Origin: Arthrobacter sp. AQ5-05
Lineage (GTDB): Bacteria > Actinomycetota > Actinomycetes > Actinomycetales > Micrococcaceae
Length of the DNA stretch: 64,000 nt
NCBI RefSeq assembly: GCF_003287975.1
Contig: NZ_QMKQ01000010.1
Coordinates: forward strand, 1 to 64,000
Direction of reading: 5' to 3'
The position numbers and the translations under genes were made by a program. Every line of letters starts with the position of its first letter. Position 1 is the first letter of the stretch. This document shows, in pieces, positions 1 through 64,000 of this stretch. The notes beneath the pieces are model-generated. The model worked only from the letters and a program-made list of their open reading frames with translations. It did no database searches and was not told where the DNA came from.

Positions 1-286
1 CGATCACGAAGTCCGCTCCTGCGGCCGCCTCATCGAGGTCGGTGCTGTAGGCCAGGGCGCCCAGGGCCGCGGTGGCGGCATCCTGCTCCAGCTTGCCCTT
101 GGCCACCCGGGAGGCGGCCCAGCCCTCGAGTTCGGTGCGTGCCGCGGCCAGGCCCTCGGCGGAAATGTCCTGGATGGTGGTGGAATACCCGGCCAGGGCC
201 GCACTCATGGCGATCTGGCGTCCCATGGTTCCGGCGCCAATGACCAGGATGTTGGAAATGTTTTCGATGCCGATCTCTGTGCCCAT
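1..286 (-). CDS. 3-hydroxyacyl-CoA dehydrogenase, N-terminal part (cut by window edge)
   Basis: Only the first 95 residues are inside the window; the gene continues beyond base 1. They form the start of a Rossmann fold: the dinucleotide-binding motif GAGTMG lies at residues 17-22 and an acidic residue (Asp40) ends the second strand, as in NAD-dependent 3-hydroxyacyl/3-hydroxybutyryl-CoA dehydrogenases. The start ATG follows a GCGGAG ribosome site by 7 nt. It is the last visible gene after an aminotransferase, an acyl-CoA dehydrogenase and an aldehyde dehydrogenase on the same strand. By context it would oxidise 3-hydroxybutyryl-CoA made from crotonyl-CoA. The family is clear; the exact substrate is inferred. 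Confidence 0.85.
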   Translation of the reverse strand, partial: MGTEIGIENISNILVIGAGTMGRQIAMSAALAGYSTTIQDISAEGLAAARTELEGWAASRVAKGKLEQDAATAALGALAYSTDLDEAAAGADFVI

Positions 287-424
287 TCTTGGCTCCGCGC
301 TTTCATCAATTGTTCGCTGGCTCACGTTTGGTGCCCAGGCTCGATGTTCATCCTAGGCACCAGTCGGGGCGCCGGCCGCATCCGGTCCTGCCAGATGACG
401 GCGGGTGCCCCGAACCGGGTGTTG

Positions 425-1885
425 CTAGGCCCCGCGCAGGTACACGGTGGTGGTGTGCGTGAAGAATTCCTTCGCTGCGCCGCCTTGTTCCTTCGGGCCG
501 TAGCCGCTCTTCTTGGCCCCGCCGAAGGGCACATGCGGATCGGCGCCGGCCGACTCGGAGTTCACGTGCAGGATCCCCACGTCAATGGACTCCATGGCGG
601 CCAGGGCCTGGGTCAGGTCCCGGGTGAACAGGGCGCAGCTCAGGCCGTATTCCGAGTCGTTAGCCAGCTCAAAGGCTTCCTCGGTGGTGGCCACGCGGCG
701 TACCGCGAGGACCGGTCCGAAGAATTCCTCGCGCCACGCGTCGTTGCCCGCGTCCGGGACCTCGAGCACGGTCGGGGCCACGAAGGCATCCCCGAGGGAC
801 GCAACGTCGCCCTCGAAGCCCACGGTGGCACCCTGGGCGATCGATGCGGCAACGCCGTCGCGGATCTGCTGTGCGGCGGCCGGGGAGACGACCGGGCCCA
901 TGTGCACCGACGGATCGGTCGGATCCCCGGTCTTCCACTGGCCCAGGCGCTCGCGCAGGCGTTCCAGGAATGCGTCGGCGATGGATTCCTGCAGGATCAG
1001 CCGCGAGGTCGCGGTGCATTTCTGCCCGGTGGAGCGGAAAGCGCCAAAGAGCACCTGTTCGGTTGCGAGGTCGAGGTCTGCATCTTCCAGCACGACAGAG
1101 GCGTTCTTGCCGCCCATCTCGGCCTGGATCGGCACCCCGGCGCCGGCGGCCAAGGCGGCGAGCTTGCGCCCCACACCGGTCGATCCGGTGAAGGTGAGCC
1201 CGTCCAGGTCCGGGTGGTTGACGATCTCGTTGCCCAGCGCACCGGATCCGATGACCAGGTTCAGCACGCCGGCCGGCAGGCCCGCCTCGACGAGGGCCTG
1301 GGCCAGGCGCATGGCCAGCAGCGGCACCGCGGAGGCCGGCTTCCACACCACGGTGTTGCCGAAGACCAGCGCCGGGGCGATCTTCCAGGCCGGGATTGCG
1401 ATGGGGAAGTTGAAGGGCGTGATGACACCCACGACGCCCAGCGGCTTGCGGGTGACCAGGATCTGCTCGCCGCGGCGCGGGGAGGAGAAGACCTCTCCGG
1501 CCAGCCGGTCGGACTCGGCCGAGTAATAGGTGAGGATCTGCGCGGCGCGCAGCACCTCGCCGCGGCCCTCGGCGACGGTCTTGCCCTCCTCACGTGCCAG
1601 CTCGGTGCCCCACGCATCGGCGTTGGCGGTGACGATTTCAGCGGCGCGGGACAGGTATCCCCCGCGTTCGGCCATCGGGGTCGCGGCCCAGCCCGCGGCC
1701 GCGGCTCGTGCTGCGGCCATGGCGGTGCGCACGTCGTTCACGGTGGCTGTGCCTCCGGCTGCGACAACCCGCCCGGGGTCGGTCGGCGAAGCGGATTCGA
1801 GGTCCGTGCCGGTGCCCTTGATCCAGGCACCGTCGATCAGCAGGCGCAGCGGGACGGTTTCGGTGTGCGTCATGGTTTCGGTCAT
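425..1885 (-). CDS. NAD(P)-dependent aldehyde dehydrogenase (possible glutarate/succinate-semialdehyde dehydrogenase)
   Basis: A 486-residue protein of normal ALDH length. The catalytic cysteine is Cys290 in the GQKCTA motif, the general-base glutamate is Glu256 in EMGGKN, and the conserved Asn159 (PFNFP) and cofactor Lys182 (WKPAS) are present, so the active site is intact. It oxidises an aldehyde to the acid with NAD(P)+. The gene starts 31 bp after the acyl-CoA dehydrogenase gene and lies in the same run as the GabT-like aminotransferase. This suggests it oxidises the semialdehyde that enzyme makes (glutarate or succinate semialdehyde). The start at 1885 has a weak GAGAG site; Met5 is an alternative start. 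Confidence 0.88.
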   Translation of the reverse strand: MTETMTHTETVPLRLLIDGAWIKGTGTDLESASPTDPGRVVAAGGTATVNDVRTAMAAARAAAAGWAATPMAERGGYLSRAAEIVTANADAWGTELAREEGKTVAEGRGEVLRAAQILTYYSAESDRLAGEVFSSPRRGEQILVTRKPLGVVGVITPFNFPIAIPAWKIAPALVFGNTVVWKPASAVPLLAMRLAQALVEAGLPAGVLNLVIGSGALGNEIVNHPDLDGLTFTGSTGVGRKLAALAAGAGVPIQAEMGGKNASVVLEDADLDLATEQVLFGAFRSTGQKCTATSRLILQESIADAFLERLRERLGQWKTGDPTDPSVHMGPVVSPAAAQQIRDGVAASIAQGATVGFEGDVASLGDAFVAPTVLEVPDAGNDAWREEFFGPVLAVRRVATTEEAFELANDSEYGLSCALFTRDLTQALAAMESIDVGILHVNSESAGADPHVPFGGAKKSGYGPKEQGGAAKEFFTHTTTVYLRGA

Positions 1886-1916
1886 CTCAATGCTCTCGAT
1901 TCAGGGGTGCCGGGGG

Positions 1917-3104
1917 TTAGCGGAAGGCCGGGACGCCGGTGAGCTTGTTGCCCAGGATCAGGGTGTGGACCTCGTCGGTGCCCTCGTAGGTGCGCACCGA
2001 TTCCAGGTTGTTGGCGTGGCGCAGCGGCGAGTAGTCCAGGGTGATGCCGTTGCCGCCCAGGATGGTGCGGGCCTCGCGGGCGATCTTGATGGCCTCACGG
2101 CAGTTGTTCAGCTTGCCGACCGAGATCTGGTGCAGGTCAAGGGTGCCGGCATCCTTCATGCGTCCGATGTGCAAAGCCAGCAGGTAGCCCTTGTTGATTT
2201 CCAGGGCCATGTCCACCAGCTTCTGCTGGGTCAACTGGTAGCCGGCCAGCGGCTTGTCGAATTGCAGGCGCTGCTGCGAGTAGGCCAGCGCGTCCTCGAA
2301 GGCGTCGCGGGCAGCGCCCATGGCGCCCCAGATGATGCCGTAGCGGGCCTCGTTCAGGCAGGAGAACGGTCCCTTGAGTCCCGTGACGTTCGGCAGCACC
2401 GCGGAGCCCGGCAGGCGCAGCTCGGTCAGTTCGATCTCGCACTGGATGGAGGCCCGCATCGAGAGCTTCTGCTCGATCGGGGTCGCCTTGAAGCCGGCGG
2501 TCTGCGTGGGGACCACGAAGCCGCGGATGCCCGCATCGGTCTGCGCCCAAATGACCGCAACCTGCGCGACATTGGCCAGGCCGATCCAGCGCTTGGTGCC
2601 GTTGATGACCCAGTCGTCCCCGTCGCGTCGGGCGAAGGTCTTCATGGCGGAGGGATCCGAGCCCGCTGTCGGTTCGGTCAGCCCGAAGCAGCCGATGGCT
2701 TCGCCCGCGGCCATTTTCGGCAGCCATTCGTTCTTCTGCTCCTCGGAGCCGTGCTTGTAGATGGCGCTCATGGCCAGGGATCCCTGCACCGAGACGAAGG
2801 TGCGCAGGCCCGAGTCGCCGGCCTCCAGCTCGCTGCCGGCGATGCCGTACTCCACGGCGCTGGCACCGGCGCAGCCATAGCCCTTCAGGTGCATGCCCAG
2901 CAGGCCGAGCTTGGCCATTTCCGGGACGATTTCCAGCGGGAAGACCGCGTCGGCGTACCAGCCTGCGATGTTGGGTTTGATGGCTTCGTTCACGAAGCTG
3001 CGGACCTTGGCGCGCAGCGCGAGTTCCTCGGCGGAAAGCAGCGCGTCGAAGTTGATCAGGTCGGCCGGGTCCAGCTGGTGGGATTCGTGGGTGGTGATGG
3101 TCAT
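1917..3104 (-). CDS. Acyl-CoA dehydrogenase, glutaryl-CoA-dehydrogenase-like
   Basis: A 395-residue flavoprotein of the acyl-CoA dehydrogenase fold. The stretch SVQGSL preceded by Arg101 and the segment CFGLTEP match the layout of glutaryl-CoA dehydrogenases, where the arginine near the active site binds the distal carboxylate. The catalytic base is the glutamate of TYEGTDE (about residue 374). Such enzymes oxidise and decarboxylate glutaryl-CoA to crotonyl-CoA. I chose the ATG at 3104 because AGGAG lies 6-7 nt upstream; a longer frame to 3173 would overlap the aminotransferase gene. Neighbouring genes supply an aminotransferase, an aldehyde dehydrogenase and a hydroxyacyl-CoA dehydrogenase, which fits glutarate breakdown. 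Another short dicarboxyl or branched acyl-CoA cannot be excluded. Confidence 0.85.
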   Translation of the reverse strand: MTITTHESHQLDPADLINFDALLSAEELALRAKVRSFVNEAIKPNIAGWYADAVFPLEIVPEMAKLGLLGMHLKGYGCAGASAVEYGIAGSELEAGDSGLRTFVSVQGSLAMSAIYKHGSEEQKNEWLPKMAAGEAIGCFGLTEPTAGSDPSAMKTFARRDGDDWVINGTKRWIGLANVAQVAVIWAQTDAGIRGFVVPTQTAGFKATPIEQKLSMRASIQCEIELTELRLPGSAVLPNVTGLKGPFSCLNEARYGIIWGAMGAARDAFEDALAYSQQRLQFDKPLAGYQLTQQKLVDMALEINKGYLLALHIGRMKDAGTLDLHQISVGKLNNCREAIKIAREARTILGGNGITLDYSPLRHANNLESVRTYEGTDEVHTLILGNKLTGVPAFR

Positions 3105-3153
3105 GGAATGCTCCTTGGAGAAAGAGGGTCGGGAAGTCCGGGTGCCGGGCAGG

Positions 3154-4515
3154 CTACTTGGCGGCGTCGGCAATGGCCCGGGCCAGGACGTTCAGTCCGT
3201 CGCGCAGCAGTTCTTCGCCGATGACCAGCGGAGGCAGCAGGCGCACGACGTTGCCGTGGGTGCCGCAGGTCAGGGTCAGCACGCCGGCGGCGTGGCAGGC
3301 CGCGGAGATCTCCTTGGCCAAATCCGCGCGCGGTGCCAGGGTTGTGGCATCGGCGAGCTCGATGGCGAGCATGGCGCCGCGGCCGCGGACCTCGGCAACG
3401 ATGGAAGTGGAGGACAACAAGGGCTCCAGGATCTCGCGGGCCACGGCCTCGATGCGCTTGGCCTTGTGAAGCAGCGTGCCGTCCTCGAACTGTTCGAAGA
3501 CCGCCAGTGCGGCCTCGCAGGCCAGCGGGTTGCCGGCGTAGGTGCCGCCCAGCCCGCCGGCGTGCGGTGCGTTCATCAGCTCTGCGCGTCCGGTGACCGC
3601 GGAGAGCGGGACGCCGTTGGCCAGTGCCTTGGCGGTGAGGATCAGGTCCCCGGCGACACCCTCGTGTTCGGAAGCGAAGAGGGTTCCGGTGCGGCCCATG
3701 CCGGCCTGGATTTCGTCGATGACCAGCACGATGCCGTACTTGTCGGCGAGTTTGCGCAGGCCCGGGATGAATCCTTCGGCCGGGACGATGAAGCCGCCCT
3801 CGCCCTGGATCGGTTCGATGACCATGGCGGCGAAGGTTTCCGCGCCGTGCTCGAGGATGGTGGCTTCGACCGATTCCAGCGCGGTCTCGGCGCCGGCGGC
3901 CAGTCCCTGGGCGGGACGCAGCGGGTTGGCGGAGGCCGCGCGGATGATCTCGGCCGGCAGCGGGCCGAAGTTCAGCTTGTAAGGGTTGACCTTGGCGGTC
4001 ATGGCCATGGTGAGCAGCGAGCGGCCGTGGTAGGCCTCGTCGAAGACCAGCACGTTCGCGCGTCCCGTGGCGGCGCGGGCGATCTTGATGGCGTTTTCCA
4101 CGGCCTCGGCACCGGTGGAGAACAGGCCGGTGCGCTTCTCGAAGTCGCCCGGGGTGTTCTCGTTGAGCCACTTGCAGACCTGGGTGAAGGATTCGTATTC
4201 GGTGACCATGAAGCAGGTGTGGGTGAAGGCCTCGAGCTGCGCCGCGACGCGCTGCGCCACGCGCTTGTTGCTGGCGCCCAGCGAGGTCACAGCGATGCCC
4301 GAGGCGAAGTCGATGAGCCTGTTGCCGTCGACGTCCTCGATGATGCCGCCGTCCGCGCGGGTCACGAAGACCGGCAGGGCGATCCCGAAGCCGTTGGTCA
4401 CCTGTTCCGTGCGTTCGGCGTGCAAGGCGACCGAACGCGGGCCGGGGATGGCGGTGGCGAGGTGGCGGGACTGGGCAATGGTGGCGGCATCGACGGCCGG
4501 GAGCGTTTCGGTCAT
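3154..4515 (-). CDS. gabT: 4-aminobutyrate / 5-aminovalerate aminotransferase (GabT/DavT type)
   Basis: A 453-residue class III PLP aminotransferase. The Schiff-base lysine is Lys296 in TAKALANG and the PLP-ring aspartate is Asp267 in VIDEIQ. The phosphate and substrate signatures GAEAVENA (135-142) and IEPIQGEGG (233-241) are conserved. It moves the amino group of GABA or 5-aminovalerate to 2-oxoglutarate, giving the semialdehyde. The start at 4515 has a GGAG site; a longer frame would reach 4551. It leads the operon that continues with the glutaryl-CoA-dehydrogenase-like and aldehyde dehydrogenase genes, so a DavT role is plausible. GABA made from guanidinobutyrate elsewhere in this window could also be a substrate. 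A PucR-type regulator is divergent. Confidence 0.9.
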   Translation of the reverse strand: MTETLPAVDAATIAQSRHLATAIPGPRSVALHAERTEQVTNGFGIALPVFVTRADGGIIEDVDGNRLIDFASGIAVTSLGASNKRVAQRVAAQLEAFTHTCFMVTEYESFTQVCKWLNENTPGDFEKRTGLFSTGAEAVENAIKIARAATGRANVLVFDEAYHGRSLLTMAMTAKVNPYKLNFGPLPAEIIRAASANPLRPAQGLAAGAETALESVEATILEHGAETFAAMVIEPIQGEGGFIVPAEGFIPGLRKLADKYGIVLVIDEIQAGMGRTGTLFASEHEGVAGDLILTAKALANGVPLSAVTGRAELMNAPHAGGLGGTYAGNPLACEAALAVFEQFEDGTLLHKAKRIEAVAREILEPLLSSTSIVAEVRGRGAMLAIELADATTLAPRADLAKEISAACHAAGVLTLTCGTHGNVVRLLPPLVIGEELLRDGLNVLARAIADAAK

Positions 4516-4538
4516 GCGCTCCACGTTATGCCAGGGCG

Positions 4539-4550
4539 TGACACGCGTCA
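4539..4550. promoter_or_regulatory. Imperfect palindrome between gabT-like gene and pucR
   Basis: TGACACGCGTCA is a 12-bp inverted repeat with 10 of 12 matching positions. It lies in the 82-bp divergent gap, 24 bp upstream of the aminotransferase start. It could be the operator of the adjacent PucR-type regulator. This is inferred from position only. Confidence 0.3.
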
Positions 4551-4597
4551 TTGGATGATTTGCCCAAGGAGCCCGTACGTGTTGGATAATTCAACCC

Positions 4598-6160
4598 ATG
4601 ATCTCCTTGTTGCAGATGGGTGCCGAGCTCGGGCCCGAGCTGGTGCCCGCCCCTGGCGCGCAATTCAGCGCCAAACCGGTGACCGGCGTGCACGTCTCCG
4701 AGCTGGAGGACCCGACCCCGTACCTCGAGGGCGGTGAGCTGCTGCTGACCACCGGCATGCCCTTTGCCAAGTCCGCGGCGCTCTCCGTCGCCTACATGGC
4801 CCGGCTCGGCGCAAACGACGTGCGGGCCGTAGGCCTGGGCCTGGGGCCGTGGCTCACCGAGGTGCCCGGGCACGTGCTGAAAGCAAGCCGGGCTGCGGGC
4901 ATCGAGCTGGCGATCGTGCCCGACGGGGTGCCGTTCCAGCACGTCTCACGCGCCTATTGGCGTCTGTCCGCCCGGGACGACACCGCCAACCTGATGGATT
5001 CGCTGGGTACGCAGACCGCACTGGCCCGGGCGGCGATGCGTCCGGATGCCACCAACGCGGTGGTGCGCGGGCTGGCCCAGGCGCTGGGCGGGTGGGCAGC
5101 GTACCTTCCGGCGGATGCCGGGGCCGAGACCGTGTGGCCGGCCTCGGCCGGTTCGCTGGTGGGGCACCTGCGCGCCGAATCGATCCGCTTCAACAAGGCC
5201 GGGGTTCCCTCGGCCGCCACCTTCGAGGTGCAGGGCCAGCCGGTGGTGCTCTACCCGATCCTGCTGGGCACCCGGATCCACGGGTTTCTGTGCATCGGCT
5301 CGGGGCGCACGCTGACCCGCGCCGACCGACAGGTCATCATGACCGTCTCCACGTTGCTGGCCCTGCGGGCGAGGCAACGGGAGGTCGTGGTGGGCACCAC
5401 CCACGCACTGGGCGCGGCGACCACCAAGCTGTTGCTGCACGGGCAGACCGAGGCGGCCCACATGGTGGCCGAGGATGTGGGCCTGGCCGAGCTTCCCAAC
5501 CGGGTCCGGCTGCTCGGGGTCCGGCTCTCCCCCGGGGACGATCCGGGACTGGCGGCGCGGGCCGCCGCGAAGCTGGTGGCCGATCCGGGATTGCCCGATT
5601 TGGCCGCCGCGGTGGACGCCTGCACGCTGCGCCACGTGCAGGACGAGATCCTCTACCTGGTGCTGCCGGCCTCGGGGATCGGCAGCAGGCCGGCGGACGG
5701 GCGCGGGCGGTCCCTGGAGGAAGATGCGCTGCTGGGGATCGCCGGGGCTGCCGAGCCGGAGGACTTTGGGTCGCTGGCCGCGGCACTGGGTGATCCGGTG
5801 TCCCTGGGCGAGATCCCGGGGAACCTTGCGGTGTTGCGCCGGGCCGTGCTGCAGGCCCCGGCCGGGCACCTGGTGGCGGTGGACGCCAGCGAGGACGCCA
5901 AGGCCGCCGGCTGGGTGCGGGCGCTGGCGCAGTATCCGCGCGCCGACCTGCTGGCCACCGTGCGTGCCTACCTCGGGGCCCGCGGCACCTGGGAAGACGC
6001 GGCGAGGGCCCTGGACATCCACCGAAATTCGCTGCGCCACCGGATTTCGGTGGCATCCGGCCTCCTGGGCGTGGACCTGGACGATCCGGATGTCGCCGCG
6101 CACCTGTGGCTGGCGTTGCGCCGCGAGGAATCAGGGGTTCAGCTGCGCCACGCCCCGTGA
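4598..6160 (+). CDS. PucR-family transcriptional regulator
   Basis: A 520-residue protein with the PucR layout: an N-terminal domain resembling the purine-catabolism-regulator-like domain (about 1-130), a variable middle, and a C-terminal helix-turn-helix of the HTH_30 type (about 455-515). The HTH carries the typical run DIHRNSLRHRI. Regulators of this family are usually activators of adjacent catabolic genes. The -10-like GATAAT sits 7-8 nt before the ATG, suggesting a leaderless transcript. It is divergent from the aminotransferase operon, and its 3' end overlaps the convergent CoA-transferase gene by 30 bp. It is the most likely local regulator of both; its effector is unknown. Confidence 0.85.
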   Translation: MISLLQMGAELGPELVPAPGAQFSAKPVTGVHVSELEDPTPYLEGGELLLTTGMPFAKSAALSVAYMARLGANDVRAVGLGLGPWLTEVPGHVLKASRAAGIELAIVPDGVPFQHVSRAYWRLSARDDTANLMDSLGTQTALARAAMRPDATNAVVRGLAQALGGWAAYLPADAGAETVWPASAGSLVGHLRAESIRFNKAGVPSAATFEVQGQPVVLYPILLGTRIHGFLCIGSGRTLTRADRQVIMTVSTLLALRARQREVVVGTTHALGAATTKLLLHGQTEAAHMVAEDVGLAELPNRVRLLGVRLSPGDDPGLAARAAAKLVADPGLPDLAAAVDACTLRHVQDEILYLVLPASGIGSRPADGRGRSLEEDALLGIAGAAEPEDFGSLAAALGDPVSLGEIPGNLAVLRRAVLQAPAGHLVAVDASEDAKAAGWVRALAQYPRADLLATVRAYLGARGTWEDAARALDIHRNSLRHRISVASGLLGVDLDDPDVAAHLWLALRREESGVQLRHAP

Positions 6161-7330
6161 GCCGGGGACGGGTTCGGTAGTGCTTCCCAGCCAGGCGCGG
6201 ATGCTCTCGGTGTGCTCGCCCAATTGCGGCGGGGCCAGGGTGGGGGCATCGAGCTCCGGGGTCCAGGTGATCGGATGGCGCACCTGCTTCCCCGCGGGGA
6301 TGCCCGCGGCGGTGTGCACCTCGATGACAGGTTCCAGTCCCAGGGACTCGGCATAGGCCAGGCCCTCGTCGATGCCCGCGACCTTTCCGGCCGGCACCCC
6401 GATGCCGGTGAAGCGGGACTGCCAGTTGGCGCCGGTGTCGGCACCCAGCGCGTCTTCGAGCAGCGGGATGAGCACCTCGCGGTTCGCCACGCGGGCCGAA
6501 TTGGTCGCGAAGCGCGCATCGGAGGAAAGCTGCGGTTCCCCGATCTCGGTGCAGAGCCTGGCGAACTGGCGATCGTTGCCGCAGGCCACGGCGACGGATC
6601 CGTCGGCGCACGCCAGCAACTGGTAGGGAACGATCGAGGGGTGCTCGTTGCCCATGCGCGTGGCGACCTTGCCCGCCCCCAGGTACGCCTGGCCCTGGTT
6701 GGCCAGGGCTCCTTGCAGGCTGGAGAGCAGGTTGACCTCTACGTGCGCGCCGTGCCCGGAGGCGTTTCGGGCTGTCAGTGCCGCGAGGACCCCGATGCTT
6801 GCGTCCTTGGCGGTGAGCACGTCCACCAACGCGACCCCTGCCTTCATCGGGTCGGCGCCGGCCTCCCCGGTGATCGACATGAGCCCGCCCAGGGCCTGGA
6901 CGATGAAGTCGTAGCCGGGCAGGTGGGCTCCCCCGGTGGAGCCGAAGCCGGAGATCGAGGCGTAGACCAGTCCGGGGTTCTGCGCGGAGAGCTCCGCGTA
7001 GCCCAGGCCGAGCTTGTCCATGCCGCCGGGCTTGAAGTTTTCCACCAGCACGTCGGCACGCAGCGCCAACTCCCTGGCCACGTCCCTGTCCGCGGGGTCG
7101 GAGAGGTCCAGGGCGACCGACTGCTTGTTGCGGTTCACCGATTCGAAGTAGGTCGAGCCGGTGGCCGAGAAGGGCGGCCCCCAGCTGCGGGTGTCGTCCC
7201 CGGTTCCGGGGCGCTCGACCTTGATGACGGTGGCACCGAGGTCGGCCAGCGTCATGGTGCACAGCGGGCCCGCCAGGACCCGGGAGAAGTCGGCGACGAT
7301 GATTCCCTCAAGGGGGCGGATCCTGCTCAT
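6131..7330 (-). CDS. CaiB/BaiF family III CoA-transferase, SUGCT-like (probable glutarate CoA-transferase)
   Basis: A 399-residue family III CoA-transferase. Asp170 (VALVD) sits where family enzymes carry the catalytic aspartate. The sequence follows mammalian succinyl-CoA:glutarate CoA-transferase (SUGCT) closely as I recall it: RVLAGP, VIKVERPG.GDDTR, WGPPF, SVNRNK, LLSS and SIVPYQ all appear in order. Its predicted reaction is transfer of CoA from succinyl-CoA to glutarate, giving the substrate of the glutaryl-CoA-dehydrogenase-like enzyme. Its ATG overlaps the permease stop codon by 4 bp (ATGA), so translation is probably coupled. The 3' end overlaps the convergent pucR. The substrate assignment rests on recalled similarity plus context. 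Confidence 0.85.
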   Translation of the reverse strand: MSRIRPLEGIIVADFSRVLAGPLCTMTLADLGATVIKVERPGTGDDTRSWGPPFSATGSTYFESVNRNKQSVALDLSDPADRDVARELALRADVLVENFKPGGMDKLGLGYAELSAQNPGLVYASISGFGSTGGAHLPGYDFIVQALGGLMSITGEAGADPMKAGVALVDVLTAKDASIGVLAALTARNASGHGAHVEVNLLSSLQGALANQGQAYLGAGKVATRMGNEHPSIVPYQLLACADGSVAVACGNDRQFARLCTEIGEPQLSSDARFATNSARVANREVLIPLLEDALGADTGANWQSRFTGIGVPAGKVAGIDEGLAYAESLGLEPVIEVHTAAGIPAGKQVRHPITWTPELDAPTLAPPQLGEHTESIRAWLGSTTEPVPGSRGVAQLNP

Positions 7331-8850
7331 GCGCGTTCGGATTCCTTCACGTTGTTTTCGGCGGGGACAATCTGCGGGGCTTGCCCGAATACTGCCTTGG
7401 CCTTGGCCGCCTTGCGCATTGCCAGGCGGGCCAGCAGTTCGTCCTCGGCGTTGATGCCCGGTTCGATGCCGCGCGGCACCCGCACCAGGAAGGCGAAGCC
7501 CATGGCCCACCAGGCACCGAAGAGCAGCCACGGCTGGATCCCGATGGCAGCGGGCATGCCCGGCAGGTAGAGGCTGATCAGCCCGGCACAGAAGATCACC
7601 GAGGTGATGCCGATGGCCTTGCCGAAGTTGCCCTTCCCGCCGATGCGCAACGGGCGCTCCATCATCGGTTCGCGCTTGCGCAGGATCACGAAGGCGACGC
7701 CGACCAGCAGGTAGGCGATCACGATGGACGGGGAGCCGGAGTCGACCAGCCAGCCGAGCATGGCCGAGCCGAAGAACGGGGCCAGCACCGAGAGCCCGCC
7801 GATGAACAGCAGCGCGTTGACCGGGGTGTGGAATCTTGGATGCAGCTTGGCGAACCAGGCCGGCAGCATGCCGGAGGCGGCCATCGCATAGAGCAGCCGG
7901 GAGGCGCCCATGAGCAGCGAGTTCCAGGAGGTCAGGATGCCCGCGATGCCGCCGGCGATCAGCACCTTGGCCATCATGGCCGAGCCGAAGAGCGCGCCCA
8001 TCGCATCGGCGGTGGCCAGGTCCGAGGTGGCCAGGGCCGCGGGACCCATGCCGGAGGAGGTCGCCAGGATGACCATGACGTACCAGGCGGTGGCAATGAG
8101 CACGGCGATGACGACGTACTTCCCGATGCGCCTTGGCTCGATGTCGCATTCCTCGGCGGACTGCGGGATCACGTCGAAGCCCACGAACATGAACGGGACG
8201 ATGATCATCACGCCGAAGAACCCGGCGACGCCGTTGTTGAAGAACGGCTCCATGGTTTGCGTGGAGCCGCCGGTGAAGGACCCGAAGAGCAGGACGGCGC
8301 CGATGGCGAAGAGGAAGAGCACCACGAAGGTCTGCACGACCCCGGCGGTCTTGATGCCGCGGATGTTGATGGCCGTGATGGCCACCCCGCCCAGGACGCC
8401 GACCAGCGCCCAGGTCAGGTAGACCTCGGATCCGGCGATGTCCCAGAGGTGGACCTTGTTCAGGTCGGGGAAGAGATAGAGCGCGGTCTTGGGCAGGGCC
8501 ACGGCCTCGAAGGCGACGATGGTGATGTACCCGCCCACGATGGCCCAGGATCCGGCGAACGACCAGCGGGCGCCCATGGCCCGCAGCAGGTAGTTGTGCT
8601 CGCCACCGGCCCGCGGCATCGCTGCCACCAGTTCCGCGTAGGTCAACCCGACCACGGCCATGATGCCGCCGCCGACGACCATGGCCAGGGATGCGCCCAG
8701 CGGGCCCGCGGTGGTGATCCAGTCGCCGGTGAGCACCACCCAGCCGAAGCCGATCATGGCGCCGACGCCGATGGCGAGGGTGTCCCATCGGCCCAGGACC
8801 TTCTTGAGCGCGGGTGCTGCGGTGCTGCCTTGCGTGGGGGTGCTGGTCAT
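7327..8850 (-). CDS. APC-family amino acid permease
   Basis: A 507-residue membrane protein with about 12 hydrophobic segments. It begins with the APC-type first helix (TLAIGVGAMIGFGWV) followed by a GPLGASLAM segment. The start at 8850 follows a GGAAGGA site; an in-frame extension to 8922 lacks a better site. It is translationally coupled to the SUGCT-like CoA-transferase. This suggests import of the compound degraded by the locus, such as 5-aminovalerate, GABA or lysine. The substrate cannot be read from the sequence. Confidence 0.85.
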   Translation of the reverse strand: MTSTPTQGSTAAPALKKVLGRWDTLAIGVGAMIGFGWVVLTGDWITTAGPLGASLAMVVGGGIMAVVGLTYAELVAAMPRAGGEHNYLLRAMGARWSFAGSWAIVGGYITIVAFEAVALPKTALYLFPDLNKVHLWDIAGSEVYLTWALVGVLGGVAITAINIRGIKTAGVVQTFVVLFLFAIGAVLLFGSFTGGSTQTMEPFFNNGVAGFFGVMIIVPFMFVGFDVIPQSAEECDIEPRRIGKYVVIAVLIATAWYVMVILATSSGMGPAALATSDLATADAMGALFGSAMMAKVLIAGGIAGILTSWNSLLMGASRLLYAMAASGMLPAWFAKLHPRFHTPVNALLFIGGLSVLAPFFGSAMLGWLVDSGSPSIVIAYLLVGVAFVILRKREPMMERPLRIGGKGNFGKAIGITSVIFCAGLISLYLPGMPAAIGIQPWLLFGAWWAMGFAFLVRVPRGIEPGINAEDELLARLAMRKAAKAKAVFGQAPQIVPAENNVKESERA

Positions 8851-8987
8851 CGCGGTTCCTTCCGTGGGTACGACGCAGCTCACATTACGCAAGGGGCGTG
8901 ACCGAAGTCTCGGATACACCATCCAAAGCCCGGGTCACTTCATCCGAAACGACCGGTCTTTGCCCACGTCAACCAGCGATAACACAT

Positions 8988-10550
8988 TTACACGGTTCGG
9001 CGCAGCGGCACTTCCTTGATGAACAGGATGCACACCAGGCCGACGACGGCGACGATGGCCGAGGTCATGAACACCACGCCGGTGGCATCGCCGAGCGCGT
9101 TTTCATACATGAGGCGCACCGCCGGCGGCATCTCCGTGAGATTCAGCGAGGTTCCCCCTGCCGCGACCCCCGTGGAACCGTCCGGCGAAACCAGGTGCGC
9201 GGATTTCAACGCATCCAGCACCAGCACCGAGACCTTGTCCGAAAGCATCGCACCGAGCACCGCCACGCCGGCGGCGCCCCCGACGGCCCGGAAGAAGGCC
9301 ACCGAGGAGCTGGCGGTGCCGATATCGGTGACCTTCACGGTGTTCTGCACCGCCAGGACCAGGTTCTGCAGCATGAACCCCATGCCCAGGCCGTTGAAGA
9401 ACATGCCGGTGGCCAGGATCCAGTAGTTGGTGTCGTGGGACATCATGCCCAGCAGGCCCAGTGCGCCGACGTTGAGGATGGCGCCGATGACCAGGAAGAT
9501 CTTCCAACGCCCGAAGCGCGAGATCAGCTGGCCGGAAAAGACCGAGCCGAAGAGGTTGCCGGCGATCATCGGCAGGGTCATGACCCCGGCCAGGGTGGGG
9601 CTCGCCTCGCGGGCCACCTGGAAGTACTGGCCCAGGAAGGCACCGGATCCGAACATGGCCACGCCGATGGAGATCGAGGCCAGGATCGCCAGGGCGGTGG
9701 TGCGGGTGGCGATGATGCGCAGCGGGATCACCGGCTCCGGGACCCGGCCCTCGACCCAGAGCAGCAGCGCGATGAGCACCAGCGAGCCGCCGACCATCGC
9801 GTAGGTCTGCCAGGAGTTGAACTCGTAGAAGCCCTCCTTGCCCACGTAGGACACCCAGACCAGCAGCACGGAGACCGAAATGGTCACCAGCACCGCGCCG
9901 GCCCAGTCGATGTAGACCTTGCGCGGGATGTGCGCGATGTGCAGGGTCTTGTGGATCAGCCACATGGAGATGATGGCGATGGGGATCCCGATGAAGAAGG
10001 TCCAGCGCCAGCCCAGCGGGGAATCGACGATCAGGCCGCCCAGCAGCGGTCCGCCGGCCGTCGCGGCCGCCATCACCCCGCCGAAGTAGCCGGAGTACTT
10101 GCCGCGCTCGCGCGGCGGGATGACTGTGCCGATGACCGCCATGCCCATGGCGGTCAGCCCTCCCATGCCGATGCCCTGGATGACGCGGGCGCTCATGAGC
10201 ATGGGGATGTTGATGGCAAATCCCGCCAGCATGGAGCCGGACACGAAGATGACGATGCTGATTTGCAGCAGCTTCTTCTTGTCAAAGAGGTCGGCGAGCT
10301 TGCCCCAGATCGGGGTGGTGGCGGCGTTGGCCAGCAGGGCCGCGGTGATGACCCAGTTGAAGTCGGTCTGTGTGCCATCCAGGGCATCCATGATGGTGGG
10401 CAGGGCGATGGCAACGATGGTGGTTGCCAGCATGGCTGCGAAGAAGGACGCCAAGACACCGGTGATGGAGCGCAGCACTTCCTTCTGGCTCATCTGCGCT
10501 TGGTCGCCGTGGCGCTCCCGCGTCAGGTCGACCGACTGCTGCTCAGACAT
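8988..10550 (-). CDS. DHA2-type MFS multidrug exporter (EmrB/QacA family)
   Basis: A 520-residue transporter with about 14 membrane segments, the DHA2 number. Motif A appears as GKLADLFDKKK after helix 2, and the N-terminus carries the family run FAAMLATTIVAIALPTI. Such proteins export drugs by proton antiport. The start at 10550 has GAGGAG about 8 nt upstream, inside the marR gene, whose stop codon lies within the first codons here. A MarR repressor directly before it in the same operon supports an inducible efflux function. Substrates are unknown. Confidence 0.9.
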   Translation of the reverse strand: MSEQQSVDLTRERHGDQAQMSQKEVLRSITGVLASFFAAMLATTIVAIALPTIMDALDGTQTDFNWVITAALLANAATTPIWGKLADLFDKKKLLQISIVIFVSGSMLAGFAINIPMLMSARVIQGIGMGGLTAMGMAVIGTVIPPRERGKYSGYFGGVMAAATAGGPLLGGLIVDSPLGWRWTFFIGIPIAIISMWLIHKTLHIAHIPRKVYIDWAGAVLVTISVSVLLVWVSYVGKEGFYEFNSWQTYAMVGGSLVLIALLLWVEGRVPEPVIPLRIIATRTTALAILASISIGVAMFGSGAFLGQYFQVAREASPTLAGVMTLPMIAGNLFGSVFSGQLISRFGRWKIFLVIGAILNVGALGLLGMMSHDTNYWILATGMFFNGLGMGFMLQNLVLAVQNTVKVTDIGTASSSVAFFRAVGGAAGVAVLGAMLSDKVSVLVLDALKSAHLVSPDGSTGVAAGGTSLNLTEMPPAVRLMYENALGDATGVVFMTSAIVAVVGLVCILFIKEVPLRRTV

Positions 10551-11043
10551 TGGGGTTCTCCTCTGGGCCCCGCGGGGCCATGGTGGTCTTGCCGCCACGG
10601 GCATCCAGGCCGGCGCGAAGCACGCCCTGGATTTCGTTCACGGTGGCTGCGGCAGCGGAGATTTCCGCCTCGTCCCAGTCCTTGAGCAACCCCGCGAGCA
10701 GGCCGGCGCGCCTGATGTAGGCCTGTCCGATCTCTTCCGCACCCCTGGGGGTGAGCGAAATCAGCTGGGCCCGGGCGTCGGTGGGGCTCGGCGCGCGCAC
10801 GAGCAATCCCGCACCCTCGAGTTCGGCGACCTGACGGCTCAGCGCTGCGGGACCGATGCCGATCCATTGGGCGACGTCGGTGGCACGGGTGGGCTGGTGG
10901 CGCTGGATGTAGGCCAGCACGCCCAGTGCGGCAAACCCCAGGGATCCGTTGGCCTCCCCCGCGTGCTCGACGCATCGCAGCGTGCGCCGCAGCGCCATGA
11001 GGCTTTCGACCAGTTCAAGGGTTGGTGTTTCGCCGCGCGACAA
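10543..11043 (-). CDS. MarR-family transcriptional repressor
   Basis: A 166-residue winged-helix protein. The recognition region TRATDVAQWIGIGPAALSRQVAELEGAG and the wing containing DARAQLISLTPRG are typical of MarR repressors. I chose a TTG start at 11043 because AAGGAG lies 9 nt upstream and gives the usual family length; longer frames run into the operator array. It overlaps the exporter gene by 8 bp, so it is probably co-transcribed with it. It likely represses both by binding the GGCAA/TTGCC array just upstream, with relief by exported compounds. Confidence 0.87.
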   Translation of the reverse strand: MSRGETPTLELVESLMALRRTLRCVEHAGEANGSLGFAALGVLAYIQRHQPTRATDVAQWIGIGPAALSRQVAELEGAGLLVRAPSPTDARAQLISLTPRGAEEIGQAYIRRAGLLAGLLKDWDEAEISAAAATVNEIQGVLRAGLDARGGKTTMAPRGPEENPNV

Positions 11044-11077
11044 GGAATCGAGCTCCTTCAAGAATATGGTTGACCAA

Positions 11078-11127
11078 GGCAAATGTTGCCCGGGGCAACC
11101 ATATTGGCAATTTAGTTGCCTAGTCAA
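11078..11127. promoter_or_regulatory. MarR operator array (alternating GGCAA / TTGCC half-sites)
   Basis: Five half-sites are packed in 50 bp: GGCAA (11078), TTGCC (11086), GGCAA (11094), GGCAA (11106) and TTGCC (11116). A near-palindrome TTGCCTAGTCAA ends the array at 11127. Each adjacent opposite pair forms a short palindrome with a 3-5 bp centre. The array lies between the marR start and the divergent IMPase-family gene, which is where an autoregulating MarR protein would bind. Confidence 0.6.
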
Positions 11128-11169
11128 ACTAATTTGATGCTTCTCACAGCGGCGCTAGGCTGGTGGATC

Positions 11170-12030
11170 GTGAGCACCGCAAACTTCAGCACCTCCGATA
11201 TCGACCTGGCCGCACGATTGCGCACCATTGCACTGGACGCCGCGCGGCTGGCCGCACCGATCCTGCGCGAGGCGTTTCGATCCGGGGTGGAACGCGAGAA
11301 CAAGACCAACGCCCATGACCTGGTCACGGCCTTCGACAGGCGCAGCGAGGCGGTGATCCGCGAACACCTCCTGGCGGCCGAACCCGACTCCTGGGTGCTG
11401 GGCGAAGAGGGCGGTCGCACGGGCACCGGCTCCATCCAGTGGATCGTGGACCCCATCGACGGCACCAGCAACTTCACCCACGGAGTCGCCTTCTTCTGCA
11501 TCTCCATTGCCGCGGCCCGCAACGGGGAACTGCTCGCCGCCGTCGTGCTGGACCCGATCGCCGACTTGGAGTTCACCGCCGATGCCGAGCATGCCTACCT
11601 GAACGGGAGCATCCTGGCCCCCTCGCCCAGGCCCGAGCAGCGGCACGCGAACATCATGACCGACTACCCCTCGGCCGAGGCAATCGCCCGCGACGGGGAA
11701 TCGGCCCTGCGCGAGTTCGGCTCCTGGGTCTCGTCCTTTGCCACGGTGCGCCGAAAGGTATCCGCGGCCCTGGCGCTGGCCCACGTGGCCGCCGGATGGT
11801 GCGATGCAACCATCGGCTTTGACACCAGGGCCTGGGATGTCTCCGCCGGCGCACTGCTGGTGCGCCGCGCCGGCGGTCGATACCGGGGCTTCCGCTACGA
11901 CGGGCTCACGCTCCCGGACCACGAGGCCCCGTGCTTCATGGCGTTGGGACCCGGTGCCGACTACCCGGTGCTGGATCTCTCGATCCGCCGGGTCATCGAG
12001 GCCCGCAAGAACCGGGACGCCGGAAAATAG
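11170..12030 (+). CDS. Inositol-monophosphatase-family phosphatase
   Basis: A 286-residue member of the Li+-sensitive, Mg2+-dependent phosphatase superfamily. The metal-site motif is intact: Glu79/Glu80 (LGEEGG), then WIVDPIDGTSN with Asp94 and Asp97, and the C-terminal AWDVSAG motif with Asp223. Possible substrates are inositol phosphate, histidinol phosphate or another sugar phosphate. I chose the GTG at 11170: a -10-like TAGGCT ends 9 nt before it, suggesting a leaderless transcript. It is divergent from marR and ends immediately beside the convergent DUF4190-like gene. Confidence 0.85.
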   Translation: MSTANFSTSDIDLAARLRTIALDAARLAAPILREAFRSGVERENKTNAHDLVTAFDRRSEAVIREHLLAAEPDSWVLGEEGGRTGTGSIQWIVDPIDGTSNFTHGVAFFCISIAAARNGELLAAVVLDPIADLEFTADAEHAYLNGSILAPSPRPEQRHANIMTDYPSAEAIARDGESALREFGSWVSSFATVRRKVSAALALAHVAAGWCDATIGFDTRAWDVSAGALLVRRAGGRYRGFRYDGLTLPDHEAPCFMALGPGADYPVLDLSIRRVIEARKNRDAGK

Positions 12031-12774
12031 TCAGTCCAGCTCGCGCGCGTTGACCTGGTCGGGAAACTGGATGTCCTCGACCTTGCGCACCAGCACATCA
12101 CTGAGCTCGCATACGGCCACCGCATGGGGGCCGGATTGTGCGTCCTCCACCAGCAGGTTTCCCGCCGTGTCGTGGATCCGGCAACTGACGTCCTCGTCGC
12201 TGCCTCCCGGGTTGGTGGCGGTGATGCCGCCGAAGAGCGTGGAGGCTTCCACCGTCTGCGCGTAGGTCCCGCGCTGGTTGGTGGTTTCCGGCGGGTCCGC
12301 GGTCTTCGCCACGGTGATCTGGTATTCCCCGGTCCCGTTGGCGCTGAATTCAAAGCTTTGGGTGTTGTCGAAGTACGAGAGCATCGTGGAGAACAGCACC
12401 GCGTAAAGGATCGACACCAGCAACGCGAAGGTCCCTGTCACCAGGGCCGTGACGCTGAAGCCGCGGCTGCTGATCCGCTTGGCGATGCCCACGATGCCCA
12501 GCACCATCGCCAAGGGTCCCAACACAAAGGATACAAAGCCCACAAAGGGGACCAGCGAGAGGACCGCGGCCACGATGCCGGTGACCATCGCGAAGACCGT
12601 CATCCCGTGCGTGCGCGGGGGCAGGTAGCCGCCGACGGTGCCGTGGTGGCCCCGGGGAGGGTAATGCCCCGGATAGGGCTGCTGGTTCTGGGCGTATTGC
12701 CCCGGGTGCCCGCCGGGGGTCGGCCACGATCCATGGCTCGGATCGCCACCGGGGCGGGCATAGGGGTCAGACAT
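12031..12774 (-). CDS. DUF4190-like membrane protein
   Basis: A 247-residue protein with a Pro/Gly/Tyr-rich cytoplasmic tail (1-50). Three hydrophobic segments follow (about 58-79, 80-98 and 107-131), and then an extracytoplasmic C-terminal domain containing two cysteines. The glycine-rich helical pair fits the DUF4190 type common in actinobacteria. No enzymatic motif is visible. The stop codon abuts the stop of the convergent phosphatase gene. Function unknown; a cell-envelope role is only a guess. Confidence 0.7.
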   Translation of the reverse strand: MSDPYARPGGDPSHGSWPTPGGHPGQYAQNQQPYPGHYPPRGHHGTVGGYLPPRTHGMTVFAMVTGIVAAVLSLVPFVGFVSFVLGPLAMVLGIVGIAKRISSRGFSVTALVTGTFALLVSILYAVLFSTMLSYFDNTQSFEFSANGTGEYQITVAKTADPPETTNQRGTYAQTVEASTLFGGITATNPGGSDEDVSCRIHDTAGNLLVEDAQSGPHAVAVCELSDVLVRKVEDIQFPDQVNARELD

Positions 12775-12868
12775 GGGGCTCCTGGAACGCGGGGACGGAA
12801 GGTGGCAAATGCCGGAAACCGTTCACAAAGAAATTACCCCGTGGGGACGGTTGACACAATTTCCACTC

Positions 12869-13372
12869 CTAATCGGAGCCGTCGGCCAAGCGATACACCG
12901 AGCCATCCGGCTGGCGCAGCAGCATCCCGTGGTCGACGAGGTAACGGCGCAGCAACACCGGGTTGTCGGTGAACTCCGCCAGCCTGGCGGTCAGTTCCAC
13001 CTCGGTGAGTTGCTGCCCGTGGACCATGACCTTGCCTGCCACCACGCGCAGCAAACCCAGGCGCTCCTCAAGGTTCTTGGGGTAGCGATCGATGCGTCCG
13101 GCGGCGTCGAGGAAGCGGTCGGTCCCTTCCTTCGGGGCCTTCCGTGCGCCGGAGGCCAAGACGCGCGCAAACAGGCGGTTATCCACCGCTCCATCCCCGT
13201 CCAAGAGTCCCGCGTTGGCGAGATTGGCCCTGGCCTTGGCCGCGCGTTCGGGCCGCAGGTCGCTGTCCAGGCCCAGGACCTGCTGGGCGTAGTAGCGGCG
13301 GGTCTCCTCGTTGGCCAGGGCACCAAAAACCTGGCGCCAGTCACCGGTCGTTGCCTGCATTGGATCCTTCAT
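12869..13372 (-). CDS. DUF2087-domain protein
   Basis: A 167-residue soluble protein. The C-terminal half (about 80-165) has the DUF2087 pattern: a DRFLDAAGRIDRYPKN start, a TEVELTARL helix, and an ending in RRYLVDHGMLLRQPDGSVYR. DUF2087 is often attached to small transcriptional regulators. The N-terminal half resembles a degenerate winged helix (QVFGALANEETRRYYAQQVL), so a regulatory role is possible but unproven. Met5 (13360) is an alternative start. It is a single gene between a membrane protein and a divergent small membrane protein. Confidence 0.7.
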   Translation of the reverse strand: MKDPMQATTGDWRQVFGALANEETRRYYAQQVLGLDSDLRPERAAKARANLANAGLLDGDGAVDNRLFARVLASGARKAPKEGTDRFLDAAGRIDRYPKNLEERLGLLRVVAGKVMVHGQQLTEVELTARLAEFTDNPVLLRRYLVDHGMLLRQPDGSVYRLADGSD

Positions 13373-13418
13373 GATTTCTTCCCTCGTATTTCCCGGTTCT
13401 TCGGCCTACCCTGAGGTT

Positions 13419-13631
13419 ATGGCTACTCTATTTCATCGAAATGTACAGACTGCCGTGCACCACCACGGCGGCGGATCGATCATCCTCGGCGGCATCCTGG
13501 CGACATTGCTGTTTACGACGTTCGCCGTCTTCTTGATTGCCGTCCAGGGGACATGGGCACCGATGATGATCGGCGTCGCGTTCAGCGTCTCGGCGGTGCT
13601 CTTCGGAACGGTGTACCACTTCACGCACTGA
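13419..13631 (+). CDS. Small two-helix membrane protein
   Basis: A 70-residue protein with a short N-terminus containing three consecutive histidines (about 14-16) and two hydrophobic helices (about 22-42 and 46-67). It ends in YHFTH. A -10-like TACCCT lies 6 nt upstream of the ATG, compatible with a leaderless transcript. No family is recognised. It is divergent from the DUF2087 gene and convergent with the flavin dehydrogenase gene. Confidence 0.6.
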   Translation: MATLFHRNVQTAVHHHGGGSIILGGILATLLFTTFAVFLIAVQGTWAPMMIGVAFSVSAVLFGTVYHFTH

Positions 13632-13670
13632 CCGTTCCGCCCACCCTCGAGCCACCGGCTCCCAGCACCT

Positions 13671-15371
13671 TCAAGGGGATGTTGGTGGCTCGACCCATGC
13701 CCGCGCCTGGGCCGCTGCTGCATGCCGGCCGGCAGCCCTTCCGCTGAAGAGGCATCCGCCCAGGAACGTTCCCTCCAGCGCACGGTAGCCGTGGTATCCC
13801 CCGCCGCCGAATCCCGCGGCTTCGCCCGCCGCGTAGAGCCCGGCGACCCGGTTCCCCGCAGCGTCCAGCACCCGCGAATCCAGGTCGGTCTGGATGCCTC
13901 CGAGCGACTTGCGCGTCAGGATCCTCAGCCGCACCGCAACCAGCGGACCGGCCTGGGGATCGGTGATCCGGTGCGGCTTGACGCTGCGGACCAGCTTGTC
14001 GCCCAGGTACTTCCTGGCCGAGGTGATGGCCGCGATCTGTCCGTCCTTGCCGAAGGGGTTTGCCACCGCCGAGTCCCGGGCCTTGAGGACCTCTGCCACC
14101 TTGACGGGATCCAGGAGGCCGGAGCCGGTGAGCCGGTTCATCTTGGCCACCAGTTCGTCGATCGTCGACGCCTGGAGAAAGTCTTCCCCGTGGTCCAGGA
14201 ACGCCTGGACCGGACCGGGAACATCCACGCGGGCCCGTGCCAGCACCGCACGGATGTCCTTGCCGGTGAGGTCCGGGTTCTGTTCCGATCCGGAAAGCGC
14301 GAATTCCTTCCCGATGATGCGCCGGTTCAGGATGAACCAGCTGTGGTCGTGCCCGGTGGCGCGCAGATGCTCCAGGGTGCCCAGGGTGTCGAAGCCCGGC
14401 CACAGCGGATCGGGCAGCCGCTTGCCGGTTGCGTCCAGCCACAGCGAGCTGGGTCCGGGCAGGATGCGGATCCCGTGGTTCTCCCAGACGGGGTTCCAGT
14501 TGGCGATGCCCTCGGTGTAGTGCCACATCCGGTCCTCGTTGACCAGCCGCGCGCCGGCCCTTTGCGCGATGTCCAGGCCACGCCCGTCCACGTGGGCGGG
14601 CACCCCGGACACCATGGCTTCGGGAGGGGTTCCCAGCCGCTGCGGCCACGCGGCGCGCACCTTGCCCAGGTTTCCCCCGATGCCGCCGGTGGCGATAACA
14701 ACCGCCGGGGCGAAGTACTCGAAGTCCCCGGCCTTGATGCGGTTGCTGGCCATGCCCCGAGGTGACGGGTCTGGTTCCAGCACCGTGCCTCTCACCCCGG
14801 TGACGGCTCCGTTTTCGGTGTCCAGCTCGTCGAGCCGGTGGCGCCAGAGCATCGTCAGCTGGCCCTTGGCCTCGGCCGTGCGGGCGGCCCGGATGAAGGG
14901 CTCGAGCAAGCCGGGCCCGGTGCCCCAGGTGATGTGGAAGCGCGGCACGGAGTTGCCCGGGCCCTGGGCACCGGCCCCGCCGCGTTCGGCCCATCCGACC
15001 ACGGGGAAGAAGCGGATGCCACGTTGGTGCAGCCATTCGCGCTTGCCGCCGGCAGCCCACCTCACGTAGGCCCGCGCCCATTTGCGCGCCCAGTCGTCCT
15101 CGGCACGGTCGAAGCCCGCGGTGTTCTCCCAGTCCTGCAGGGCCAGGTCCTCGGAGTCCTTGATGCCCAGCCGGCGCTGTTCCGGCGAATCGACCAGGAA
15201 GATGCCGCCGAAGCTCCAATGTGCCTGGGCCCCGAGGTTCGTCTCGGGTTCCTGGTCCAGCAGCAGCACGCGCGCTCCGGCCGCCGTGACTTCGGTGGCG
15301 GCGACGAGCCCGGCCAGGCCGGCGCCGACGACGATGACATCGAAGTGTTGCGAATGCGGGGTGTTCGACAT
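13671..15371 (-). CDS. FAD-binding dehydrogenase (fumarate reductase/3-ketosteroid-dehydrogenase-like)
   Basis: A 566-residue flavoprotein. The FAD-binding GAGLAG is at 16-21, followed by the acidic LLLDQE end of strand 2. The C-terminal FAD segment includes GLYAAGEAAGFGGGG and GTFLGGCLFSGRAAG. The layout matches the fumarate-reductase/KstD flavoprotein superfamily. Many such proteins are annotated only as FAD-binding dehydrogenases, with the electron acceptor and substrate unknown. It appears monocistronic. A 14-bp perfect palindrome lies 20 bp upstream of its ATG and is probably its operator. Confidence 0.82.
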   Translation of the reverse strand: MSNTPHSQHFDVIVVGAGLAGLVAATEVTAAGARVLLLDQEPETNLGAQAHWSFGGIFLVDSPEQRRLGIKDSEDLALQDWENTAGFDRAEDDWARKWARAYVRWAAGGKREWLHQRGIRFFPVVGWAERGGAGAQGPGNSVPRFHITWGTGPGLLEPFIRAARTAEAKGQLTMLWRHRLDELDTENGAVTGVRGTVLEPDPSPRGMASNRIKAGDFEYFAPAVVIATGGIGGNLGKVRAAWPQRLGTPPEAMVSGVPAHVDGRGLDIAQRAGARLVNEDRMWHYTEGIANWNPVWENHGIRILPGPSSLWLDATGKRLPDPLWPGFDTLGTLEHLRATGHDHSWFILNRRIIGKEFALSGSEQNPDLTGKDIRAVLARARVDVPGPVQAFLDHGEDFLQASTIDELVAKMNRLTGSGLLDPVKVAEVLKARDSAVANPFGKDGQIAAITSARKYLGDKLVRSVKPHRITDPQAGPLVAVRLRILTRKSLGGIQTDLDSRVLDAAGNRVAGLYAAGEAAGFGGGGYHGYRALEGTFLGGCLFSGRAAGRHAAAAQARAWVEPPTSP

Positions 15372-15390
15372 GGATCCACACTATCGCCGA

Positions 15391-15407
15391 AGTGGTCCGG
15401 ACCACAC
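15391..15407. promoter_or_regulatory. GTGGTCCGGACCAC palindrome (DasR/GntR-like operator)
   Basis: A perfect 14-bp palindrome spans 15392-15405 inside AGTGGTCCGGACCACAC. It resembles the actinobacterial DasR (GntR/HutC) site, whose core is TGGTCTAGACCA, with CCGG replacing CTAG in the centre. It lies 20 bp upstream of the FAD dehydrogenase start. The binding protein is not encoded next to it. Confidence 0.45.
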
Positions 15408-15552
15408 CGGTCGCAGCGCAAGCCGCGCCCGATACACGGAACCATGAATACAGGTTTCGGTGTACTACCGGCTCATGGAAACCCCGATGCACGCCCCGGT
15501 CCCCGCATAGCGCGACGCCCCGGCCTGCCCGGCGGGCTGCTAGCGTGCAGGG

Positions 15553-16374
15553 GTGCACTTTGTCGAGTTTGGCTCCGGAACACCGATCCTCATGATCCAC
15601 GGACTGTGCGTGGACCACCGGCTGCTGCTCGGGCTCGACCCGGTGCTTGCCGCGCGGGGCACATGGCGACGGATCTACCTCGATCTGCCGGGAATGGGCC
15701 GTTCCGTTGCAGGGCCGCAGATCCGCAGCTCCGACGCGGTCGCCGAGGCCGTGGTGGACTTCGTCCGCGAAAATCTTGGAGGCCAGCACTTCGCGGTCCT
15801 GGGCAATTCGTTTGGCGGAATGCTTGCCCGCCACCTGGTGGCCGAATTTGGCCACCGGGTCATGGGCCTGGGGCTGCTGTGCCCGGTGGTCGTGGCCGAG
15901 AAGTCCCGCCGCACACTGCCGCCCCGGAGGATCCTGCACGCCGACCCGCACCTGTTGGCATCCTTGGACCCGGCGGACGCGACGGACTACGCGGAGCTGG
16001 CGGTCATCCAGTCCCGCGGGAACTGGGAGCGCTTCCGCGATTGCGCGCTTCCGGGACTGCGCGCCTTTGACCGCAGGGCCGTCGGCCGGATAGCCGGGAA
16101 CTACCCGTTGGCCGTCGAACCCGAGGATCGGGTGTCGTCATTCGGCGGACCCGTGCTTCTCATCGCGGGCCGCCAGGACCACGTGGTGGGGTTCGAGGAC
16201 CAGCTGGCGCTGGCGGGGCGCTATGGCAACTGCACGGTATCGGTGCTCGAGGAGGCCGGCCACAACGCGCACCTGGACCAGCCCGGGCAAACCGGCGCGC
16301 TGCTCGATGGGTGGCTCGCGGACATGGAAGACATCCGGCGCCCGGGCGCCGCCGGAGCGCACCGGGCGCCGTGA
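15553..16374 (+). CDS. Alpha/beta-fold hydrolase
   Basis: A 273-residue alpha/beta hydrolase. The oxyanion HG motif is at 16-17, the nucleophile Ser86 sits in the elbow GNSFGG, and the catalytic histidine is in AGHNAHLDQP near the C-terminus. The preceding LLIAGRQDHVV segment supplies the acid. The GTG start lies 7 nt after a -10-like TAGCGT, suggesting a leaderless transcript. Its stop codon is 1 bp from that of the convergent cupin gene. The substrate is unknown; esterases, lactonases and C-C hydrolases share this layout. Confidence 0.85.
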   Translation: MHFVEFGSGTPILMIHGLCVDHRLLLGLDPVLAARGTWRRIYLDLPGMGRSVAGPQIRSSDAVAEAVVDFVRENLGGQHFAVLGNSFGGMLARHLVAEFGHRVMGLGLLCPVVVAEKSRRTLPPRRILHADPHLLASLDPADATDYAELAVIQSRGNWERFRDCALPGLRAFDRRAVGRIAGNYPLAVEPEDRVSSFGGPVLLIAGRQDHVVGFEDQLALAGRYGNCTVSVLEEAGHNAHLDQPGQTGALLDGWLADMEDIRRPGAAGAHRAP

Positions 16375-16375
16375 T

Positions 16376-16786
16376 TCAGGGCTTCGTGCCCCGGGCCGCC
16401 AGCGCCCCGGCCAGGGACCCGAACGAGGAGAAGTCCTTGTGCCCGGCTTCGCCCCAGACCACCAGGACGCGCAGCACGCCGTCCCCGGTGTTGCGCAGAT
16501 CGTGCTCCACGCCGGCCGGGGCCAGGACGCTGTCCCCGGCACGCAGCTGGTGGTGCTCGGCCCCGACCTGCATCCGCGCGGTGCCCTCGAGCACCAGGTA
16601 GAACTCCTCCAGCGCGATCGTTTCCGGGTCGTGGGAGTGCATGCCCTCGTGTCCCCCGGGGTCCAGTTCCCAGGTCTGGATGGCCACCGGCATGGCCATG
16701 GAGTCGGCAAAGTGGAATTGCATGCGCGTCGGCGTGCCTTCGTGCAGCGAGTAGTCGAAGGTGTGCGCACCACGTGGTTCAAACAT
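16376..16786 (-). CDS. Cupin-domain protein
   Basis: A 136-residue single-domain cupin. Motif 1 supplies His50, His52 and a downstream glutamate (residues 50-61, HSHDPETIALEEFY). Motif 2 supplies His95 (PAGVEHDLRN). These are a typical metal-binding set. It lies 15 bp downstream of the iclR-family gene and probably ends the operon that starts with the MHS transporter and creatinase. Such small cupins can be isomerases, dioxygenases or sensor proteins; no function can be assigned from sequence alone. Confidence 0.8.
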   Translation of the reverse strand: MFEPRGAHTFDYSLHEGTPTRMQFHFADSMAMPVAIQTWELDPGGHEGMHSHDPETIALEEFYLVLEGTARMQVGAEHHQLRAGDSVLAPAGVEHDLRNTGDGVLRVLVVWGEAGHKDFSSFGSLAGALAARGTKP

Positions 16787-16801
16787 GACAGGTTCCCGTC
16801 C

Positions 16802-17596
16802 CTAGGTCACCTGGGCGCCCAGGCGAAGGCTGATTTGCCGTGCGTTCCGCATGCAGGCGGCACCGAGCTGCTGGAGTTGTTCCTCGGAGACCCGGTAGTA
16901 CGGGGCGGCGATCATGGCGCTGGCGACCACCGCGCCGCGGTGGTCGAAGATCGGGGCGGCCACCCCCACCTCGTCGGGCGAGGTCTCCCCGTGGTTGGCC
17001 GCATAGCCGCGGCGGCGCACGGCCTCGAGTCGCGTGAGGTAGTCGGCGCGGGCGCGGGCGGTGTTCTGGGGCAGCACCACGGCCCCGGATTCCAGCAGCG
17101 CCGCCGCGCGCCCCGCTTCCTCATGGGCCAGGAAGACCTGCACCGAGGCACTGAGCGCGGTGTTGTAGCGGCTGCCCATGGCCGAGGTGTGCTTGACCTG
17201 GTGGAGGCTGGGGATCTGTTCGACCGAGACGGATTCGAGCCCGTCCCAGATGGTCAGCACCGCGGTCTCACCGGTGCCCAGCGCCAACTCGTTCAGGAAG
17301 GGGAAGGACACCCGGCGCACGTCGAGGTTGGCCAGCAGCGGCCCGGCCACCGCGATGAGTCCCAGGCCCAGGGAGTACTTGCGGGTGGCCTCGTCGCGGG
17401 CCACGATGCGTTCCTGCTCCAGGGTGGCCAGGATGCGCGAGACGCTGGATTTGTGCAGTCCCACCTGCGCCGCGATCTCGGTGACGCCCAGCACCGGGTG
17501 CTCCACGGTGAAGCAGCGCAGCACGTCGACGACGTTGACAATGACCGAGGCGCCGCGCGGTTCCGCGGCGGGGGTTTCGGTCGTTTGGGCAACCAT
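16802..17596 (-). CDS. IclR-family transcriptional regulator
   Basis: A 264-residue regulator. The N-terminal winged helix (about 20-80) has LGVTEIAAQVGLHKSSVSRILATLE, and a C-terminal IclR effector domain follows (about 90-260, ending in ISLRLGAQ). I chose the ATG at 17596 because GGAGGA lies 7 nt upstream; a GTG at 17638 is possible. It lies 51 bp after the deaminase gene in the creatinase-led gene run. IclR regulators such as PcaU and PobR bind operators made of one palindrome plus a direct repeat. That is exactly the layout found upstream of three creatine/creatinine promoters here, so this is the leading candidate for their regulator (inference). Confidence 0.87.
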   Translation of the reverse strand: MVAQTTETPAAEPRGASVIVNVVDVLRCFTVEHPVLGVTEIAAQVGLHKSSVSRILATLEQERIVARDEATRKYSLGLGLIAVAGPLLANLDVRRVSFPFLNELALGTGETAVLTIWDGLESVSVEQIPSLHQVKHTSAMGSRYNTALSASVQVFLAHEEAGRAAALLESGAVVLPQNTARARADYLTRLEAVRRRGYAANHGETSPDEVGVAAPIFDHRGAVVASAMIAAPYYRVSEEQLQQLGAACMRNARQISLRLGAQVT

Positions 17597-17647
17597 GGGG
17601 ATTCCTCCGGTGGATGGTGTGTTGGTGGATGCGTTCACAGTTGTACG

Positions 17648-18109
17648 CTACTGCGCCTCGTCGACGCCGATGTCTTCGTTCCACAGTCCCGGGTTCCGGG
17701 TGGTGAACTCTTCCATCAGTGCGGTGGCCCGGGGATCGTCGATGACCACGACCTCCACGCCGCGGGACCGCAGCAGCTCGAGTTCCCCGGGGAAGGTCCT
17801 CTCCTCCCCGACCACGACACGCCGGATGCCGAAGAGGATGATCGATCCGGAGCACATGGCGCAGGGCGCCAGCGTGGAATACAGGGTGGTCCCGGCGTAG
17901 GAGGCACGGCGTCCGGCATTGCGCAGCGCATCGATTTCCGCGTGCGCCGTCGGATCCCCGTTTTGCACGCGGCGGTTGCGCCCGGCCCCCAGCATCACGC
18001 CGTTCTCGAAGATGCTCGATCCGATGGGCACCCCGCCCTCGCCTGCACCCAGACGGGCTTGTTCAAGGGCGGTGGCGTATCCGGCGCGGTCGTGTTCGTC
18101 CAGGATCAT
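17648..18109 (-). CDS. Cytosine/creatinine-deaminase-like zinc deaminase
   Basis: A 153-residue member of the small CDA-fold deaminases. The zinc site is intact: His56 and Glu58 (HAE) and Cys83/Cys86 (PCAMC). The segment TTLYSTLAPCAMC is typical of yeast-type cytosine deaminases and related nucleobase deaminases. The chosen ATG at 18109 gives a compact protein; the frame can be extended to 18184. It lies 103 bp downstream of creatinase 1, beyond a stem-loop, and before the iclR gene. Some deaminases of this kind act on creatinine, giving N-methylhydantoin. A creatinine deaminase role is therefore attractive by context but not shown by any residue. Confidence 0.8.
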   Translation of the reverse strand: MILDEHDRAGYATALEQARLGAGEGGVPIGSSIFENGVMLGAGRNRRVQNGDPTAHAEIDALRNAGRRASYAGTTLYSTLAPCAMCSGSIILFGIRRVVVGEERTFPGELELLRSRGVEVVVIDDPRATALMEEFTTRNPGLWNEDIGVDEAQ

Positions 18110-18157
18110 GGCGTGGGGCTCGATTCTTCGTCGGATGCAGAAATGACTGCGTAGCGG

Positions 18158-19429
18158 AAAGGGCGGTGGGGTGCACGCATGCATCCCACCGCCCCATCAT
18201 GCCAGTTCGAGGCTAGGCATCGATGATGTTGTTCTCCGGGCCGAAGCCGAACTTGGTGATGTTCTCCACGCCGCCGTCCTCGCCGATGACCAGGATGTCG
18301 TGCTCGCGGTAGCCACCGGCACCCGGCTCGCCGTCGGCGATGGTGACCATCGGCTCCATGGAGACCACCATGCCCGGCTCCAGGACCGTGTCGATGTCCT
18401 CGCGCAGCTCCAGGCCCGCCTCGCGGCCGTAGTAGTGCGAGAGCACGCCGAAGGAGTGGCCGTAGCCGAAGGTGCGGTTGGGCAGCAGTCCGTGGCCGAT
18501 GAAGATCTCGTTGAGCTCCGCGGCGATGTCCTTGCAGACCGCTCCGGGCTTGATCAGTTCCAGGCCGCGCTTGTGCACCTCGACGTTGGCGTTCCACACC
18601 TGCAGCGAGCGGGCATCGGGCTCGCCGAGGAACAAGGTGCGCTCCAGGGCGGTGTAGTAACCGCTGGTCATCGGGAAGCAGTTCAGCGAGAGGATGTCCC
18701 CGCGCTCCAGCTTGCGGGTGGTGGCCCAGTTGTGGGCACCGTCGGTGTTGATGCCGGACTGGAACCAGACCCAGGTGTCGCGCACCTCGCGGTGCGGGAA
18801 GGTCTTGGCGATCTCGTGGACCATGGCCTCGGTGCCGATCAGGGCCACCTCGTACTCGGTGATGCCTTCGCGGATGGCTGCCTTGATGGCCTCGCCGCCG
18901 AGGTCGCCGATGCGGGCGCCGTGCTTGATGACCTCGATCTCTTCGGCGGACTTGATCATGCGCTGGCGCATGGCATCCTGCGAGACATCGACCAGGGTCG
19001 CGCCGTCGAAGGTGGCGGCGATGGCCTGGCGGGTCAGCAGCGGCAGGGCGTCGTCTTCGACGCCGAGGCGCGCGGCCTTCACGCCGTTGCGCTTCAGGGC
19101 CTCCTGCAGGCCGTAGTAGAAGTTGTCGCGCTTCCAGTCGGTGTAGACGATGTTGTCGCCGTAGCTGGTGCGCCACGGCATGCCGGCGTCGATGTTCGCG
19201 GTGATGGTGGTCGAGCTGTCGGCGGTGACCACCAGTGCGTAGTTGCGGCCGAAGGTGGTGTAGAGGAAATCGGAGTAGTACTTGATGCCGTGGTAGCTGG
19301 TCAGGATGACCGCGTCGAGTTCCTTGGCGGCCATGATCCGGCGCAGGCCGGAAAGGCGGCGCTCGAACTCGGCGTCGGAGAAGGTCAGCTGCTGCTTGGT
19401 GCCGTTGTGCAGGGTCTTGAGGCGCTCAA
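18158..19429. repeat. Near-identical repeat, copy 1 (creatinase 1 and its terminator)
   Basis: Aligned base by base with 22478-23749 (constant offset 4320), this segment differs at only about a dozen positions, most of them near its ends. From 18544 to 19376 (833 bp) I see no difference. Identity stops abruptly beyond 19429, where the creatinase N-termini and the flanking transporter genes diverge visibly. Confidence 0.9.
18161..18194 (-). terminator. Stem-loop after creatinase 1
   Basis: GGGCGGTGGG at 18161-18170 pairs perfectly with CCCACCGCCC at 18185-18194 around a 14-nt loop. It starts 19 bp after the creatinase 1 stop codon. There is no U-tract, as often seen in high-GC actinobacteria. 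It may attenuate read-through into the deaminase and iclR genes. The same hairpin follows creatinase 2. Confidence 0.75.
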
Positions 19430-19469
19430 GCTCGGAAACGTTGGTTGCATTGGCCGGGGTATCGGTCAT
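18213..19469 (-). CDS. Creatinase (creatine amidinohydrolase), copy 1
   Basis: A 418-residue creatinase hydrolysing creatine to sarcosine and urea. It has the two-domain pita-bread fold without a metal site. His246 (NTDGAHN) and Glu276 (YTALERT) occupy the positions of the catalytic His232 and Glu262 of the Pseudomonas enzyme, and Glu372 (SMEP) that of Glu358, all with a constant offset of 14. The gene lies 61 bp downstream of an MHS-type transporter and before a deaminase gene, an iclR gene and a cupin gene. A second copy at 22533-23789 is almost identical except for the first 15 or so codons. Expression probably depends on the operator upstream of the transporter. Confidence 0.96.
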   Translation of the reverse strand: MTDTPANATNVSELERLKTLHNGTKQQLTFSDAEFERRLSGLRRIMAAKELDAVILTSYHGIKYYSDFLYTTFGRNYALVVTADSSTTITANIDAGMPWRTSYGDNIVYTDWKRDNFYYGLQEALKRNGVKAARLGVEDDALPLLTRQAIAATFDGATLVDVSQDAMRQRMIKSAEEIEVIKHGARIGDLGGEAIKAAIREGITEYEVALIGTEAMVHEIAKTFPHREVRDTWVWFQSGINTDGAHNWATTRKLERGDILSLNCFPMTSGYYTALERTLFLGEPDARSLQVWNANVEVHKRGLELIKPGAVCKDIAAELNEIFIGHGLLPNRTFGYGHSFGVLSHYYGREAGLELREDIDTVLEPGMVVSMEPMVTIADGEPGAGGYREHDILVIGEDGGVENITKFGFGPENNIIDA

Positions 19470-19530
19470 GATGGTGTCCTTATGGCTGGGGCATTGCGGG
19501 GTGGGTGGATATGCGAATGGGTGCCGGCCG

Positions 19531-20931
19531 TCAGGCCAGGGCCTTCTTGCTGGTTTCCGCCGAGAGCGCCACGGCGACCAGCGAGATCACTGCGGCGGCC
19601 ATCAAGTACCAGGCAGGAGCCAGGACGCTGCCAGAGGTGGCGATCAGCACGGTGGCCACGAACGGGGCGGTGCCGCCGAACAGGGCGTTGGAGAGGTTGA
19701 AGGACACGGCGAACCCGGTGTAGCGGACCCTGGTGGGGAACATCTCGGCCAGGTAGCTCGGCAGCGTGCCGTCGTTGAGGGTGAGCATGCCTCCAAGCAG
19801 GATCTGCACGAGCACGATGACCAGGAAGTTGCCGGTGTCCAGAAGCATGAAAGCAGGAACCGTGAGCACCACGAAGGAGATCGAGGCGCTCAAGAGGACC
19901 TTTTTGCGTCCGAAGTGGTCCGAGAGCATGCCGGTGAGGAAAATGAAGCCGATGTAGGTCGTCAGGGCCACGGTGGTCGCCACGTAGGATGCGGTTTCGT
20001 CCAAGCCCAGTTCCTGGGACAGGTAGGTGGGCATGTAGCTGAGGATGACGTAGAAGCCCACCGCGTTCAGCAACACCGCGCCGACCGCCTGGATGAGCTG
20101 GCGCCAGTGGTTCGTGAACAGCGTCTTGACGGGTGCCTTGATGACATTGTCTTCATTGGCAAGTTCCTTGAAAACCGGGGAATCCTCAAGCTTGGTCCGG
20201 ATATAGCGACCGATCAGGCCCATGGGTGCTGCCAGCAGGAACGGCAGTCGCCAGCCCCACGACTGCATTTGCTCGGCATCCAACAATCCGGTCAAGAGCG
20301 CCGCGAGCAGTGAGCCCAGCAACAGGCCGGTGGCGGTGCTGGCCGGAACCACTGCCGCGTAGAGGCCGCGGCGGTTGGCCGGGGCGTATTCGACCAGGAA
20401 GGCCGAAGCCCCCGCATATTCCCCGGAAGCCGAAAATCCTTGGACCACGCGGATGATCAGCAGCAGGATCGGGGCCCAGACGCCGATGGTGTCGTAGGAA
20501 GGGATCAAGGCGATGCAGAACGTGGCCATCGACATGATCAGGATCGACCAAGACAAAGCTGTTCGACGACCGATCTTGTCACCCAGGTGCCCCCAGACGA
20601 ATCCACCCAACGGACGGACGAAGAAAGAGACAGCGAAAAGAGCGAAGGTGAGCATCAAGCCGGTGGCCGGGTCGGAGTCGGGGAAGAAGACCGCGGTGAT
20701 GGTGACCGCCAGGTAGCCGTAGACCGCATAGTCGAACCACTCGACGAAGTTGCCGATGAAGCTTGCGGCGATGACCTTTTGACGGGTCTTCTTGCCGACC
20801 CCGCCGGGGTGGGGACGTTCCTGGCCGCTGAGCGTGGGGCCCAGGTCCACACCCCTTCTTGCTGCGTGCGAGGTCGCACCGGCATGCTTCTCGGGAAATT
20901 CGCCGGTTGGAGTGTTGTTGCTCTGATTCAT
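19531..20931 (-). CDS. MHS-type MFS transporter, copy 1 (probable creatine uptake)
   Basis: A 466-residue MFS protein of the metabolite:H+ symporter subfamily, with about 12 helices. The subfamily run ASFIGNFVEWFDYAVYGYLA opens helix 1 and motif A is GHLGDKIGRR. The ATG at 20931 follows a TCTGGTGGT site that is also found before copy 2. The gene precedes creatinase 1 in the same operon, so creatine or a related guanidino compound is the likely substrate. It aligns along its whole length with the protein of 23849-25228 but has many substitutions, in contrast to the near-identical creatinases. A three-half-site operator lies 26 bp upstream. Confidence 0.9.
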   Translation of the reverse strand: MNQSNNTPTGEFPEKHAGATSHAARRGVDLGPTLSGQERPHPGGVGKKTRQKVIAASFIGNFVEWFDYAVYGYLAVTITAVFFPDSDPATGLMLTFALFAVSFFVRPLGGFVWGHLGDKIGRRTALSWSILIMSMATFCIALIPSYDTIGVWAPILLLIIRVVQGFSASGEYAGASAFLVEYAPANRRGLYAAVVPASTATGLLLGSLLAALLTGLLDAEQMQSWGWRLPFLLAAPMGLIGRYIRTKLEDSPVFKELANEDNVIKAPVKTLFTNHWRQLIQAVGAVLLNAVGFYVILSYMPTYLSQELGLDETASYVATTVALTTYIGFIFLTGMLSDHFGRKKVLLSASISFVVLTVPAFMLLDTGNFLVIVLVQILLGGMLTLNDGTLPSYLAEMFPTRVRYTGFAVSFNLSNALFGGTAPFVATVLIATSGSVLAPAWYLMAAAVISLVAVALSAETSKKALA

Positions 20932-20956
20932 TGGGCTACCACCAGAATGAACAGGA

Positions 20957-20982
20957 GTTGCACTGATTGCAACTCGATTGCA
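20957..20982. promoter_or_regulatory. Three-half-site operator, site 1
   Basis: GTTGCA (20957-20962), N5, TGCAAC (20968-20973), N3, ATTGCA (20977-20982). The first two form a perfect palindrome and the third is a direct repeat 20 bp from the first. Identical spacing occurs at 25255-25280 and 29313-29338. It lies just downstream of the predicted -10 box of the transporter-creatinase operon, a position suited to repression. Confidence 0.8.
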
Positions 20983-20984
20983 CT

Positions 20985-21014
20985 AGTATCTCCGTGTGAC
21001 GGTCCTCACGTCAA
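20985..21014 (-). promoter_or_regulatory. Promoter of transporter-creatinase operon 1
   Basis: On the minus strand, -35 TTGACG (21014-21009), an 18-bp spacer and -10 GATACT (20990-20985). The expected start site falls in the adjoining three-half-site operator. Confidence 0.55.
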
Positions 21015-21399
21015 GCTTTTACGTGGGCATCTTTCCAGAAACGCCCCCACCCAAACAAGCAGCCTCCGATACCCGCCCAACCCCCGGTCGCGTCCGAGGA
21101 CCCTGACGCAGACCTGCCCGCTCATTTCGGCTCCAATGCTGCGCACGGGAGGCTTCACTGCAGTGCCGGCACCATCACCGGATGGATAGACCGGTACCCG
21201 CACGCCACGAGGGCGCCGAGGACGCGTTGCCGCGGGGCGTCCGGGGAATTCCAGACTTCCCGCCAGGGTATCCGTGTCGTCGGCCGATCCGATAAGGACG
21301 GTGGACGGTGGGGACCGGGACCAGCCATGCGGCTCCCAGTGCCCAGGCAGAAAGTAACTCGGTGAACCAGTGTCGTCCGAGGCAGACCCTGCCCGATGA

Positions 21400-21810
21400 G
21401 GCCGGGATCGGCTTCGGCCTCCGCAGGCACCCGGCCTTCGTGGGATCAAATGGCCAGGCAGGTGGCGGCCGTGACGACGCCGAAGCCCTTCATCCCAGGC
21501 AGCGGTGCGGCCTCGATGACCTTGACCGGTTCGGTGATCCGCGTGTTGTTGCCGGCCAGGTCCTTGTCGAGCTCACCGATCCGCTTCGCCAGCCGGACGA
21601 CTTCGGCACTGGCCACCGAGAGCACCGGCTCCTCGTCGCGGGCACGCCACCGGGACACCTCGGCAATCTGCGCGGCGCTCAGGGCCTCGCAGGCGTCCAG
21701 GCCAGGCTCGTTGAGACGTACCAGCGCGGTCAACGCATTCACATCCCAGGTGAGTTCATTGGTCATCGAATCAAGTACAGGCACCAAGGACCGCACCAAC
21801 GTCGCCAGCC
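21400..21810 (-). pseudogene. IS110-family transposase remnant
   Basis: On the minus strand a frame of the central and C-terminal IS110 type can be read, with IAEVSRWRARDE, SAEVVRLAKRIGELDKDLAG and KGFGVVTAATCLAI. An in-frame TGA sits where IS110 enzymes have tryptophan (CL.W.SH). It is followed by SHEGRV, and the frame then decays. The N-terminal DEDD catalytic domain and intact element ends are not recognisable. The rest of 20983-22477 shows no other recognisable gene. The remnant lies between the two creatinase-transporter units and may mark the rearrangement that duplicated them. Confidence 0.75.
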
Positions 21811-22477
21811 TGCCGTGGGCGGCGCAATTGCTTGATATCCAGCGGGAGCACGCCCCGACGGCCCCTGGGCATCGATTTCGACTTGTTCGACGCCGGGGTA
21901 CGTCCGGGCATCCATACATGCCGCCTTGAAGACCGGGCACCCCTCGGAGGCCACGGCACCGGCGAGGGCCGTAGGAGCCTAACTCTTCGATCCGGCGCGC
22001 AGCGAAGGCGGGGACGGTGCGCGGGACGCCCAGTCAGCGGCGCGGCTGGTTCCGGCGCTGGAGGCGGGGAACCACTTGGTGTCGATGAGCTCACCGGAGC
22101 AGGCCGCGAACATGGCGCAGAGGTGGCTGCGTGCAAGCATGTGAACGCCCACGGGAAACCCATGAGGAAGCGCGACGATGGGCCGACAGACCACTCGACC
22201 GCACCTCTTCAATGAGATGGCCATGGCCGCTGTCGGCCGGCTTCAGCGCTGGTAGTGGTTGCTTCGGAAAAATACTGTGACGAGCTCACCCCCCGGGGGA
22301 AGGCCAATCTCCCGGTCGGGCCTCACAGCGGTTGATGTTCCTCGGCGCGGGGTTCAGGCCCCGGCATCCTTCCCGTCCCAATTCGAGTTGACGAGGTTGC
22401 CATTGGACAGGAGTTGAATCATCTTCTGCGTCAAAGGACTTTCGCCTGCAAGCAAATTCCCATGCCGGGCGCATGGC

Positions 22478-23749
22478 AAAGGGCGGTGGGTTGCACGCAT
22501 GCATCCCACCGCCCCATCATGCCAGTTCGAGGCTAGGCATCGATGATGTTGTTCTCCGGGCCGAAGCCGAACTTGGTGATGTTCTCCACGCCGCCGTCCT
22601 CGCCGATGACCAGGATGTCGTGCTCGCGGTAGCCACCGGCACCCGGCTCGCCGTCGGCGATGGTGACCATCGGCTCCATGGAGACCACCATGCCCGGCTC
22701 CAGGACCGTGTCGATGTCCTCGCGCAGCTCCAGGCCCGCCTCGCGGCCGTAGTAGTGCGAGAGCACTCCGAAGGAGTGGCCGTAGCCGAAGGTGCGGTTG
22801 GGCAGCAGGCCGTGCCCGATGAAGATCTCATTGAGCTCCGCGGCGATGTCCTTGCAGACCGCACCGGGCTTGATCAGTTCCAGGCCGCGCTTGTGCACCT
22901 CGACGTTGGCGTTCCACACCTGCAGCGAGCGGGCATCGGGCTCGCCGAGGAACAAGGTGCGCTCCAGGGCGGTGTAGTAACCGCTGGTCATCGGGAAGCA
23001 GTTCAGCGAGAGGATGTCCCCGCGCTCCAGCTTGCGGGTGGTGGCCCAGTTGTGGGCACCGTCGGTGTTGATGCCGGACTGGAACCAGACCCAGGTGTCG
23101 CGCACCTCGCGGTGCGGGAAGGTCTTGGCGATCTCGTGGACCATGGCCTCGGTGCCGATCAGGGCCACCTCGTACTCGGTGATGCCTTCGCGGATGGCTG
23201 CCTTGATGGCCTCGCCGCCGAGGTCGCCGATGCGGGCGCCGTGCTTGATGACCTCGATCTCTTCGGCGGACTTGATCATGCGCTGGCGCATGGCATCCTG
23301 CGAGACATCGACCAGGGTCGCGCCGTCGAAGGTGGCGGCGATGGCCTGGCGGGTCAGCAGCGGCAGGGCGTCGTCTTCGACGCCGAGGCGCGCGGCCTTC
23401 ACGCCGTTGCGCTTCAGGGCCTCCTGCAGGCCGTAGTAGAAGTTGTCGCGCTTCCAGTCGGTGTAGACGATGTTGTCGCCGTAGCTGGTGCGCCACGGCA
23501 TGCCGGCGTCGATGTTCGCGGTGATGGTGGTCGAGCTGTCGGCGGTGACCACCAGTGCGTAGTTGCGGCCGAAGGTGGTGTAGAGGAAATCGGAGTAGTA
23601 CTTGATGCCGTGGTAGCTGGTCAGGATGACCGCGTCGAGTTCCTTGGCGGCCATGATCCGGCGCAGGCCGGAAAGGCGGCGCTCGAACTCGGCGTCCGAG
23701 AAGGTCAGCTGCTGCTTGGTGCCGTTGTGCAGGGTCTTCAGGCGCTCGA
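22478..23749. repeat. Near-identical repeat, copy 2 (creatinase 2 and its terminator)
   Basis: Partner of 18158-19429 in direct orientation. It contains the shared hairpin and nearly all of creatinase 2. Differences are clustered at both ends, and the middle 833 bp shows none. Confidence 0.9.
22481..22514 (-). terminator. Stem-loop after creatinase 2
   Basis: The same 10-bp GGGCGGTGGG/CCCACCGCCC stem with a 14-nt loop as after creatinase 1, starting 19 bp after the stop codon. The loop differs by one base from copy 1. Confidence 0.75.
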
Positions 23750-23789
23750 GCTCGGAAATCTGGGTTGCGCCAGCGGTGGTGTTCGACAT
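22533..23789 (-). CDS. Creatinase (creatine amidinohydrolase), copy 2
   Basis: A 418-residue creatinase with all active-site residues of copy 1 (His246, Glu276, Glu372). The proteins differ essentially only in the first 15 or so residues (MSNTTAGATQ here against MTDTPANATN in copy 1). The ATG at 23789 is supported by the divergence point and by an AAGGAGTC ribosome site. It lies 59 bp downstream of the second MHS-type transporter gene and ends in a hairpin; unlike copy 1, no further gene follows. Both copies look functional. The duplicate may raise dosage, or be tied to a transporter with different affinity. Confidence 0.96.
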   Translation of the reverse strand: MSNTTAGATQISELERLKTLHNGTKQQLTFSDAEFERRLSGLRRIMAAKELDAVILTSYHGIKYYSDFLYTTFGRNYALVVTADSSTTITANIDAGMPWRTSYGDNIVYTDWKRDNFYYGLQEALKRNGVKAARLGVEDDALPLLTRQAIAATFDGATLVDVSQDAMRQRMIKSAEEIEVIKHGARIGDLGGEAIKAAIREGITEYEVALIGTEAMVHEIAKTFPHREVRDTWVWFQSGINTDGAHNWATTRKLERGDILSLNCFPMTSGYYTALERTLFLGEPDARSLQVWNANVEVHKRGLELIKPGAVCKDIAAELNEIFIGHGLLPNRTFGYGHSFGVLSHYYGREAGLELREDIDTVLEPGMVVSMEPMVTIADGEPGAGGYREHDILVIGEDGGVENITKFGFGPENNIIDA

Positions 23790-23848
23790 GTTTGACTCCT
23801 TGGATGAGTTTTTTGTGATTGTTGTTTGGGAAGGAAGTTTGGTGTGGC

Positions 23849-25228
23849 CTAGGCCAGTGGCTTCTTGCTGGTTTCCGCCGAGAGCGCCACGGCGACCAGG
23901 GAGATCACTGCGGCCGCCATGAGGTACCAGCCGGGGGCCAGCAGGGATCCGGAGGTGGCGATCAGCACGGTGGCCACGAACGGGGCGGTGCCGCCGAACA
24001 GCGCGTTGGAGAGGTTGAAGGACACGGCGAACCCGGAGTAGCGGACCCGGGTCGGGAACATCTCGGCCAGATAGCTGGGCAGGGTGCCGTCGTTGAGGCT
24101 GAGCATGCCTCCAAGCAGGATCTGCACGAACACGATGACCAGGAAGTTGCCGGTGTCCAGCAGCATGAAAGCCGGAACCGTGAGCAGCACGAAGAGGATC
24201 GACGCCGTCATCAACACCTTCTTGCGGCCGTACTTGTCCGAAAGCATGCCGGTGACGAAGATGAAGCCGATGTAGGTGGCCAGGGCCACGGTGGTCGCCG
24301 CATAGGAGGCCGCCTCCGCCAGACCGAGCTCCTTCGACAGGTAGGTGGGCATGTAGCTGAGGATGACGTAGAAACCCACCGCGTTCAGCAACACCGCGCC
24401 GATAGCCTGGATGAGCTGGCGCCAATGGTTCTTGAACAGCGAGCTTACCGGGGTCGCCTCGGCCGTCTCCTGCTTCGCCAGCTCGGTGAAGACCGGAGAT
24501 TCCTCGAGCCTGGTGCGGATGTAGCGGCCGATCAGGCCCATGGGAGCGGCCAGCAGGAACGGCAGCCGCCAGCCCCACGATTCCATCTGCCCCGCATCCA
24601 GCAAACCGGTAAGCACTGCAGCCATGAGCGAGCCCAGCAACAGGCCCGTGGCGGTGCTGGCCGGGACGACGGCGGCGTAGAGGCCGCGTCGGTTGGCCGG
24701 GGCGTATTCGACCAGGAAGGCCGTGGCGCCGGCGTATTCGCCCGACGCGGAGAAGCCCTGGACGACGCGGATGATCAGCAGCAGGATCGGGGCCCAGATG
24801 CCGATGGTGTTGTAGGAAGGGATGAAGGCCATGCAAAATGTTGCGGCCGACATGATCAGGATCGACCAGGAAAGCGCTTCGCGCCGCCCGATCTTGTCTC
24901 CCAGGTGTCCCCAGACGAATCCGCCCAGCGGGCGGACGAAGAACGACACCGCGAAGAGCGCGAAAGTGAGCATCAAGCCCGTCGTCGGGTCGGACTCGGG
25001 GAAGAAGACCGCAGTGATGGTGACAGCGAGGTAACCGTAGACCGCATAGTCGAACCATTCCACGAAATTGCCGATGAAGCTTGCGGCAACGACCTTGTTG
25101 CGCGTCTTGCTGTCGATGCCGGCGGGACCCGGTCCGCCCGATTGGAGTCCCGAGTCGATGGTGAGCGTACTCGTGGCAGAATCCGCGTGGACACCACTGC
25201 CGCCCGCGGAGTTTTTGCGCTGAATCAT
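23849..25228 (-). CDS. MHS-type MFS transporter, copy 2 (probable creatine uptake)
   Basis: A protein of 459 residues with 12 helices and the same MHS signatures as copy 1 (FIGNFVEWFDYAVYGYLA, GHLGDKIGRR). The ATG at 25228 is preceded by TCTGGTGGTT, matching copy 1; an upstream in-frame start at 25312 would fall inside the promoter. The two transporters keep long identical helices but have many substitutions in loops and the N-terminal tail. They have diverged far more than the creatinases next to them. Substrate: creatine or a related compound, by context. Transcription probably starts at the TTGACA/TACAGT promoter under the second three-half-site operator. Confidence 0.9.
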   Translation of the reverse strand: MIQRKNSAGGSGVHADSATSTLTIDSGLQSGGPGPAGIDSKTRNKVVAASFIGNFVEWFDYAVYGYLAVTITAVFFPESDPTTGLMLTFALFAVSFFVRPLGGFVWGHLGDKIGRREALSWSILIMSAATFCMAFIPSYNTIGIWAPILLLIIRVVQGFSASGEYAGATAFLVEYAPANRRGLYAAVVPASTATGLLLGSLMAAVLTGLLDAGQMESWGWRLPFLLAAPMGLIGRYIRTRLEESPVFTELAKQETAEATPVSSLFKNHWRQLIQAIGAVLLNAVGFYVILSYMPTYLSKELGLAEAASYAATTVALATYIGFIFVTGMLSDKYGRKKVLMTASILFVLLTVPAFMLLDTGNFLVIVFVQILLGGMLSLNDGTLPSYLAEMFPTRVRYSGFAVSFNLSNALFGGTAPFVATVLIATSGSLLAPGWYLMAAAVISLVAVALSAETSKKPLA

Positions 25229-25254
25229 TTTTGAACCACCAGAAATGTTTTTGA

Positions 25255-25280
25255 GTTGCATTGCCTGCAACGCCGTTGCA
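25255..25280. promoter_or_regulatory. Three-half-site operator, site 2
   Basis: GTTGCA (25255-25260), N5, TGCAAC (25266-25271), N3, GTTGCA (25275-25280). All three half-sites match the consensus exactly. It lies 27 bp upstream of transporter copy 2, at the same place relative to the start codon and promoter as site 1. Confidence 0.85.
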
Positions 25281-25283
25281 CCA

Positions 25284-25312
25284 ACTGTATTTGTGCCCTG
25301 CATCACTGTCAA
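25284..25312 (-). promoter_or_regulatory. Promoter of transporter-creatinase operon 2
   Basis: On the minus strand, -35 TTGACA (25312-25307), a 17-bp spacer and -10 TACAGT (25289-25284). This is close to the housekeeping sigma consensus. The transcription start should fall in operator site 2. Confidence 0.7.
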
Positions 25313-26619
25313 GGGCTTCGACCTCCTCGCGTCACACTCACTTCACGAAGGGGTCCAGCGCACCACCAGGCCCACCGCGACCGGACCCCGGGTAAATGCA
25401 TCGCGGGGAACGCGCCCCACTGCCCGGAGCCGAGTTGACCGATACCCTGGACCCAAGATGGTCAACACCGGGACGACCCCTGATCAGGGACAATGAGGCT
25501 CGCCGCGGCTACGGCGTCCGACTGAAAAAGGCAGCGTCCCCGACGAATAGCATCTTCGCGCCTGGCCCAACCAAGGAAGCTGCCGGCCCCGGTCGCCACG
25601 ACATGCAGAAATGCCTCCCAGGGTCGTCACGCAAGGACCCGGCACAACAACATAGGCCTGCCTCTGCGGCCGCGAGCGCTTGCAAAGCCCGCGACGGACC
25701 GACGGGACACCTAATGACAAGTGACGGGAAAGACATTGTCATCGGGCAGGTCAGAAAAGTTCCGATTCACGCCCGGCTCATGTGGGTCACCCCTGGCAGC
25801 CAGCTCCACGCTTGCCACAACCATTAGAAAAAATTACGGGCACGGGATTCGTTGCGGGGAAACCCCGGATGCGATCCCGGCCACCCAGGCGGCTACCCGT
25901 CCGATCGCAGGCACATGTTCTGCAGCTTCCAGGGTCGTGGCTACCCTGCACTGAGGGGCTCGCCACAGGGTATAAAGTCAATACCATCGTGGCGTCGCGA
26001 AAATCCTGCCGTCGCTCCCGCAGCAGGGTAGCCCGTGCCAGACACTCCCGTCGCCCCCTTGGGCCGGGCAAGCGCAGCGGACAGTGTCCCACCTATCCCC
26101 TCCAAGGCCATGAAGAGAGACGCTCTCGAAGGCGAAATCGATTCCGGGGCGCGGCAGGACACGCCGAATCCGGCGGACACACTCAGCAACATGGCTGCAA
26201 CAGCCCCACGGTCCGCGCCTGCCTTGGGCCTTGCCTTGGGTTGTTTCCACTTGCCCAGCCGCGCTTCCGGGTCGCCCAGTACGGTGGGCCTGCAACCGCG
26301 GTTCTCCGTCCACTGGAGCTCCCAACCCAACGGCCACATGCTGGCCGCGATGCATTCCAACCTGTCGATGCCGGGCACCTGCCCCTTTCTGCCGGAACAA
26401 TCCCCGGCCTGCAAACACTCAGGAGAGAGGCTCTCCGGAATGAGCGCGGTGTGCCGCCTGCGACTTCTGGTGCGCAGGGTGGACCTGGACCACGCCGCCG
26501 TACTTGGCATGGGCTACCGCTCGATCGAGCTACGGCATCCGGTCACGGTAAATGCAAATGATTCCTCATGCTGGTTCCCTGCGGCCAACCGGGTGCCAGC
26601 CCAGCGGATGCAGTGCACG
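25313..26619. other. Gene-poor stretch without recognisable genes
   Basis: About 1.3 kb between the transporter 2 promoter and the terminator after the BCCT gene. The open frames present on both strands have no family signature, no convincing ribosome site and unusual composition rich in Arg/Pro/Ser/Cys. I see no intact gene. It may be decayed DNA left by rearrangement. Confidence 0.6.
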
Positions 26620-26668
26620 CCGAAGGCCCCGGCGGACCGCAGGATCTGCGGTCCGCCGGGGCCTTCGG
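26620..26668 (-). terminator. Long perfect hairpin after the BCCT gene
   Basis: A perfect 22-bp stem (left arm 26620-26641, right arm 26647-26668) with a 5-nt loop lies 26 bp downstream of the BCCT stop codon. There is no T-run. The strength of the stem suggests an intrinsic, possibly bidirectional, terminator for the creatininase-BCCT operon. Confidence 0.8.
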
Positions 26669-26694
26669 CACCCTCTTAGCGAGAAATGCTGCGG

Positions 26695-28437
26695 TTAGCC
26701 GCGCCCGGAAGGATCCGTCTCCGACGCGACCCCTGGCCCCGATTCGCTGACCAGCACGGCCTCCCCGCTGGGCAGGAATTCCACGCGCTTGGTCGGGCTG
26801 GGATCGTTGACTTCCTTTTCCAGCCGCCGGATGCTCTTGTCTCGCTTGATGAGCCGGCGGATGAGATTGGCAATCATCAACAAGATCACGAAGGAGAACG
26901 GGAAGGCACCGATGATGGTGCCGGTTTGCACCGTGTCGACCACCGCGGTTCCGCCCAGCGTCAGCAGGACGATGGTGACAGCGGCGATGCTGGCCACCAA
27001 GACCACACGGAACCCCGGACCGGATTTCTTGGGCGAGGAGACGAATTCCGCCAACGCGTAGGTACCCGAGTCCAAGGAGGTTACATAGTAGGTGGCCACC
27101 AGGACCGTGGCCACCACCAGCAGCAGGCCACCGACCACGGGGATGGACTGGAGCATCACGAACAGCCCGCTGGAGGTCTCCTCTGCCACCGAGGAGGAAA
27201 CTCCCCCGCCGGACTTGTCATCGTAGTAGATGGCAGAGGACCCGATCACTCCGATCCAGATCATCACGATCAGCGACGGAATCACTGTCACGCCGATGAC
27301 GAATTCGCGGATCGTGCGCCCGCGGGAAATACGGGCAATGAATCCAGCCACGAACGGCGAGAAGGCGATGACCCAGCACCAGATGAATACGGTCCACCAG
27401 CCGTTCCAGCTGTCCTGCCAGGATTCCAGCGGTTGGGCCGTGGTCGAAACGTCGGTCCAGAAGCTCATCGGGATGAAGTTGGTAAAGAACGAGCCGAAGG
27501 TCTGGGACAGGTTGGAGATGATGAACAACGTCGGGCCGAAGACGAACACGGCTATGACCAGCACGATGCTGAGAATCGAGTTGGTTTCACTGACGCGTCG
27601 CATGCCCTTGTTGATGCCGAAGAATGCCGAGACCGCGGTCAGCGAACCCAAAGCGAGGATCACGATCAGCCAGGTCACCGGGCTGGAAACCAGGCCAGTG
27701 AACGAAGTGATTCCGGAGCTGAATTGCATGGCGGCGAACCCGAAGGAGGTTGCCAGGCCCAGCACCGTGGCGATGATCGCCAGCAATTCCACGATAACAC
27801 CGGCACCGCGCTGCGCCCACTTGGGCAGGATGTCGACAGTTGCCTCGCGGAACGTCAGGGTCTTGCCCAGGTTATGGTGCGAGTAGGCCAGGCAGACCGC
27901 CACCACGCAGTACATGGCCCAGGCGGTGAGTCCCCAGTGGAAGTAGGACCAGACCATGGCGCCTTCTGCCGGGCCCGCGTCACCGACGGGAATGACGGGG
28001 TTCTCCTCGCGAAGCATGATCGGCTCGGCCACCGACCAGAAAATCAGGCCAATGCCCTGCCCGCAAGCGAAGAGCATGGAATACCAAGCGAACTTGCTGT
28101 GCTCCGGCTTGGATTTCGGTCCCCCCAGACGGATCTTGCCGACCCGGCTGGTGGCGAGCCAGATGCATACAACTACCGCAATGACCGAATACAGGATGAA
28201 CAGCCAGGTGAACTTGCCGGTGACAAAGGTGCGCATGTCGGAGATGACGTTTGCCGCGCCCTCGGGATTGAGTATCACCAAAAGGATCACCACGGCAATC
28301 AGCACCGGCGGGATGATCTTGATGAGCAGCCGGTCCACCGACGGAATGTTCCTCCCCATGAACCTCGGGACCTCAACGGGATCTGGCGCCACCTTGTTTT
28401 GCTGGACCCGGGTGTCGTTTGGGTTGTCGACCGACAT
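26695..28437 (-). CDS. BCCT-family transporter (probable creatinine/betaine-type uptake)
   Basis: A 580-residue transporter with about 12 helices. BCCT signatures are present: FWSVAEPI, SYFHWGLTAWAMY, and the tryptophan-rich segment WWTVFIWCWVIAFSPFVAG followed by FIARISRGRTIREF. BCCT proteins move betaine, carnitine or choline with Na+ or H+, or by exchange. The ATG at 28437 shares its A with the creatininase stop (TGATG), and GGAGGTGA lies just upstream, so translation is coupled. Co-expression with creatininase suggests creatinine, creatine or glycine betaine as substrate. A charged C-terminal tail of about 60 residues is present. Confidence 0.92.
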   Translation of the reverse strand: MSVDNPNDTRVQQNKVAPDPVEVPRFMGRNIPSVDRLLIKIIPPVLIAVVILLVILNPEGAANVISDMRTFVTGKFTWLFILYSVIAVVVCIWLATSRVGKIRLGGPKSKPEHSKFAWYSMLFACGQGIGLIFWSVAEPIMLREENPVIPVGDAGPAEGAMVWSYFHWGLTAWAMYCVVAVCLAYSHHNLGKTLTFREATVDILPKWAQRGAGVIVELLAIIATVLGLATSFGFAAMQFSSGITSFTGLVSSPVTWLIVILALGSLTAVSAFFGINKGMRRVSETNSILSIVLVIAVFVFGPTLFIISNLSQTFGSFFTNFIPMSFWTDVSTTAQPLESWQDSWNGWWTVFIWCWVIAFSPFVAGFIARISRGRTIREFVIGVTVIPSLIVMIWIGVIGSSAIYYDDKSGGGVSSSVAEETSSGLFVMLQSIPVVGGLLLVVATVLVATYYVTSLDSGTYALAEFVSSPKKSGPGFRVVLVASIAAVTIVLLTLGGTAVVDTVQTGTIIGAFPFSFVILLMIANLIRRLIKRDKSIRRLEKEVNDPSPTKRVEFLPSGEAVLVSESGPGVASETDPSGRG

Positions 28438-29231
28438 CACTTCACCTCCAGTGCTGCCACGGGCAGCGAGTATTCGGCTTCGATGGCGCGAGCCACGCCA
28501 TTGACGACTGCATCTAGCAAGAGCTGTCCGCGTTCGGCACTGGCACCCACCGGCGATGACAGGCATCCGCTGTCCGGGGTGCGTGCGGGATCTTCGGGGA
28601 AGATGTCATAGGGTTTTAGCTGCGCCGGCGGATGGCTCAGGGCACGGGACATATCGACTTTCTCCGGGTGTAGCAGCAACATCAGTGAAGTCTCCAGGAC
28701 GCCCCCGTGCTCGATGTCCCAGCCAAGGAACCCGTCGGGGAAGACCCTCTCCAGGGTGCCCTCGTCAACGAAGTCCCAATAGGACAGCAGCATCGCACGC
28801 GCCTCGGAACCCGATTCCCGGGCACGGCCAACGGCGATCTCCAGGCCCTCATAAATGAACTGGTAGTTCTCGAAGTGTCCGTTGAGGATCACCACGTTGT
28901 TGAATCCCTGACCCATGAACGACCGGGAAATGTCCTCGACCTGGCCCGTGACGGTGGCCCCGCTCAGGCTCGTGGTGCCGATCCGGTGGTTTCCGCCTCC
29001 GGAGCGCGGTTGCGACTTGTAACCGTAGGCCAGCGTCGGGGCAACCAAAGCCCCCAGCCTCGTGGCGACGGCACCGGCAATCGCGCGCGAAAGCATCGCG
29101 TCGACACCCAGCGGCATGTGCGGCCCGTGCTGCTCCGTGGCTCCCGCGGGAATGATCACCGTGGCGTGGGATTGCGCCAGATAGTTTGCATAGCTCTCCG
29201 CATCAATCTCTTCCAGAAAGACCGATCTCAT
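28437..29231 (-). CDS. Creatininase (creatinine amidohydrolase)
   Basis: A 264-residue creatininase-family enzyme that opens creatinine to creatine. The metal ligands of the Pseudomonas enzyme are all found with an offset of one: Glu33 and His35 (EQHGPH), Asp44, His119 and Glu121 (NGHFEN). Trp171 and the Glu174-His175 pair (WDIEHGG) match the flap and active-site region. Close relatives in other pathways act on other amides, but the two creatinases and sarcosine oxidase nearby make creatinine the natural substrate. It is the first gene of a two-gene operon with the BCCT transporter. The third three-half-site operator lies 82 bp upstream. Confidence 0.93.
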   Translation of the reverse strand: MRSVFLEEIDAESYANYLAQSHATVIIPAGATEQHGPHMPLGVDAMLSRAIAGAVATRLGALVAPTLAYGYKSQPRSGGGNHRIGTTSLSGATVTGQVEDISRSFMGQGFNNVVILNGHFENYQFIYEGLEIAVGRARESGSEARAMLLSYWDFVDEGTLERVFPDGFLGWDIEHGGVLETSLMLLLHPEKVDMSRALSHPPAQLKPYDIFPEDPARTPDSGCLSSPVGASAERGQLLLDAVVNGVARAIEAEYSLPVAALEVK

Positions 29232-29312
29232 CTAGTGCTCCTTGCATTCGTGGGAGGAGGCGATTCCCTGTCGGATCACCCGATGTTCCGTGCTTGAGGC
29301 CTTCGCCAAGTA

Positions 29313-29338
29313 GTTGCAGTTAACGCAACTTCGTTGCA
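29313..29338. promoter_or_regulatory. Three-half-site operator, site 3
   Basis: GTTGCA (29313-29318), N5, CGCAAC (29324-29329), N3, GTTGCA (29333-29338). Spacing is identical to sites 1 and 2, with one base changed in the middle half-site. It lies upstream of creatininase and links that operon to the two creatinase operons. Confidence 0.8.
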
Positions 29339-29339
29339 T

Positions 29340-29370
29340 ATATCATGACAGTGACCTGGCTCACGGTCAA
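29340..29370 (-). promoter_or_regulatory. Possible promoter of creatininase-BCCT operon
   Basis: On the minus strand, -35 TTGACC (29370-29365), a 19-bp spacer and -10 TGATAT (29345-29340), directly before operator site 3. The spacer is long, so the -10 assignment is tentative. The -35 region shares a TTGAC-N-GTGA-like start with the other two regulated promoters. Confidence 0.4.
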
Positions 29371-29437
29371 GGGTTTTTCGTGATTCGTCCTTTATGACAA
29401 GTCTCGGTAATGCACCGCGGGCCACTCCACATGGGGT

Positions 29438-29471
29438 TGGGCCCGCGGCGAAGGTTATCGCCGCGGGCCCA
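29438..29471 (-). terminator. Hairpin after the NCS1 transporter gene
   Basis: A perfect 13-bp stem, TGGGCCCGCGGCG (29438-29450) with CGCCGCGGGCCCA (29459-29471), with an 8-nt loop. It begins 15 bp after the NCS1 stop codon and insulates the creatininase promoter from that gene. Confidence 0.8.
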
Positions 29472-29486
29472 CAGAGTCATGCATGG

Positions 29487-31088
29487 CTAATGGTCGGTCT
29501 TGTGCCTGTCTAGTGGGGGCATCTCAGCAGGAGGCAAGTCTCCGGTCGCCGCCACGTCACCGATGCGCTGTTCGGCAAGCAAAAACTCGGCGCTACCGTG
29601 CTCACGGATGAATTGCGCGTCGGAGTAGTCCAGTTTCAGCCCCAAAGGCACACCTTGCTCGATGCGCGTGTTGAATCGACCGTATCCCAGTGCGTAGTAG
29701 ATGCCCGCACTGGTGGCGGTGCCCGCCAGCCAGGAGAAGTCGATCCCGCCAACCGCTGTTGCAATGGGGCCCTGCAGCTCCGGAATCGAACCGTACATGC
29801 ACATCCAGGTCATGAAGATGCCGCCGGCGAAGGCAAGGAACGCCGCGGGGTTAAAGGCCTTGAGCTTCGTCGACTTCGGGTCAAGGAAGAGGTAGGAGAA
29901 GTCCTTGTGGCGCCTCTCAAAGACGAAGTAGTGCACAGCCATGATTCCGCCCCACGTGGCCACCCAGGCGGCAATCGCAATGATCCAGTTGTGCAGGACC
30001 TCAGCGAAGTCGGTAGCGAAAAGGAAGGCAATGACCGCGGCCATGGACAAGACCCCGACGGCAATGGACAGCTTCTTGCGGGAGACATTGATGTCGAGGG
30101 CCTGTGTGGCGACGCCAAAGGTGTACATATTGATGATGTTGGTGGCGATTGGTCCGTGGATGACCAAGAGAATCACCGGTATGGATAGGGTCCCGAAGCT
30201 TTCAACAATCAGCTGCCCTGGATCGGCGGTGCCGTTCTTGGTGGCAAGGCTGGCGCCAAGGATCCCCAGCCACACAACGGGGAGGAACTGCCCCAAGACG
30301 CTGACAATGTAGAGTTTGTGCGGCTTGATGCGCTTGGAAACGAAACGGGAGTAATCCGGAGCGTAGGTGAACCAGCCGATCCCCCAGCCGATTCCAATAG
30401 CGGTCATGATCGAGGACATCGCCGCGATGCGCGGCATGCCGGTGAGCACTTCGCCGACCGGGCCCTGGTAGCTCCAATCGATATCCAGCTGCGTCCAAGC
30501 GAGGATCGACATGGCAATCAATACAATGATGGTTGGTGGCATCGTGATGCGTTCGAAGCGGGCGATGGCCTTGTAGCCACGGTAGCAAATCGCCACCTGG
30601 ATGCTCATGATGACTGCCGCGGTGGCAATGCGCCAGCCGATGTTGCTGGCCGTAGGATCGACCCATCCGATCATGCCAAACAGTGCCATGATCAAGTCGA
30701 GGATGACCCAGGTGTTGACCGCCGACCAGCCAATGGCTATGACCGCCTGGATGGCGGCCGGCAGGTACGCGCCCCTTCGGCCGAATGCGCCTCGTGCCAG
30801 CAACATTCCGGTTGCGCCGGTCTTCTGGCCCAAGATGACGAAGAAGCCGAAGCCCAGCATGCCAATCACGTTGCCGGCAATCAGGACCGTCAATGTGTCG
30901 GCGAGGCCCAAGCCTAGGTGGATTCCTAGCGCCCCAAGGATCCAGTTGATGGGGGCAACGTTGGCCCCCGCCCAGATCCAAAACTGCCCGGACAGCTTGG
31001 TTGTTCTGGCGGACTCGGGAATCGGCTGCAGGGAGTCTTCGACTTCATGGGTCACCGCCTCTGACGAACTTGCTACATTTCTACTCAT
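29487..31088 (-). CDS. NCS1-family nucleobase/hydantoin-type permease
   Basis: A 533-residue NCS1 transporter with 12 helices. The start (FWIWAGANVAPINWILGALG) and the helix 3 region (GMLLARGAFGRRGAYLPA) are typical of CodB-like cytosine permeases and related hydantoin/allantoin carriers. Creatinine and N-methylhydantoin are structurally close to known NCS1 substrates, and the gene lies between creatininase and a divergent PucR regulator. Creatinine uptake is therefore a reasonable inference. It is monocistronic, followed by a strong hairpin. The upstream gap (31089-31233) has no three-half-site operator, so control is likely by PucR instead. Confidence 0.9.
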   Translation of the reverse strand: MSRNVASSSEAVTHEVEDSLQPIPESARTTKLSGQFWIWAGANVAPINWILGALGIHLGLGLADTLTVLIAGNVIGMLGFGFFVILGQKTGATGMLLARGAFGRRGAYLPAAIQAVIAIGWSAVNTWVILDLIMALFGMIGWVDPTASNIGWRIATAAVIMSIQVAICYRGYKAIARFERITMPPTIIVLIAMSILAWTQLDIDWSYQGPVGEVLTGMPRIAAMSSIMTAIGIGWGIGWFTYAPDYSRFVSKRIKPHKLYIVSVLGQFLPVVWLGILGASLATKNGTADPGQLIVESFGTLSIPVILLVIHGPIATNIINMYTFGVATQALDINVSRKKLSIAVGVLSMAAVIAFLFATDFAEVLHNWIIAIAAWVATWGGIMAVHYFVFERRHKDFSYLFLDPKSTKLKAFNPAAFLAFAGGIFMTWMCMYGSIPELQGPIATAVGGIDFSWLAGTATSAGIYYALGYGRFNTRIEQGVPLGLKLDYSDAQFIREHGSAEFLLAEQRIGDVAATGDLPPAEMPPLDRHKTDH

Positions 31089-31233
31089 TTGTTTGCTTTC
31101 TTGGCTGCGAGGGTACTACAGGAACCTACCCGTTAAGCGTAAAAGTGATCCGCGCCACCCCGTATACTCAAAATGTATATTTATCCGATTAAGAAAACGA
31201 CAGATCGTCATCGCCGGTCACGAGGAACCCTCC

Positions 31234-32736
31234 ATGCTGCTGAACCTCAAAGACATTCTGGCCACACCCCTGTTCCTGAAGGCCAGCCCGCGGGTCGTGG
31301 CGGGGGCAGCAAACGTCGAGACCAGCAAGGTCCGCTGGGTACACTCCAGCGAGGTTTTGGAAATCGCACCCCTGTTACGGGGGGAAGAGTTGCTACTCAG
31401 CGGCGGGCAGACGTTGCTGGCCCTTCGGCCCGAGGCGCAGATCCACTACGCGCGCAGTCTAGCGGAGCGGAACGTTGCCGCCTTGGTGGTAGAGATCGCT
31501 GACCCAAACAAGGCGCTGTCCCCCGAACTCATTCGAGCCGCCGATGATGCGGGGCTGCCGTTGATCGAACTCCGCGTCACGGTTCCCTTCGTCGAGTTGG
31601 CCGAGACCATCAACCGCGAAATCGTTTCTGCCCAGGCCATGGCGTTGCAGCGCGCCGACGCAATATCGCAGCAAATGGCACACCGGATTGCCACTTCGGG
31701 GCCCGACTTGGTTCCGCTCTTGGCGCTCATCGCCCAAAGGATGGAGGTAAACGCATCAATGGCAGATATGGAGGGCATCACTCTGGCAAGGAGTGGCGAC
31801 CTTCTGGAAGAAGAAACCGAAACAGAAGTCATAACAGACATCTATTTCGGCGATGTGGTCGCTGCGAGGCTTCACTTGCATGGACGGCACTCAACCGAAC
31901 AGGAGCTACTGGCCACGGTTGCCGAGCGTCTCGGAAGCATCCTGGCCCTGGCCCTGGCCCAGCACCACCGTCCGACCCGAACGCAAATTGCCGATTCGGC
32001 TCTCATGCAGGCCATTCTCCGCGATGCCGGGGCCCGCGAAATCAGGGATATGTGCGCGCAGGTTGGCCTTGAACCAGGCACGCCCGTGGCCATGCTGGTG
32101 TTTCGCGGCGTCGAACTTGGCCGGGTTCGCAGCGCGCTGGAACGCATCTTGCGGCGCAACAGCCCCTCCATCAAAACCTATCTCAACGCCGAACACCTCT
32201 ACGCCTTGGTCCCGGTCAAGGGCATCTCACCTGCCCAGGAGCGCCGAAGGATATTGGAGGGCATGCGCAAGGACGTCCTGCCCGTGGCCGTGCAGGGCAC
32301 CATGGGTCCGTGGGCAACGGATGCCACACAGGCATCTTGGTCATTGCGCGAGGCCTTGCTGACCGAACGGCTTGCGCTGCCAGTTCCGAGTACCGGCGTG
32401 CTTCGGGATTCTGAGGATGCCTGGTTGGAACGCCTCTGTGTGCGTGAACTGAAACCGAAGTACGCGGAACGCTATATCCGTGAAATCCTTGCGGACCTGA
32501 TCGCCCACGATGCGGTGCGTGGCGGCGACCTCGTAAAGACCCTCGATGCCTGGCTTACATCCGGCTGCAATTCCACCGCCACGGCAGCGTCCTTGTTCAT
32601 GGAGCGTCAGACGCTGCACAAACGTCTGACCAAGATTTTCGACCTCATGGGCGGTGACCCGCGCGGCTCGTCGCGCCTCGCGGCCTTGCATCTTGCAACT
32701 CGTCTGGCAACCATGAACCTGACAGCAGATAAGTAG
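31234..32736 (+). CDS. PucR-family transcriptional regulator
   Basis: A 500-residue protein with an N-terminal PucR-type domain (about 5-125, with LRGEELLLSGGQTLL and a VEIADP segment). A GGDEF-like or linker middle follows, and the C-terminal HTH_30 domain is near the end (about 430-490, TAASLFMERQTLHKRLTKI). The ATG at 31234 follows GAGGA by 8 nt; upstream in-frame codons lack a site. It is divergent from the NCS1 permease and probably activates it in response to a nucleobase-like ligand such as creatinine or methylhydantoin. It differs clearly from the other PucR protein at 4598-6160. Confidence 0.87.
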   Translation: MLLNLKDILATPLFLKASPRVVAGAANVETSKVRWVHSSEVLEIAPLLRGEELLLSGGQTLLALRPEAQIHYARSLAERNVAALVVEIADPNKALSPELIRAADDAGLPLIELRVTVPFVELAETINREIVSAQAMALQRADAISQQMAHRIATSGPDLVPLLALIAQRMEVNASMADMEGITLARSGDLLEEETETEVITDIYFGDVVAARLHLHGRHSTEQELLATVAERLGSILALALAQHHRPTRTQIADSALMQAILRDAGAREIRDMCAQVGLEPGTPVAMLVFRGVELGRVRSALERILRRNSPSIKTYLNAEHLYALVPVKGISPAQERRRILEGMRKDVLPVAVQGTMGPWATDATQASWSLREALLTERLALPVPSTGVLRDSEDAWLERLCVRELKPKYAERYIREILADLIAHDAVRGGDLVKTLDAWLTSGCNSTATAASLFMERQTLHKRLTKIFDLMGGDPRGSSRLAALHLATRLATMNLTADK

Positions 32737-34386
32737 CGGATGCTGGACACCCTTGAGGGGCTTTGGCCTTCGAAGGTGTTCCGGTGTCCGCTGTCCCTCG
32801 ATGGGGTGAGGGTCTCGCCCTTCCGGCAAGTCCCTCGTGTCCCGCCCGAGGCGGACTCCTATGCCCCCGGGACACTTTCTCGCAGTCCGCCCGACAGAGA
32901 ATGCCTCGGCCTGTGGCATGATTTTATCGCGGTGGCTTCAATCTCCAAACGGCTCGCGCCAGCGGCCGGGATCCGAGCAGCAGGTTTCGCCCATGGCGGC
33001 GGCTGCGACAACAAGCTGGAGCACAAACAAAAATATTTCCGTCGAAGCTTTCCGACCGTGCTGCGTCGAATATCCACACGCCTCGGACCAACGTTCCACG
33101 GGCCACTCCGTTGGCCCCGGCGACGAGGCCAAAGCTGCTCTTGGCAGGCGCCAAAATTCCAGTCCGAAAGACGTTGATGACCCGTTTTGGCCTCCTCAAG
33201 CTCGAGTGTCCTTCCATGCTGGTCGTCTTCTCTTCCGACTTCGATGCCGCCCAGGTGAACCCATGACGAAGCGCCACCACGACGTGGTCCACCAGAAGCA
33301 ACGCACGATGGACCAATCCGGGGCACGCCCCACAAAGCCGAGACCGACGAGTCGAACCTGTGCGACGCACGACCGGGCCGAGTGCCACGGGAATTATTCC
33401 GAACAAGGGACCTCGCATTCGGTGCACGTGCATCGACCATGAGCCAGGCGGGGTCCACCAGGGGGCAACCGAAGTCTCCTGACCCACGCTGCCTGTCGAC
33501 CCTGAAGGTCGATGCAGCGTCGGTGAGGAAATTCTTCGCAGGACCGGGACCCGACGGAAAGACCTGAACCGACAGGAATCTCCATCGCGATTTTCCAGAC
33601 ACCCGCGTAGATCCATCCATGAAATCGACGTCGTGGAAGCTCAACAGCGCATGCAGGGAAAATGGCTTGCGGGAAGTTCTCCGCGCCAGCGGTCGTCCCG
33701 CCAAGCACTTCTTCGAAAGCATCGGGCAGCGCCAAGGCAGGGGCACCACGTCTGCCTCGCGCGGGATAGCTGGGGCGTCAGGCGCGGTTTCAGGAATGCC
33801 CCAGGGATGGTGTGCCGCGGAACGTGGCACAACCTGGAACTCAGCGCGGGAGCCGACCTGCGCACCGATGACCGGCGGGCGGGAGCAAACCTTGGGAACA
33901 CCATTTCACCACGAGGCCGCAATGCCAGCTTCTTGGCCTGGTTTCCGAACTTTCTCCAAGGCCCAGGATTTCAAAGCACCCGGAATCTGCTGGGAGCCCA
34001 TTGCCGAGGCCTATTTGTCGCGCCGGCCTCTGCCATGAGTTCGACCCAGCGTTTCACCGCAGCAATCTGCTGCCTGAACCTCCGGCTTGACGCGATGCGA
34101 ATCCAGGTCGAACGGTGCTTGACGGTAAATTGGCCCAGATTTCCCCGTTCAGCTTCTCTAGGCGTGCCGCCGATTCAGTGTATCCCCGGTGGCACAGCGG
34201 GGACCGTCGTTTTCCGCCGACGCCATTTCCGTTTCCTGCTACGAAGCCGCGCTGAACGACGATGGTGGCCACGCTGGACCTTGGGAAGCGATGAGACCAC
34301 CTTGTGCGGGATCACACGGCTTGGCCGCCGGTGGGTTACCCCTCGGATCAACCGCGGGCAGGAGGGATGACGCGGCACACCTTTGG
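32737..34386. other. Gene-poor stretch without recognisable genes
   Basis: About 1.65 kb between pucR and the gntR gene. The longest open frame, on the minus strand at 32859-33830, has no family signature. Its composition is scrambled (many Arg, Ser, Cys, Trp and Pro residues) and it overlaps equally long frames on the other strand. I could not identify a transposase remnant here. Like 21.0-22.5 and 25.3-26.6 kb, it looks like decayed sequence. Confidence 0.6.
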
Positions 34387-35058
34387 CTATAGAACGGCGC
34401 GAATGGTCTGTTCAAAACTGACGATATGCGCCAGCGCCATGGCCTCGGCCGCTTCCGAGTCCCCCTCCACGATGGCATCGAGCAGCTCCACATGCTCCTC
34501 AATGTGTCCGGCCACCGATGGCACCTTGTCCAGTACCAGGCACCAGATGCGCGTGGCCAGGTTGTCCAGGCGAATCAGCGTTTCCTCGAGGTGGGGGTTC
34601 CCCGCCGCGCGATAGATCAGCCGGTGGACACTGAGGTCATATTGCATCAGCCCACGCTTGTCGACCTTCTTGTCCCCCAGTCGTTCGATATCACGGGCCA
34701 GGTCACGCAGTGCGTCACGATCAGCGTCAGAGGCACTGAGCGCCGCCTTGCGGGCGGCCAGGGGTTCGAGCGAACGGCGCAGTTCAGAGACGTCGGCCAG
34801 CTCGGTGATATCCACGATCGTGGCAAAGGTTCCGCGACGCGGATAGGAGATGACCAGGTGGTCTATTTCCAGGCGCTTGAGCGCCTCGCGCACCGGGGTG
34901 CGCCCGACCCCCAGCTCAAGCGCGAGCTGCCCGTCATTGATGGGTTCCCCGGGGTGGATATCCAGCATGATCAACCGGTCCCGGATGTCCCGGTAGGACT
35001 GTTCGGCCAGTGAAATGGGCTCGGCCAGCAACCCCGGGCCTACGGAGACTGCGCTCAT
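34387..35058 (-). CDS. GntR-family regulator, FCD (FadR-C) subfamily
   Basis: A 223-residue regulator. The N-terminal winged helix contains DGQLALELGVGRTPVREALKRLE, the classic GntR recognition region. The all-helical FCD domain supplies the metal/ligand-site pattern, with Asp/His in YDLSVHRLIYRAAGN and His in EEHVELLDAI. AAGGAG lies 8 nt before the ATG at 35058. It is divergent from the glyA-sox operon, which it probably represses. FCD regulators usually sense small carboxylates; glycine, sarcosine or a downstream acid would fit here. Confidence 0.88.
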   Translation of the reverse strand: MSAVSVGPGLLAEPISLAEQSYRDIRDRLIMLDIHPGEPINDGQLALELGVGRTPVREALKRLEIDHLVISYPRRGTFATIVDITELADVSELRRSLEPLAARKAALSASDADRDALRDLARDIERLGDKKVDKRGLMQYDLSVHRLIYRAAGNPHLEETLIRLDNLATRIWCLVLDKVPSVAGHIEEHVELLDAIVEGDSEAAEAMALAHIVSFEQTIRAVL

Positions 35059-35127
35059 GTGATTTTCTCCTTGCTGTCGCCGATCAACCTTAGTTCGACC
35101 GGCATGGCGACTCATTTCAGGCGGCTG

Positions 35128-35156
35128 TTGACACCGTGTGATCCTCATCATAACAT
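35128..35156 (+). promoter_or_regulatory. Promoter of the glyA-sox operon
   Basis: TTGACA (35128-35133), a 17-bp spacer and TAACAT (35151-35156), an almost ideal housekeeping promoter. The expected start is near 35163, about 50 nt upstream of glyA. Confidence 0.7.
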
Positions 35157-35168
35157 TGTGTGTAGTTC

Positions 35169-35178
35169 TGATATATCA
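35169..35178. promoter_or_regulatory. TGATATATCA palindrome (probable GntR operator)
   Basis: A perfect 10-bp palindrome just after the predicted start site of the glyA-sox promoter, in the gap shared with the divergent gntR gene. Its size and A/T centre suit FCD-type GntR repressors. Confidence 0.5.
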
Positions 35179-35215
35179 ATCAGCAACAACTTGTACTTCA
35201 AGGAGTGAATACTGG

Positions 35216-36538
35216 ATGACGGCCACGAACACCACGCTTGTCGAGTCGACGTTGACTGAAAGCATTGCCACCCTGGATCCGGAGATCGCGCAGCGCATCG
35301 ACGCGGAGCTGGCCCGCCAGCAGCGCGGCCTGGAGATGATCGCCTCGGAGAACCACACGGCCCTGGCCGTGATGCAGGCGCAGGGCTCGGTGCTGACCAA
35401 CAAGTACGCCGAGGGCTACCCTGGCAAGCGCTACTACGGCGGCTGCGAGGAGGTCGACGTCGTCGAAACCCTGGCCATCGAACGCGTCAAGGCCCTGTTC
35501 GGCGCGGCGTTCGCCAACGTGCAGCCGCACTCCGGCGCGCAGGCCAACGCCTCGGTGATGCACGCGTTGATCCGCCCGGGCGACACCATCATGGGGTTGA
35601 ACCTGGCCCACGGTGGGCACCTGACCCACGGGATGAAGATCAACTTCTCCGGCCGCCTGTACAACATCGTCCCGTACGGTGTTGAGGAGGACTCCCTGGT
35701 CATCGACATGGACAAGGTCGAGGCCCTGGCCATCGAGCACCAGCCCAAGATGATCGTGGCCGGATGGTCCGCCTACCCGCGCGAACTTGACTTCGAGCGC
35801 TTCCGCGAAATCGCCGACAAGGTCGGCGCGTACCTGTTCGTCGACATGGCCCACATTGCGGGCCTGGTCGCCGCCGGCCTGCATCCTTCCCCGGTGCCGC
35901 ACGCCCACGTGGTCTCCTCCACCACGCACAAGACCCTGGCCGGTCCGCGCGGCGGGATCATCCTCACCAACGATGCGGACATCGCCAAGAAGATCAACTC
36001 CGCGGTGTTCCCCGGGCAGCAGGGCGGCCCGCTGGAGCACGTGATCGCCGGCAAGGCCGTCGCGTTCAAGATCGCCGCGACCGAGGAGTTCCGCGAACGC
36101 CAGGCACGCACCATTGCCGGGGCCAAGATCCTGGCCGAGCGCCTCACCGCGCCGGACGTGGCAGCCAAGGGCATTTCCGTGCTCACCGGCGGCACCGACG
36201 TGCACCTGGTGCTGGTGGATTTGCGCAACTCGGAGCTGGACGGCCAGCAGGGCGAAGACCTGTTGGCCAAGGTTGAGATCACCGTGAACCGCAACGCGGT
36301 CCCCTTTGACCCGCGCCCGCCGATGGTCACCTCCGGGCTGCGCATCGGCACCCCGGCACTGGCCACCCGCGGCTTCTCCGAAGCCGCCTTCGTGGAGGTC
36401 GCGGACATCATCGCCGAGACCCTGATCGCCGGCACCACGGAAAACAACCAGGACACCCTCGCGGCCCTGAAGGACCGCGTCACCGCCCTGGCCAACGCCC
36501 ACCCGCTGTACCCGAATCTCGCCCCGATTGGAGCATAA
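35216..36538 (+). CDS. glyA: Serine hydroxymethyltransferase
   Basis: A 440-residue SHMT interconverting glycine plus methylene-THF with serine. The PLP lysine is Lys239 in [13 protein letters not shown], with Asp210 and His213 (VDMAH) stacking on the cofactor and the N-terminal MIASEN segment. AAGGAG precedes the ATG at 35216 by 11 nt. As first gene of the sarcosine oxidase operon, it takes both products of SoxBDAG, glycine and methylene-THF, and makes serine for the serine dehydratase encoded downstream. This is probably a dedicated second SHMT, apart from the housekeeping enzyme. Confidence 0.95.
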
Positions 36539-36542
36539 GAAC

Positions 36543-37760
36543 ATGGCTGACATCCTCCCCGAGCACCCGGAGTTCCTCTGGCACAACCCGGACCCCAAGC
36601 CGTCCTACGATGCAATCATCGTCGGCGGCGGCGGGCACGGCCTGGCCACCGCCTACTACCTGGCCAAAAACCACGGCATGACCAACATCGCGGTCCTGGA
36701 GCGCGGCTGGCTTGCCGGCGGCAACATGGCCCGCAACACCACCATCATTCGCTCCAACTACCTCTGGGACGAATCCGCTGGCATGTACGAGAAGTCCCTG
36801 AAACTCTGGGAGCAGCTCCCCGAGGAACTGGAATACGATTTCCTCTTCTCCCAGCGCGGGGTCATGAACCTCGCCCACACCCTGGGCGACGTCCGCGAAT
36901 CCATGCGCCGTGTCGGGGCCAACCAGCTCAACGGCGTCGACGCCGAATGGATCACCCCCGAGCAGGTCAAGGAACTGTGCCCGATCATCAACATCGGTGA
37001 CGACATCCGGTACCCGGTCATGGGTGCCACCTACCAGCCGCGTGCCGGCATCGCCAAGCACGACCACGTCGCCTGGGCCTTCGCCCGCAAGTGCGACGAA
37101 ATGGGTGTCGACATCATCCAGAACTGCGAAGTCACCGGCTTCATCAAGGACGGCAACCGGGTCACCGGGGTGAAGACCAACCGCGGGACCATCAATGCCG
37201 GCAAGGTCGCATTGTGCGGCGCCGGGCACTCCTCGGTGCTGGCCGAGCAGGCCGGCTTCGATCTGCCAATCCAGTCGCACCCGCTGCAGGCACTGGTATC
37301 CGAACTGCACGAGCCGGTCCACCCGACCGTCGTGATGTCCAACCACGTCCACGTCTACGTTTCCCAGGCGCACAAGGGCGAACTGGTCATGGGCGCGGGC
37401 ATCGACACCTACAACGGCTACGGCCAGCGCGGCGCCTTCCACGTGATCGAGGAGCAGATGGCAGCTGCCGTGGAGCTCTTCCCGATCTTCGGACGGGCCC
37501 ACGTGCTGCGCACCTGGGGCGGCATCGTGGACACCACCATGGACGCCTCGCCGATCGTCTCCAAGACCCCGATCGACCAGCTGTACGTGAACTGCGGCTG
37601 GGGCACCGGCGGGTTCAAGGGCACACCGGGCGCCGGTTTCACCTTCGCCCACACCATTGCCAACGACGAGCCGCACGAACTCAATGCAGGATTCAGCATT
37701 GAGCGCTTCGAGACCGGCCACCTCATCGACGAACACGGCGCCGCAGCCGTGGCCCACTAG
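36543..37760 (+). CDS. soxB: Sarcosine oxidase beta subunit
   Basis: A 405-residue catalytic subunit of heterotetrameric sarcosine oxidase. The FAD-binding GGGGHG (28-33) is intact. His173 in AGIAKHDH corresponds to the histidine that covalently binds FMN in characterised enzymes. It oxidises sarcosine at FAD and passes electrons via FMN to oxygen, making hydrogen peroxide. The start at 36543, 4 bp after glyA, has GGAG upstream. Gene order glyA-soxBDAG is typical of sarcosine-using bacteria. Confidence 0.95.
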
Positions 37761-37778
37761 AAAGGGATCCACACAACC

Positions 37779-38087
37779 ATGATGCTCATCGAATGCCCCT
37801 GGTGTGGGCCCCGAAACGAGACCGAATACGGCTACGGCGGAGAAGCCCACGTGGCCTACCCGGCCGACCCGAATGCACTGACCGACAACGAATGGGCCAA
37901 ATTCCTGTTCTACCGCAAGAATCCCAAGGGGCTCTTCGCCGAACGCTGGGTCCACTCCGCAGGCTGCCGCCGCTGGTTCAACGCCGTGCGGGACACCCTC
38001 ACCTATGAATTCAAGGCCGTCTACAAGCCAGGCGAACCGCAACCCATCGCCACCACCAACGCACCAGCACAGGGAGGAACCAAGTGA
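37779..38087 (+). CDS. soxD: Sarcosine oxidase delta subunit
   Basis: A 102-residue small subunit. It carries the zinc-site residues Cys6 and Cys9 (CPWCG), His59 and Cys63 (WVHSAGC) expected for this family. It has no catalytic role of its own and stabilises the heterotetramer. The start codon is an ATGATG doublet, so Met1 or Met2 may be used. Its stop overlaps the first codon of soxA by 4 bp. Confidence 0.93.
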
Positions 38088-40996
38088 GCACCACTTCTTC
38101 GCACCGACTCGGCGCAGAAGCATCGGCATCCGCCCGCATCGACCGCGGGCGTGAAATCGCCTTCACCGTTGATGGCAAGGAACTTTCCGGTTTCGCCGGG
38201 GACACCGTGGCCTCCGCCATGTTGGGAGCCGGGCTCAAGGCCTGCGGCCCGTCGCTGTACCTGGACCGCCCGCGCGGCATCATGTCATCCGGCGTCGAGG
38301 AATCCAACGCGCTGGTCAAGATCGGCGCCCGCTACGCAGGGCACGTGAACGAATCCATGCTCCCGGCCACCACCGTGGAGTTGACCGACGGCATGGAGGT
38401 GACCCTGCTTTCGGGCCTGGGCCAGCTGGATCCGCGCACCGACGAGGCCATCTACGACCGCAAGCACGTGCACACCGACGTACTTGTCGTCGGTGCCGGC
38501 CCCGCCGGGCTGGCAGCTGCGCGCGAGGCCGCCAAGTCCGGTGCCCGCGTGATCCTCATCGACGAACAGCCCGAAGCCGGCGGTTCGCTGCTTTCGGCCT
38601 CGACGGAAACCATCGACGGCCAGCCGGCCGCGCAGTGGATTGCCGAGACCCGCGCAGCCCTGGATGCGGTCGAGGAATTCACCTACCTGGCACGCACCAC
38701 CGCATTCGGCAGCTACGATGCCAACTACATCCTGGCAGTCCAGCGCCGCACCGACCACCTGGGCGGCGAGCTGGGTGCCGGGGTGTCCCGCGAACGCATC
38801 TGGCACATCCGTGCCGCACAGGTCGTGCTGGCCACCGGCGCGCACGAGCGTCCGCTGGTCTTCGAGAACAACGACCGCCCCGGCATCATGCTGGCCGCCG
38901 CCGCCCGCTCGTACCTGAACCGCTACGGCGTCCAGGTCGGCCGGCAGATCGTCGTGGCCACCACCAACGATTCCGCATACGCCCTGGTCGAAGACCTGTT
39001 GGCCGGTGGCACCAGCGTGGCTGCCGTCGTCGACGCCCGCGAGGAGCCCTCGATTCGCGCGACGGAACTCTCCGCGCGCGGCGTCCGGGTCCTGACCGGC
39101 TCGGTGGTCGCCAACACCGCGGCAGGCGCCGACGGTGCCCTGGCCTCGGTGACCGTCAGCGGCATCGACGCCCACGGCGCCCTGACCGGCAGCGTCGAAA
39201 CCATCGACGCCGATGTGCTGGCCGTTTCCGGCGGCTGGAACCCGGTGGTGCACCTGCACTCCCAGCGCGAACGCCGCCTGGGCTGGAACGAGGCCCTCTC
39301 CGCGTTCGTCCCGACGCACCCGGTGGCCAACCAGCAGACCGCCGGCGCCATGAACGGGCGTCTGGAGCTTGCCTCCGCGCTGGCCGAGGGCGCCCGCGCC
39401 GGAGCCGACGCGGCAACGGCCGCCGGGTTCTCAAGCACCGCTTCGGTGCCCAGCGCCCCGGTGGAGACCCCGGGCGCTTCCCGCGCCCTGTGGCTGGTGC
39501 CTTCGCTTGACGGCGAAGCCGCCGACTACAAGAACCACTTCGTGGACTTCCAGCGCGACCAGACCGTCGCCGATGTGCTGCGTTCGGTCGGCGCCGGAAT
39601 GCGTTCGGTGGAGCATGTGAAGCGCTACACCTCCATTTCCACCGCGAACGACCAGGGCAAGACCTCCGGGGTCAACGCCATCGGCGTGATTGCCTCCGCC
39701 CTGGACATCAACGACGTGGCCGGCATCGGCACCACCGCGTTCCGCGCCCCCTACACCCCGGTGGCCTTCGCGGCACTGGCGGGGCGCGAACGCGGGGAGC
39801 TCTTCGATCCCGCGCGCCTGACCTCCATCCACCCCTGGCATGTGGAGCGCGGTGCGCTGTTCGAGGACGTGGGACAGTGGAAACGCCCCTGGTACTACCC
39901 GCTGGAAGGCGAGGACATGGACACCGCGGTCTACCGCGAGTCCAAGGCCGTGCGCGATTCGGTGGGCTTCATGGATGCTTCCACCCTCGGCAAGATCGAG
40001 ATCCGCGGCAAGGATGCCGGCGAGTTCCTGAACCGCATGTACACCAACGCTTTCAAGAAGCTCAAGCCCGGGCTGGCCCGCTACGGGCTGATGTGCAAGG
40101 CCGACGGCATGATCTTCGACGACGGTGTGACCCTGCGCCTGGACGAGGACAGGTTCTTCATGACCACCACCACCGGCGGTGCCGCCGGCGTGCTGGATTG
40201 GCTGGAGGAATGGCTCCAGACCGAATGGCCGGAACTTGACGTGAAGTGCACCTCGGTCACCGAACAGTACTCCACCGTTGCAGTGGTGGGACCCAAGTCC
40301 CGCGCCGTGCTGGCCAAGCTGGCCCCCGAGTTGGACCTGGACAACGAGTCCTTCCCGTTCATGGCCTTCAAGGAGACCGTGCTGGCCTCGGGCATCGCAG
40401 CCCGGGTCTGCCGCATCTCCTTCTCCGGCGAACTGGCCTACGAGATCAACGTGCCGTCCTGGTACGGGCTCAAGGTCTGGGAAGCAGTGGCCGCGGCCGG
40501 GGAGGAATTCAACATCACCCCGTACGGCACCGAAACCATGCACGTGCTGCGCGCCGAGAAGGGCTTCATCATCGTCGGCCAGGACACCGACGGCACGGTA
40601 ACTCCGCAGGACGCCTCGATGGAATGGGTCGTCTCCAAGGTCAAGGACTTCGTGGGCAAGCGTTCCTTCGACCGCGTGGACAACAAGCGCGAGGACCGCA
40701 AGCAGCTGGTCACGGTGCTTCCGGAAGACAAGACCCTGCGGCTGCCGGAGGGCACCCAGCTGGTCAACTACGGAACCGCGCTGACCCAGGCCACCGAGCC
40801 GGTGCCAATGGAGGGGTTTGCGACCTCCAGCTACCACTCGCCGGCGCTGGGCCGCAGCTTTGCCATGGTCATGCTCAAGAACGGCCGGGCCCGCATCGGT
40901 GAAAAGCTGCAGGCCTTTGTCGATGGAAGCCTCGTTGATGTTGTAGTTTCCGAAACCGTACTGTTTGATCCCGAAGGGAGCCGTCGAGATGGCTGA
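38084..40996 (+). CDS. soxA: Sarcosine oxidase alpha subunit
   Basis: A 970-residue alpha subunit. An N-terminal ferredoxin-like domain (about 25-110) resembles the Fer2_4 type but keeps few cysteines. An NAD-binding Rossmann domain follows with GAGPAG at 137-142, and the C-terminal aminomethyltransferase (GCV_T-like) half (about 590-960) binds THF. In the complex it takes the imine formed at SoxB and transfers the one-carbon unit to THF, giving methylene-THF for SHMT. A GTG start overlaps soxD by 4 bp (GTGA), and the 3' end overlaps soxG by 8 bp. Confidence 0.95.
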
Positions 40997-41606
40997 GCAA
41001 GTTTTGACTGATATTTCCGCATTGCGCACCAGTCCGTTGGCGCACATGGCATTCGCGCTGCAGCAGGGCGCGGTGGCCGGGGAACGCGGTGTGAGCGCAC
41101 GCGAGCTTGCGTTCACCACGCAGATCGGCCTGCGCGCCGAGCCCGGTTCCGAGGCCCACGCGGCCCTGGCTGCGGCAACCGGTGTCGGCCTGCCCGCATC
41201 GGTGGGCGAGGTCGCCGGGAACGCGGAGGGCACCGCCGTGCTCTGGAGCGGTCCGGACGAGTTCCTGGTGGTGGCGCCGGAAGGCACCGAGCTGTTCGAC
41301 GACTTGGTTGCGGCGCTGGGCCAGTCCGCGGGCCAGGTCGTCGACCTCTCGGCAAACCGCACCGTCGTCGAACTCTCGGGCCCCAGTGCCCGGCTCGTGC
41401 TGGAAAAGGGCTGCCCGGCGGACCTGCACCCGCGCAGCTTCGGCGTGGGAACCGCGATCGCCACGGTGCTCGGCCCGGTGCCGGTGTTGCTGTGGAAGAC
41501 CGCCGAAGACACCTTCCGGCTGCTGCCGCGTGCCTCCTTCGCCGATTACACGGCACGCTGGCTGCTCGACGCCATGACGGAGTTCGCTTCCCCAGAGGTC
41601 GACTAA
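40989..41606 (+). CDS. soxG: Sarcosine oxidase gamma subunit
   Basis: A 205-residue gamma subunit with the GCV_T-like small-domain pattern ([54 protein letters not shown]). It completes the SoxBDAG complex. The ATG lies inside the last codons of soxA and its TAA shares an A with the ATG of sdaA (TAATG), so the operon is tightly coupled. Confidence 0.93.
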
Positions 41607-42997
41607 TGGCACTAAGTGCACTGGACCTGTTTTCCATCGGCATCGGCCCCTCCTCCTCTCACACGGTGGGGCCGATGAAGGCGGCGAAGCGGTTCACCGA
41701 TGGTTTGCTGGCAGGCGGGCGCCTTACCCAGGTCGCCCGCCTGCGGGCGGAGCTTTTCGGTTCGCTGGGCGCCACCGGCCTGGGACACGGCAGCGACAAG
41801 GCCGTCATCCTGGGCTTGCAGGGACACGACCCGGCAACCGTGGACACCGCACTGGCCGATTCCTTGGTTGCGCAGTCCATTACGGCGGGGACCCTGCAGC
41901 TGGCAGATGGACACCGCATTGGGTTTGACGACGAAAAGGACGTCATCCTGCACCGCCGCAAGGCGCTGCCCGGGCACCCCAATGCCATGACCTTTGCTGC
42001 GTTCGATGCCGCGGGCACGCTGCTCCAGGAGCAAACCTACTACTCCGTCGGCGGCGGGTTCGTGGTGGACGAGCACGAATTCGGGGCCGAACGCATCGTG
42101 AACGACGATTCGGACCTGCCCTACCCGTTCACCACCGGGGCACAGCTCTTGGCGCATTGCTCCACCGAAAACAAGTCCATTGCGCAAATCATGCTGGCCA
42201 ATGAACTCACCTGGCGCAGCGAGGCGGAATTGCGCGGACAGCTACTGGAGATCTGGGCCGTCATGGAAGCGTGCGTGGAAAACGGTTGCACCCGCACCGA
42301 GGACCTGCTGCCCGGCGGGCTCAAGGTCCGCCGGCGGGCACCGGCGCTGCGCGAGAAGCTGCGGGCCACCGAGGCCGCAGCTGCCGGCCAGGTCCCTGAT
42401 CCGTTGTGGGCCATGGAATGGGTGAATCTCTATGCGTTGGCGGTGAACGAGGAGAACGCTTCCGGAGGGCGCATCGTCACGGCCCCCACCAACGGTGCCG
42501 CGGGCATCATTCCGGCGGTGATGCATTTCTTCATGCGCTTCATGCCGGGCGCCAGCCAGGACAAGGTGGTGGAATTCCTGCTCACCGCCGCGGCCATTGG
42601 GATCCTGTTCAAGGAGAATGCCTCGATTTCAGGGGCGGAGGTCGGCTGCCAGGGCGAGGTCGGCTCGGCCTGCTCGATGGCCGCCGGTGCGCTGTGCGCG
42701 GTCCTGGGCGGCACCCCGGCCCAGGTGGAGAACGCCGCGGAGGTCGGGATCGAACACAACCTTGGATTGACCTGTGATCCGATCGGCGGGCTCGTGCAGA
42801 TCCCCTGCATCGAACGCAACGCGATCGCCAGCGTGAAGGCCATCAATGCGGCGCGACTCTGCTTGCAGGGCAACGGGGAGCACAAGGTGTCCCTGGATGC
42901 GGCGATCGAGACCATGCGGCAGACCGGCGCCGACATGAAGACCAAGTACAAGGAAACCTCGCGCGGCGGACTCGCCGTGAATGTAACGGAGTGCTGA
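41606..42997 (+). CDS. sdaA: L-serine ammonia-lyase, single-chain iron-sulfur type
   Basis: A 463-residue L-serine dehydratase converting serine to pyruvate and ammonia. The N-terminal beta domain has [10 protein letters not shown]. In the alpha domain Cys348, Cys390 and Cys401 have the 42- and 11-residue spacing of the three [4Fe-4S] ligands of the characterised Legionella enzyme. It drains serine made by SHMT from sarcosine-derived glycine, so the operon ends in pyruvate. Start and stop are coupled to soxG (TAATG), and purU follows after 1 bp. Confidence 0.95.
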
Positions 42998-42998
42998 G

Positions 42999-43865
42999 AT
43001 GGATACGAAGTCCGAAGTTGAACACGTCCTGACCGTCGCCTGCCCCGAGCGACCCGGCATCGTCCATGCGGTGACCGGGTTCCTGCTGGACGAGGGCCGC
43101 GACATCGTCGAGCTCAAGCATTTCGGGGACCGCCGCGCCGGGCAGTTCTTCATGCGCATCGACGTAGCCGGCCCCGACGCGGAGGGCCTGACCGAGCGCA
43201 TGCGCGGCGGATTCGAGGCGCTGGCCGCCGAGTACGGGATCACCTGGACGCTGGTCCCCAAGGGCACCAGGAAGCGGGTGCTGATCATGGTCTCCAAGTT
43301 CGACCACTGCCTCAACGACCTGCTGCACCGGGCACGCCTGGGCGAGCTGCCGATCGACGTGGTCGCGGTGGTCTCCAACCACACCGACCACCAGTCCCTG
43401 GCGCAGTGGCACAATGTGCCGTTCTTCCACGTGCCGGTCACCCCGGAGACCAAGCCGGCCGCCGAAGCGCGTCTGCTTGAACTGATCGACCAGTTCGATG
43501 TGGAGCTGGTGGTCCTGGCCCGCTACATGCAGGTGCTCAGCGACGAACTCAGCGCCAAGCTCTCCGGCATGACCATCAACATCCACCACTCGTTCCTGCC
43601 CTCCTTCAAGGGCGCCAAGCCCTACCACCAGGCCTGGGACCGCGGGGTCAAGACCGTGGGCGCGACCGCCCACTACGTCAACGCCGAGCTCGACGAGGGC
43701 CCGATCATCTCCCAGCAGGTCCAGGACGTCGACCACACCTACTCCCCCGCGGACCTGGTGGCTGCCGGGCGCGACACCGAGTGCAAGGCGCTGTCCAACG
43801 CGGTGAAGTGGCATTCCGAGGGCCGGGTGTTCCTCTACGGCAACCGCACCGTGGTGCTGCGCTAG
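42999..43865 (+). CDS. purU: Formyltetrahydrofolate deformylase
   Basis: A 288-residue PurU. The N-terminal ACT domain (about 8-85) begins [15 protein letters not shown]. The formyltransferase-fold domain contains the catalytic Asn194, His196 and Asp232 ([16 protein letters not shown]). It hydrolyses 10-formyl-THF to formate and THF, regenerating free THF when sarcosine oxidation overloads the one-carbon pool. Being last in the glyA-sox-sdaA operon supports that role. A strong hairpin follows 26 bp after the stop codon. Confidence 0.94.
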
Positions 43866-43891
43866 GCATCCTTCGCACGTGATTCGCTTTC

Positions 43892-43941
43892 CGGCTTCGG
43901 GCCGGCGGGATCCCTTCCGGGGTTCCGCCGGCCCGAAGCCG
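43892..43941 (+). terminator. Terminator of the glyA-sox-sdaA-purU operon
   Basis: A perfect 17-bp stem (43892-43908 with 43925-43941) around a 16-nt loop, followed by TTTAA. It closes the seven-gene operon. Confidence 0.85.
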
Positions 43942-44004
43942 TTTAATCGGCGGTCCTGCCGGCTCCCGCCTACTCCAAGCCGAAACACTGCACCACCCCT
44001 TGAT

Positions 44005-44025
44005 CTATACCCCTACGGGGTATAG
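44005..44025. promoter_or_regulatory. CsoR-like copper operator
   Basis: CTATACCCC and GGGGTATAG, separated by TAC, form a perfect 9-bp inverted repeat. It has the TACCCC-N-GGGGTA core typical of CsoR-family sites. It ends 3 bp before the ATPase ATG and includes a TATAGG -10-like box, so bound repressor would block the promoter. No csoR gene is present nearby. Confidence 0.75.
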
Positions 44026-44028
44026 GTT

Positions 44029-46131
44029 ATGGGCATGAACGATCACCAGCGCCACACAACCACCCCGAGGGAAGCCGGGCCCCGCCCACCCGGCGGGGGG
44101 ACGCACGCCGCACACCCGGAACCCGGGCACACCGGCATGGACCACACGACACACGCGGGCCACGTCGCGGTCTTCCGGAAACTCTTCTGGACCATGCTTG
44201 CCCTCTCCCTGCCGGTGCTGGCCTTCAACTCCATGTTCACCATGCTCATCGGCGTATCCCTGCCCGAGAACCCCTGGATCCCCTGGGTCTCCCCCCTTCT
44301 GGGTACCGTGATGTATTTCTGGGGCGGGCGCCCCTTCCTGTCCGGGGCACGCGACGAGCTGGCGGCCCGCAAGCCGGGCATGATGCTGCTGATCGCCCTG
44401 GGCATCACCGTGGCCTTCGCGTCCTCCTGGGGCGCAAGCCTGGGGATCCTGGACCACGGCCTGGACTTCTGGTGGGAGATGGCCCTGCTGGTGGTCATCA
44501 TGCTGCTGGGCCACTGGATCGAGATGCGCTCGCTGGCCCAGACCACCTCCGCCCTCGATTCCCTGGCCGCGCTGCTGCCGGACACCGCCGAACGGATCGT
44601 GGACGGAGTCGCCGAACAGGTCTCCCCCGGCGAGTTGGCCGTGGGCGACATCGTCATCGTCCGTCCCGGCGGGCGCATCCCGGCCGACGGGATGGTCACC
44701 GAGGGCACCGCCGAACTGGACGAATCCATGATCACCGGCGAATCCCGGACCGTGTCCCGCGGCCCCGGCGCCCGCGTGGTGGCGGGAACCGTCTCCGCCG
44801 ACACCGCGATCCGCGTGAAGGTCACCGCGACCGGCGCCGACACCGCCCTGGCCGGCATCCAGCGCCTGGTCTCCGAGGCGCAGGCCTCCAGCTCGAAGGC
44901 ACAGCGCATTGCCGACACCGCGGCCGGCTGGCTGTTCTGGTTCGCCCTGGGAGCCGCCGCCATCACCGCCACCACCTGGTCGCTGCTGGGCGATCCGGAC
45001 GCCGCGGTCATCCGCACCATCACCGTGCTGGTCATTGCCTGCCCGCACGCCCTGGGCCTGGCCATCCCGCTGGTGGTTTCCATCGCCACCGAGCGCGCCG
45101 CCGCCGGCGGGGTGTTGGTCAAGGACCGCCTGGCCCTCGAGGGCATGCGCCAGGTGACCTCGGTGCTCTTCGACAAGACCGGCACCCTGACCGTGGGCAA
45201 ACCCGTCGTCACCGCGGTGGCCACGGTGCCCGGCCACGACGAGGAACAGATCCTCGCCCTGGCTGCCGCGGCCGAAGCGGACAGCGAACACCCGCTGGCC
45301 AGGGCCGTCGTGCGGGCGGCGGCCGAACGCCCACTGGTTCTCTCCCCCGCCACCGGGTTCCGCTCGGCCGCTGCCGAGGGCGTGCGGGCCACCGTCGAGG
45401 GCATCGACGTCGGGGTCGGCGGCCCGCACATGCTGGCCAACCACGCGCTGACGCCGCTGGCCGCCAGCGAGGCCTGGAAGAACGACGGCGCAACCATCCT
45501 GCACGTGATCGCCGACGGGCGCATCATCGGCGCGCTGGCCCTGGGCGATGAGATCCGGCCCGAGTCCCGCATGGCCGTGGACGCGCTGCACGCCCGGGGC
45601 ATCGAGGTCGTCATGATCACCGGCGACGCGGCCGCGGTGGCCGAATCCGTGGGCAGGGAGCTGGGCATCGACAGGGTCTTTGCCGGCGTCCGGCCCGAGA
45701 ACAAGGCCGCCAGGGTCGCCGCCCTGCAGGCCGAGGGCCAAAAGGTCGCCATGGTCGGGGACGGTGTGAACGACGCACCTGCACTCGCGCAGGCCGATGT
45801 CGGAATCGCGATCGGCGCGGGCACCGACGTGGCCATCGCCTCGGCCGGGGTCATCCTGGCCAGCGACGATCCGCGCTCGGTGCTCTCGGTCCTGGACCTC
45901 TCCAACGCCAGCTACCGGAAGATGAAGCAGAACCTGTGGTGGGCCGCCGGGTACAACCTGATCTCGATCCCGCTGGCAGCCGGAGTGCTGGCCGGGGTCG
46001 GCTTCATCCTGCCGATGTCGGTCGGCGCGGTGCTGATGTCGATCTCCACCATCGTGGTCGCGCTGAATGCGCAGCTGCTGCGCCGGCTGGACCTGCGCCC
46101 CGGCGCCGGCTTCGAGACGGACCGCGGGTAG
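44029..46131 (+). CDS. copB: Copper-translocating P-type ATPase, CopB (CPH) type
   Basis: A 700-residue P1B ATPase. A His-rich N-terminus (about 1-46, many His, no CXXC domain) precedes eight helices. The actuator TGES is at 236-239, the ion-binding CPH at 338-340, the phosphorylated DKTGT at 382-386 and the GDGVNDAP hinge near the C-terminus. The CPH motif marks the P1B-3/CopB subgroup, which exports copper ions. Two ATGs are possible, at 44029 and 44035; given the TATAGG box just upstream, a leaderless start at 44035 is plausible. Control by copper through the CsoR-like operator is likely. Confidence 0.93.
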   Translation: MGMNDHQRHTTTPREAGPRPPGGGTHAAHPEPGHTGMDHTTHAGHVAVFRKLFWTMLALSLPVLAFNSMFTMLIGVSLPENPWIPWVSPLLGTVMYFWGGRPFLSGARDELAARKPGMMLLIALGITVAFASSWGASLGILDHGLDFWWEMALLVVIMLLGHWIEMRSLAQTTSALDSLAALLPDTAERIVDGVAEQVSPGELAVGDIVIVRPGGRIPADGMVTEGTAELDESMITGESRTVSRGPGARVVAGTVSADTAIRVKVTATGADTALAGIQRLVSEAQASSSKAQRIADTAAGWLFWFALGAAAITATTWSLLGDPDAAVIRTITVLVIACPHALGLAIPLVVSIATERAAAGGVLVKDRLALEGMRQVTSVLFDKTGTLTVGKPVVTAVATVPGHDEEQILALAAAAEADSEHPLARAVVRAAAERPLVLSPATGFRSAAAEGVRATVEGIDVGVGGPHMLANHALTPLAASEAWKNDGATILHVIADGRIIGALALGDEIRPESRMAVDALHARGIEVVMITGDAAAVAESVGRELGIDRVFAGVRPENKAARVAALQAEGQKVAMVGDGVNDAPALAQADVGIAIGAGTDVAIASAGVILASDDPRSVLSVLDLSNASYRKMKQNLWWAAGYNLISIPLAAGVLAGVGFILPMSVGAVLMSISTIVVALNAQLLRRLDLRPGAGFETDRG

Positions 46132-46166
46132 GCAACCGCCCGGGCCCGAACCGCCCGCGCCGCCCC

Positions 46167-46197
46167 TTGACATTGACGTTGCGTCAAGCTTTACCGT
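46167..46197 (+). promoter_or_regulatory. MerR-type promoter with 19-bp spacer and operator
   Basis: -35 TTGACA (46167-46172), a 19-bp spacer and -10 TACCGT (46192-46197). The spacer contains the perfect inverted repeat TTGAC-N5-GTCAA (46173-46187). Over-long spacers are the hallmark of MerR-controlled promoters. The ATG lies 7 nt after the -10 box, so the transcript is probably leaderless. Confidence 0.75.
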
Positions 46198-46204
46198 TGA
46201 TTCC

Positions 46205-46966
46205 ATGGAACGCTCGATTCAAGAGGTTGCCAAGCTCGCCGGCACCACCAGCCGCACGCTGCGACACTACGACGACATCGGATTGCTGCCGCCCAGCCGC
46301 ATCGGACACAACGGCTACAGGTACTACGACGAGTCCGCGCTCATCCGCCTGCAGCGCGTGCTGCTGCTGCGCGAGCTGGGACTCGGCCTGCCGCAGATCG
46401 CCGAACTCATCGCGGCCGAGGCCAACGAGTCCCGGGCCTTGACGACGCATCTTTCCCTGTTGCGTGCCGAACAGGACCGCCTGGCCCGGCAGATCGCCGC
46501 GGTGCAACACACCATCAATTCGATCCAAGGAAGCGAAAAGCTCATGGCACAAGACATGTTTGACGGATTCGACCACACATTGCACCGGGACGAAGTGGAG
46601 CAGCGTTGGGGCAAGGAGGCCTACGCCAGCTCCGACGCCTGGTGGCGCGGGCTCGGCAAGGAAGGCCAGGACGACTGGAAGCGCCGGGCGAAGGAACTTG
46701 GCAAGGACTGGATCGCCGCGGCCCGCGATGCCGGGACCACCCCGGGTTCCCCGCGGGCCCAGGACCTGGCCCGGCGCCACGTCGAGTGGCTCACCGGCAT
46801 CCCGGGAACCCCGGCCGCCGGCTCCCCCGAACACACCAGGGCCTACGTCCTGGGCCTGGCGGAAATGTATGTGGCCGACGAGCGCTTCGCGGCGAACTAC
46901 GGCGGAACCGAGGGCGCATCCTTCGTGCGCGATGCATTGGGGGCCTACGTCAAGACCATGCCGTAG
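46205..46966 (+). CDS. MerR-family regulator with TipAS ligand domain
   Basis: A 253-residue protein. The N-terminal MerR winged helix (1-75) includes IQEVAKLAGTTSRTLRHYDDIGLLPPSR. A coiled-coil dimerisation helix (about 78-112) and a C-terminal TipAS domain follow (about 130-250, with GKEAYASSDAWWRGL and a YGGTEGASFVRDAL end). TipA-like proteins sense thiopeptides or other drugs and activate their own promoter. The MerR-type promoter directly upstream indicates autoregulation. There is no obvious separate target gene; the following small gene is broken. Confidence 0.9.
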   Translation: MERSIQEVAKLAGTTSRTLRHYDDIGLLPPSRIGHNGYRYYDESALIRLQRVLLLRELGLGLPQIAELIAAEANESRALTTHLSLLRAEQDRLARQIAAVQHTINSIQGSEKLMAQDMFDGFDHTLHRDEVEQRWGKEAYASSDAWWRGLGKEGQDDWKRRAKELGKDWIAAARDAGTTPGSPRAQDLARRHVEWLTGIPGTPAAGSPEHTRAYVLGLAEMYVADERFAANYGGTEGASFVRDALGAYVKTMP

Positions 46967-46975
46967 TCTGGCCGC

Positions 46976-47185
46976 ATGGAAAGCCACACGTACACGCTGC
47001 AATATGCCGGCCAAGAGTTCACGCTCACCGAGGCCGACCACAAGAAACTGTCCAGGATCCACGGTTCGTGACTGTCCATCAGCAGCGTGTTGTACCGGTT
47101 CACTCCTTTGGGAGAGGACGGCGAGGTGGCCATTGCCGTGGGTGCCGGCGCGCAACCCTTGCTCCGGAAAAGCATCCCGGCGTAG
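46976..47185 (+). pseudogene. Small gene interrupted by in-frame TGA
   Basis: A 70-codon frame begins with ATG at 46976 (MESHTYTLQYAGQEFTL) and ends with TAG at 47183. A TGA at 47069-47071 (codon 32) interrupts it. Beyond the TGA the same frame continues as a normal-looking small protein (LYRFTPLGEDGEVAIAVGAG). The simplest reading is a nonsense-mutated small gene. Recoding is possible but unsupported by any visible element. It lies 9 bp after the TipA-like gene. Family not recognised. Confidence 0.6.
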
Positions 47186-47249
47186 GACCTCGGCCCAACA
47201 CGCCGCACCCGCGTGAGACGGTGCGGATGCGGCGGGGGGTCCCAAACCA

Positions 47250-47307
47250 CAGGTGCGTCGGCGCGAACATCTTCACCAGCGCCTGCAGCACCACGAAGTT
47301 CGGGCCC
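47250..47307 (-). pseudogene. C-terminal remnant of a ThDP-dependent decarboxylase gene
   Basis: On the minus strand this reads [19 protein letters not shown], almost the same as the C-terminus of the ThDP enzyme at 48496-50154 ([19 protein letters not shown]). The stop codon has become TGG here and no similarity is visible upstream. It is a 19-codon scar of a lost paralogue or partial duplication. The remaining sequence between 47186 and 47539 contains nothing else I can identify. Confidence 0.7.
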
Positions 47308-47539
47308 CGAATTGCCGGCGCACGCGCCGTCGAACCAGGACTCCGGCGGACCCTTCGCCAGCTGATGAGGGATTCCAAGACACCTGAAGACACCGCACGC
47401 GCCGGACGCCAGGCGCCTGCGGGACGGAGAAACAAGTCTGGCCATGGCGGGGATGCAATGTCATCCTTGAACACGACATTCCGCCGCTCCAAGGCATGGC
47501 CGAAACGTCGATCGCGCGATCTGCGGGAGGTTGGAAGCA

Positions 47540-48373
47540 ATGACAAGTGACAAACGTCGGCGGCAGCTGGGCGACAACGAGGCCCCGGTTGAGGAGGAAA
47601 TCGAGGAGTCCTTCGACCGAATCGTCGAGGAAGGCGCCCAACGCCTGGCCCGCTCCTGGACGACGATGCTGGTCACCGGGACTTTCGGCGGGCTGGAAAT
47701 CGGCGTCGGCGTGATGGCATACCTCGCGGTCATGCACGAAACTCACAACCACCTGCTGGCCGGGTTGGCCTTCGGCATCGGCATGGTTGCCCTGCTGCTG
47801 GCAAAAAGCGAGCTGTTCACCGAGGGATTCCTGGTGCCGATCGCCGCGGTCGCCGCCAAGGAGGCCAGCGTCGGCCAGCTGATCAAGCTGTGGGGCTCAA
47901 CCCTGGTGATGAACCTCGTCGGCGGATGGGTCTTCATGTGGATTGTGGTGAAGGCCTTTCCCCAATGGAGGCCCGAGCTGGACGACGCGGCCCGGCACTT
48001 CGTGGAGGCCGGGTTCACCTGGCAGTCGGTCTGCCTGGCCGTTCTTGCCGGCAGCAGCATCACGCTGATGACGCGAATGCAACAAGGCACCGACTCCGAC
48101 GTGGCGAAAATGGCAGTGGCCATGGCCGACGGCTTCATCCTCGTCGGACTGCAGCTGTTCCACTCGGTGCTGGATTCGCTACTCATATTCGGGGCCATCC
48201 ATGCAGGGGTCCCCATCGGCTACGAGGATTGGCTGGGCTGGTTTGGCTACACGGTGCTGTTCAACATGGTCGGTGGCCTGCTACTGGTCACGGCGCTGCG
48301 GATGGTGCGCAACAAGGACCTGATTCGCGAACGCCGGGAGGACGCGCCGGAAGATCCGGACGCCGCCCGGTAA
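47540..48373 (+). CDS. Formate/nitrite transporter (FNT)-family channel
   Basis: A 277-residue membrane protein with six predicted helices after a 40-residue charged, acidic N-terminus. Helix-edge motifs of FNT channels are present: AGLAFGIGMVALLLAKSELFTEG, WGSTLVMNLVGGW and VLAGSSITLMTRMQQG. It is nearest to the YfdC-like branch rather than FocA or NirC. The start at 47540 has GGGAGG 9 nt upstream. It would pass formate, nitrite or another small anion. Formate from PurU is an attractive but unproven substrate. Confidence 0.85.
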   Translation: MTSDKRRRQLGDNEAPVEEEIEESFDRIVEEGAQRLARSWTTMLVTGTFGGLEIGVGVMAYLAVMHETHNHLLAGLAFGIGMVALLLAKSELFTEGFLVPIAAVAAKEASVGQLIKLWGSTLVMNLVGGWVFMWIVVKAFPQWRPELDDAARHFVEAGFTWQSVCLAVLAGSSITLMTRMQQGTDSDVAKMAVAMADGFILVGLQLFHSVLDSLLIFGAIHAGVPIGYEDWLGWFGYTVLFNMVGGLLLVTALRMVRNKDLIRERREDAPEDPDAAR

Positions 48374-48437
48374 AGATGCCACGAGCCGTCCCTCGCCCTG
48401 GCGTCTCGGCGCAAAGGCCCACAGACGCGACAAGTGA

Positions 48438-48460
48438 CCCGGTTCCATGAATGAACCGGG
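48438..48460 (+). terminator. Hairpin after the FNT gene
   Basis: CCCGGTTC (48438-48445) pairs with GAACCGGG (48453-48460) around a 7-nt loop, in the convergent gap 65 bp after the FNT stop codon. Confidence 0.65.
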
Positions 48461-48474
48461 CCCCTTGTCCCTGC

Positions 48475-48497
48475 AGGCGGCCGGAAGCCGGCCGCCT
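48475..48497 (-). terminator. Hairpin at the end of the ThDP-enzyme gene
   Basis: AGGCGGCCGG (48475-48484) pairs with CCGGCCGCCT (48488-48497) around a 3-nt loop. The stem touches the stop codon of the ThDP enzyme. Confidence 0.65.
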
Positions 48498-50154
48498 ACA
48501 GGTGCGTCGGGGCGAACATCTTCAGCAGCGTCTGGACCACCACCACGTTTGGTCCCTGCGCGGCGAATGACTCCTCGAGCGCCTCGCGCACATTCTCCGG
48601 CTCCGCGTACCGGGCCGGCACCCCGAAGGATTGCGCCAGCGCCACGAAGTCCGGGCGGGCCAGCTCGGTGGCGGTGGCCTTGCCGAAGGCGCCCTCCATG
48701 TACTCGCGCAGGATCCCGTAGCCGCCGTCATCGACGATCAGCCAGGTGACCGGCGCGTTGTGCTGCTTGGCGGTGGCCAGCTCGGCGATCGAGTACATGG
48801 CCGAGCCGTCACCGGAGACCGCCAGCACGCGTTCGCCCAGCCCCAGCGCCCCGCCGATGGCGGAGGGGAACCCGAAGCCGAGCCCGCCGGCGCCCTGCGC
48901 GGAATGGAATTCCCCTTCCCGCGCGTCCCAGCAGCTCCAGCCCCAGTAGGCGGAAATGGTCATGTCCCAGAAGGTCTGCATGTCATCGGGCACGGCTTGA
49001 CGGATGTCGGCCATGAACGTGCGTTCCTTGGCCAGGTCCTGGGCGTCCAGGCGTGCCATGACCTTGGCCAGGGTGTCGGCAACGACCGCTTCGGGCCCCT
49101 GCCCGTGCCAGTCGGCCTCGGTCCCGCCCTCGAGCTTGCCCAGGGCCTCGCCCAGGTATTCGAGGGCGGCCTTGGCGTCGGCCCGGATGCCCAGGGCCGG
49201 GCGGTTGGATTCGAGCACGCGCGGCTCGGCGTCGATCTGGATCAGGTGCCCGCGCGGTTCCAGGGTGAAGTAGTTGCTGGTGACCTCGCCCAGCGCCGAT
49301 CCCACCACGATCAGCACGTCCGCGTCCTCCAGGACCTCGGTGACATGCCGGTCCTCGACCCAGGACTGCAGGGACAGCGGGTGGTTCCAGGGGAAGGCAC
49401 CGTTGCCGCCGGGCGAACAAACCACCGGCGCGCGCAGTGTTTGGGCCACGGCCAGCAGCGCATCCTGCGCCCCGGCCCGGCGCACGCCTCCCCCGGCCAC
49501 GATCACCGGACGGCTGGCCTTGGCCAGCCAGCGGACCGCCTCGTCGATGAGTTCCACGCGCGGGGGATGCTCGTAGGCCTCGGCCAGCGCGTCGATGACC
49601 GGCGGGACCAGCACCGGGGCGAGCAGCACGTCCTGGGGCACCTCAACCCAGACCGGGCCCTGCGGCACCGTGATGGCGTCCGCCCACGCGTCCTGGATGG
49701 CCGAGGGGATGCCGGAGGCGTGGTGGACGGTGCGCTGGGACTTGGTGACGTTGGCCGCGGAGGCCTTCTGGTCATCGAGCTGGTGCAGCATGCCCTTGCG
49801 GCGGGCGCCGAGCCCGTCCAGCGGGATCTGGCTGGCCACCACGACCATCGGCACGCTCGTGGCATAGGCTTCCTGCAGCCCGGCCAGCGAGGTCAGCGCG
49901 CCGGGACCGGTGGACAGGAAGAGCACCCCGACCTCGCCGGTGGCCCGCGCATAGCCGTCGGCGGCAAAGGCGGAGTTGTTTTCCACGCGGGAGGAGACGA
50001 AATGCAGCTTCGAGCGCGAGAGCGCGTCGAACAGCCCCAGCGCATGCTGGCCGGGGATGCCGAAGACCGTGTGGGCACCGAGCGCCTCGAGGGTCTCGAT
50101 GACCAGGTCCCCGCCGTTGCGCGTGCCCACCTCGGCGATGTCGTTCTGGCTCAT
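48496..50154 (-). CDS. Thiamine-diphosphate-dependent decarboxylase (2-oxoacid type; possible 2-ketoarginine decarboxylase)
   Basis: A 552-residue enzyme with the three domains of the acetolactate synthase/benzoylformate decarboxylase family. The cofactor-activating Glu58 ([19 protein letters not shown]) is intact. The ThDP/Mg motif starts at GDGSAMYS and ends with DDGGYG where many relatives have NN. The gene is translationally coupled (ATGA, 4 bp) to an agmatinase-family gene. In the arginine transaminase route, a ThDP enzyme decarboxylates 2-ketoarginine and a guanidinobutyrase later releases urea. That pairing is the best contextual guess, but a general 2-oxoacid decarboxylase cannot be excluded. 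Confidence 0.85.
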
Positions 50155-51140
50155 GCCTGGCCCGCCTTGTCGTTGGCGCGCTTGTCGGCGATCAGCGAGA
50201 TCAGGTCGTAGGCGACGTGCGAGGCGGCGACGCCGGTCATTTCGGCGTGGTCGTAGGCCGGGGCGACCTCGACGATGTCGGCGCCGACGATGTTCATGCC
50301 GCGCAGCCCGCGGATGATCTCGAGCAGTTCGCGGCTGGTGATGCCGCCGGCCTCGGGGGTTCCGGTGCCCGGGGCGTGGGCCGGGTCCAGCACGTCGATG
50401 TCCACCGAGATGTACAGCGGGCGGTTGCCGATGCGGTCCCGCAGCTTGTCCACGATCTCGCGCACGCCTTGGTAGTAGACATCCGAGCTGGTCACGATGC
50501 CGAAGCCGAAGCGCTTGTCGTCTTCGAGGTCCTTCTTGCCGTAGAGCGGGCCGCGGGTGCCCACATGTGAGATGGCCTCGGTGTCGAGGATGCCTTCCTC
50601 CACGGCGCGGCGGAAAGGGGTTCCGTGGGTGTATTCGGCGCCGAAGTAGGTGTCCCAGGTGTCCAGGTGCGCGTCGAAGTGCAGCATGGCCACGGGGTTT
50701 CCCGCGCGTTCGGCGGCGGCGCGCAGCAGCGGCAGCGCGATGGTGTGGTCCCCGCCCAGGGTCACCAGGGTGGAGCCGTCGGCGGTGAGGTCCAGCGCGT
50801 TTTGCTGGATGGTCTCGATGGCTTCGTTGATGTTGAACGGGTTCACCGCCATGTCCCCGGCGTCGGCGACCTGGGTCAGCGCGAACGGCGAGACATTCAG
50901 GGCCGGGTTGTACGGGCGGATCAATCGCGAAGACTCGCGGATGTGGGTGGATCCGAAGCGCGCACCGGGCCGGTAGGAGACCCCGGAGTCAAACGGCACC
51001 CCGACGACCTTGATGTCCGCGGAGGGCACCTGGTCGATGCGCGGGAGCCTGGCATAGGTCCCCAATCCGGCGAAACGCGGAATCTTGGAGGCATCGATGG
51101 GCCCGATGTTTCCGTTGTCTTCAATGCGGATTTCTTCCAC
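50151..51140 (-). CDS. Agmatinase/guanidinobutyrase-family ureohydrolase
   Basis: A 329-residue ureohydrolase. The binuclear manganese ligands are all present: His132 (GGDHT), Asp156, His158 and Asp160 (FDAHLD), Asp247 and Asp249 (VDIDVLDP). The GTG at 51140 is preferred because GGGAG lies 7 nt upstream; a longer frame runs to 51209. It splits urea from agmatine, guanidinobutyrate or a similar guanidino compound. Coupling to a ThDP decarboxylase rather than arginine decarboxylase favours guanidinobutyrase. A TTGACT-N17-TAGCAT promoter and a partial palindrome lie upstream. Confidence 0.9.
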
Positions 51141-51190
51141 GATCTTCTCCCTCAGGGGTTTCCGGCAGTACCTGCCGCCGGCCACGTCTT

Positions 51191-51250
51191 GTTGCTCAAT
51201 ATGAAACAACCGTTGCCCTGTATGCTATTTGTGGCGCGGCTTACAGTCAA
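51191..51250 (-). promoter_or_regulatory. Promoter and putative operator of the ureohydrolase operon
   Basis: On the minus strand, -35 TTGACT (51250-51245), a 17-bp spacer and -10 TAGCAT (51227-51222). A 20-bp imperfect palindrome follows at 51210-51191 (GTTGTTTCAT/ATTGAGCAAC, 7 of 10 pairs), just downstream of the expected start, where a repressor could act. Confidence 0.6.
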
Positions 51251-51272
51251 GGCTCCCGCGCGAAACCCCGCA

Positions 51273-51578
51273 CTACATCTCCTGCTCGAGCATGGCCCGC
51301 AGCGCCGCCACGTGCCCCACATAGGCCCTGCGGCCCTCCACGGCCAGTGCGACCCTTACATGGCTCCGGCCGCCCCTGGTGAAGCGCTCGACATGGGCAT
51401 AGCGGGCATCGACCAGCTGCTTGAGGTGCTTGCTCAGCACCGAGTCGGCAACACCGAGCGCATCGCGCAGCTGGGCAAACTCGGCCCACTGCACCGGGGC
51501 CAGGGAAGCGCAGATGCGCAGGCGCACCGGAGCATGGATCAGCTCGTCAAACGCGGCCGGGTTAGACGGGTCGCTCAT
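51273..51578 (-). CDS. ArsR/MarR-like winged-helix regulator (HTH_27 type)
   Basis: A 101-residue winged helix. It opens with FDELIHAPVRLRICASLAPVQWAEFAQLRDALGVADSVLSKHLKQLVDA, the stand-alone 'transcriptional regulator' pattern. The wing is VERFTRGGRSHVRVALAVEGRRAY. It overlaps the preceding membrane-protein gene by 17 bp and is surely co-transcribed with it. The tandem ACTTTCC palindromes upstream of that gene are probably its own operators. Such pairs usually control a membrane protein of unknown function. Confidence 0.87.
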   Translation of the reverse strand: MSDPSNPAAFDELIHAPVRLRICASLAPVQWAEFAQLRDALGVADSVLSKHLKQLVDARYAHVERFTRGGRSHVRVALAVEGRRAYVGHVAALRAMLEQEM

Positions 51579-52026
51579 TGGCGTCCTTGAGTCGGTTCCT
51601 GATCGCGGAAGTCCGCATGCGGCACATGGCGTACCAACAGATGGCAAACACGACAACCCACTTGGCGGCAACCTCCCACCACGATCGGGGCTCCCAGAAC
51701 CGGCCGGCCTGCATGACAAACACGAGCAGGAACGCATTCAACACGTAGGGCCCGGAATGGCTCAGGATGGGGCGCGGCTTGGGCCGCTTGCGCATCACCA
51801 GCAGGCGCCACGCAAGCAGGGGCACAGCGAGGGTCCCGACACCCAGGAGGATCGGCCACGAAGCAACTCCGAGCAGCGCCATGACGGTGGACATGACCAG
51901 CACCAGGGCAAGCACGAAGCCGCGGGGAGCTTCCGTGGAGTGCACCATGGCACCGGAGGCGCCGTCGACCTCGGCGAGCGCCTCGCGCGGATCAATGCCG
52001 GCTGGCCAGGATTTTTCGTCGGACAT
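51562..52026 (-). CDS. Small membrane protein co-transcribed with the winged-helix regulator
   Basis: A 154-residue protein with about four hydrophobic segments (roughly 37-57, 59-80, 92-110 and 120-138) and charged ends. It has no recognised catalytic motif. It overlaps the 3' regulator gene by 17 bp. The pairing of an HTH_27 regulator with a multi-helix membrane protein is common in actinobacteria, but I cannot name its function. The start at 52026 lies directly after the tandem operators. Confidence 0.75.
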   Translation of the reverse strand: MSDEKSWPAGIDPREALAEVDGASGAMVHSTEAPRGFVLALVLVMSTVMALLGVASWPILLGVGTLAVPLLAWRLLVMRKRPKPRPILSHSGPYVLNAFLLVFVMQAGRFWEPRSWWEVAAKWVVVFAICWYAMCRMRTSAIRNRLKDANERPV

Positions 52027-52036
52027 GCAAGTCCTC

Positions 52037-52077
52037 ACTTTCCATTACGGAAAGTCTCGTCTTTCCATTATGGAAAG
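52037..52077. promoter_or_regulatory. Two tandem palindromic operators
   Basis: ACTTTCC-N5-GGAAAGT (52037-52055) and CTTTCC-N5-GGAAAG (52061-52077), both perfect, with centres 23 bp apart. They lie 10 bp upstream of the membrane protein-regulator pair and are the likely binding sites of the ArsR-like protein. Confidence 0.75.
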
Positions 52078-52084
52078 TCAAAGG

Positions 52085-52522
52085 TCAGGATGCCGGTTTG
52101 GGATTCCGCGGTCTTGCAAATGAGGCAAACAGGGCGCGGTCGGCCCCGTAGATGCAGAGGGAAATACCCGCGGACAAGGACAGGGCCTTGATGACGATCT
52201 CTTGCGGGTTTGCCGGCAGGAGCATCACCTGAACGGGCCCCACGAGGAAAACCAGCAAGACCATCCACAACACATACGACAGGGACACCGGCGGTTCGAG
52301 GGCCTCGGGATGAAATTGCCTGCGCATGATCGTGGCCACGGTGATGAAAAGAACGATCAGGGCCAGGGCGATGGCCCCGGGAATCACGAATTCCCTGTAG
52401 GCGCGCAGCAAGGTCAAGGTGGCGCCCATTGCCCCGCCCAACAACATGGCCAGCCACCAAGGTGCCCAGAGCCGCTTGGGTCGCCAAGGAACCGCAGCGG
52501 AATCTTCGGGCAGGGAACTCAC
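52085..52522 (-). CDS. Small membrane protein
   Basis: A 145-residue protein with about four hydrophobic helices (roughly 23-41, 47-65, 80-98 and 108-126) and a short charged C-terminus. The GTG at 52522 has AAGGA 8 nt upstream. It lies upstream of the tandem operators on the same strand. Its organisation resembles that of the next membrane protein, and both may belong to one membrane complex, but sequence similarity is not obvious. Function unknown. Confidence 0.7.
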   Translation of the reverse strand: MSSLPEDSAAVPWRPKRLWAPWWLAMLLGGAMGATLTLLRAYREFVIPGAIALALIVLFITVATIMRRQFHPEALEPPVSLSYVLWMVLLVFLVGPVQVMLLPANPQEIVIKALSLSAGISLCIYGADRALFASFARPRNPKPAS

Positions 52523-52700
52523 AAGCAATGTCCTTAAACGAGCGGGCGCGAACCAGGAAACGACTTCCCTGCGTATCCCGCTACAAAATGGTTGCTTTTC
52601 GCCAGCTAAATGTCAAAGTAGACCCTGTCAGGCATGTCACTAAAAGCACTTGTCCCAAGGTATATCCAGTGATGCTCAACCAGGAGTAGGGTTCACACTC

Positions 52701-54668
52701 GTGAAGAAAACAACGGGCCCCAAATACCCCGTCCAGCCCCCGCGCCGAGCGGGCGGGACGAAGCTCATTGCAGCATGGCTCAAGGACACCGACATCGGCC
52801 AGGAACACAGCCAGGAGGTTGCCGCCAAGCCGACCGGACACCGCTGGTGGCAGGTCATGTGCCTTTCGGGCCTGGACTACTTCTCGACCCTGGGCTACCA
52901 GCCGGCCATCGCGGCCCTGGCCGCCGGCGCCCTGGCCCCGCTGGCCACCCTCATGCTCGTTGCAGTCACCCTGGGGGCGGCGCTGCCGGTGTACCGCCGC
53001 GTGGCCAACGAATCCCCGCACGGGCAGGGGTCCATCTCGATGCTCGAACGCCTGCTGCCGCATTGGAAGGGCAAGCTGTTCGTGCTGGTGCTGCTGGGCT
53101 TCGCCGCGACCGACTTCATGATCACCATCACCCTTTCCTCGGCCGACGCCTCGGCACACATCATCGAGAATCCCTACACTCCCGATTGGTTCAACGGGCA
53201 ACAAATCATCATCACGCTCGTGCTGATCCTGCTGCTCGGGGCCTTGTTCCTGCGCGGCTTCCACGAGGTCATCTGGCTGGCCGTGGGGCTGGTGGCCACC
53301 TACCTGCTGCTGAACGTCGTGGTGATCGCGGTGGCCGTGGCCTCCCTTGTCTCCGATCCGGCACCCGTGGACCACTGGTGGCTGAACCTCACGGCCACGC
53401 ACTCCAATCCGTGGATGATGATCGCGATCTCACTGATCGTGTTCCCCAAGCTGGCCCTGGGCCTGTCCGGATTCGAGACGGGAGTGGCCGTGATGCCGCA
53501 GATCCGGCCCACCCCCGGGGACACCGAGGCCAACCCGCGCGGACGCATTGCCGGGGCCCGGAAGCTGCTGCTCACCGCCGCACTGACCATGAGCGTGTTC
53601 CTGGTGTTCTCCTCGGTGGTCACCACCTTGCTGATTCCCGCCCCGGAGTTCCAACCCGGGGGTGCAGCCAACGGGCGGGCCCTCTCGTTCCTGGCGCATT
53701 CGATGCTTGGCGACGGGTTCGGCAGCATCTACGACCTGTCCACCATCCTGATCCTGTGGTTCGCCGGGGCCTCCGCCCTGGCCGGGATGCTCAACCTGAT
53801 CCCCCGGTACCTGCCGCGCTTTGGCATGGCACCCGAGTGGGCCCGGGCCATCCGCCCGCTGGTGCTGGTGCTCATCGGCATCGCCGTGGTCATCACCATC
53901 GCCTTCGAGGCCAGCGTCGATGCCCAGGGCGCCGCCTACGCTACCGGCGTGCTGGTGCTCATGGCCTCAGCCGCGGTCGCCGTGACCATCTCCGCCAAGC
54001 GCCAGGGCCAGCGGTGGCGGGCCATCGGGTTCGGCACCGTGTCGGTCATCTTCGTCTACACCACCGCGGCCAACGTCGTCGAGCGCCCCGACGGCATCCG
54101 GATCGCGGCGTTCTTCATCGCCGGCATCATCGCCGTCTCCCTGATTTCCCGATTCCGCCGATCCACGGAACTGCGGGCGACTTCGGTGACCCTGGACTCC
54201 GCGGCCCTGGAGATCGTCAAGACCTCCACCGAGGATTCGATGGTGCGGATCATCGCCCACGAACCGGTGCGCCTCTCGGCCGCCCGCTACCGGCACAAGC
54301 TTGCCCACGCCAAGATGGCCAGCCACCTGCCCGAGGATGCCCGGGTGCTTTTCATCGAGATCAAGGTGTCCGACTTCTCGGACTTCGCCCAGGACATCAA
54401 GGTTTGCGGGGTCACCCGGCACGGCTACAAGATCCTGCAGGCCGAGGCCCCCTCAATCCCCACCGCCATTGCCGCGATCTGCCTGGAAATCCGCGACGTG
54501 ACAGGAGTGATGCCGCACATCTACTTCCGCTGGACCGAGGGGAACCCGGTGCGCAACCTGCTGCGCTTCCTGTTCCTTGGCCAGGGCGAGATCGCGCCGC
54601 TGACCCGCGAGGTGCTGCGCGAGGCCGAGCCGTCGATCGCCCGGCGGCCCTGGGTACACGTGGGCTAG
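52701..54668 (+). CDS. APC-superfamily transporter, KimA/YdaO-like
   Basis: A 655-residue protein with about 12 helices (roughly 60-470) and a soluble C-terminal domain of about 170 residues. The first helices read [22 protein letters not shown] and then [35 protein letters not shown]. That pattern is the one I associate with KimA-type (YdaO) high-affinity potassium importers rather than amino acid carriers. The GTG at 52701 is preferred, because TAGGGT ends 8 nt upstream (leaderless pattern); a longer TTG-started frame begins at 52650. The gene is alone. The potassium assignment is inference from recalled similarity. Confidence 0.78.
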
Positions 54669-54947
54669 GGCGCGCTGCCTCGCATGGCTCGCACCGCCGG
54701 TGGCGGGCCAGGACCCCCTCGTCATGACTCGGGTCTGCTCGATCGGGACAGTGTTCGCACTTCTTTGGCCGGGATCTTCGTTGCTTCTGCGCTGCGCCAT
54801 GCGCCACCGCGGGATGTCGCGGGGACCTCCATCCAACCCATGCCGGAGCATGAAGCCGGGCAAATCCTTCCCGTCGGCCGCGGATCACACCAGGGGAGTT
54901 GATCGGTTCCTCCCGCGTGCCGCATCCACGGGGTTTGGCAGCTTGTC

Positions 54948-55523
54948 CTAGCGCGAAGCGGCCGGCACCAGGGTCCAGGTCACCACGGCTTCCTCGCCCG
55001 TCGGGTTGAGCCAGCTGTGCGGCTCCCGGCCCGGAAAGGTCACGGTGTCCCCCGCATCCAGGTCAAAGCGTTCGTTGGCGAAGATCAGCACGAAGCGCCC
55101 GGAGAGCACGTGGAGCACTTCCACCTCGCAATCCACGGCGTAGAGCTCCTTTTCGCCCTCGCCGTGCGGGGCGATGACCGCGCGAATGACCTGCAGGCGC
55201 CGCTCGGAGCGGGCCGTCACCAATTGCTCGACGATGCCCTCGCCGCCCAGCGAGATCCTCGGGGCCTCGGCGAGGCGCACCACGTGGGTGTCCGGAGCCG
55301 TAAACAGCTCGCCGACCTCCATCGAGAGCACCTGGCACAGGGTCACCAGCGAGGCGACCGAAGGGCTGGTCAGGTCGCGTTCCACCCGGGACAGGAAGCC
55401 CTTGGTCAAACCCGTGGAGTCGGCGACCTGGTCGATGGTCAGTCGCTGGGCGTGCCGGGCCGCACGGATCCGCGAACCGATGGCCAATGCGGCACTGCTG
55501 GGTTCGACGGGCAGGGCTTTCAT
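54948..55523 (-). CDS. XRE-family regulator with C-terminal cupin (PuuR-like)
   Basis: A 191-residue protein. The XRE helix-turn-helix (about 15-75) has QRLTIDQVADSTGLTKGFLSRVERDLTSPSVASLVTLC. A cupin_2 domain (about 110-185) contains VLHVLSGRFVLIFANERFDLDAGDTVTFPGREPHSW. GGAGAG precedes the ATG. This layout is typical of PuuR-like repressors of polyamine or amino-compound uptake. It is divergent from the sodium:solute symporter and probably controls it through the 24-bp palindrome between them. The short gap at 54669-54947 upstream of its stop codon holds no recognisable gene. Confidence 0.88.
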   Translation of the reverse strand: MKALPVEPSSAALAIGSRIRAARHAQRLTIDQVADSTGLTKGFLSRVERDLTSPSVASLVTLCQVLSMEVGELFTAPDTHVVRLAEAPRISLGGEGIVEQLVTARSERRLQVIRAVIAPHGEGEKELYAVDCEVEVLHVLSGRFVLIFANERFDLDAGDTVTFPGREPHSWLNPTGEEAVVTWTLVPAASR

Positions 55524-55630
55524 GGGCAAGGCTCTCCAGGGGTGCTCAAAGAAATATTTGGTCTGTCCAGCTTAGGGCAATTGACGTGTAAGGCATCTCA
55601 CATTAGCCTATGAGTCAACAAATGTTTACT

Positions 55631-55654
55631 AACAGGCATCACCTGATGTCTGTT
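55631..55654. promoter_or_regulatory. 24-bp palindrome in the XRE-cupin / symporter gap
   Basis: AACAGGCATCA and TGATGTCTGTT, separated by CC, pair at 10 of 11 positions. The site lies 33 bp upstream of the symporter start and is the likely operator of the divergent XRE-cupin regulator. Confidence 0.6.
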
Positions 55655-55686
55655 GGCCCCGCTCCCGAAGCAAAGGCATCCCCTTA

Positions 55687-57213
55687 ATGGAATTCATCAA
55701 TGGCACCATCGTCGCCGTCTACCTGGCGGCAATGCTCATCTTCGGCTGGTGGGGCAAATCGCGCACCAAGAACAGCAGCGACTACCTCGTTGCCGGCCGC
55801 CGGTTGGGACCTTTCCTCTACACCGGGACCATGGCCGCGGTCGTTTTGGGCGGCGCGTCCACCGTGGGCGGCGTGGGACTTGGCTACAAGTTCGGCATCT
55901 CCGGCATGTGGCTGGTCGTGGCGATCGGCACCGGAGTCATCCTGCTCTCGCTGCTCTTTGCGCCCACCCTGCAGCGGCTGAAGATCTTCACGGTCTCGCA
56001 GATGCTCACCCTGCGCTACGGCAGCAAGTCGGCCACCAACACCTCGGGCATCGTCATGCTGGCCTACACGCTGATGCTCTGCGCCACCTCCACCAGCGCC
56101 TACGCAACGATCTTCGTGGTCCTCTTCGGCTGGGAACGCTGGATGGCCATCGCCATCGGCGGGGTCATCGTGGTCATCTACTCCACCATCGGCGGCATGT
56201 GGTCGATCACCCTGGCCGACCAGGTGCAATTCGTCATCAAGACCGTGGGCATCTTCTTCCTGATGCTTCCCTTCGCGCTGAACGCCGCCGGCGGCATGGG
56301 CGGCATCCGCGAACGCGTCGGTGCCGAGTTCTTCACCTGGGACGGCATCGGCGTCCAGACCATCATCACCTACTTCGTGGTCTACACCCTGGGCCTGCTC
56401 ATCGGCCAGGACATCTGGCAGCGCGTCTTCACCGCGAAGACCCCGACCGTGGCCCGCTGGGGCGGCACCACCGCCGGCATCTACTGCGTGCTCTACGGCG
56501 CGGCAGGTGCCGTGATCGGCCTGGCCGCACGCGTGGCACTGCCGGAGATCGATGTCGCCAACCTGGGCAAGGACGTCGTCTACGCCGAGGTCGCCACGCA
56601 GCTGCTGCCCGTCGCGATCGGCGGCCTGGTGCTGGCCGCGGCGGTTGCCGCAATGATGTCCACCGCCTCGGGTGCCTTGATTGCCGCTGCCACCGTGGCC
56701 CGCACCGACGTCACCCCGTTCGTGGCCAGCTGGTTCGGCAAGCAGGTGCAGGTGAACACCAACGAGAATCCGGAGCACGACGTGCGCGCCAACCGCATCT
56801 GGGTGTTGCTGCTGGGCGTGGTCGCGATCGTACTGGCCATCATGGTCTCCGACGTGGTCGCGGCCCTGACCATCGCCTACGACATCCTGGTCGGCGGCCT
56901 ACTGGTGGCCATCATCGGCGGGCTGGTCTGGAAGCGCGGCAACGGGTTGGGCGCCGCCGCTTCCATGGCCGCCGGAACCATCGTCACGTTGGGCACCATG
57001 ATCACCCTGGAGATCCAGGCGGAGAACCGCTTCGACGGCATCTACGCCAACGAGCCGATCTACTTCGGCCTTATCGCCTCGGCACTGGTCTACGTGGTGG
57101 TCTCGCTGCTGACACGGCCCACCGAGCCGTCCGTCATCACCAACTGGAACGCGCGGGTCGCCGGGCAGGGCGACACCGAGGGCGCGGACCTCAACGAGTT
57201 CGCCGGACGCTAG
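55687..57213 (+). CDS. Sodium:solute symporter (SSS family)
   Basis: A 508-residue transporter with about 13 helices. SSS features are visible: KNSSDYLVAGRRLGPF after helix 1, a GGASTVGGVGLGY segment, STIGGMWSITLADQVQFVIK, and the AAAVAAMMSTASGALIAAATV helix that shapes the sodium site. AAAGG lies upstream of the ATG. The neighbour PuuR-like repressor and the nearby ureohydrolase operon suggest a polyamine, guanidino or amino-acid substrate, but many SSS proteins carry sugars, proline or monocarboxylates. The C-terminus is short and hydrophilic. Confidence 0.9.
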   Translation: MEFINGTIVAVYLAAMLIFGWWGKSRTKNSSDYLVAGRRLGPFLYTGTMAAVVLGGASTVGGVGLGYKFGISGMWLVVAIGTGVILLSLLFAPTLQRLKIFTVSQMLTLRYGSKSATNTSGIVMLAYTLMLCATSTSAYATIFVVLFGWERWMAIAIGGVIVVIYSTIGGMWSITLADQVQFVIKTVGIFFLMLPFALNAAGGMGGIRERVGAEFFTWDGIGVQTIITYFVVYTLGLLIGQDIWQRVFTAKTPTVARWGGTTAGIYCVLYGAAGAVIGLAARVALPEIDVANLGKDVVYAEVATQLLPVAIGGLVLAAAVAAMMSTASGALIAAATVARTDVTPFVASWFGKQVQVNTNENPEHDVRANRIWVLLLGVVAIVLAIMVSDVVAALTIAYDILVGGLLVAIIGGLVWKRGNGLGAAASMAAGTIVTLGTMITLEIQAENRFDGIYANEPIYFGLIASALVYVVVSLLTRPTEPSVITNWNARVAGQGDTEGADLNEFAGR

Positions 57214-57311
57214 GCGGCCTTCCCCGCACGGCACCACCGACGGCCCCCTTTGGCGCACCGCGCCGGAGGGGGCCATTCCCCACCGGGCCCCGCGCTCCTA
57301 GGCTGGGGGCC

Positions 57312-57890
57312 ATGGACGATCTCAAGGACCACCTGGCGACCTACCTGGACAATTCCCGCGACGCCATGCTCTGGAAGGCCGAGGGTCTCAGCGACGGGGA
57401 ACTGACCCGGCCGATGGTGCCCACGGGCACCAGCATCCTGGGCCTGATCCAGCACCTCGGGTTCGTCGAGTACGGCTACTTCGTCCAATGCCTCGGCTTC
57501 ACGATCGAGGACGAGCACTACGCGGCGCTGGAGGCCGATGCGGATGACGGCGCAGACATGTGGGTTGCGGCCGATGTCCCGTGCGCCGAGGTCCTGGCCT
57601 TCTACCGGCGGGCCATCGAGGCGGCAAACCGCAATATCGCCGCGCTGTCCCTGGATGCCCCGGCAACCGTTCCGTGGTGGCCCGGGGAACGGCGCCACAC
57701 CACGCTCGGGCGGCTGATGCTGCACATGAACGTGGAAACCGCGCGCCATGCGGGGCATGCCGACATCGTGCGCGAGCTCATCGACGGGTCAACCGGGATG
57801 CGCCGGGACAACGACAACATGCCGCCCTATGACGGCCCGGCATGGAACGAACTGCACGAAAAGATCTTGCGGGCCTCCGAATCGCGGTAA
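57312..57890 (+). CDS. DinB-superfamily protein (DUF664)
   Basis: A 192-residue four-helix-bundle protein of the DinB/DUF664 type. It opens with LATYLDNSRDAMLWKAEGLSDGELTRPMVPTGTSILGLIQHLGFVEYGYF and has the metal-ligand histidines in IQHLG and MLHMNVETARHAGHADIVREL. Actinobacterial members are often mycothiol-dependent transferases. A TAGGCT -10 box ends 7 nt before the ATG, suggesting a leaderless transcript. It is probably monocistronic. Confidence 0.85.
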   Translation: MDDLKDHLATYLDNSRDAMLWKAEGLSDGELTRPMVPTGTSILGLIQHLGFVEYGYFVQCLGFTIEDEHYAALEADADDGADMWVAADVPCAEVLAFYRRAIEAANRNIAALSLDAPATVPWWPGERRHTTLGRLMLHMNVETARHAGHADIVRELIDGSTGMRRDNDNMPPYDGPAWNELHEKILRASESR

Positions 57891-58034
57891 TGTGGGACAC
57901 AGCTTCACGAGACGCGTCGGCAAGCTCCGACTAAGACGCGCACCAACCCCAGGTTCATGGGTGGTTCGGATGAAGAAGCGGCCGCGGTCCACTTGGCCCC
58001 GGCAAGAGCTAGTGAAAGGCCGTCCCTTCCCGCC

Positions 58035-58307
58035 ATGGCACCTTCCATCCCCGTCCTGCCCCTGCTCGATGTCCACCGCGAGGTCCTCGAATTTCGCATC
58101 CGCGGCACCTGGCAGCGTTTCCACGTCGCGGACGCCGATGCCCTCGCCGCGGCCCTGGCCAACGCGGTCGCCTCCCCGCGCTGGGACCCCGACGCCCGGG
58201 CGCTGGTGGTGCGCATCCCGAAGGCCGGTTGCGCCACTGGCCAGGCCCGGATTTTTAGCCTCAGCGAATTCTCTCGGACGCTCCCGAACGTTACACTCGT
58301 GGGTTGA
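58035..58307 (+). CDS. Hypothetical small protein
   Basis: A 90-residue frame with actinobacterial codon use. It reads MAPSIPVLPLLDVHREVLEF and contains DADALAAALANAVASPRWDPDARALVVRIP. No family is recognised and the ribosome site is weak. An in-frame extension begins at 57957. Its last codons overlap the promoter of the downstream manganese riboswitch. It may be real but is not certain. Confidence 0.45.
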   Translation: MAPSIPVLPLLDVHREVLEFRIRGTWQRFHVADADALAAALANAVASPRWDPDARALVVRIPKAGCATGQARIFSLSEFSRTLPNVTLVG

Positions 58308-58445
58308 AGGGGAGTAGTTCCCAGACCCGCCGGCAGCGGCGGGACAGCGGTGCGTCGACATACTGGTTACAACGTGGTAACCCGGCAATCCACCTAGGGC
58401 CAGGGGCGGCAACGCCCGGTCCAGGCGAACGAGACCTTCGGTCCA
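58303..58445 (+). promoter_or_regulatory. yybP-ykoY (manganese-sensing) riboswitch
   Basis: The conserved yybP-ykoY elements appear in order: GGGGAGTAG at 58309-58317, the CGTCGACATACTGG segment near 58353, an ACCCGGCAATCC junction at 58379-58390, and the closing GCGAACGAGACC near 58425-58436. GC-rich helices flank them. A TACACT -10 box at 58292-58297 would start transcription at about 58304. The next gene is a VIT/CCC1-type metal transporter, the expected partner of an Mn2+ ON switch. Confidence 0.85.
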
Positions 58446-58548
58446 CACACTGGTGGCCCGAGGTCCAACGCACCCAAGAAACAATCCCGCTGGGCCTCCC
58501 CATCGCATGGCCGTCTTAGGCCGTGAACGCCCACACGAGGATGAGAGC

Positions 58549-59652
58549 ATGACGCCACAAGCGCCGACCCCCACCCCAGCCCAGATCAAACGCTGGCGCA
58601 AGTACCTGGCCGACGAAGTCGCCGAGGGCGCGGTCTACCGCGAACTGGCCAACAACCGCCAAGGCGAAGAACGCGCGGTCCTGCTGGGACTGGCCGAGGC
58701 CGAAACCCGCCACGAGGAACACTGGCGCACGCTGCTGGGCGAACATGCCGGCAAGCCCATGAGCCCCTCGATCCGCCGCACCATGCTCCGCTTCCTGGCC
58801 CGGCACTTCGGTTCGGTCTTCGTGCTGGCCCTGGCCCAACGCGCCGAAGGCAACTCCCCCTATGCCGGGGACACCGACGCCAGCCGCCAGATGGCCGCCG
58901 ACGAATTGGTCCACGAGGAGGTCGTGCGCGGCCTGGCCACCCGGGGCCGCAACCAGCTTTCGGGCAACTTCCGCGCAGCGGTCTTCGGCGCCAACGACGG
59001 CCTGGTCTCCAACCTCGCCCTGGTCATGGGCATCGGCGCCACCGGGGTGGCCACCTCCATGGTGCTCTTCTCCGGCATTGCCGGCCTGCTGGCCGGCGCC
59101 CTGTCGATGGCCGCCGGCGAGTACGTCTCGGTGCGTTCCCAGCGCGAGCTCCTCTCCGCGTCCAAGCCCACCCAGGTGACCCTGGCCGCCGCCCCGGACC
59201 TGGATTTGGACGCCAACGAGCTGGTGCTGGTCTACAAGGCCCGAGGCATGAGCGACGAGGACGCGGCCCACCGCGCCGCCGAACGCATGGGCATCTACTC
59301 CTGCGACTGCAACCCCTCGCTGTCGCTGCAGCCGGAGCTGGCCGATATCGCCGAGGCGCAGGAACACGAGGAAATCGGTTCGGCCATGGGCGCGGCTTCT
59401 TCCTCGTTCTGCTTCTTCGCCTCCGGCGCGGTGATCCCGATCCTGCCGTTCATCGTCGGTATGGGCGGCACCCCTGCCATCATGCTCTCCGCCGTGCTGG
59501 TGGGCATCGCCCTGCTGCTCACCGGCGGGGTGGTCGGCCTGCTTTCCGGCGCCTCCCCGACCAAGCGCGGGCTGCGCCAGCTGGCCATCGGCCTTGGCGC
59601 CGCCGGCATCACCTACGCTCTGGGCCTGCTCTTCGGCGGTTCCGTGGCTTAG
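58549..59652 (+). CDS. VIT1/CCC1-family Mn2+/Fe2+ transporter with N-terminal ferritin-like domain
   Basis: A 367-residue protein. The N-terminal ferritin/rubrerythrin-like helical region (about 10-140) carries EXXXYRELA, AEAETRHEEHW and ADELVHEEVV metal motifs. The C-terminal VIT1/CCC1 membrane domain (about 145-365) has VFGANDGLVSNLALVMG, SMAAGEYVSVRSQ and a final pair of helices. Such proteins move excess manganese or iron out of the cytoplasm. GAGGA lies about 8 nt before the ATG. The Mn2+ riboswitch in its leader indicates induction by manganese, so manganese detoxification is the likely job. Confidence 0.93.
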   Translation: MTPQAPTPTPAQIKRWRKYLADEVAEGAVYRELANNRQGEERAVLLGLAEAETRHEEHWRTLLGEHAGKPMSPSIRRTMLRFLARHFGSVFVLALAQRAEGNSPYAGDTDASRQMAADELVHEEVVRGLATRGRNQLSGNFRAAVFGANDGLVSNLALVMGIGATGVATSMVLFSGIAGLLAGALSMAAGEYVSVRSQRELLSASKPTQVTLAAAPDLDLDANELVLVYKARGMSDEDAAHRAAERMGIYSCDCNPSLSLQPELADIAEAQEHEEIGSAMGAASSSFCFFASGAVIPILPFIVGMGGTPAIMLSAVLVGIALLLTGGVVGLLSGASPTKRGLRQLAIGLGAAGITYALGLLFGGSVA

Positions 59653-59681
59653 CGGTTTCCCCGCAAAAACGACGGCAAGGT

Positions 59682-59720
59682 GCCGCCATCCCCCGGTATC
59701 CGGGATCCGGCGGCGCTTTT
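59682..59720 (+). terminator. Terminator after the VIT transporter gene
   Basis: GCCGCC-ATCCC pairs with GGGAT-CC-GGCGGC (59682-59714) and is followed by a T-run at 59716-59720. It begins 30 bp after the stop codon and is a classical intrinsic terminator. Confidence 0.8.
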
Positions 59721-59848
59721 CCTCGCTGCGGCCCCGCAGAGTGGCATCTGCGGGGAAGGGCAGTCGCCCATGAAGCACAATGGAACATATTTTCGATCTT
59801 CCTTGAACAACTGTTTCATTTCTCGATGTCCGGTTCTACAATGGAGGC

Positions 59849-61258
59849 ATGGCAACGACGTCATCGAGCGGCATCCCTTCAGCCGGCACCACCACAGGTG
59901 GAGCCGGGAAGGATCTGGGCTACGACGCGTTGCTGGCCGACGGTGCGGATATGGATGCATTGGTCGCCGAACATCTGGCCCGCACCGGCACCGAGGGGAT
60001 CCTGTCCCTGGCCACCGCCGTGAACGCGGCCCCGGTGCTGACCGGAACCCATGATGCGGTGGCCGCTGTTGGCGCCCTCGAGACCTTGAAATGCGCCGCC
60101 ACGGCGAAGCAGGCCGACCACAGTGTCGCCTACCAGGACTGCCTGGTTGCCGATCGGAAGCGCGCCGGGATCAGGGAGAAGAACCCCGCCTGGGGTTCCA
60201 GCGGGGACGTTGCCCTGGCACTGCACCTGTCCCCGACGGGCGGGACCAACCGCACCAACGACTTCCGACTCCTTGCCGAAGATCTGCCCCGCTGCCACCA
60301 GGGGCTGCGCCGGGGCATCCTGACCTGGGACCAGGTACACGTGGTCATCAGCGGCACCCGGAACCTCAAGATCGAAAACCGCAGAATGCTCGATTCCCTG
60401 CTGTGGGAGGACACCCACACCTGCTTCGTGGCAGGGATTGCGACGCTGCGTGAGTTGGTCGAATACTGGGCCCTCATCCTGGAACCGGAAACCGCCGAAA
60501 AGAAGGAAGAAGATGCTGCCGACAAGCGGTATGCCAGCGGCTACCAGCTGAATGAAAACACCGTGCGGATCGTCGGCGAGTTCCCGCTGGACCAGGGCAT
60601 CCCCATCCTGCAGGTCCTCAACCGCGAGATGGAACGTCCCCGGGAGCCCGGGGACGAGCGCACCAATGCCCAGGTCGCGGCCGACACCGTCTTCGAGGCG
60701 ATGACCGACACCTCGGCCACCGGTTCCAGGCCCGTGGCGCTGTTCCTGATCATGGAGCCGGAGAGCCTTACCGGCGACAGCGACGAACCGGCGCTGATCC
60801 CGGGCCACGGCTACATCAGCGCCACCAAGGCACGCTCCCTGGTGGCTGGCGACCCCGCGCACCCGCTGAACACCTGGTACCGGCGCCTCTACGCCGCCCC
60901 GGAAACCGGCAAGCTTGTCGCCATGGACTCCGCGGCCCGCCGCTTTGCCGGAAACCTCAAGCGCTTCATCAGCCTCCGCGACCAACGCTGCCGCACCCCG
61001 CATTGCAACGGCCGCATCCAGGAACTCGACCACATCGTGCAGGTGCGCCGCAACGGCAAGACCACCGAGAACAACGCCTCGGGTCGATGCAAAACCTGCA
61101 ACAAGACCAAGGAAGCGCCCGGCTGGCACGAGGAACCGCTGTCCGGGAAGGGCCGGCACTCCTTCAAGATCACCACCCCCAGCGGCCACAGCTACATCTC
61201 CACGGCTCCGCCACTGCGGCCCGGCACCGGCATGGACCGGCCACCCCAGCGAAAATAA
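59849..61258 (+). CDS. DUF222 protein with C-terminal HNH nuclease domain
   Basis: A 469-residue protein of the large actinobacterial DUF222-HNH family (13E12 repeat type). The N-terminal DUF222 region (about 60-330) is followed by the HNH motif in the last 100 residues: CRTPHC, LDHIVQV, NNASGRCKTCNKTK. The zinc cysteines and HNH residues are intact, so nuclease activity is likely. A TACAAT -10 box lies 6 nt before the ATG (leaderless pattern). A GGAACATATTTTCGA sequence about 70 bp upstream resembles an actinobacterial LexA box at most but not all positions. Confidence 0.85.
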   Translation: MATTSSSGIPSAGTTTGGAGKDLGYDALLADGADMDALVAEHLARTGTEGILSLATAVNAAPVLTGTHDAVAAVGALETLKCAATAKQADHSVAYQDCLVADRKRAGIREKNPAWGSSGDVALALHLSPTGGTNRTNDFRLLAEDLPRCHQGLRRGILTWDQVHVVISGTRNLKIENRRMLDSLLWEDTHTCFVAGIATLRELVEYWALILEPETAEKKEEDAADKRYASGYQLNENTVRIVGEFPLDQGIPILQVLNREMERPREPGDERTNAQVAADTVFEAMTDTSATGSRPVALFLIMEPESLTGDSDEPALIPGHGYISATKARSLVAGDPAHPLNTWYRRLYAAPETGKLVAMDSAARRFAGNLKRFISLRDQRCRTPHCNGRIQELDHIVQVRRNGKTTENNASGRCKTCNKTKEAPGWHEEPLSGKGRHSFKITTPSGHSYISTAPPLRPGTGMDRPPQRK

Positions 61259-61339
61259 ACCCACACACCTACACCACGGGGGATGCATCCACGCATCCCC
61301 GGAACACCCATGCGCCCAGGGGGTGCAGGAGGCCGAGCA

Positions 61340-62302
61340 TCAGTCGGCGAGCGCCCGACGAGCCAGGTCTGCGGCACCCACCAATCCCGCATCAGCCCCC
61401 AGTTCTGCACGAGCAACTTCCGCAAAGGGCCGATAGCCGCGCCCGCTCAAGTTCTCCCGGTATGTGGCTTCGGCGGTTTCCACCAACAACGGCACCGCAG
61501 CACCCAGCCCTCCGCCAATCACGAAGATTCCCGGGTCCAGCACCGCCGCCAAGTTAGCCAACCCACGCCCCAGCCATTGGCCGGCCTCGATGATCAATTC
61601 ACGGCAGGCCGGGTCCCCGTCGGCGGCAAGGGCGGTGACAAGCTCACCGGTCACCAGGTGCGGGTCGTTGCGCGCGGCCTCGCGCAGCGCAAAGGCCACC
61701 GGCGAGTGCACTGCCATCAGGCTGCGCCCCTCCCGGGCCAGGGCATTGCCCGAGGCATATTGCTCCCAGCATCCACGGTTCCCGCAGGCGCAACGCTGCC
61801 CGCCGGGAACAATGGTTTGGTGGCCGAACTCCGAGCCCACCCCGAACCTACCGCGCTGCAGCAGCCCGTCAACGACGATGGCGCCGCCGATCCCGGTGCC
61901 AAGGGTCAGGCAGACCACGTGGCTGTGCCCTCGAGCGGCACCGAATCGGTATTCGGCCCAGCCGGCGGCATCCGCGTCGTTGCTCAACAACACCCGGCGT
62001 CCCGTGGCGGCCTCGAGCTTGGCGCGCAGCGGTTCGTTGCGCCAGGCCAGATGCGGGGAGAAGAGCACCGAGCCGCCGTCCGGGTCCATCCATCCGGCCG
62101 CACCCACGCCCACCGTTGCCTCCGGGGCATCAGCGCCGAGCTCGGCGATGAGCGATGCCACGGTGTCCAGCACCGCGGCCGGGTCATGCCCGAGCGTCGC
62201 GTACCGAAGGTGCCGAGAGACCTTCCCGTCCGAGCCAACCAAGCCTGCGGCGATCTTGGTGCCACCGATGTCGATGCCGATGGCAGGGGAACCTGCACTC
62301 AT
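61340..62302 (-). CDS. ROK-family sugar kinase (glucokinase-like)
   Basis: A 320-residue ROK kinase. The phosphate motif DIGGTK is at 11-16, the sugar-binding Asn108-Asp109 pair (SNDADAAGWAE) is present, and the zinc site is formed by His161 and Cys171, Cys173, Cys178 (CACGNRGC). It probably phosphorylates glucose or another hexose with ATP. Its ATG overlaps the stop of the LOG-family gene by 4 bp (ATGA), so the two are co-translated. The stop lies near the convergent HNH gene. Confidence 0.88.
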   Translation of the reverse strand: MSAGSPAIGIDIGGTKIAAGLVGSDGKVSRHLRYATLGHDPAAVLDTVASLIAELGADAPEATVGVGAAGWMDPDGGSVLFSPHLAWRNEPLRAKLEAATGRRVLLSNDADAAGWAEYRFGAARGHSHVVCLTLGTGIGGAIVVDGLLQRGRFGVGSEFGHQTIVPGGQRCACGNRGCWEQYASGNALAREGRSLMAVHSPVAFALREAARNDPHLVTGELVTALAADGDPACRELIIEAGQWLGRGLANLAAVLDPGIFVIGGGLGAAVPLLVETAEATYRENLSGRGYRPFAEVARAELGADAGLVGAADLARRALAD

Positions 62303-63504
62303 GCCAGTCCCCGGACCCCGGAGATCGAGCCGTCGTTGAACTCCACCAGGATGCGCACCGCTTCGGCCGCATCCTCGACCAGGAAGATCTTCTCCTCCAT
62401 GGCCCGGCCGCGGGCCAGGTCGGCCAGCAGCGGGTAGGCCGGCAGCGTCCGGGTCCAGTGCTCGATGCCCACCAGCACCATCGGGCTGATGCTGCCTTCG
62501 GCCCCGTAGAAGTTCTCGCAGGCGTCCTGGAAGATTTCCTGCACGGTCCCGGCTGCGCCTGGCAGGAACACGATGCCCCCGGGGCAGCTCTTCAGCAGCA
62601 CGGCCTCGCGTGTGGCGTTGGCGAAGTACTTGGCGATGTGGGTGGCGAACATGTTCGGCGGCTCGTGTCCGTAGAACCAGGTGGGGATCCCCAGGTTCGC
62701 CAGGCCCGCGGGCCAGCGTTCGCGCACGCGGGCCGCGGCCCGAGCCCAGCGGGTCACCGACGGGGCGAACCCCGGCTCCTCCGCCAGCATGCCCAGCGCC
62801 TCGGCCAGGTTCTCGGTGCTGCCCGACCCCAGGTAGGCGCCCAGGTTCGCGGCTTCCATGGCCCCGGGCCCGCCTCCGGTGGCGACGATGAACCCGGCCC
62901 CGGACAGGGCATGGCCCAGCCGTGCGGCCCGCTCGTACCCCGCCGATCCCCGTTCCTGGGCGTGCCCGCCCATGACCCCGACCAGCGGTGCGTGGGACAG
63001 CGCGCCGTCGCGTATCTGCGAATCCAGCCGCGAACCGATGGCGTGGTCGTGCAGGGTGGTGGACAGCGCGGCGTTCAAGGCGTCGTGGGCGCCGGCGCCG
63101 TAGCGGTGCGAGGCCCAGGCGTAGATCCGGGCATCGGTCACCGATTCGTAGGACCCGGCGTCCAGGCCCGCGTAGAGCTCGCTCCCGGAATACAGCTCAC
63201 CGCGGTAGGGGTCGAAGGGCAGTCCGGGGATCTCGGGGAAGACCAGTGCCCCGCCCCCGCGCAACCGGCGCTCGATCTTGCCCTCGATGTCGCAACCCAT
63301 GAACACCGAGCCTGCCGAGCGCAGCTTTTCCAGCACCGCGCTGCGTGCGCGCAGGTCCACCGACTGCACGTGCCAGCCGTGCATGGAGGCCGCCAGGCGC
63401 TTGTCCGTCAGCGCCAGCGCGGTGGCCGCATGCCTGTCGAAGTCGCCCAGCGACGCAATCTCAATGATGCGCGGGAGCGGATGCAGGGCCGGAGTGCTGT
63501 TCAT
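62299..63504 (-). CDS. LOG-family Rossmann-fold protein (lysine-decarboxylase-like)
   Basis: A 401-residue protein. The C-terminal 200 residues contain the LOG-family signatures GGGPGAMEAANLGAYLG and PGAAGTVQEIFQDACENFYG, with the catalytic-type Arg and Glu pattern of nucleotide N-glycosidases. The N-terminal half of about 180 residues is an extra domain absent from plant LOG proteins. It may hydrolyse a nucleoside monophosphate. It leads a two-gene operon with the ROK kinase. The exact substrate is unknown. Confidence 0.83.
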   Translation of the reverse strand: MNSTPALHPLPRIIEIASLGDFDRHAATALALTDKRLAASMHGWHVQSVDLRARSAVLEKLRSAGSVFMGCDIEGKIERRLRGGGALVFPEIPGLPFDPYRGELYSGSELYAGLDAGSYESVTDARIYAWASHRYGAGAHDALNAALSTTLHDHAIGSRLDSQIRDGALSHAPLVGVMGGHAQERGSAGYERAARLGHALSGAGFIVATGGGPGAMEAANLGAYLGSGSTENLAEALGMLAEEPGFAPSVTRWARAAARVRERWPAGLANLGIPTWFYGHEPPNMFATHIAKYFANATREAVLLKSCPGGIVFLPGAAGTVQEIFQDACENFYGAEGSISPMVLVGIEHWTRTLPAYPLLADLARGRAMEEKIFLVEDAAEAVRILVEFNDGSISGVRGLA

Positions 63505-63605
63505 GACACCTAGGCTAGCGACTTTCGGGTCCCCGGACCGTATTCTTCGGCACGGTGACCCTCCCGGGTTAGGGCTGGAGGTGCTGAACGTGAAACGATG
63601 GGAGG

Positions 63606-64000
63606 ATGACCGAATCTGCTTTTCCCATGGTCGATGCGCGTGAAATCCTGCGTGTCGTCGGCGGTGTCTCCTTCACCCGCGGCAAGGTGCTGGCCACCGA
63701 CGCCGCGCTGAGCGGGTTCGCGTGGGATCCGGTCGACCAGGCCATGTCCGCCACGGTGTCCGAGGATTCCGAGCCCGCCCACGAGGTGCGCATCGCGCTG
63801 GCCGCCAAGAAGGGCGAGCGCGTCATCGACGATGCCGCCTGCCCGTGCGGGGCCGCGCCGGCCTGCCGCCACGTGGCGGCCGTGCTCATTTACTCGAACT
63901 CCATGCACCTGCGTGCCAAGGACGTGGTGTACCGCAACACCGCCGTGGCCGTTCCGGCTTGGCAGCAGGCGCTGCAGGAGCTGCTCGCCCCGGCCCCTGC
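63606..64000 (+). CDS. SWIM zinc-finger protein, N-terminal part (cut by window edge)
   Basis: The first 131 residues are inside the window. They contain the SWIM zinc-finger pattern CPCGAAPACRH (about residues 79-89) followed by VAAVLIY. An N-terminal SWIM domain of this kind usually belongs to a large SNF2-family helicase in actinobacteria, but that part lies outside. The GGGAGG directly touching the ATG is an awkward ribosome site; Met8 (63627) is an alternative start. It is divergent from the LOG-family gene. Confidence 0.75.
   Translation, partial: MTESAFPMVDAREILRVVGGVSFTRGKVLATDAALSGFAWDPVDQAMSATVSEDSEPAHEVRIALAAKKGERVIDDAACPCGAAPACRHVAAVLIYSNSMHLRAKDVVYRNTAVAVPAWQQALQELLAPAP

Follow-up and report, generated by a model that had tools for sequence, protein, structure and literature searches.

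A shared three-half-site operator upstream of creatinase and creatininase operons in Arthrobacter sp. AQ5-05, probably read by a local IclR-family regulator

Two transporter-creatinase operons and a creatininase operon of Arthrobacter sp. AQ5-05 lie behind the same operator of three half-sites. Very probably, the IclR-family protein encoded in the first of these operons reads all three copies and represses the genes until an inducer appears, while a sister IclR protein appears to read a variant operator with T at position 6 of each half-site. The operators were found in a window of 64,000 nucleotides (the whole stretch of DNA analysed; contig NZ_QMKQ01000010.1), and the motif, its layout, its targets and its linkage to the regulator emerge from comparison of genome sequences. 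The features are listed in Table 1.

Table 1. Genes, operators and predicted promoter elements of the creatine/creatinine operons in the window
Feature	Position	Strand	Remarks
Cupin protein	16376..16786	-	Pfam Cupin_2
IclR-family regulator	16802..17596	-	264 aa; proposed to read all three operators; Pfam HTH_IclR and IclR_C; co-occurrence with the motif
Cytidine-deaminase-like protein	17648..18184	-	Pfam dCMP_cyt_deam_1; start codon uncertain
Creatinase 1	18213..19469	-	1chm match, E 9e-164
MFS transporter 1	19531..20931	-	first gene of operon 1
Operator 1	20957..20982	+	exact motif; palindrome boxes 20957-20962 and 20968-20973; third box (promoter side) 20977-20982
Predicted promoter 1	20985..21014	-	-35 TTGACG 21014-21009; -10 GATACT 20990-20985; consensus match by eye
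CRP/GlxR-like element, promoter 1	21009-20996	-	GTGA-N6-TCAC
Creatinase 2	22533..23789	-	418 aa
MFS transporter 2	23849..25228	-	459 aa; first gene of operon 2; proposed start ATG 25228
Operator 2	25255..25280	+	exact motif; boxes 25255-25260, 25266-25271, 25275-25280
Predicted promoter 2	25284..25312	-	-35 TTGACA 25312-25307; -10 TACAGT 25289-25284; by eye
Element in promoter 2	25306-25293	-	GTGA-N6-GCAC
BCCT transporter	26695..28566	-	downstream of creatininase; Pfam BCCT; start codon uncertain, ORF overlaps creatininase
Creatininase	28437..29231	-	NCBIfam TIGR04448, 334 bits (cut-off 235)
Operator 3	29313..29338	+	exact motif; boxes 29313-29318, 29324-29329, 29333-29338
Predicted promoter 3	29342..29370	-	-35 TTGACC 29370-29365; -10 CATGAT 29347-29342; by eye
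Element in promoter 3	29364-29351	-	GTGA-N6-TCAC

A preliminary description of this DNA had reported three copies of GTTGCA-N5-YGCAAC-N3-RTTGCA with common spacing, each upstream of a creatine/creatinine operon and none noticed elsewhere in the window. All of this was confirmed: the three sites are exact matches to the 26-bp motif, and the six matches with up to three mismatches comprise these three and another three in which sites 1 and 2 are read shifted or in reverse. Shuffled versions of the window (n = 100) gave a mean of 0.21 such matches. The genome-wide search that had been proposed recovered only the three window sites in 4.65 Mb at up to two mismatches; a composition model predicts 0.0002 exact sites per genome. 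At three mismatches, the other eight matches in the genome were at the level of a reversed-pattern control (5 + 3). The motif was present with at most one mismatch in 153 of 395 genomes of the family, compared to about four matches for the reversed pattern, and across genomes the half-sites are conserved while the spacers vary. Because operons 1 and 2 are partly copies of each other (amino acid identity of 83.4% between the transporters and 98.6% between the creatinases), two of the three window sites are not fully independent. The spacers of operators 1 and 2 differ despite this duplication. As written, the motif lies on the plus strand, all target genes are on the minus strand, and the lone third box faces the promoter.

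The proposed reader belongs to the IclR family by both of its domains (HTH_IclR, 50.5 bits; IclR_C, 99.6 bits; both above the Pfam cut-off), and the closest PDB chain to its IclR_C domain is 3obf (177 bits). We compared the distribution of motif and regulator in 40 motif loci from 39 genomes, 20 further loci and 66 genomes, which were picked by hand among the matches listed and therefore are not random samples. Creatine genes were present in 38 of the 40 motif loci and an IclR orthologue in 33; in 30 loci of a single genus (L077-L106), an orthologue of MFS transporter 1 follows the motif in 29 cases. Among the 66 genomes, 28 of the 30 with the motif but only 6 of the 36 without it encode an IclR orthologue (p = 1e-10, a value that does not account for kinship). 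Five of these six exceptions carry sites with two or three mismatches upstream of creatine genes (in one case of a neighbouring permease gene), and the locus of the sixth is interrupted by a contig end. Some loci do not follow the pattern. Two motif loci with one mismatch (L116 and L144) have no creatine genes, which counts against the assignment. The available stretch around an IclR homologue with 81% identity (L069, at a contig end) contains neither motif nor creatine genes, another homologue locus cut by its contig (L067) has no motif, and an exact search in four genomes of another family, with IclR homologues of 54-60% identity (two of them partial), found no exact site. Taken together, the co-occurrence in 66 genomes, the IclR-negative genomes described below and the three-box geometry support the earlier proposal of one regulon, read by the IclR protein of operon 1, as the best reading, and by sequence comparison the IclR interpretation of the operators is well supported.

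This geometry agrees closely with published IclR sites. Three-box operators consist of a 17-bp GTT-11-AAC palindrome whose middle box is shared with a divergent N3 pair, and their use has been predicted for 32 orthologous groups of the family (Suvorova and Gelfand 2021, PMC8222616). GTTGCA-N5-YGCAAC likewise reads GTT-N11-AAC, and the N3 spacing of our third box lies within the published three to four bases between divergent boxes. We collected 84 palindromes, leaving out those with no creatine gene starting in the 400 bp downstream, those close to the end of a sequence and those in identical context; this filter also removes some real sites, for example one each in L071 and L072. Of the 84, 72 had a third box at N3 towards the promoter and six had it towards the gene, and any other offset from 0 to 15 accounted for at most 2%. 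In loci picked by IclR, all 19 palindromes near creatine genes had the N3 box on the promoter side; together with the three window sites, none of 22 had it on the gene side. The 72 palindromes with a third box matching at least five of six bases formed the set for a sequence logo. Five of six bases agree with the published half-site GTTYCR, but at base 4, where the consensus has Y, 71 of the 72 sites carry G (counted in one palindrome arm). With the contacts predicted from the published correlations and positions matched via the TtgV table, we could account for neither base 4 nor base 6.

The position of the operators relative to the promoters fits repression. Sites 1 and 2 had been described as lying just past the -10 box, which holds for both, but the restriction to these two does not: site 3 also directly follows a -10-like hexamer, CATGAT, in nearly the same register, so that all three operators overlap the transcription start predicted from the promoter hexamers. 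The order of -35 box, about 17 bp, -10 box and operator is conserved across sites, and the best -10-like element starts at -18 or -17 in 55 of the 72. A GTGA-N6-NCAC element inside the promoter, present in 57 of the 72 sites, suggests that a further factor also acts there.

Two other regulators encoded in the window could in principle read the sites, a GntR/FCD protein (34387-35151, next to glyA-soxBDAG) and a PucR-type protein (30601-32736). Their genes do accompany the motif, with a GntR orthologue in 20 and a PucR cluster in 10 of the 40 motif loci, but less often than IclR, and no motif with up to four mismatches occurs near the GntR (33001-36000) or PucR (30901-31300) gene. Moreover, in two genomes with creatinase but without an IclR orthologue (G030 and G017), both rivals lie beside the creatinase gene and no motif was found at up to three mismatches in the surrounding 20 kb. 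Both rivals can thus be present where IclR and the motif are missing, and we rejected them as very improbable readers. The co-occurrence of motif and IclR could still reflect joint inheritance of the cluster alone, a linkage broken in just two genomes. It is also quite improbable that bound IclR activates transcription, like PcaU and PobR, which share the palindrome plus lone half-site and are termed activators, reportedly, in the title of a study. The parallel to these proteins, drawn in the preliminary description, holds for site architecture but probably not for the mode of control. Activator sites usually lie upstream of the -35 box, whereas our operators lie over the predicted start, behind both hexamers and the recurrent -10-like element. 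An RNA element in the leader appears extremely improbable. The sequence would allow boxes 2-3 or 1-2 to form mutually exclusive 6-bp hairpins, and there is a weak association between the inner palindrome bases (p = 0.015, for sites that are related to one another). But the promoter-nearest box spans the predicted start and would therefore not be wholly transcribed, and the remaining arm bases are nearly invariant in the 72 sites, so that no covariation supports pairing. Hairpins would also leave the linkage to IclR unexplained, and we disfavour them.

Returning to IclR as the reader, one protein might serve more than one operator type. A sister IclR gene on another contig (C21) encodes a protein 46% identical to the window IclR, the nearest among the 17 paralogues compared (of 38 HTH_IclR matches in the genome); the next reaches about 29%. 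The likely targets of the sister, N-carbamoylsarcosine amidase (CSHase) and hydantoinase genes, are preceded by the same layout with T replacing A or G at position 6 of the half-sites. Among 77 creatine sites, A or G occupied this position in 76 (box 1), 73 (box 2) and 68 (box 3), whereas T did so in 21, 21 and 20 of 21 sites of this branch; in both sets, the A or T motif itself had served to choose most loci. Left out were 43 sites at which no gene in the opposite orientation starts within 300 bp, and repeats of the same sequence and gene. CSHase genes found independently of the motif had an exact site in 11 of 15 cases, with T throughout except in one third box, and CSHase and the sister-type IclR occur in the same 13 of the 66 hand-picked genomes. 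These patterns argue against a single IclR serving both operator types with a neutral difference at position 6. The recognition helix is compatible with a single reader: residues H48, K49, S50, S53 and R54 are invariant in 88 homologues of both clades, with clade labels assigned by best BLAST score ahead of the tree (length and identity filters reduced 64 window-type proteins to 61 tips and left 27 tips from 27 sister-type proteins, counting the window and C21 proteins). On balance we consider a single reader unlikely. Because the likely targets of the sister carry T, two creatinine routes appear to be shared out between the two regulators through a single base in each half-site, and the sister probably governs the parallel branch. 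The earlier designation of the window IclR as a plausible master regulator of creatinine use is therefore too broad for this genome.

For the mechanism, we infer binding, stoichiometry, operon structure, start site, repression and induction as follows. Two IclR subunits would occupy the GTTGCR-N5-YGCAAC palindrome, and the third half-site beside the -10 box would be engaged by another dimer. Without inducer, bound IclR would extend from about -3 to +22 relative to the start of transcription and shut off both transporter-creatinase operons and the creatininase-BCCT operon, until it is released when a creatinine/creatine pathway compound attaches to the IclR_C domain. The iclR gene would be autoregulated, since it sits in an operon under its own control. 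The sister would read the T-type layout and control the N-methylhydantoin/N-carbamoylsarcosine branch. Through the shared middle box, the same regulator might even bind in two registers, the 17-bp palindrome and the divergent pair overlapping the start site, shifted by the inducer, and after duplication the change from A/G to T at position 6 might have sufficed to split both routes between insulated sisters; we regard this extension as speculative and unlikely.

For soil bacteria of the Micrococcaceae type, these results offer a regulator, an operator and a set of target genes that can be tested in work on the use of creatine and creatinine; according to abstracts, clinical assays of creatinine employ enzymes of this type. 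The two sister proteins, whose key recognition-helix residues agree while their operators differ by one base per half-site, are a clean natural case of specificity separation after duplication of an IclR regulator, and the three-box layout makes the published idea of two dimerization modes testable on natural promoters.

We found no publication in the open-access literature that links IclR to the control of creatinase or creatine genes. The accessible part of a report on creatine use by Arthrobacter Rue61a does not mention IclR (PMC3534580), and iclR of E. coli, as far as the excerpted source goes, is unrelated to creatine (PMC9220930). The terms 'creatin' and 'Arthrobacter' are absent from the main text of the operator survey, whose PcaU, PobR and HmgR sites belong to aromatic pathways; our operators instead serve creatine/creatinine genes and lie over the predicted start (PMC8222616). 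The window IclR is like PcaU and PobR in site layout but is not a member of the PcaR/PcaU/PobR subfamily (NCBIfam TIGR02431; 93 bits, cut-off 284.75). Transcriptional control of creatinine/creatine genes in an actinobacterium is likewise described, in the available portion of the source, for Corynebacterium glutamicum ATCC 14067, where AmtR controls the creatine genes; AmtR differs in its site and in being a central nitrogen regulator of the TetR type (PMC8864220). SoxR of Arthrobacter sp. TE1826, as the accessible sections present it, is likewise a local regulator with a negative effect, linked to the genes for creatininase and creatinase, but it belongs to the LysR family and was described for the monomeric sarcosine oxidase gene soxA (PMC4941409).

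The preliminary description had placed a three-half-site motif, GTTGCA-N5-YGCAAC-N3-RTTGCA, in front of two creatinase operons and creatininase, and a pattern search of the window returned exact matches at all three places (see table). It had noticed the motif nowhere else in the window, and this holds for the whole genome (4,647,352 bases, 116 contigs): no further match was found with up to two mismatches, and the eight further matches with three mismatches equal the reversed-pattern control (5 + 3). A base-composition model predicts ~0.0002 exact sites per genome. The shared operator motif is therefore real. The gene annotation likewise agrees with the gene content described. The genes of operon 1 are separated by 61, 28, 51, and 15 bp, in gene order. 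Operon 2 is a partial duplicate, with 83.4% (transporter) and 98.6% (creatinase) identity between the proteins and 91% nucleotide identity over 2.6 kb; its creatinase is not followed by a deaminase, IclR, or cupin gene. Creatininase and a BCCT transporter lie downstream of site 3. A cytidine-deaminase-like gene within operon 1, also found near creatine genes in several relatives, might encode a protein acting on creatinine or a related compound.

Features of the window and of contig C21, another contig of the same genome
Feature	Coordinates	Remarks
Operator 1	20957-20982	upstream of operon 1
Operator 2	25255-25280	upstream of operon 2
Operator 3	29313-29338	upstream of the creatininase operon
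GTGA-N6-NCAC elements	20996-21009, 25293-25306, 29351-29364	in all three promoters
Operon 1		minus strand; MFS transporter, creatinase, deaminase-like protein, IclR, cupin
IclR gene	16802-17596	minus strand; operon 1
Cytidine-deaminase-like gene	17648-18184	operon 1
Duplicated transporter-creatinase unit	18213-20931, 22533-25228	
Second MFS transporter		operon 2; proposed start ATG 25228
PucR-type regulator and cytosine/purine-type permease	30601-32736	adjoining
GntR/FCD regulator and glyA-soxBDAG	34387-41606	adjoining
Serine hydroxymethyltransferase and sarcosine oxidase B, D, A, G genes	35138-41606	
N-carbamoylsarcosine amidase copies	1513-2325, 5529-6341	contig C21 (locus L012)

The operator was not found in the stretches between the PucR-type regulator and its permease or between the GntR/FCD regulator and glyA-soxBDAG. 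Because the motif is absent from positions 33001-36000 even at up to four mismatches, sarcosine oxidation seems to lie outside the operator regulon.

With at most one mismatch, 153 of 395 family genomes, counting the one studied here, contain the motif, compared to about four matches for control columns. In all 30 three-kilobase loci analyzed from one genus, the site precedes an orthologue of the first transporter (29) or creatinase (1). Among 40 motif-containing loci across genera, hand-picked rather than randomly sampled, 38 carry creatine genes and 33 an IclR orthologue (45-98% identity). Four loci without it (L112, L113, L129, L132) belong to genomes encoding the orthologue elsewhere, and another (L136) is a 3-kb contig. 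The remaining two (L116 and L144) have one-mismatch sites with neither creatine genes nor an IclR orthologue, about the number that chance allows. Conversely, 10 of 12 named records with close IclR homologues (Arthrobacter, Paeniglutamicibacter, Glutamicibacter, Zhihengliuella, and a MAG) contain a site at up to two mismatches; in the two lacking one at this threshold (L067 and L069), the IclR homologue is located at a contig end. Among 183 genomes of the order outside the family, two have exact sites, before the transporter and before creatinase, and both encode IclR orthologues (55-57% identity); four other genomes of that genus have homologues of 54-60% identity (two partial) and no exact site. 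At several loci (L107, L109, L110, L128, and others), a second operator-like site lies ~120-145 bp from the first, upstream of the transporter. Creatinase clusters with neither IclR orthologue nor operator were also observed (L201 and L202).

We then asked which regulator reads the operator. In 66 genomes picked by hand according to motif status, an IclR orthologue (at least 52% identity) is present in 28 of 30 motif-positive versus 6 of 36 motif-negative genomes (p = 1e-10, relatedness not corrected), and creatinase in 29 of 30 versus 7 of 36. Five of the six motif-negative, IclR-positive genomes carry sites with two to three mismatches upstream of creatine genes (in one case of a neighbouring permease), and in the sixth the locus is cut by a contig end. 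The operator could instead be read by the GntR (71-76% identity) and PucR-type regulators, which adjoin creatinase in two genomes from different genera, G030 and G017. But these encode creatinase without an IclR orthologue, and no motif was found at up to three mismatches within 20 kb around creatinase; G017 counts as motif-positive solely through the unrelated L144 site. Since both genomes have the neighbours and neither IclR nor motif, the comparison points to IclR, and not its neighbours, as the reader of the operator, with two genomes being few. The proposal that the IclR protein of operon 1 regulates the shared operators is thus backed by co-occurrence and by these two genomes, and the interpretation as one IclR-read regulon is supported at the level of genome comparison.

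Upstream of creatine genes, 84 palindromes were examined for a third box, counted at five or more of six matching bases. It lies three bases away on the promoter side in 72 of them and on the gene side in 6; every other offset between 0 and 15 accounts for 2% or less. Because many of these loci had been picked by the full motif, the count was repeated with named loci picked by IclR: here, the third box is on the promoter side in 19 of 19 cases, in 3 of 3 window sites, and on the gene side in 0 of 22. Aligned promoters show TTGAC at -41 and TAnnnT at -18 to -13, mostly with 17-bp spacing, followed by the third box (-9 to -4) and the palindrome (0 to +16). The three window sites share this register within one base; the earlier placement just after the -10 box is correct for sites 1 and 2, but its restriction to these two is not, since site 3 is positioned likewise. 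As a start ~7 bases past the -10 box would fall inside the third box, the operator is predicted to span roughly -3 to +22. Such a position over the predicted start suits repression, the likely mode of control. Between -35 and -10, 57 of 72 aligned promoters, which are related and hence not independent events, carry GTGA-N6-NCAC (15 with full TCAC; shuffled segments: mean 0.15, maximum 2). This element, which we take to resemble a CRP/GlxR site, suggests a second regulatory layer such as carbon control.

The main addition to the original observation is a probable sister regulon. GTTGCT-N5-AGCAAC-N3-GTTGCT, with the same layout and T at half-site position 6, occurs twice in the genome, both times on contig C21 just upstream of identical 270-aa proteins matching N-carbamoylsarcosine amidohydrolase (CSHase) 1nba (E 3e-172). 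The two gene copies, each with its operator, are ~4 kb apart, and a transposase gene lies nearby. A GTTGCT palindrome that matches exactly but has a poor third box is located ~135 bp before the C21 IclR gene; another, with one mismatch, immediately precedes an ORF containing hydantoinase A and B domains. Of 17 paralogues compared, this sister IclR is nearest to the window IclR (46%; others at most ~30%). The T-type motif was found in 25 of 395 genomes (~3 control matches); of 20 hand-picked loci, 17 carry CSHase and 17 the sister IclR, two (L187 and L192) hydantoinase only, and one (L193) none of these genes. CSHase is present in 13 of the 66 genomes, and exactly these 13 encode a protein homologous to the window IclR at 39-46% identity, which we class as sister type.

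In a tree, 61 window-type and 27 sister-type IclRs fall into two sister clades (support 0.93 and 0.96, respectively), and the recognition-helix residues H48, K49, S50, S53, and R54 are invariant in 88 of 88 sequences. At half-site position 6, the 77 creatine sites have a purine (A or G) in 76, 73, and 68 cases for boxes 1-3, and the 21 branch sites (20 before CSHase, one before the sister IclR) have T in 21, 21, and 20. As these loci were mostly chosen by the A or T motif, a check on 15 CSHase genes found without the motif weighs more: all 11 at 90% identity or above have an exact site, and every box apart from one third box has T at position 6; of four at 60-67%, one has a two-mismatch site and three have none. 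Three substitutions, R27/E, T58/G, and R72/G, distinguish the two clades almost without exception and may determine the position-6 switch.

Creatine regulators described so far include AmtR, from C. glutamicum (PMC8864220), and SoxR, a LysR-type protein of Arthrobacter TE1826 (as described in PMC4941409). Searches of open-access main texts turned up no account of creatine control by an IclR protein. The score of the window IclR falls well short of the PcaR/PcaU/PobR family cut-off. A GTT-11-AAC subgroup of IclR regulators has been defined, with three-box sites predicted for 32 orthologous groups and experimentally known for PcaU (Suvorova and Gelfand 2021, PMC8222616). Compared to the three-box sites of that work, the window operator has the same geometry, but G as fourth base.
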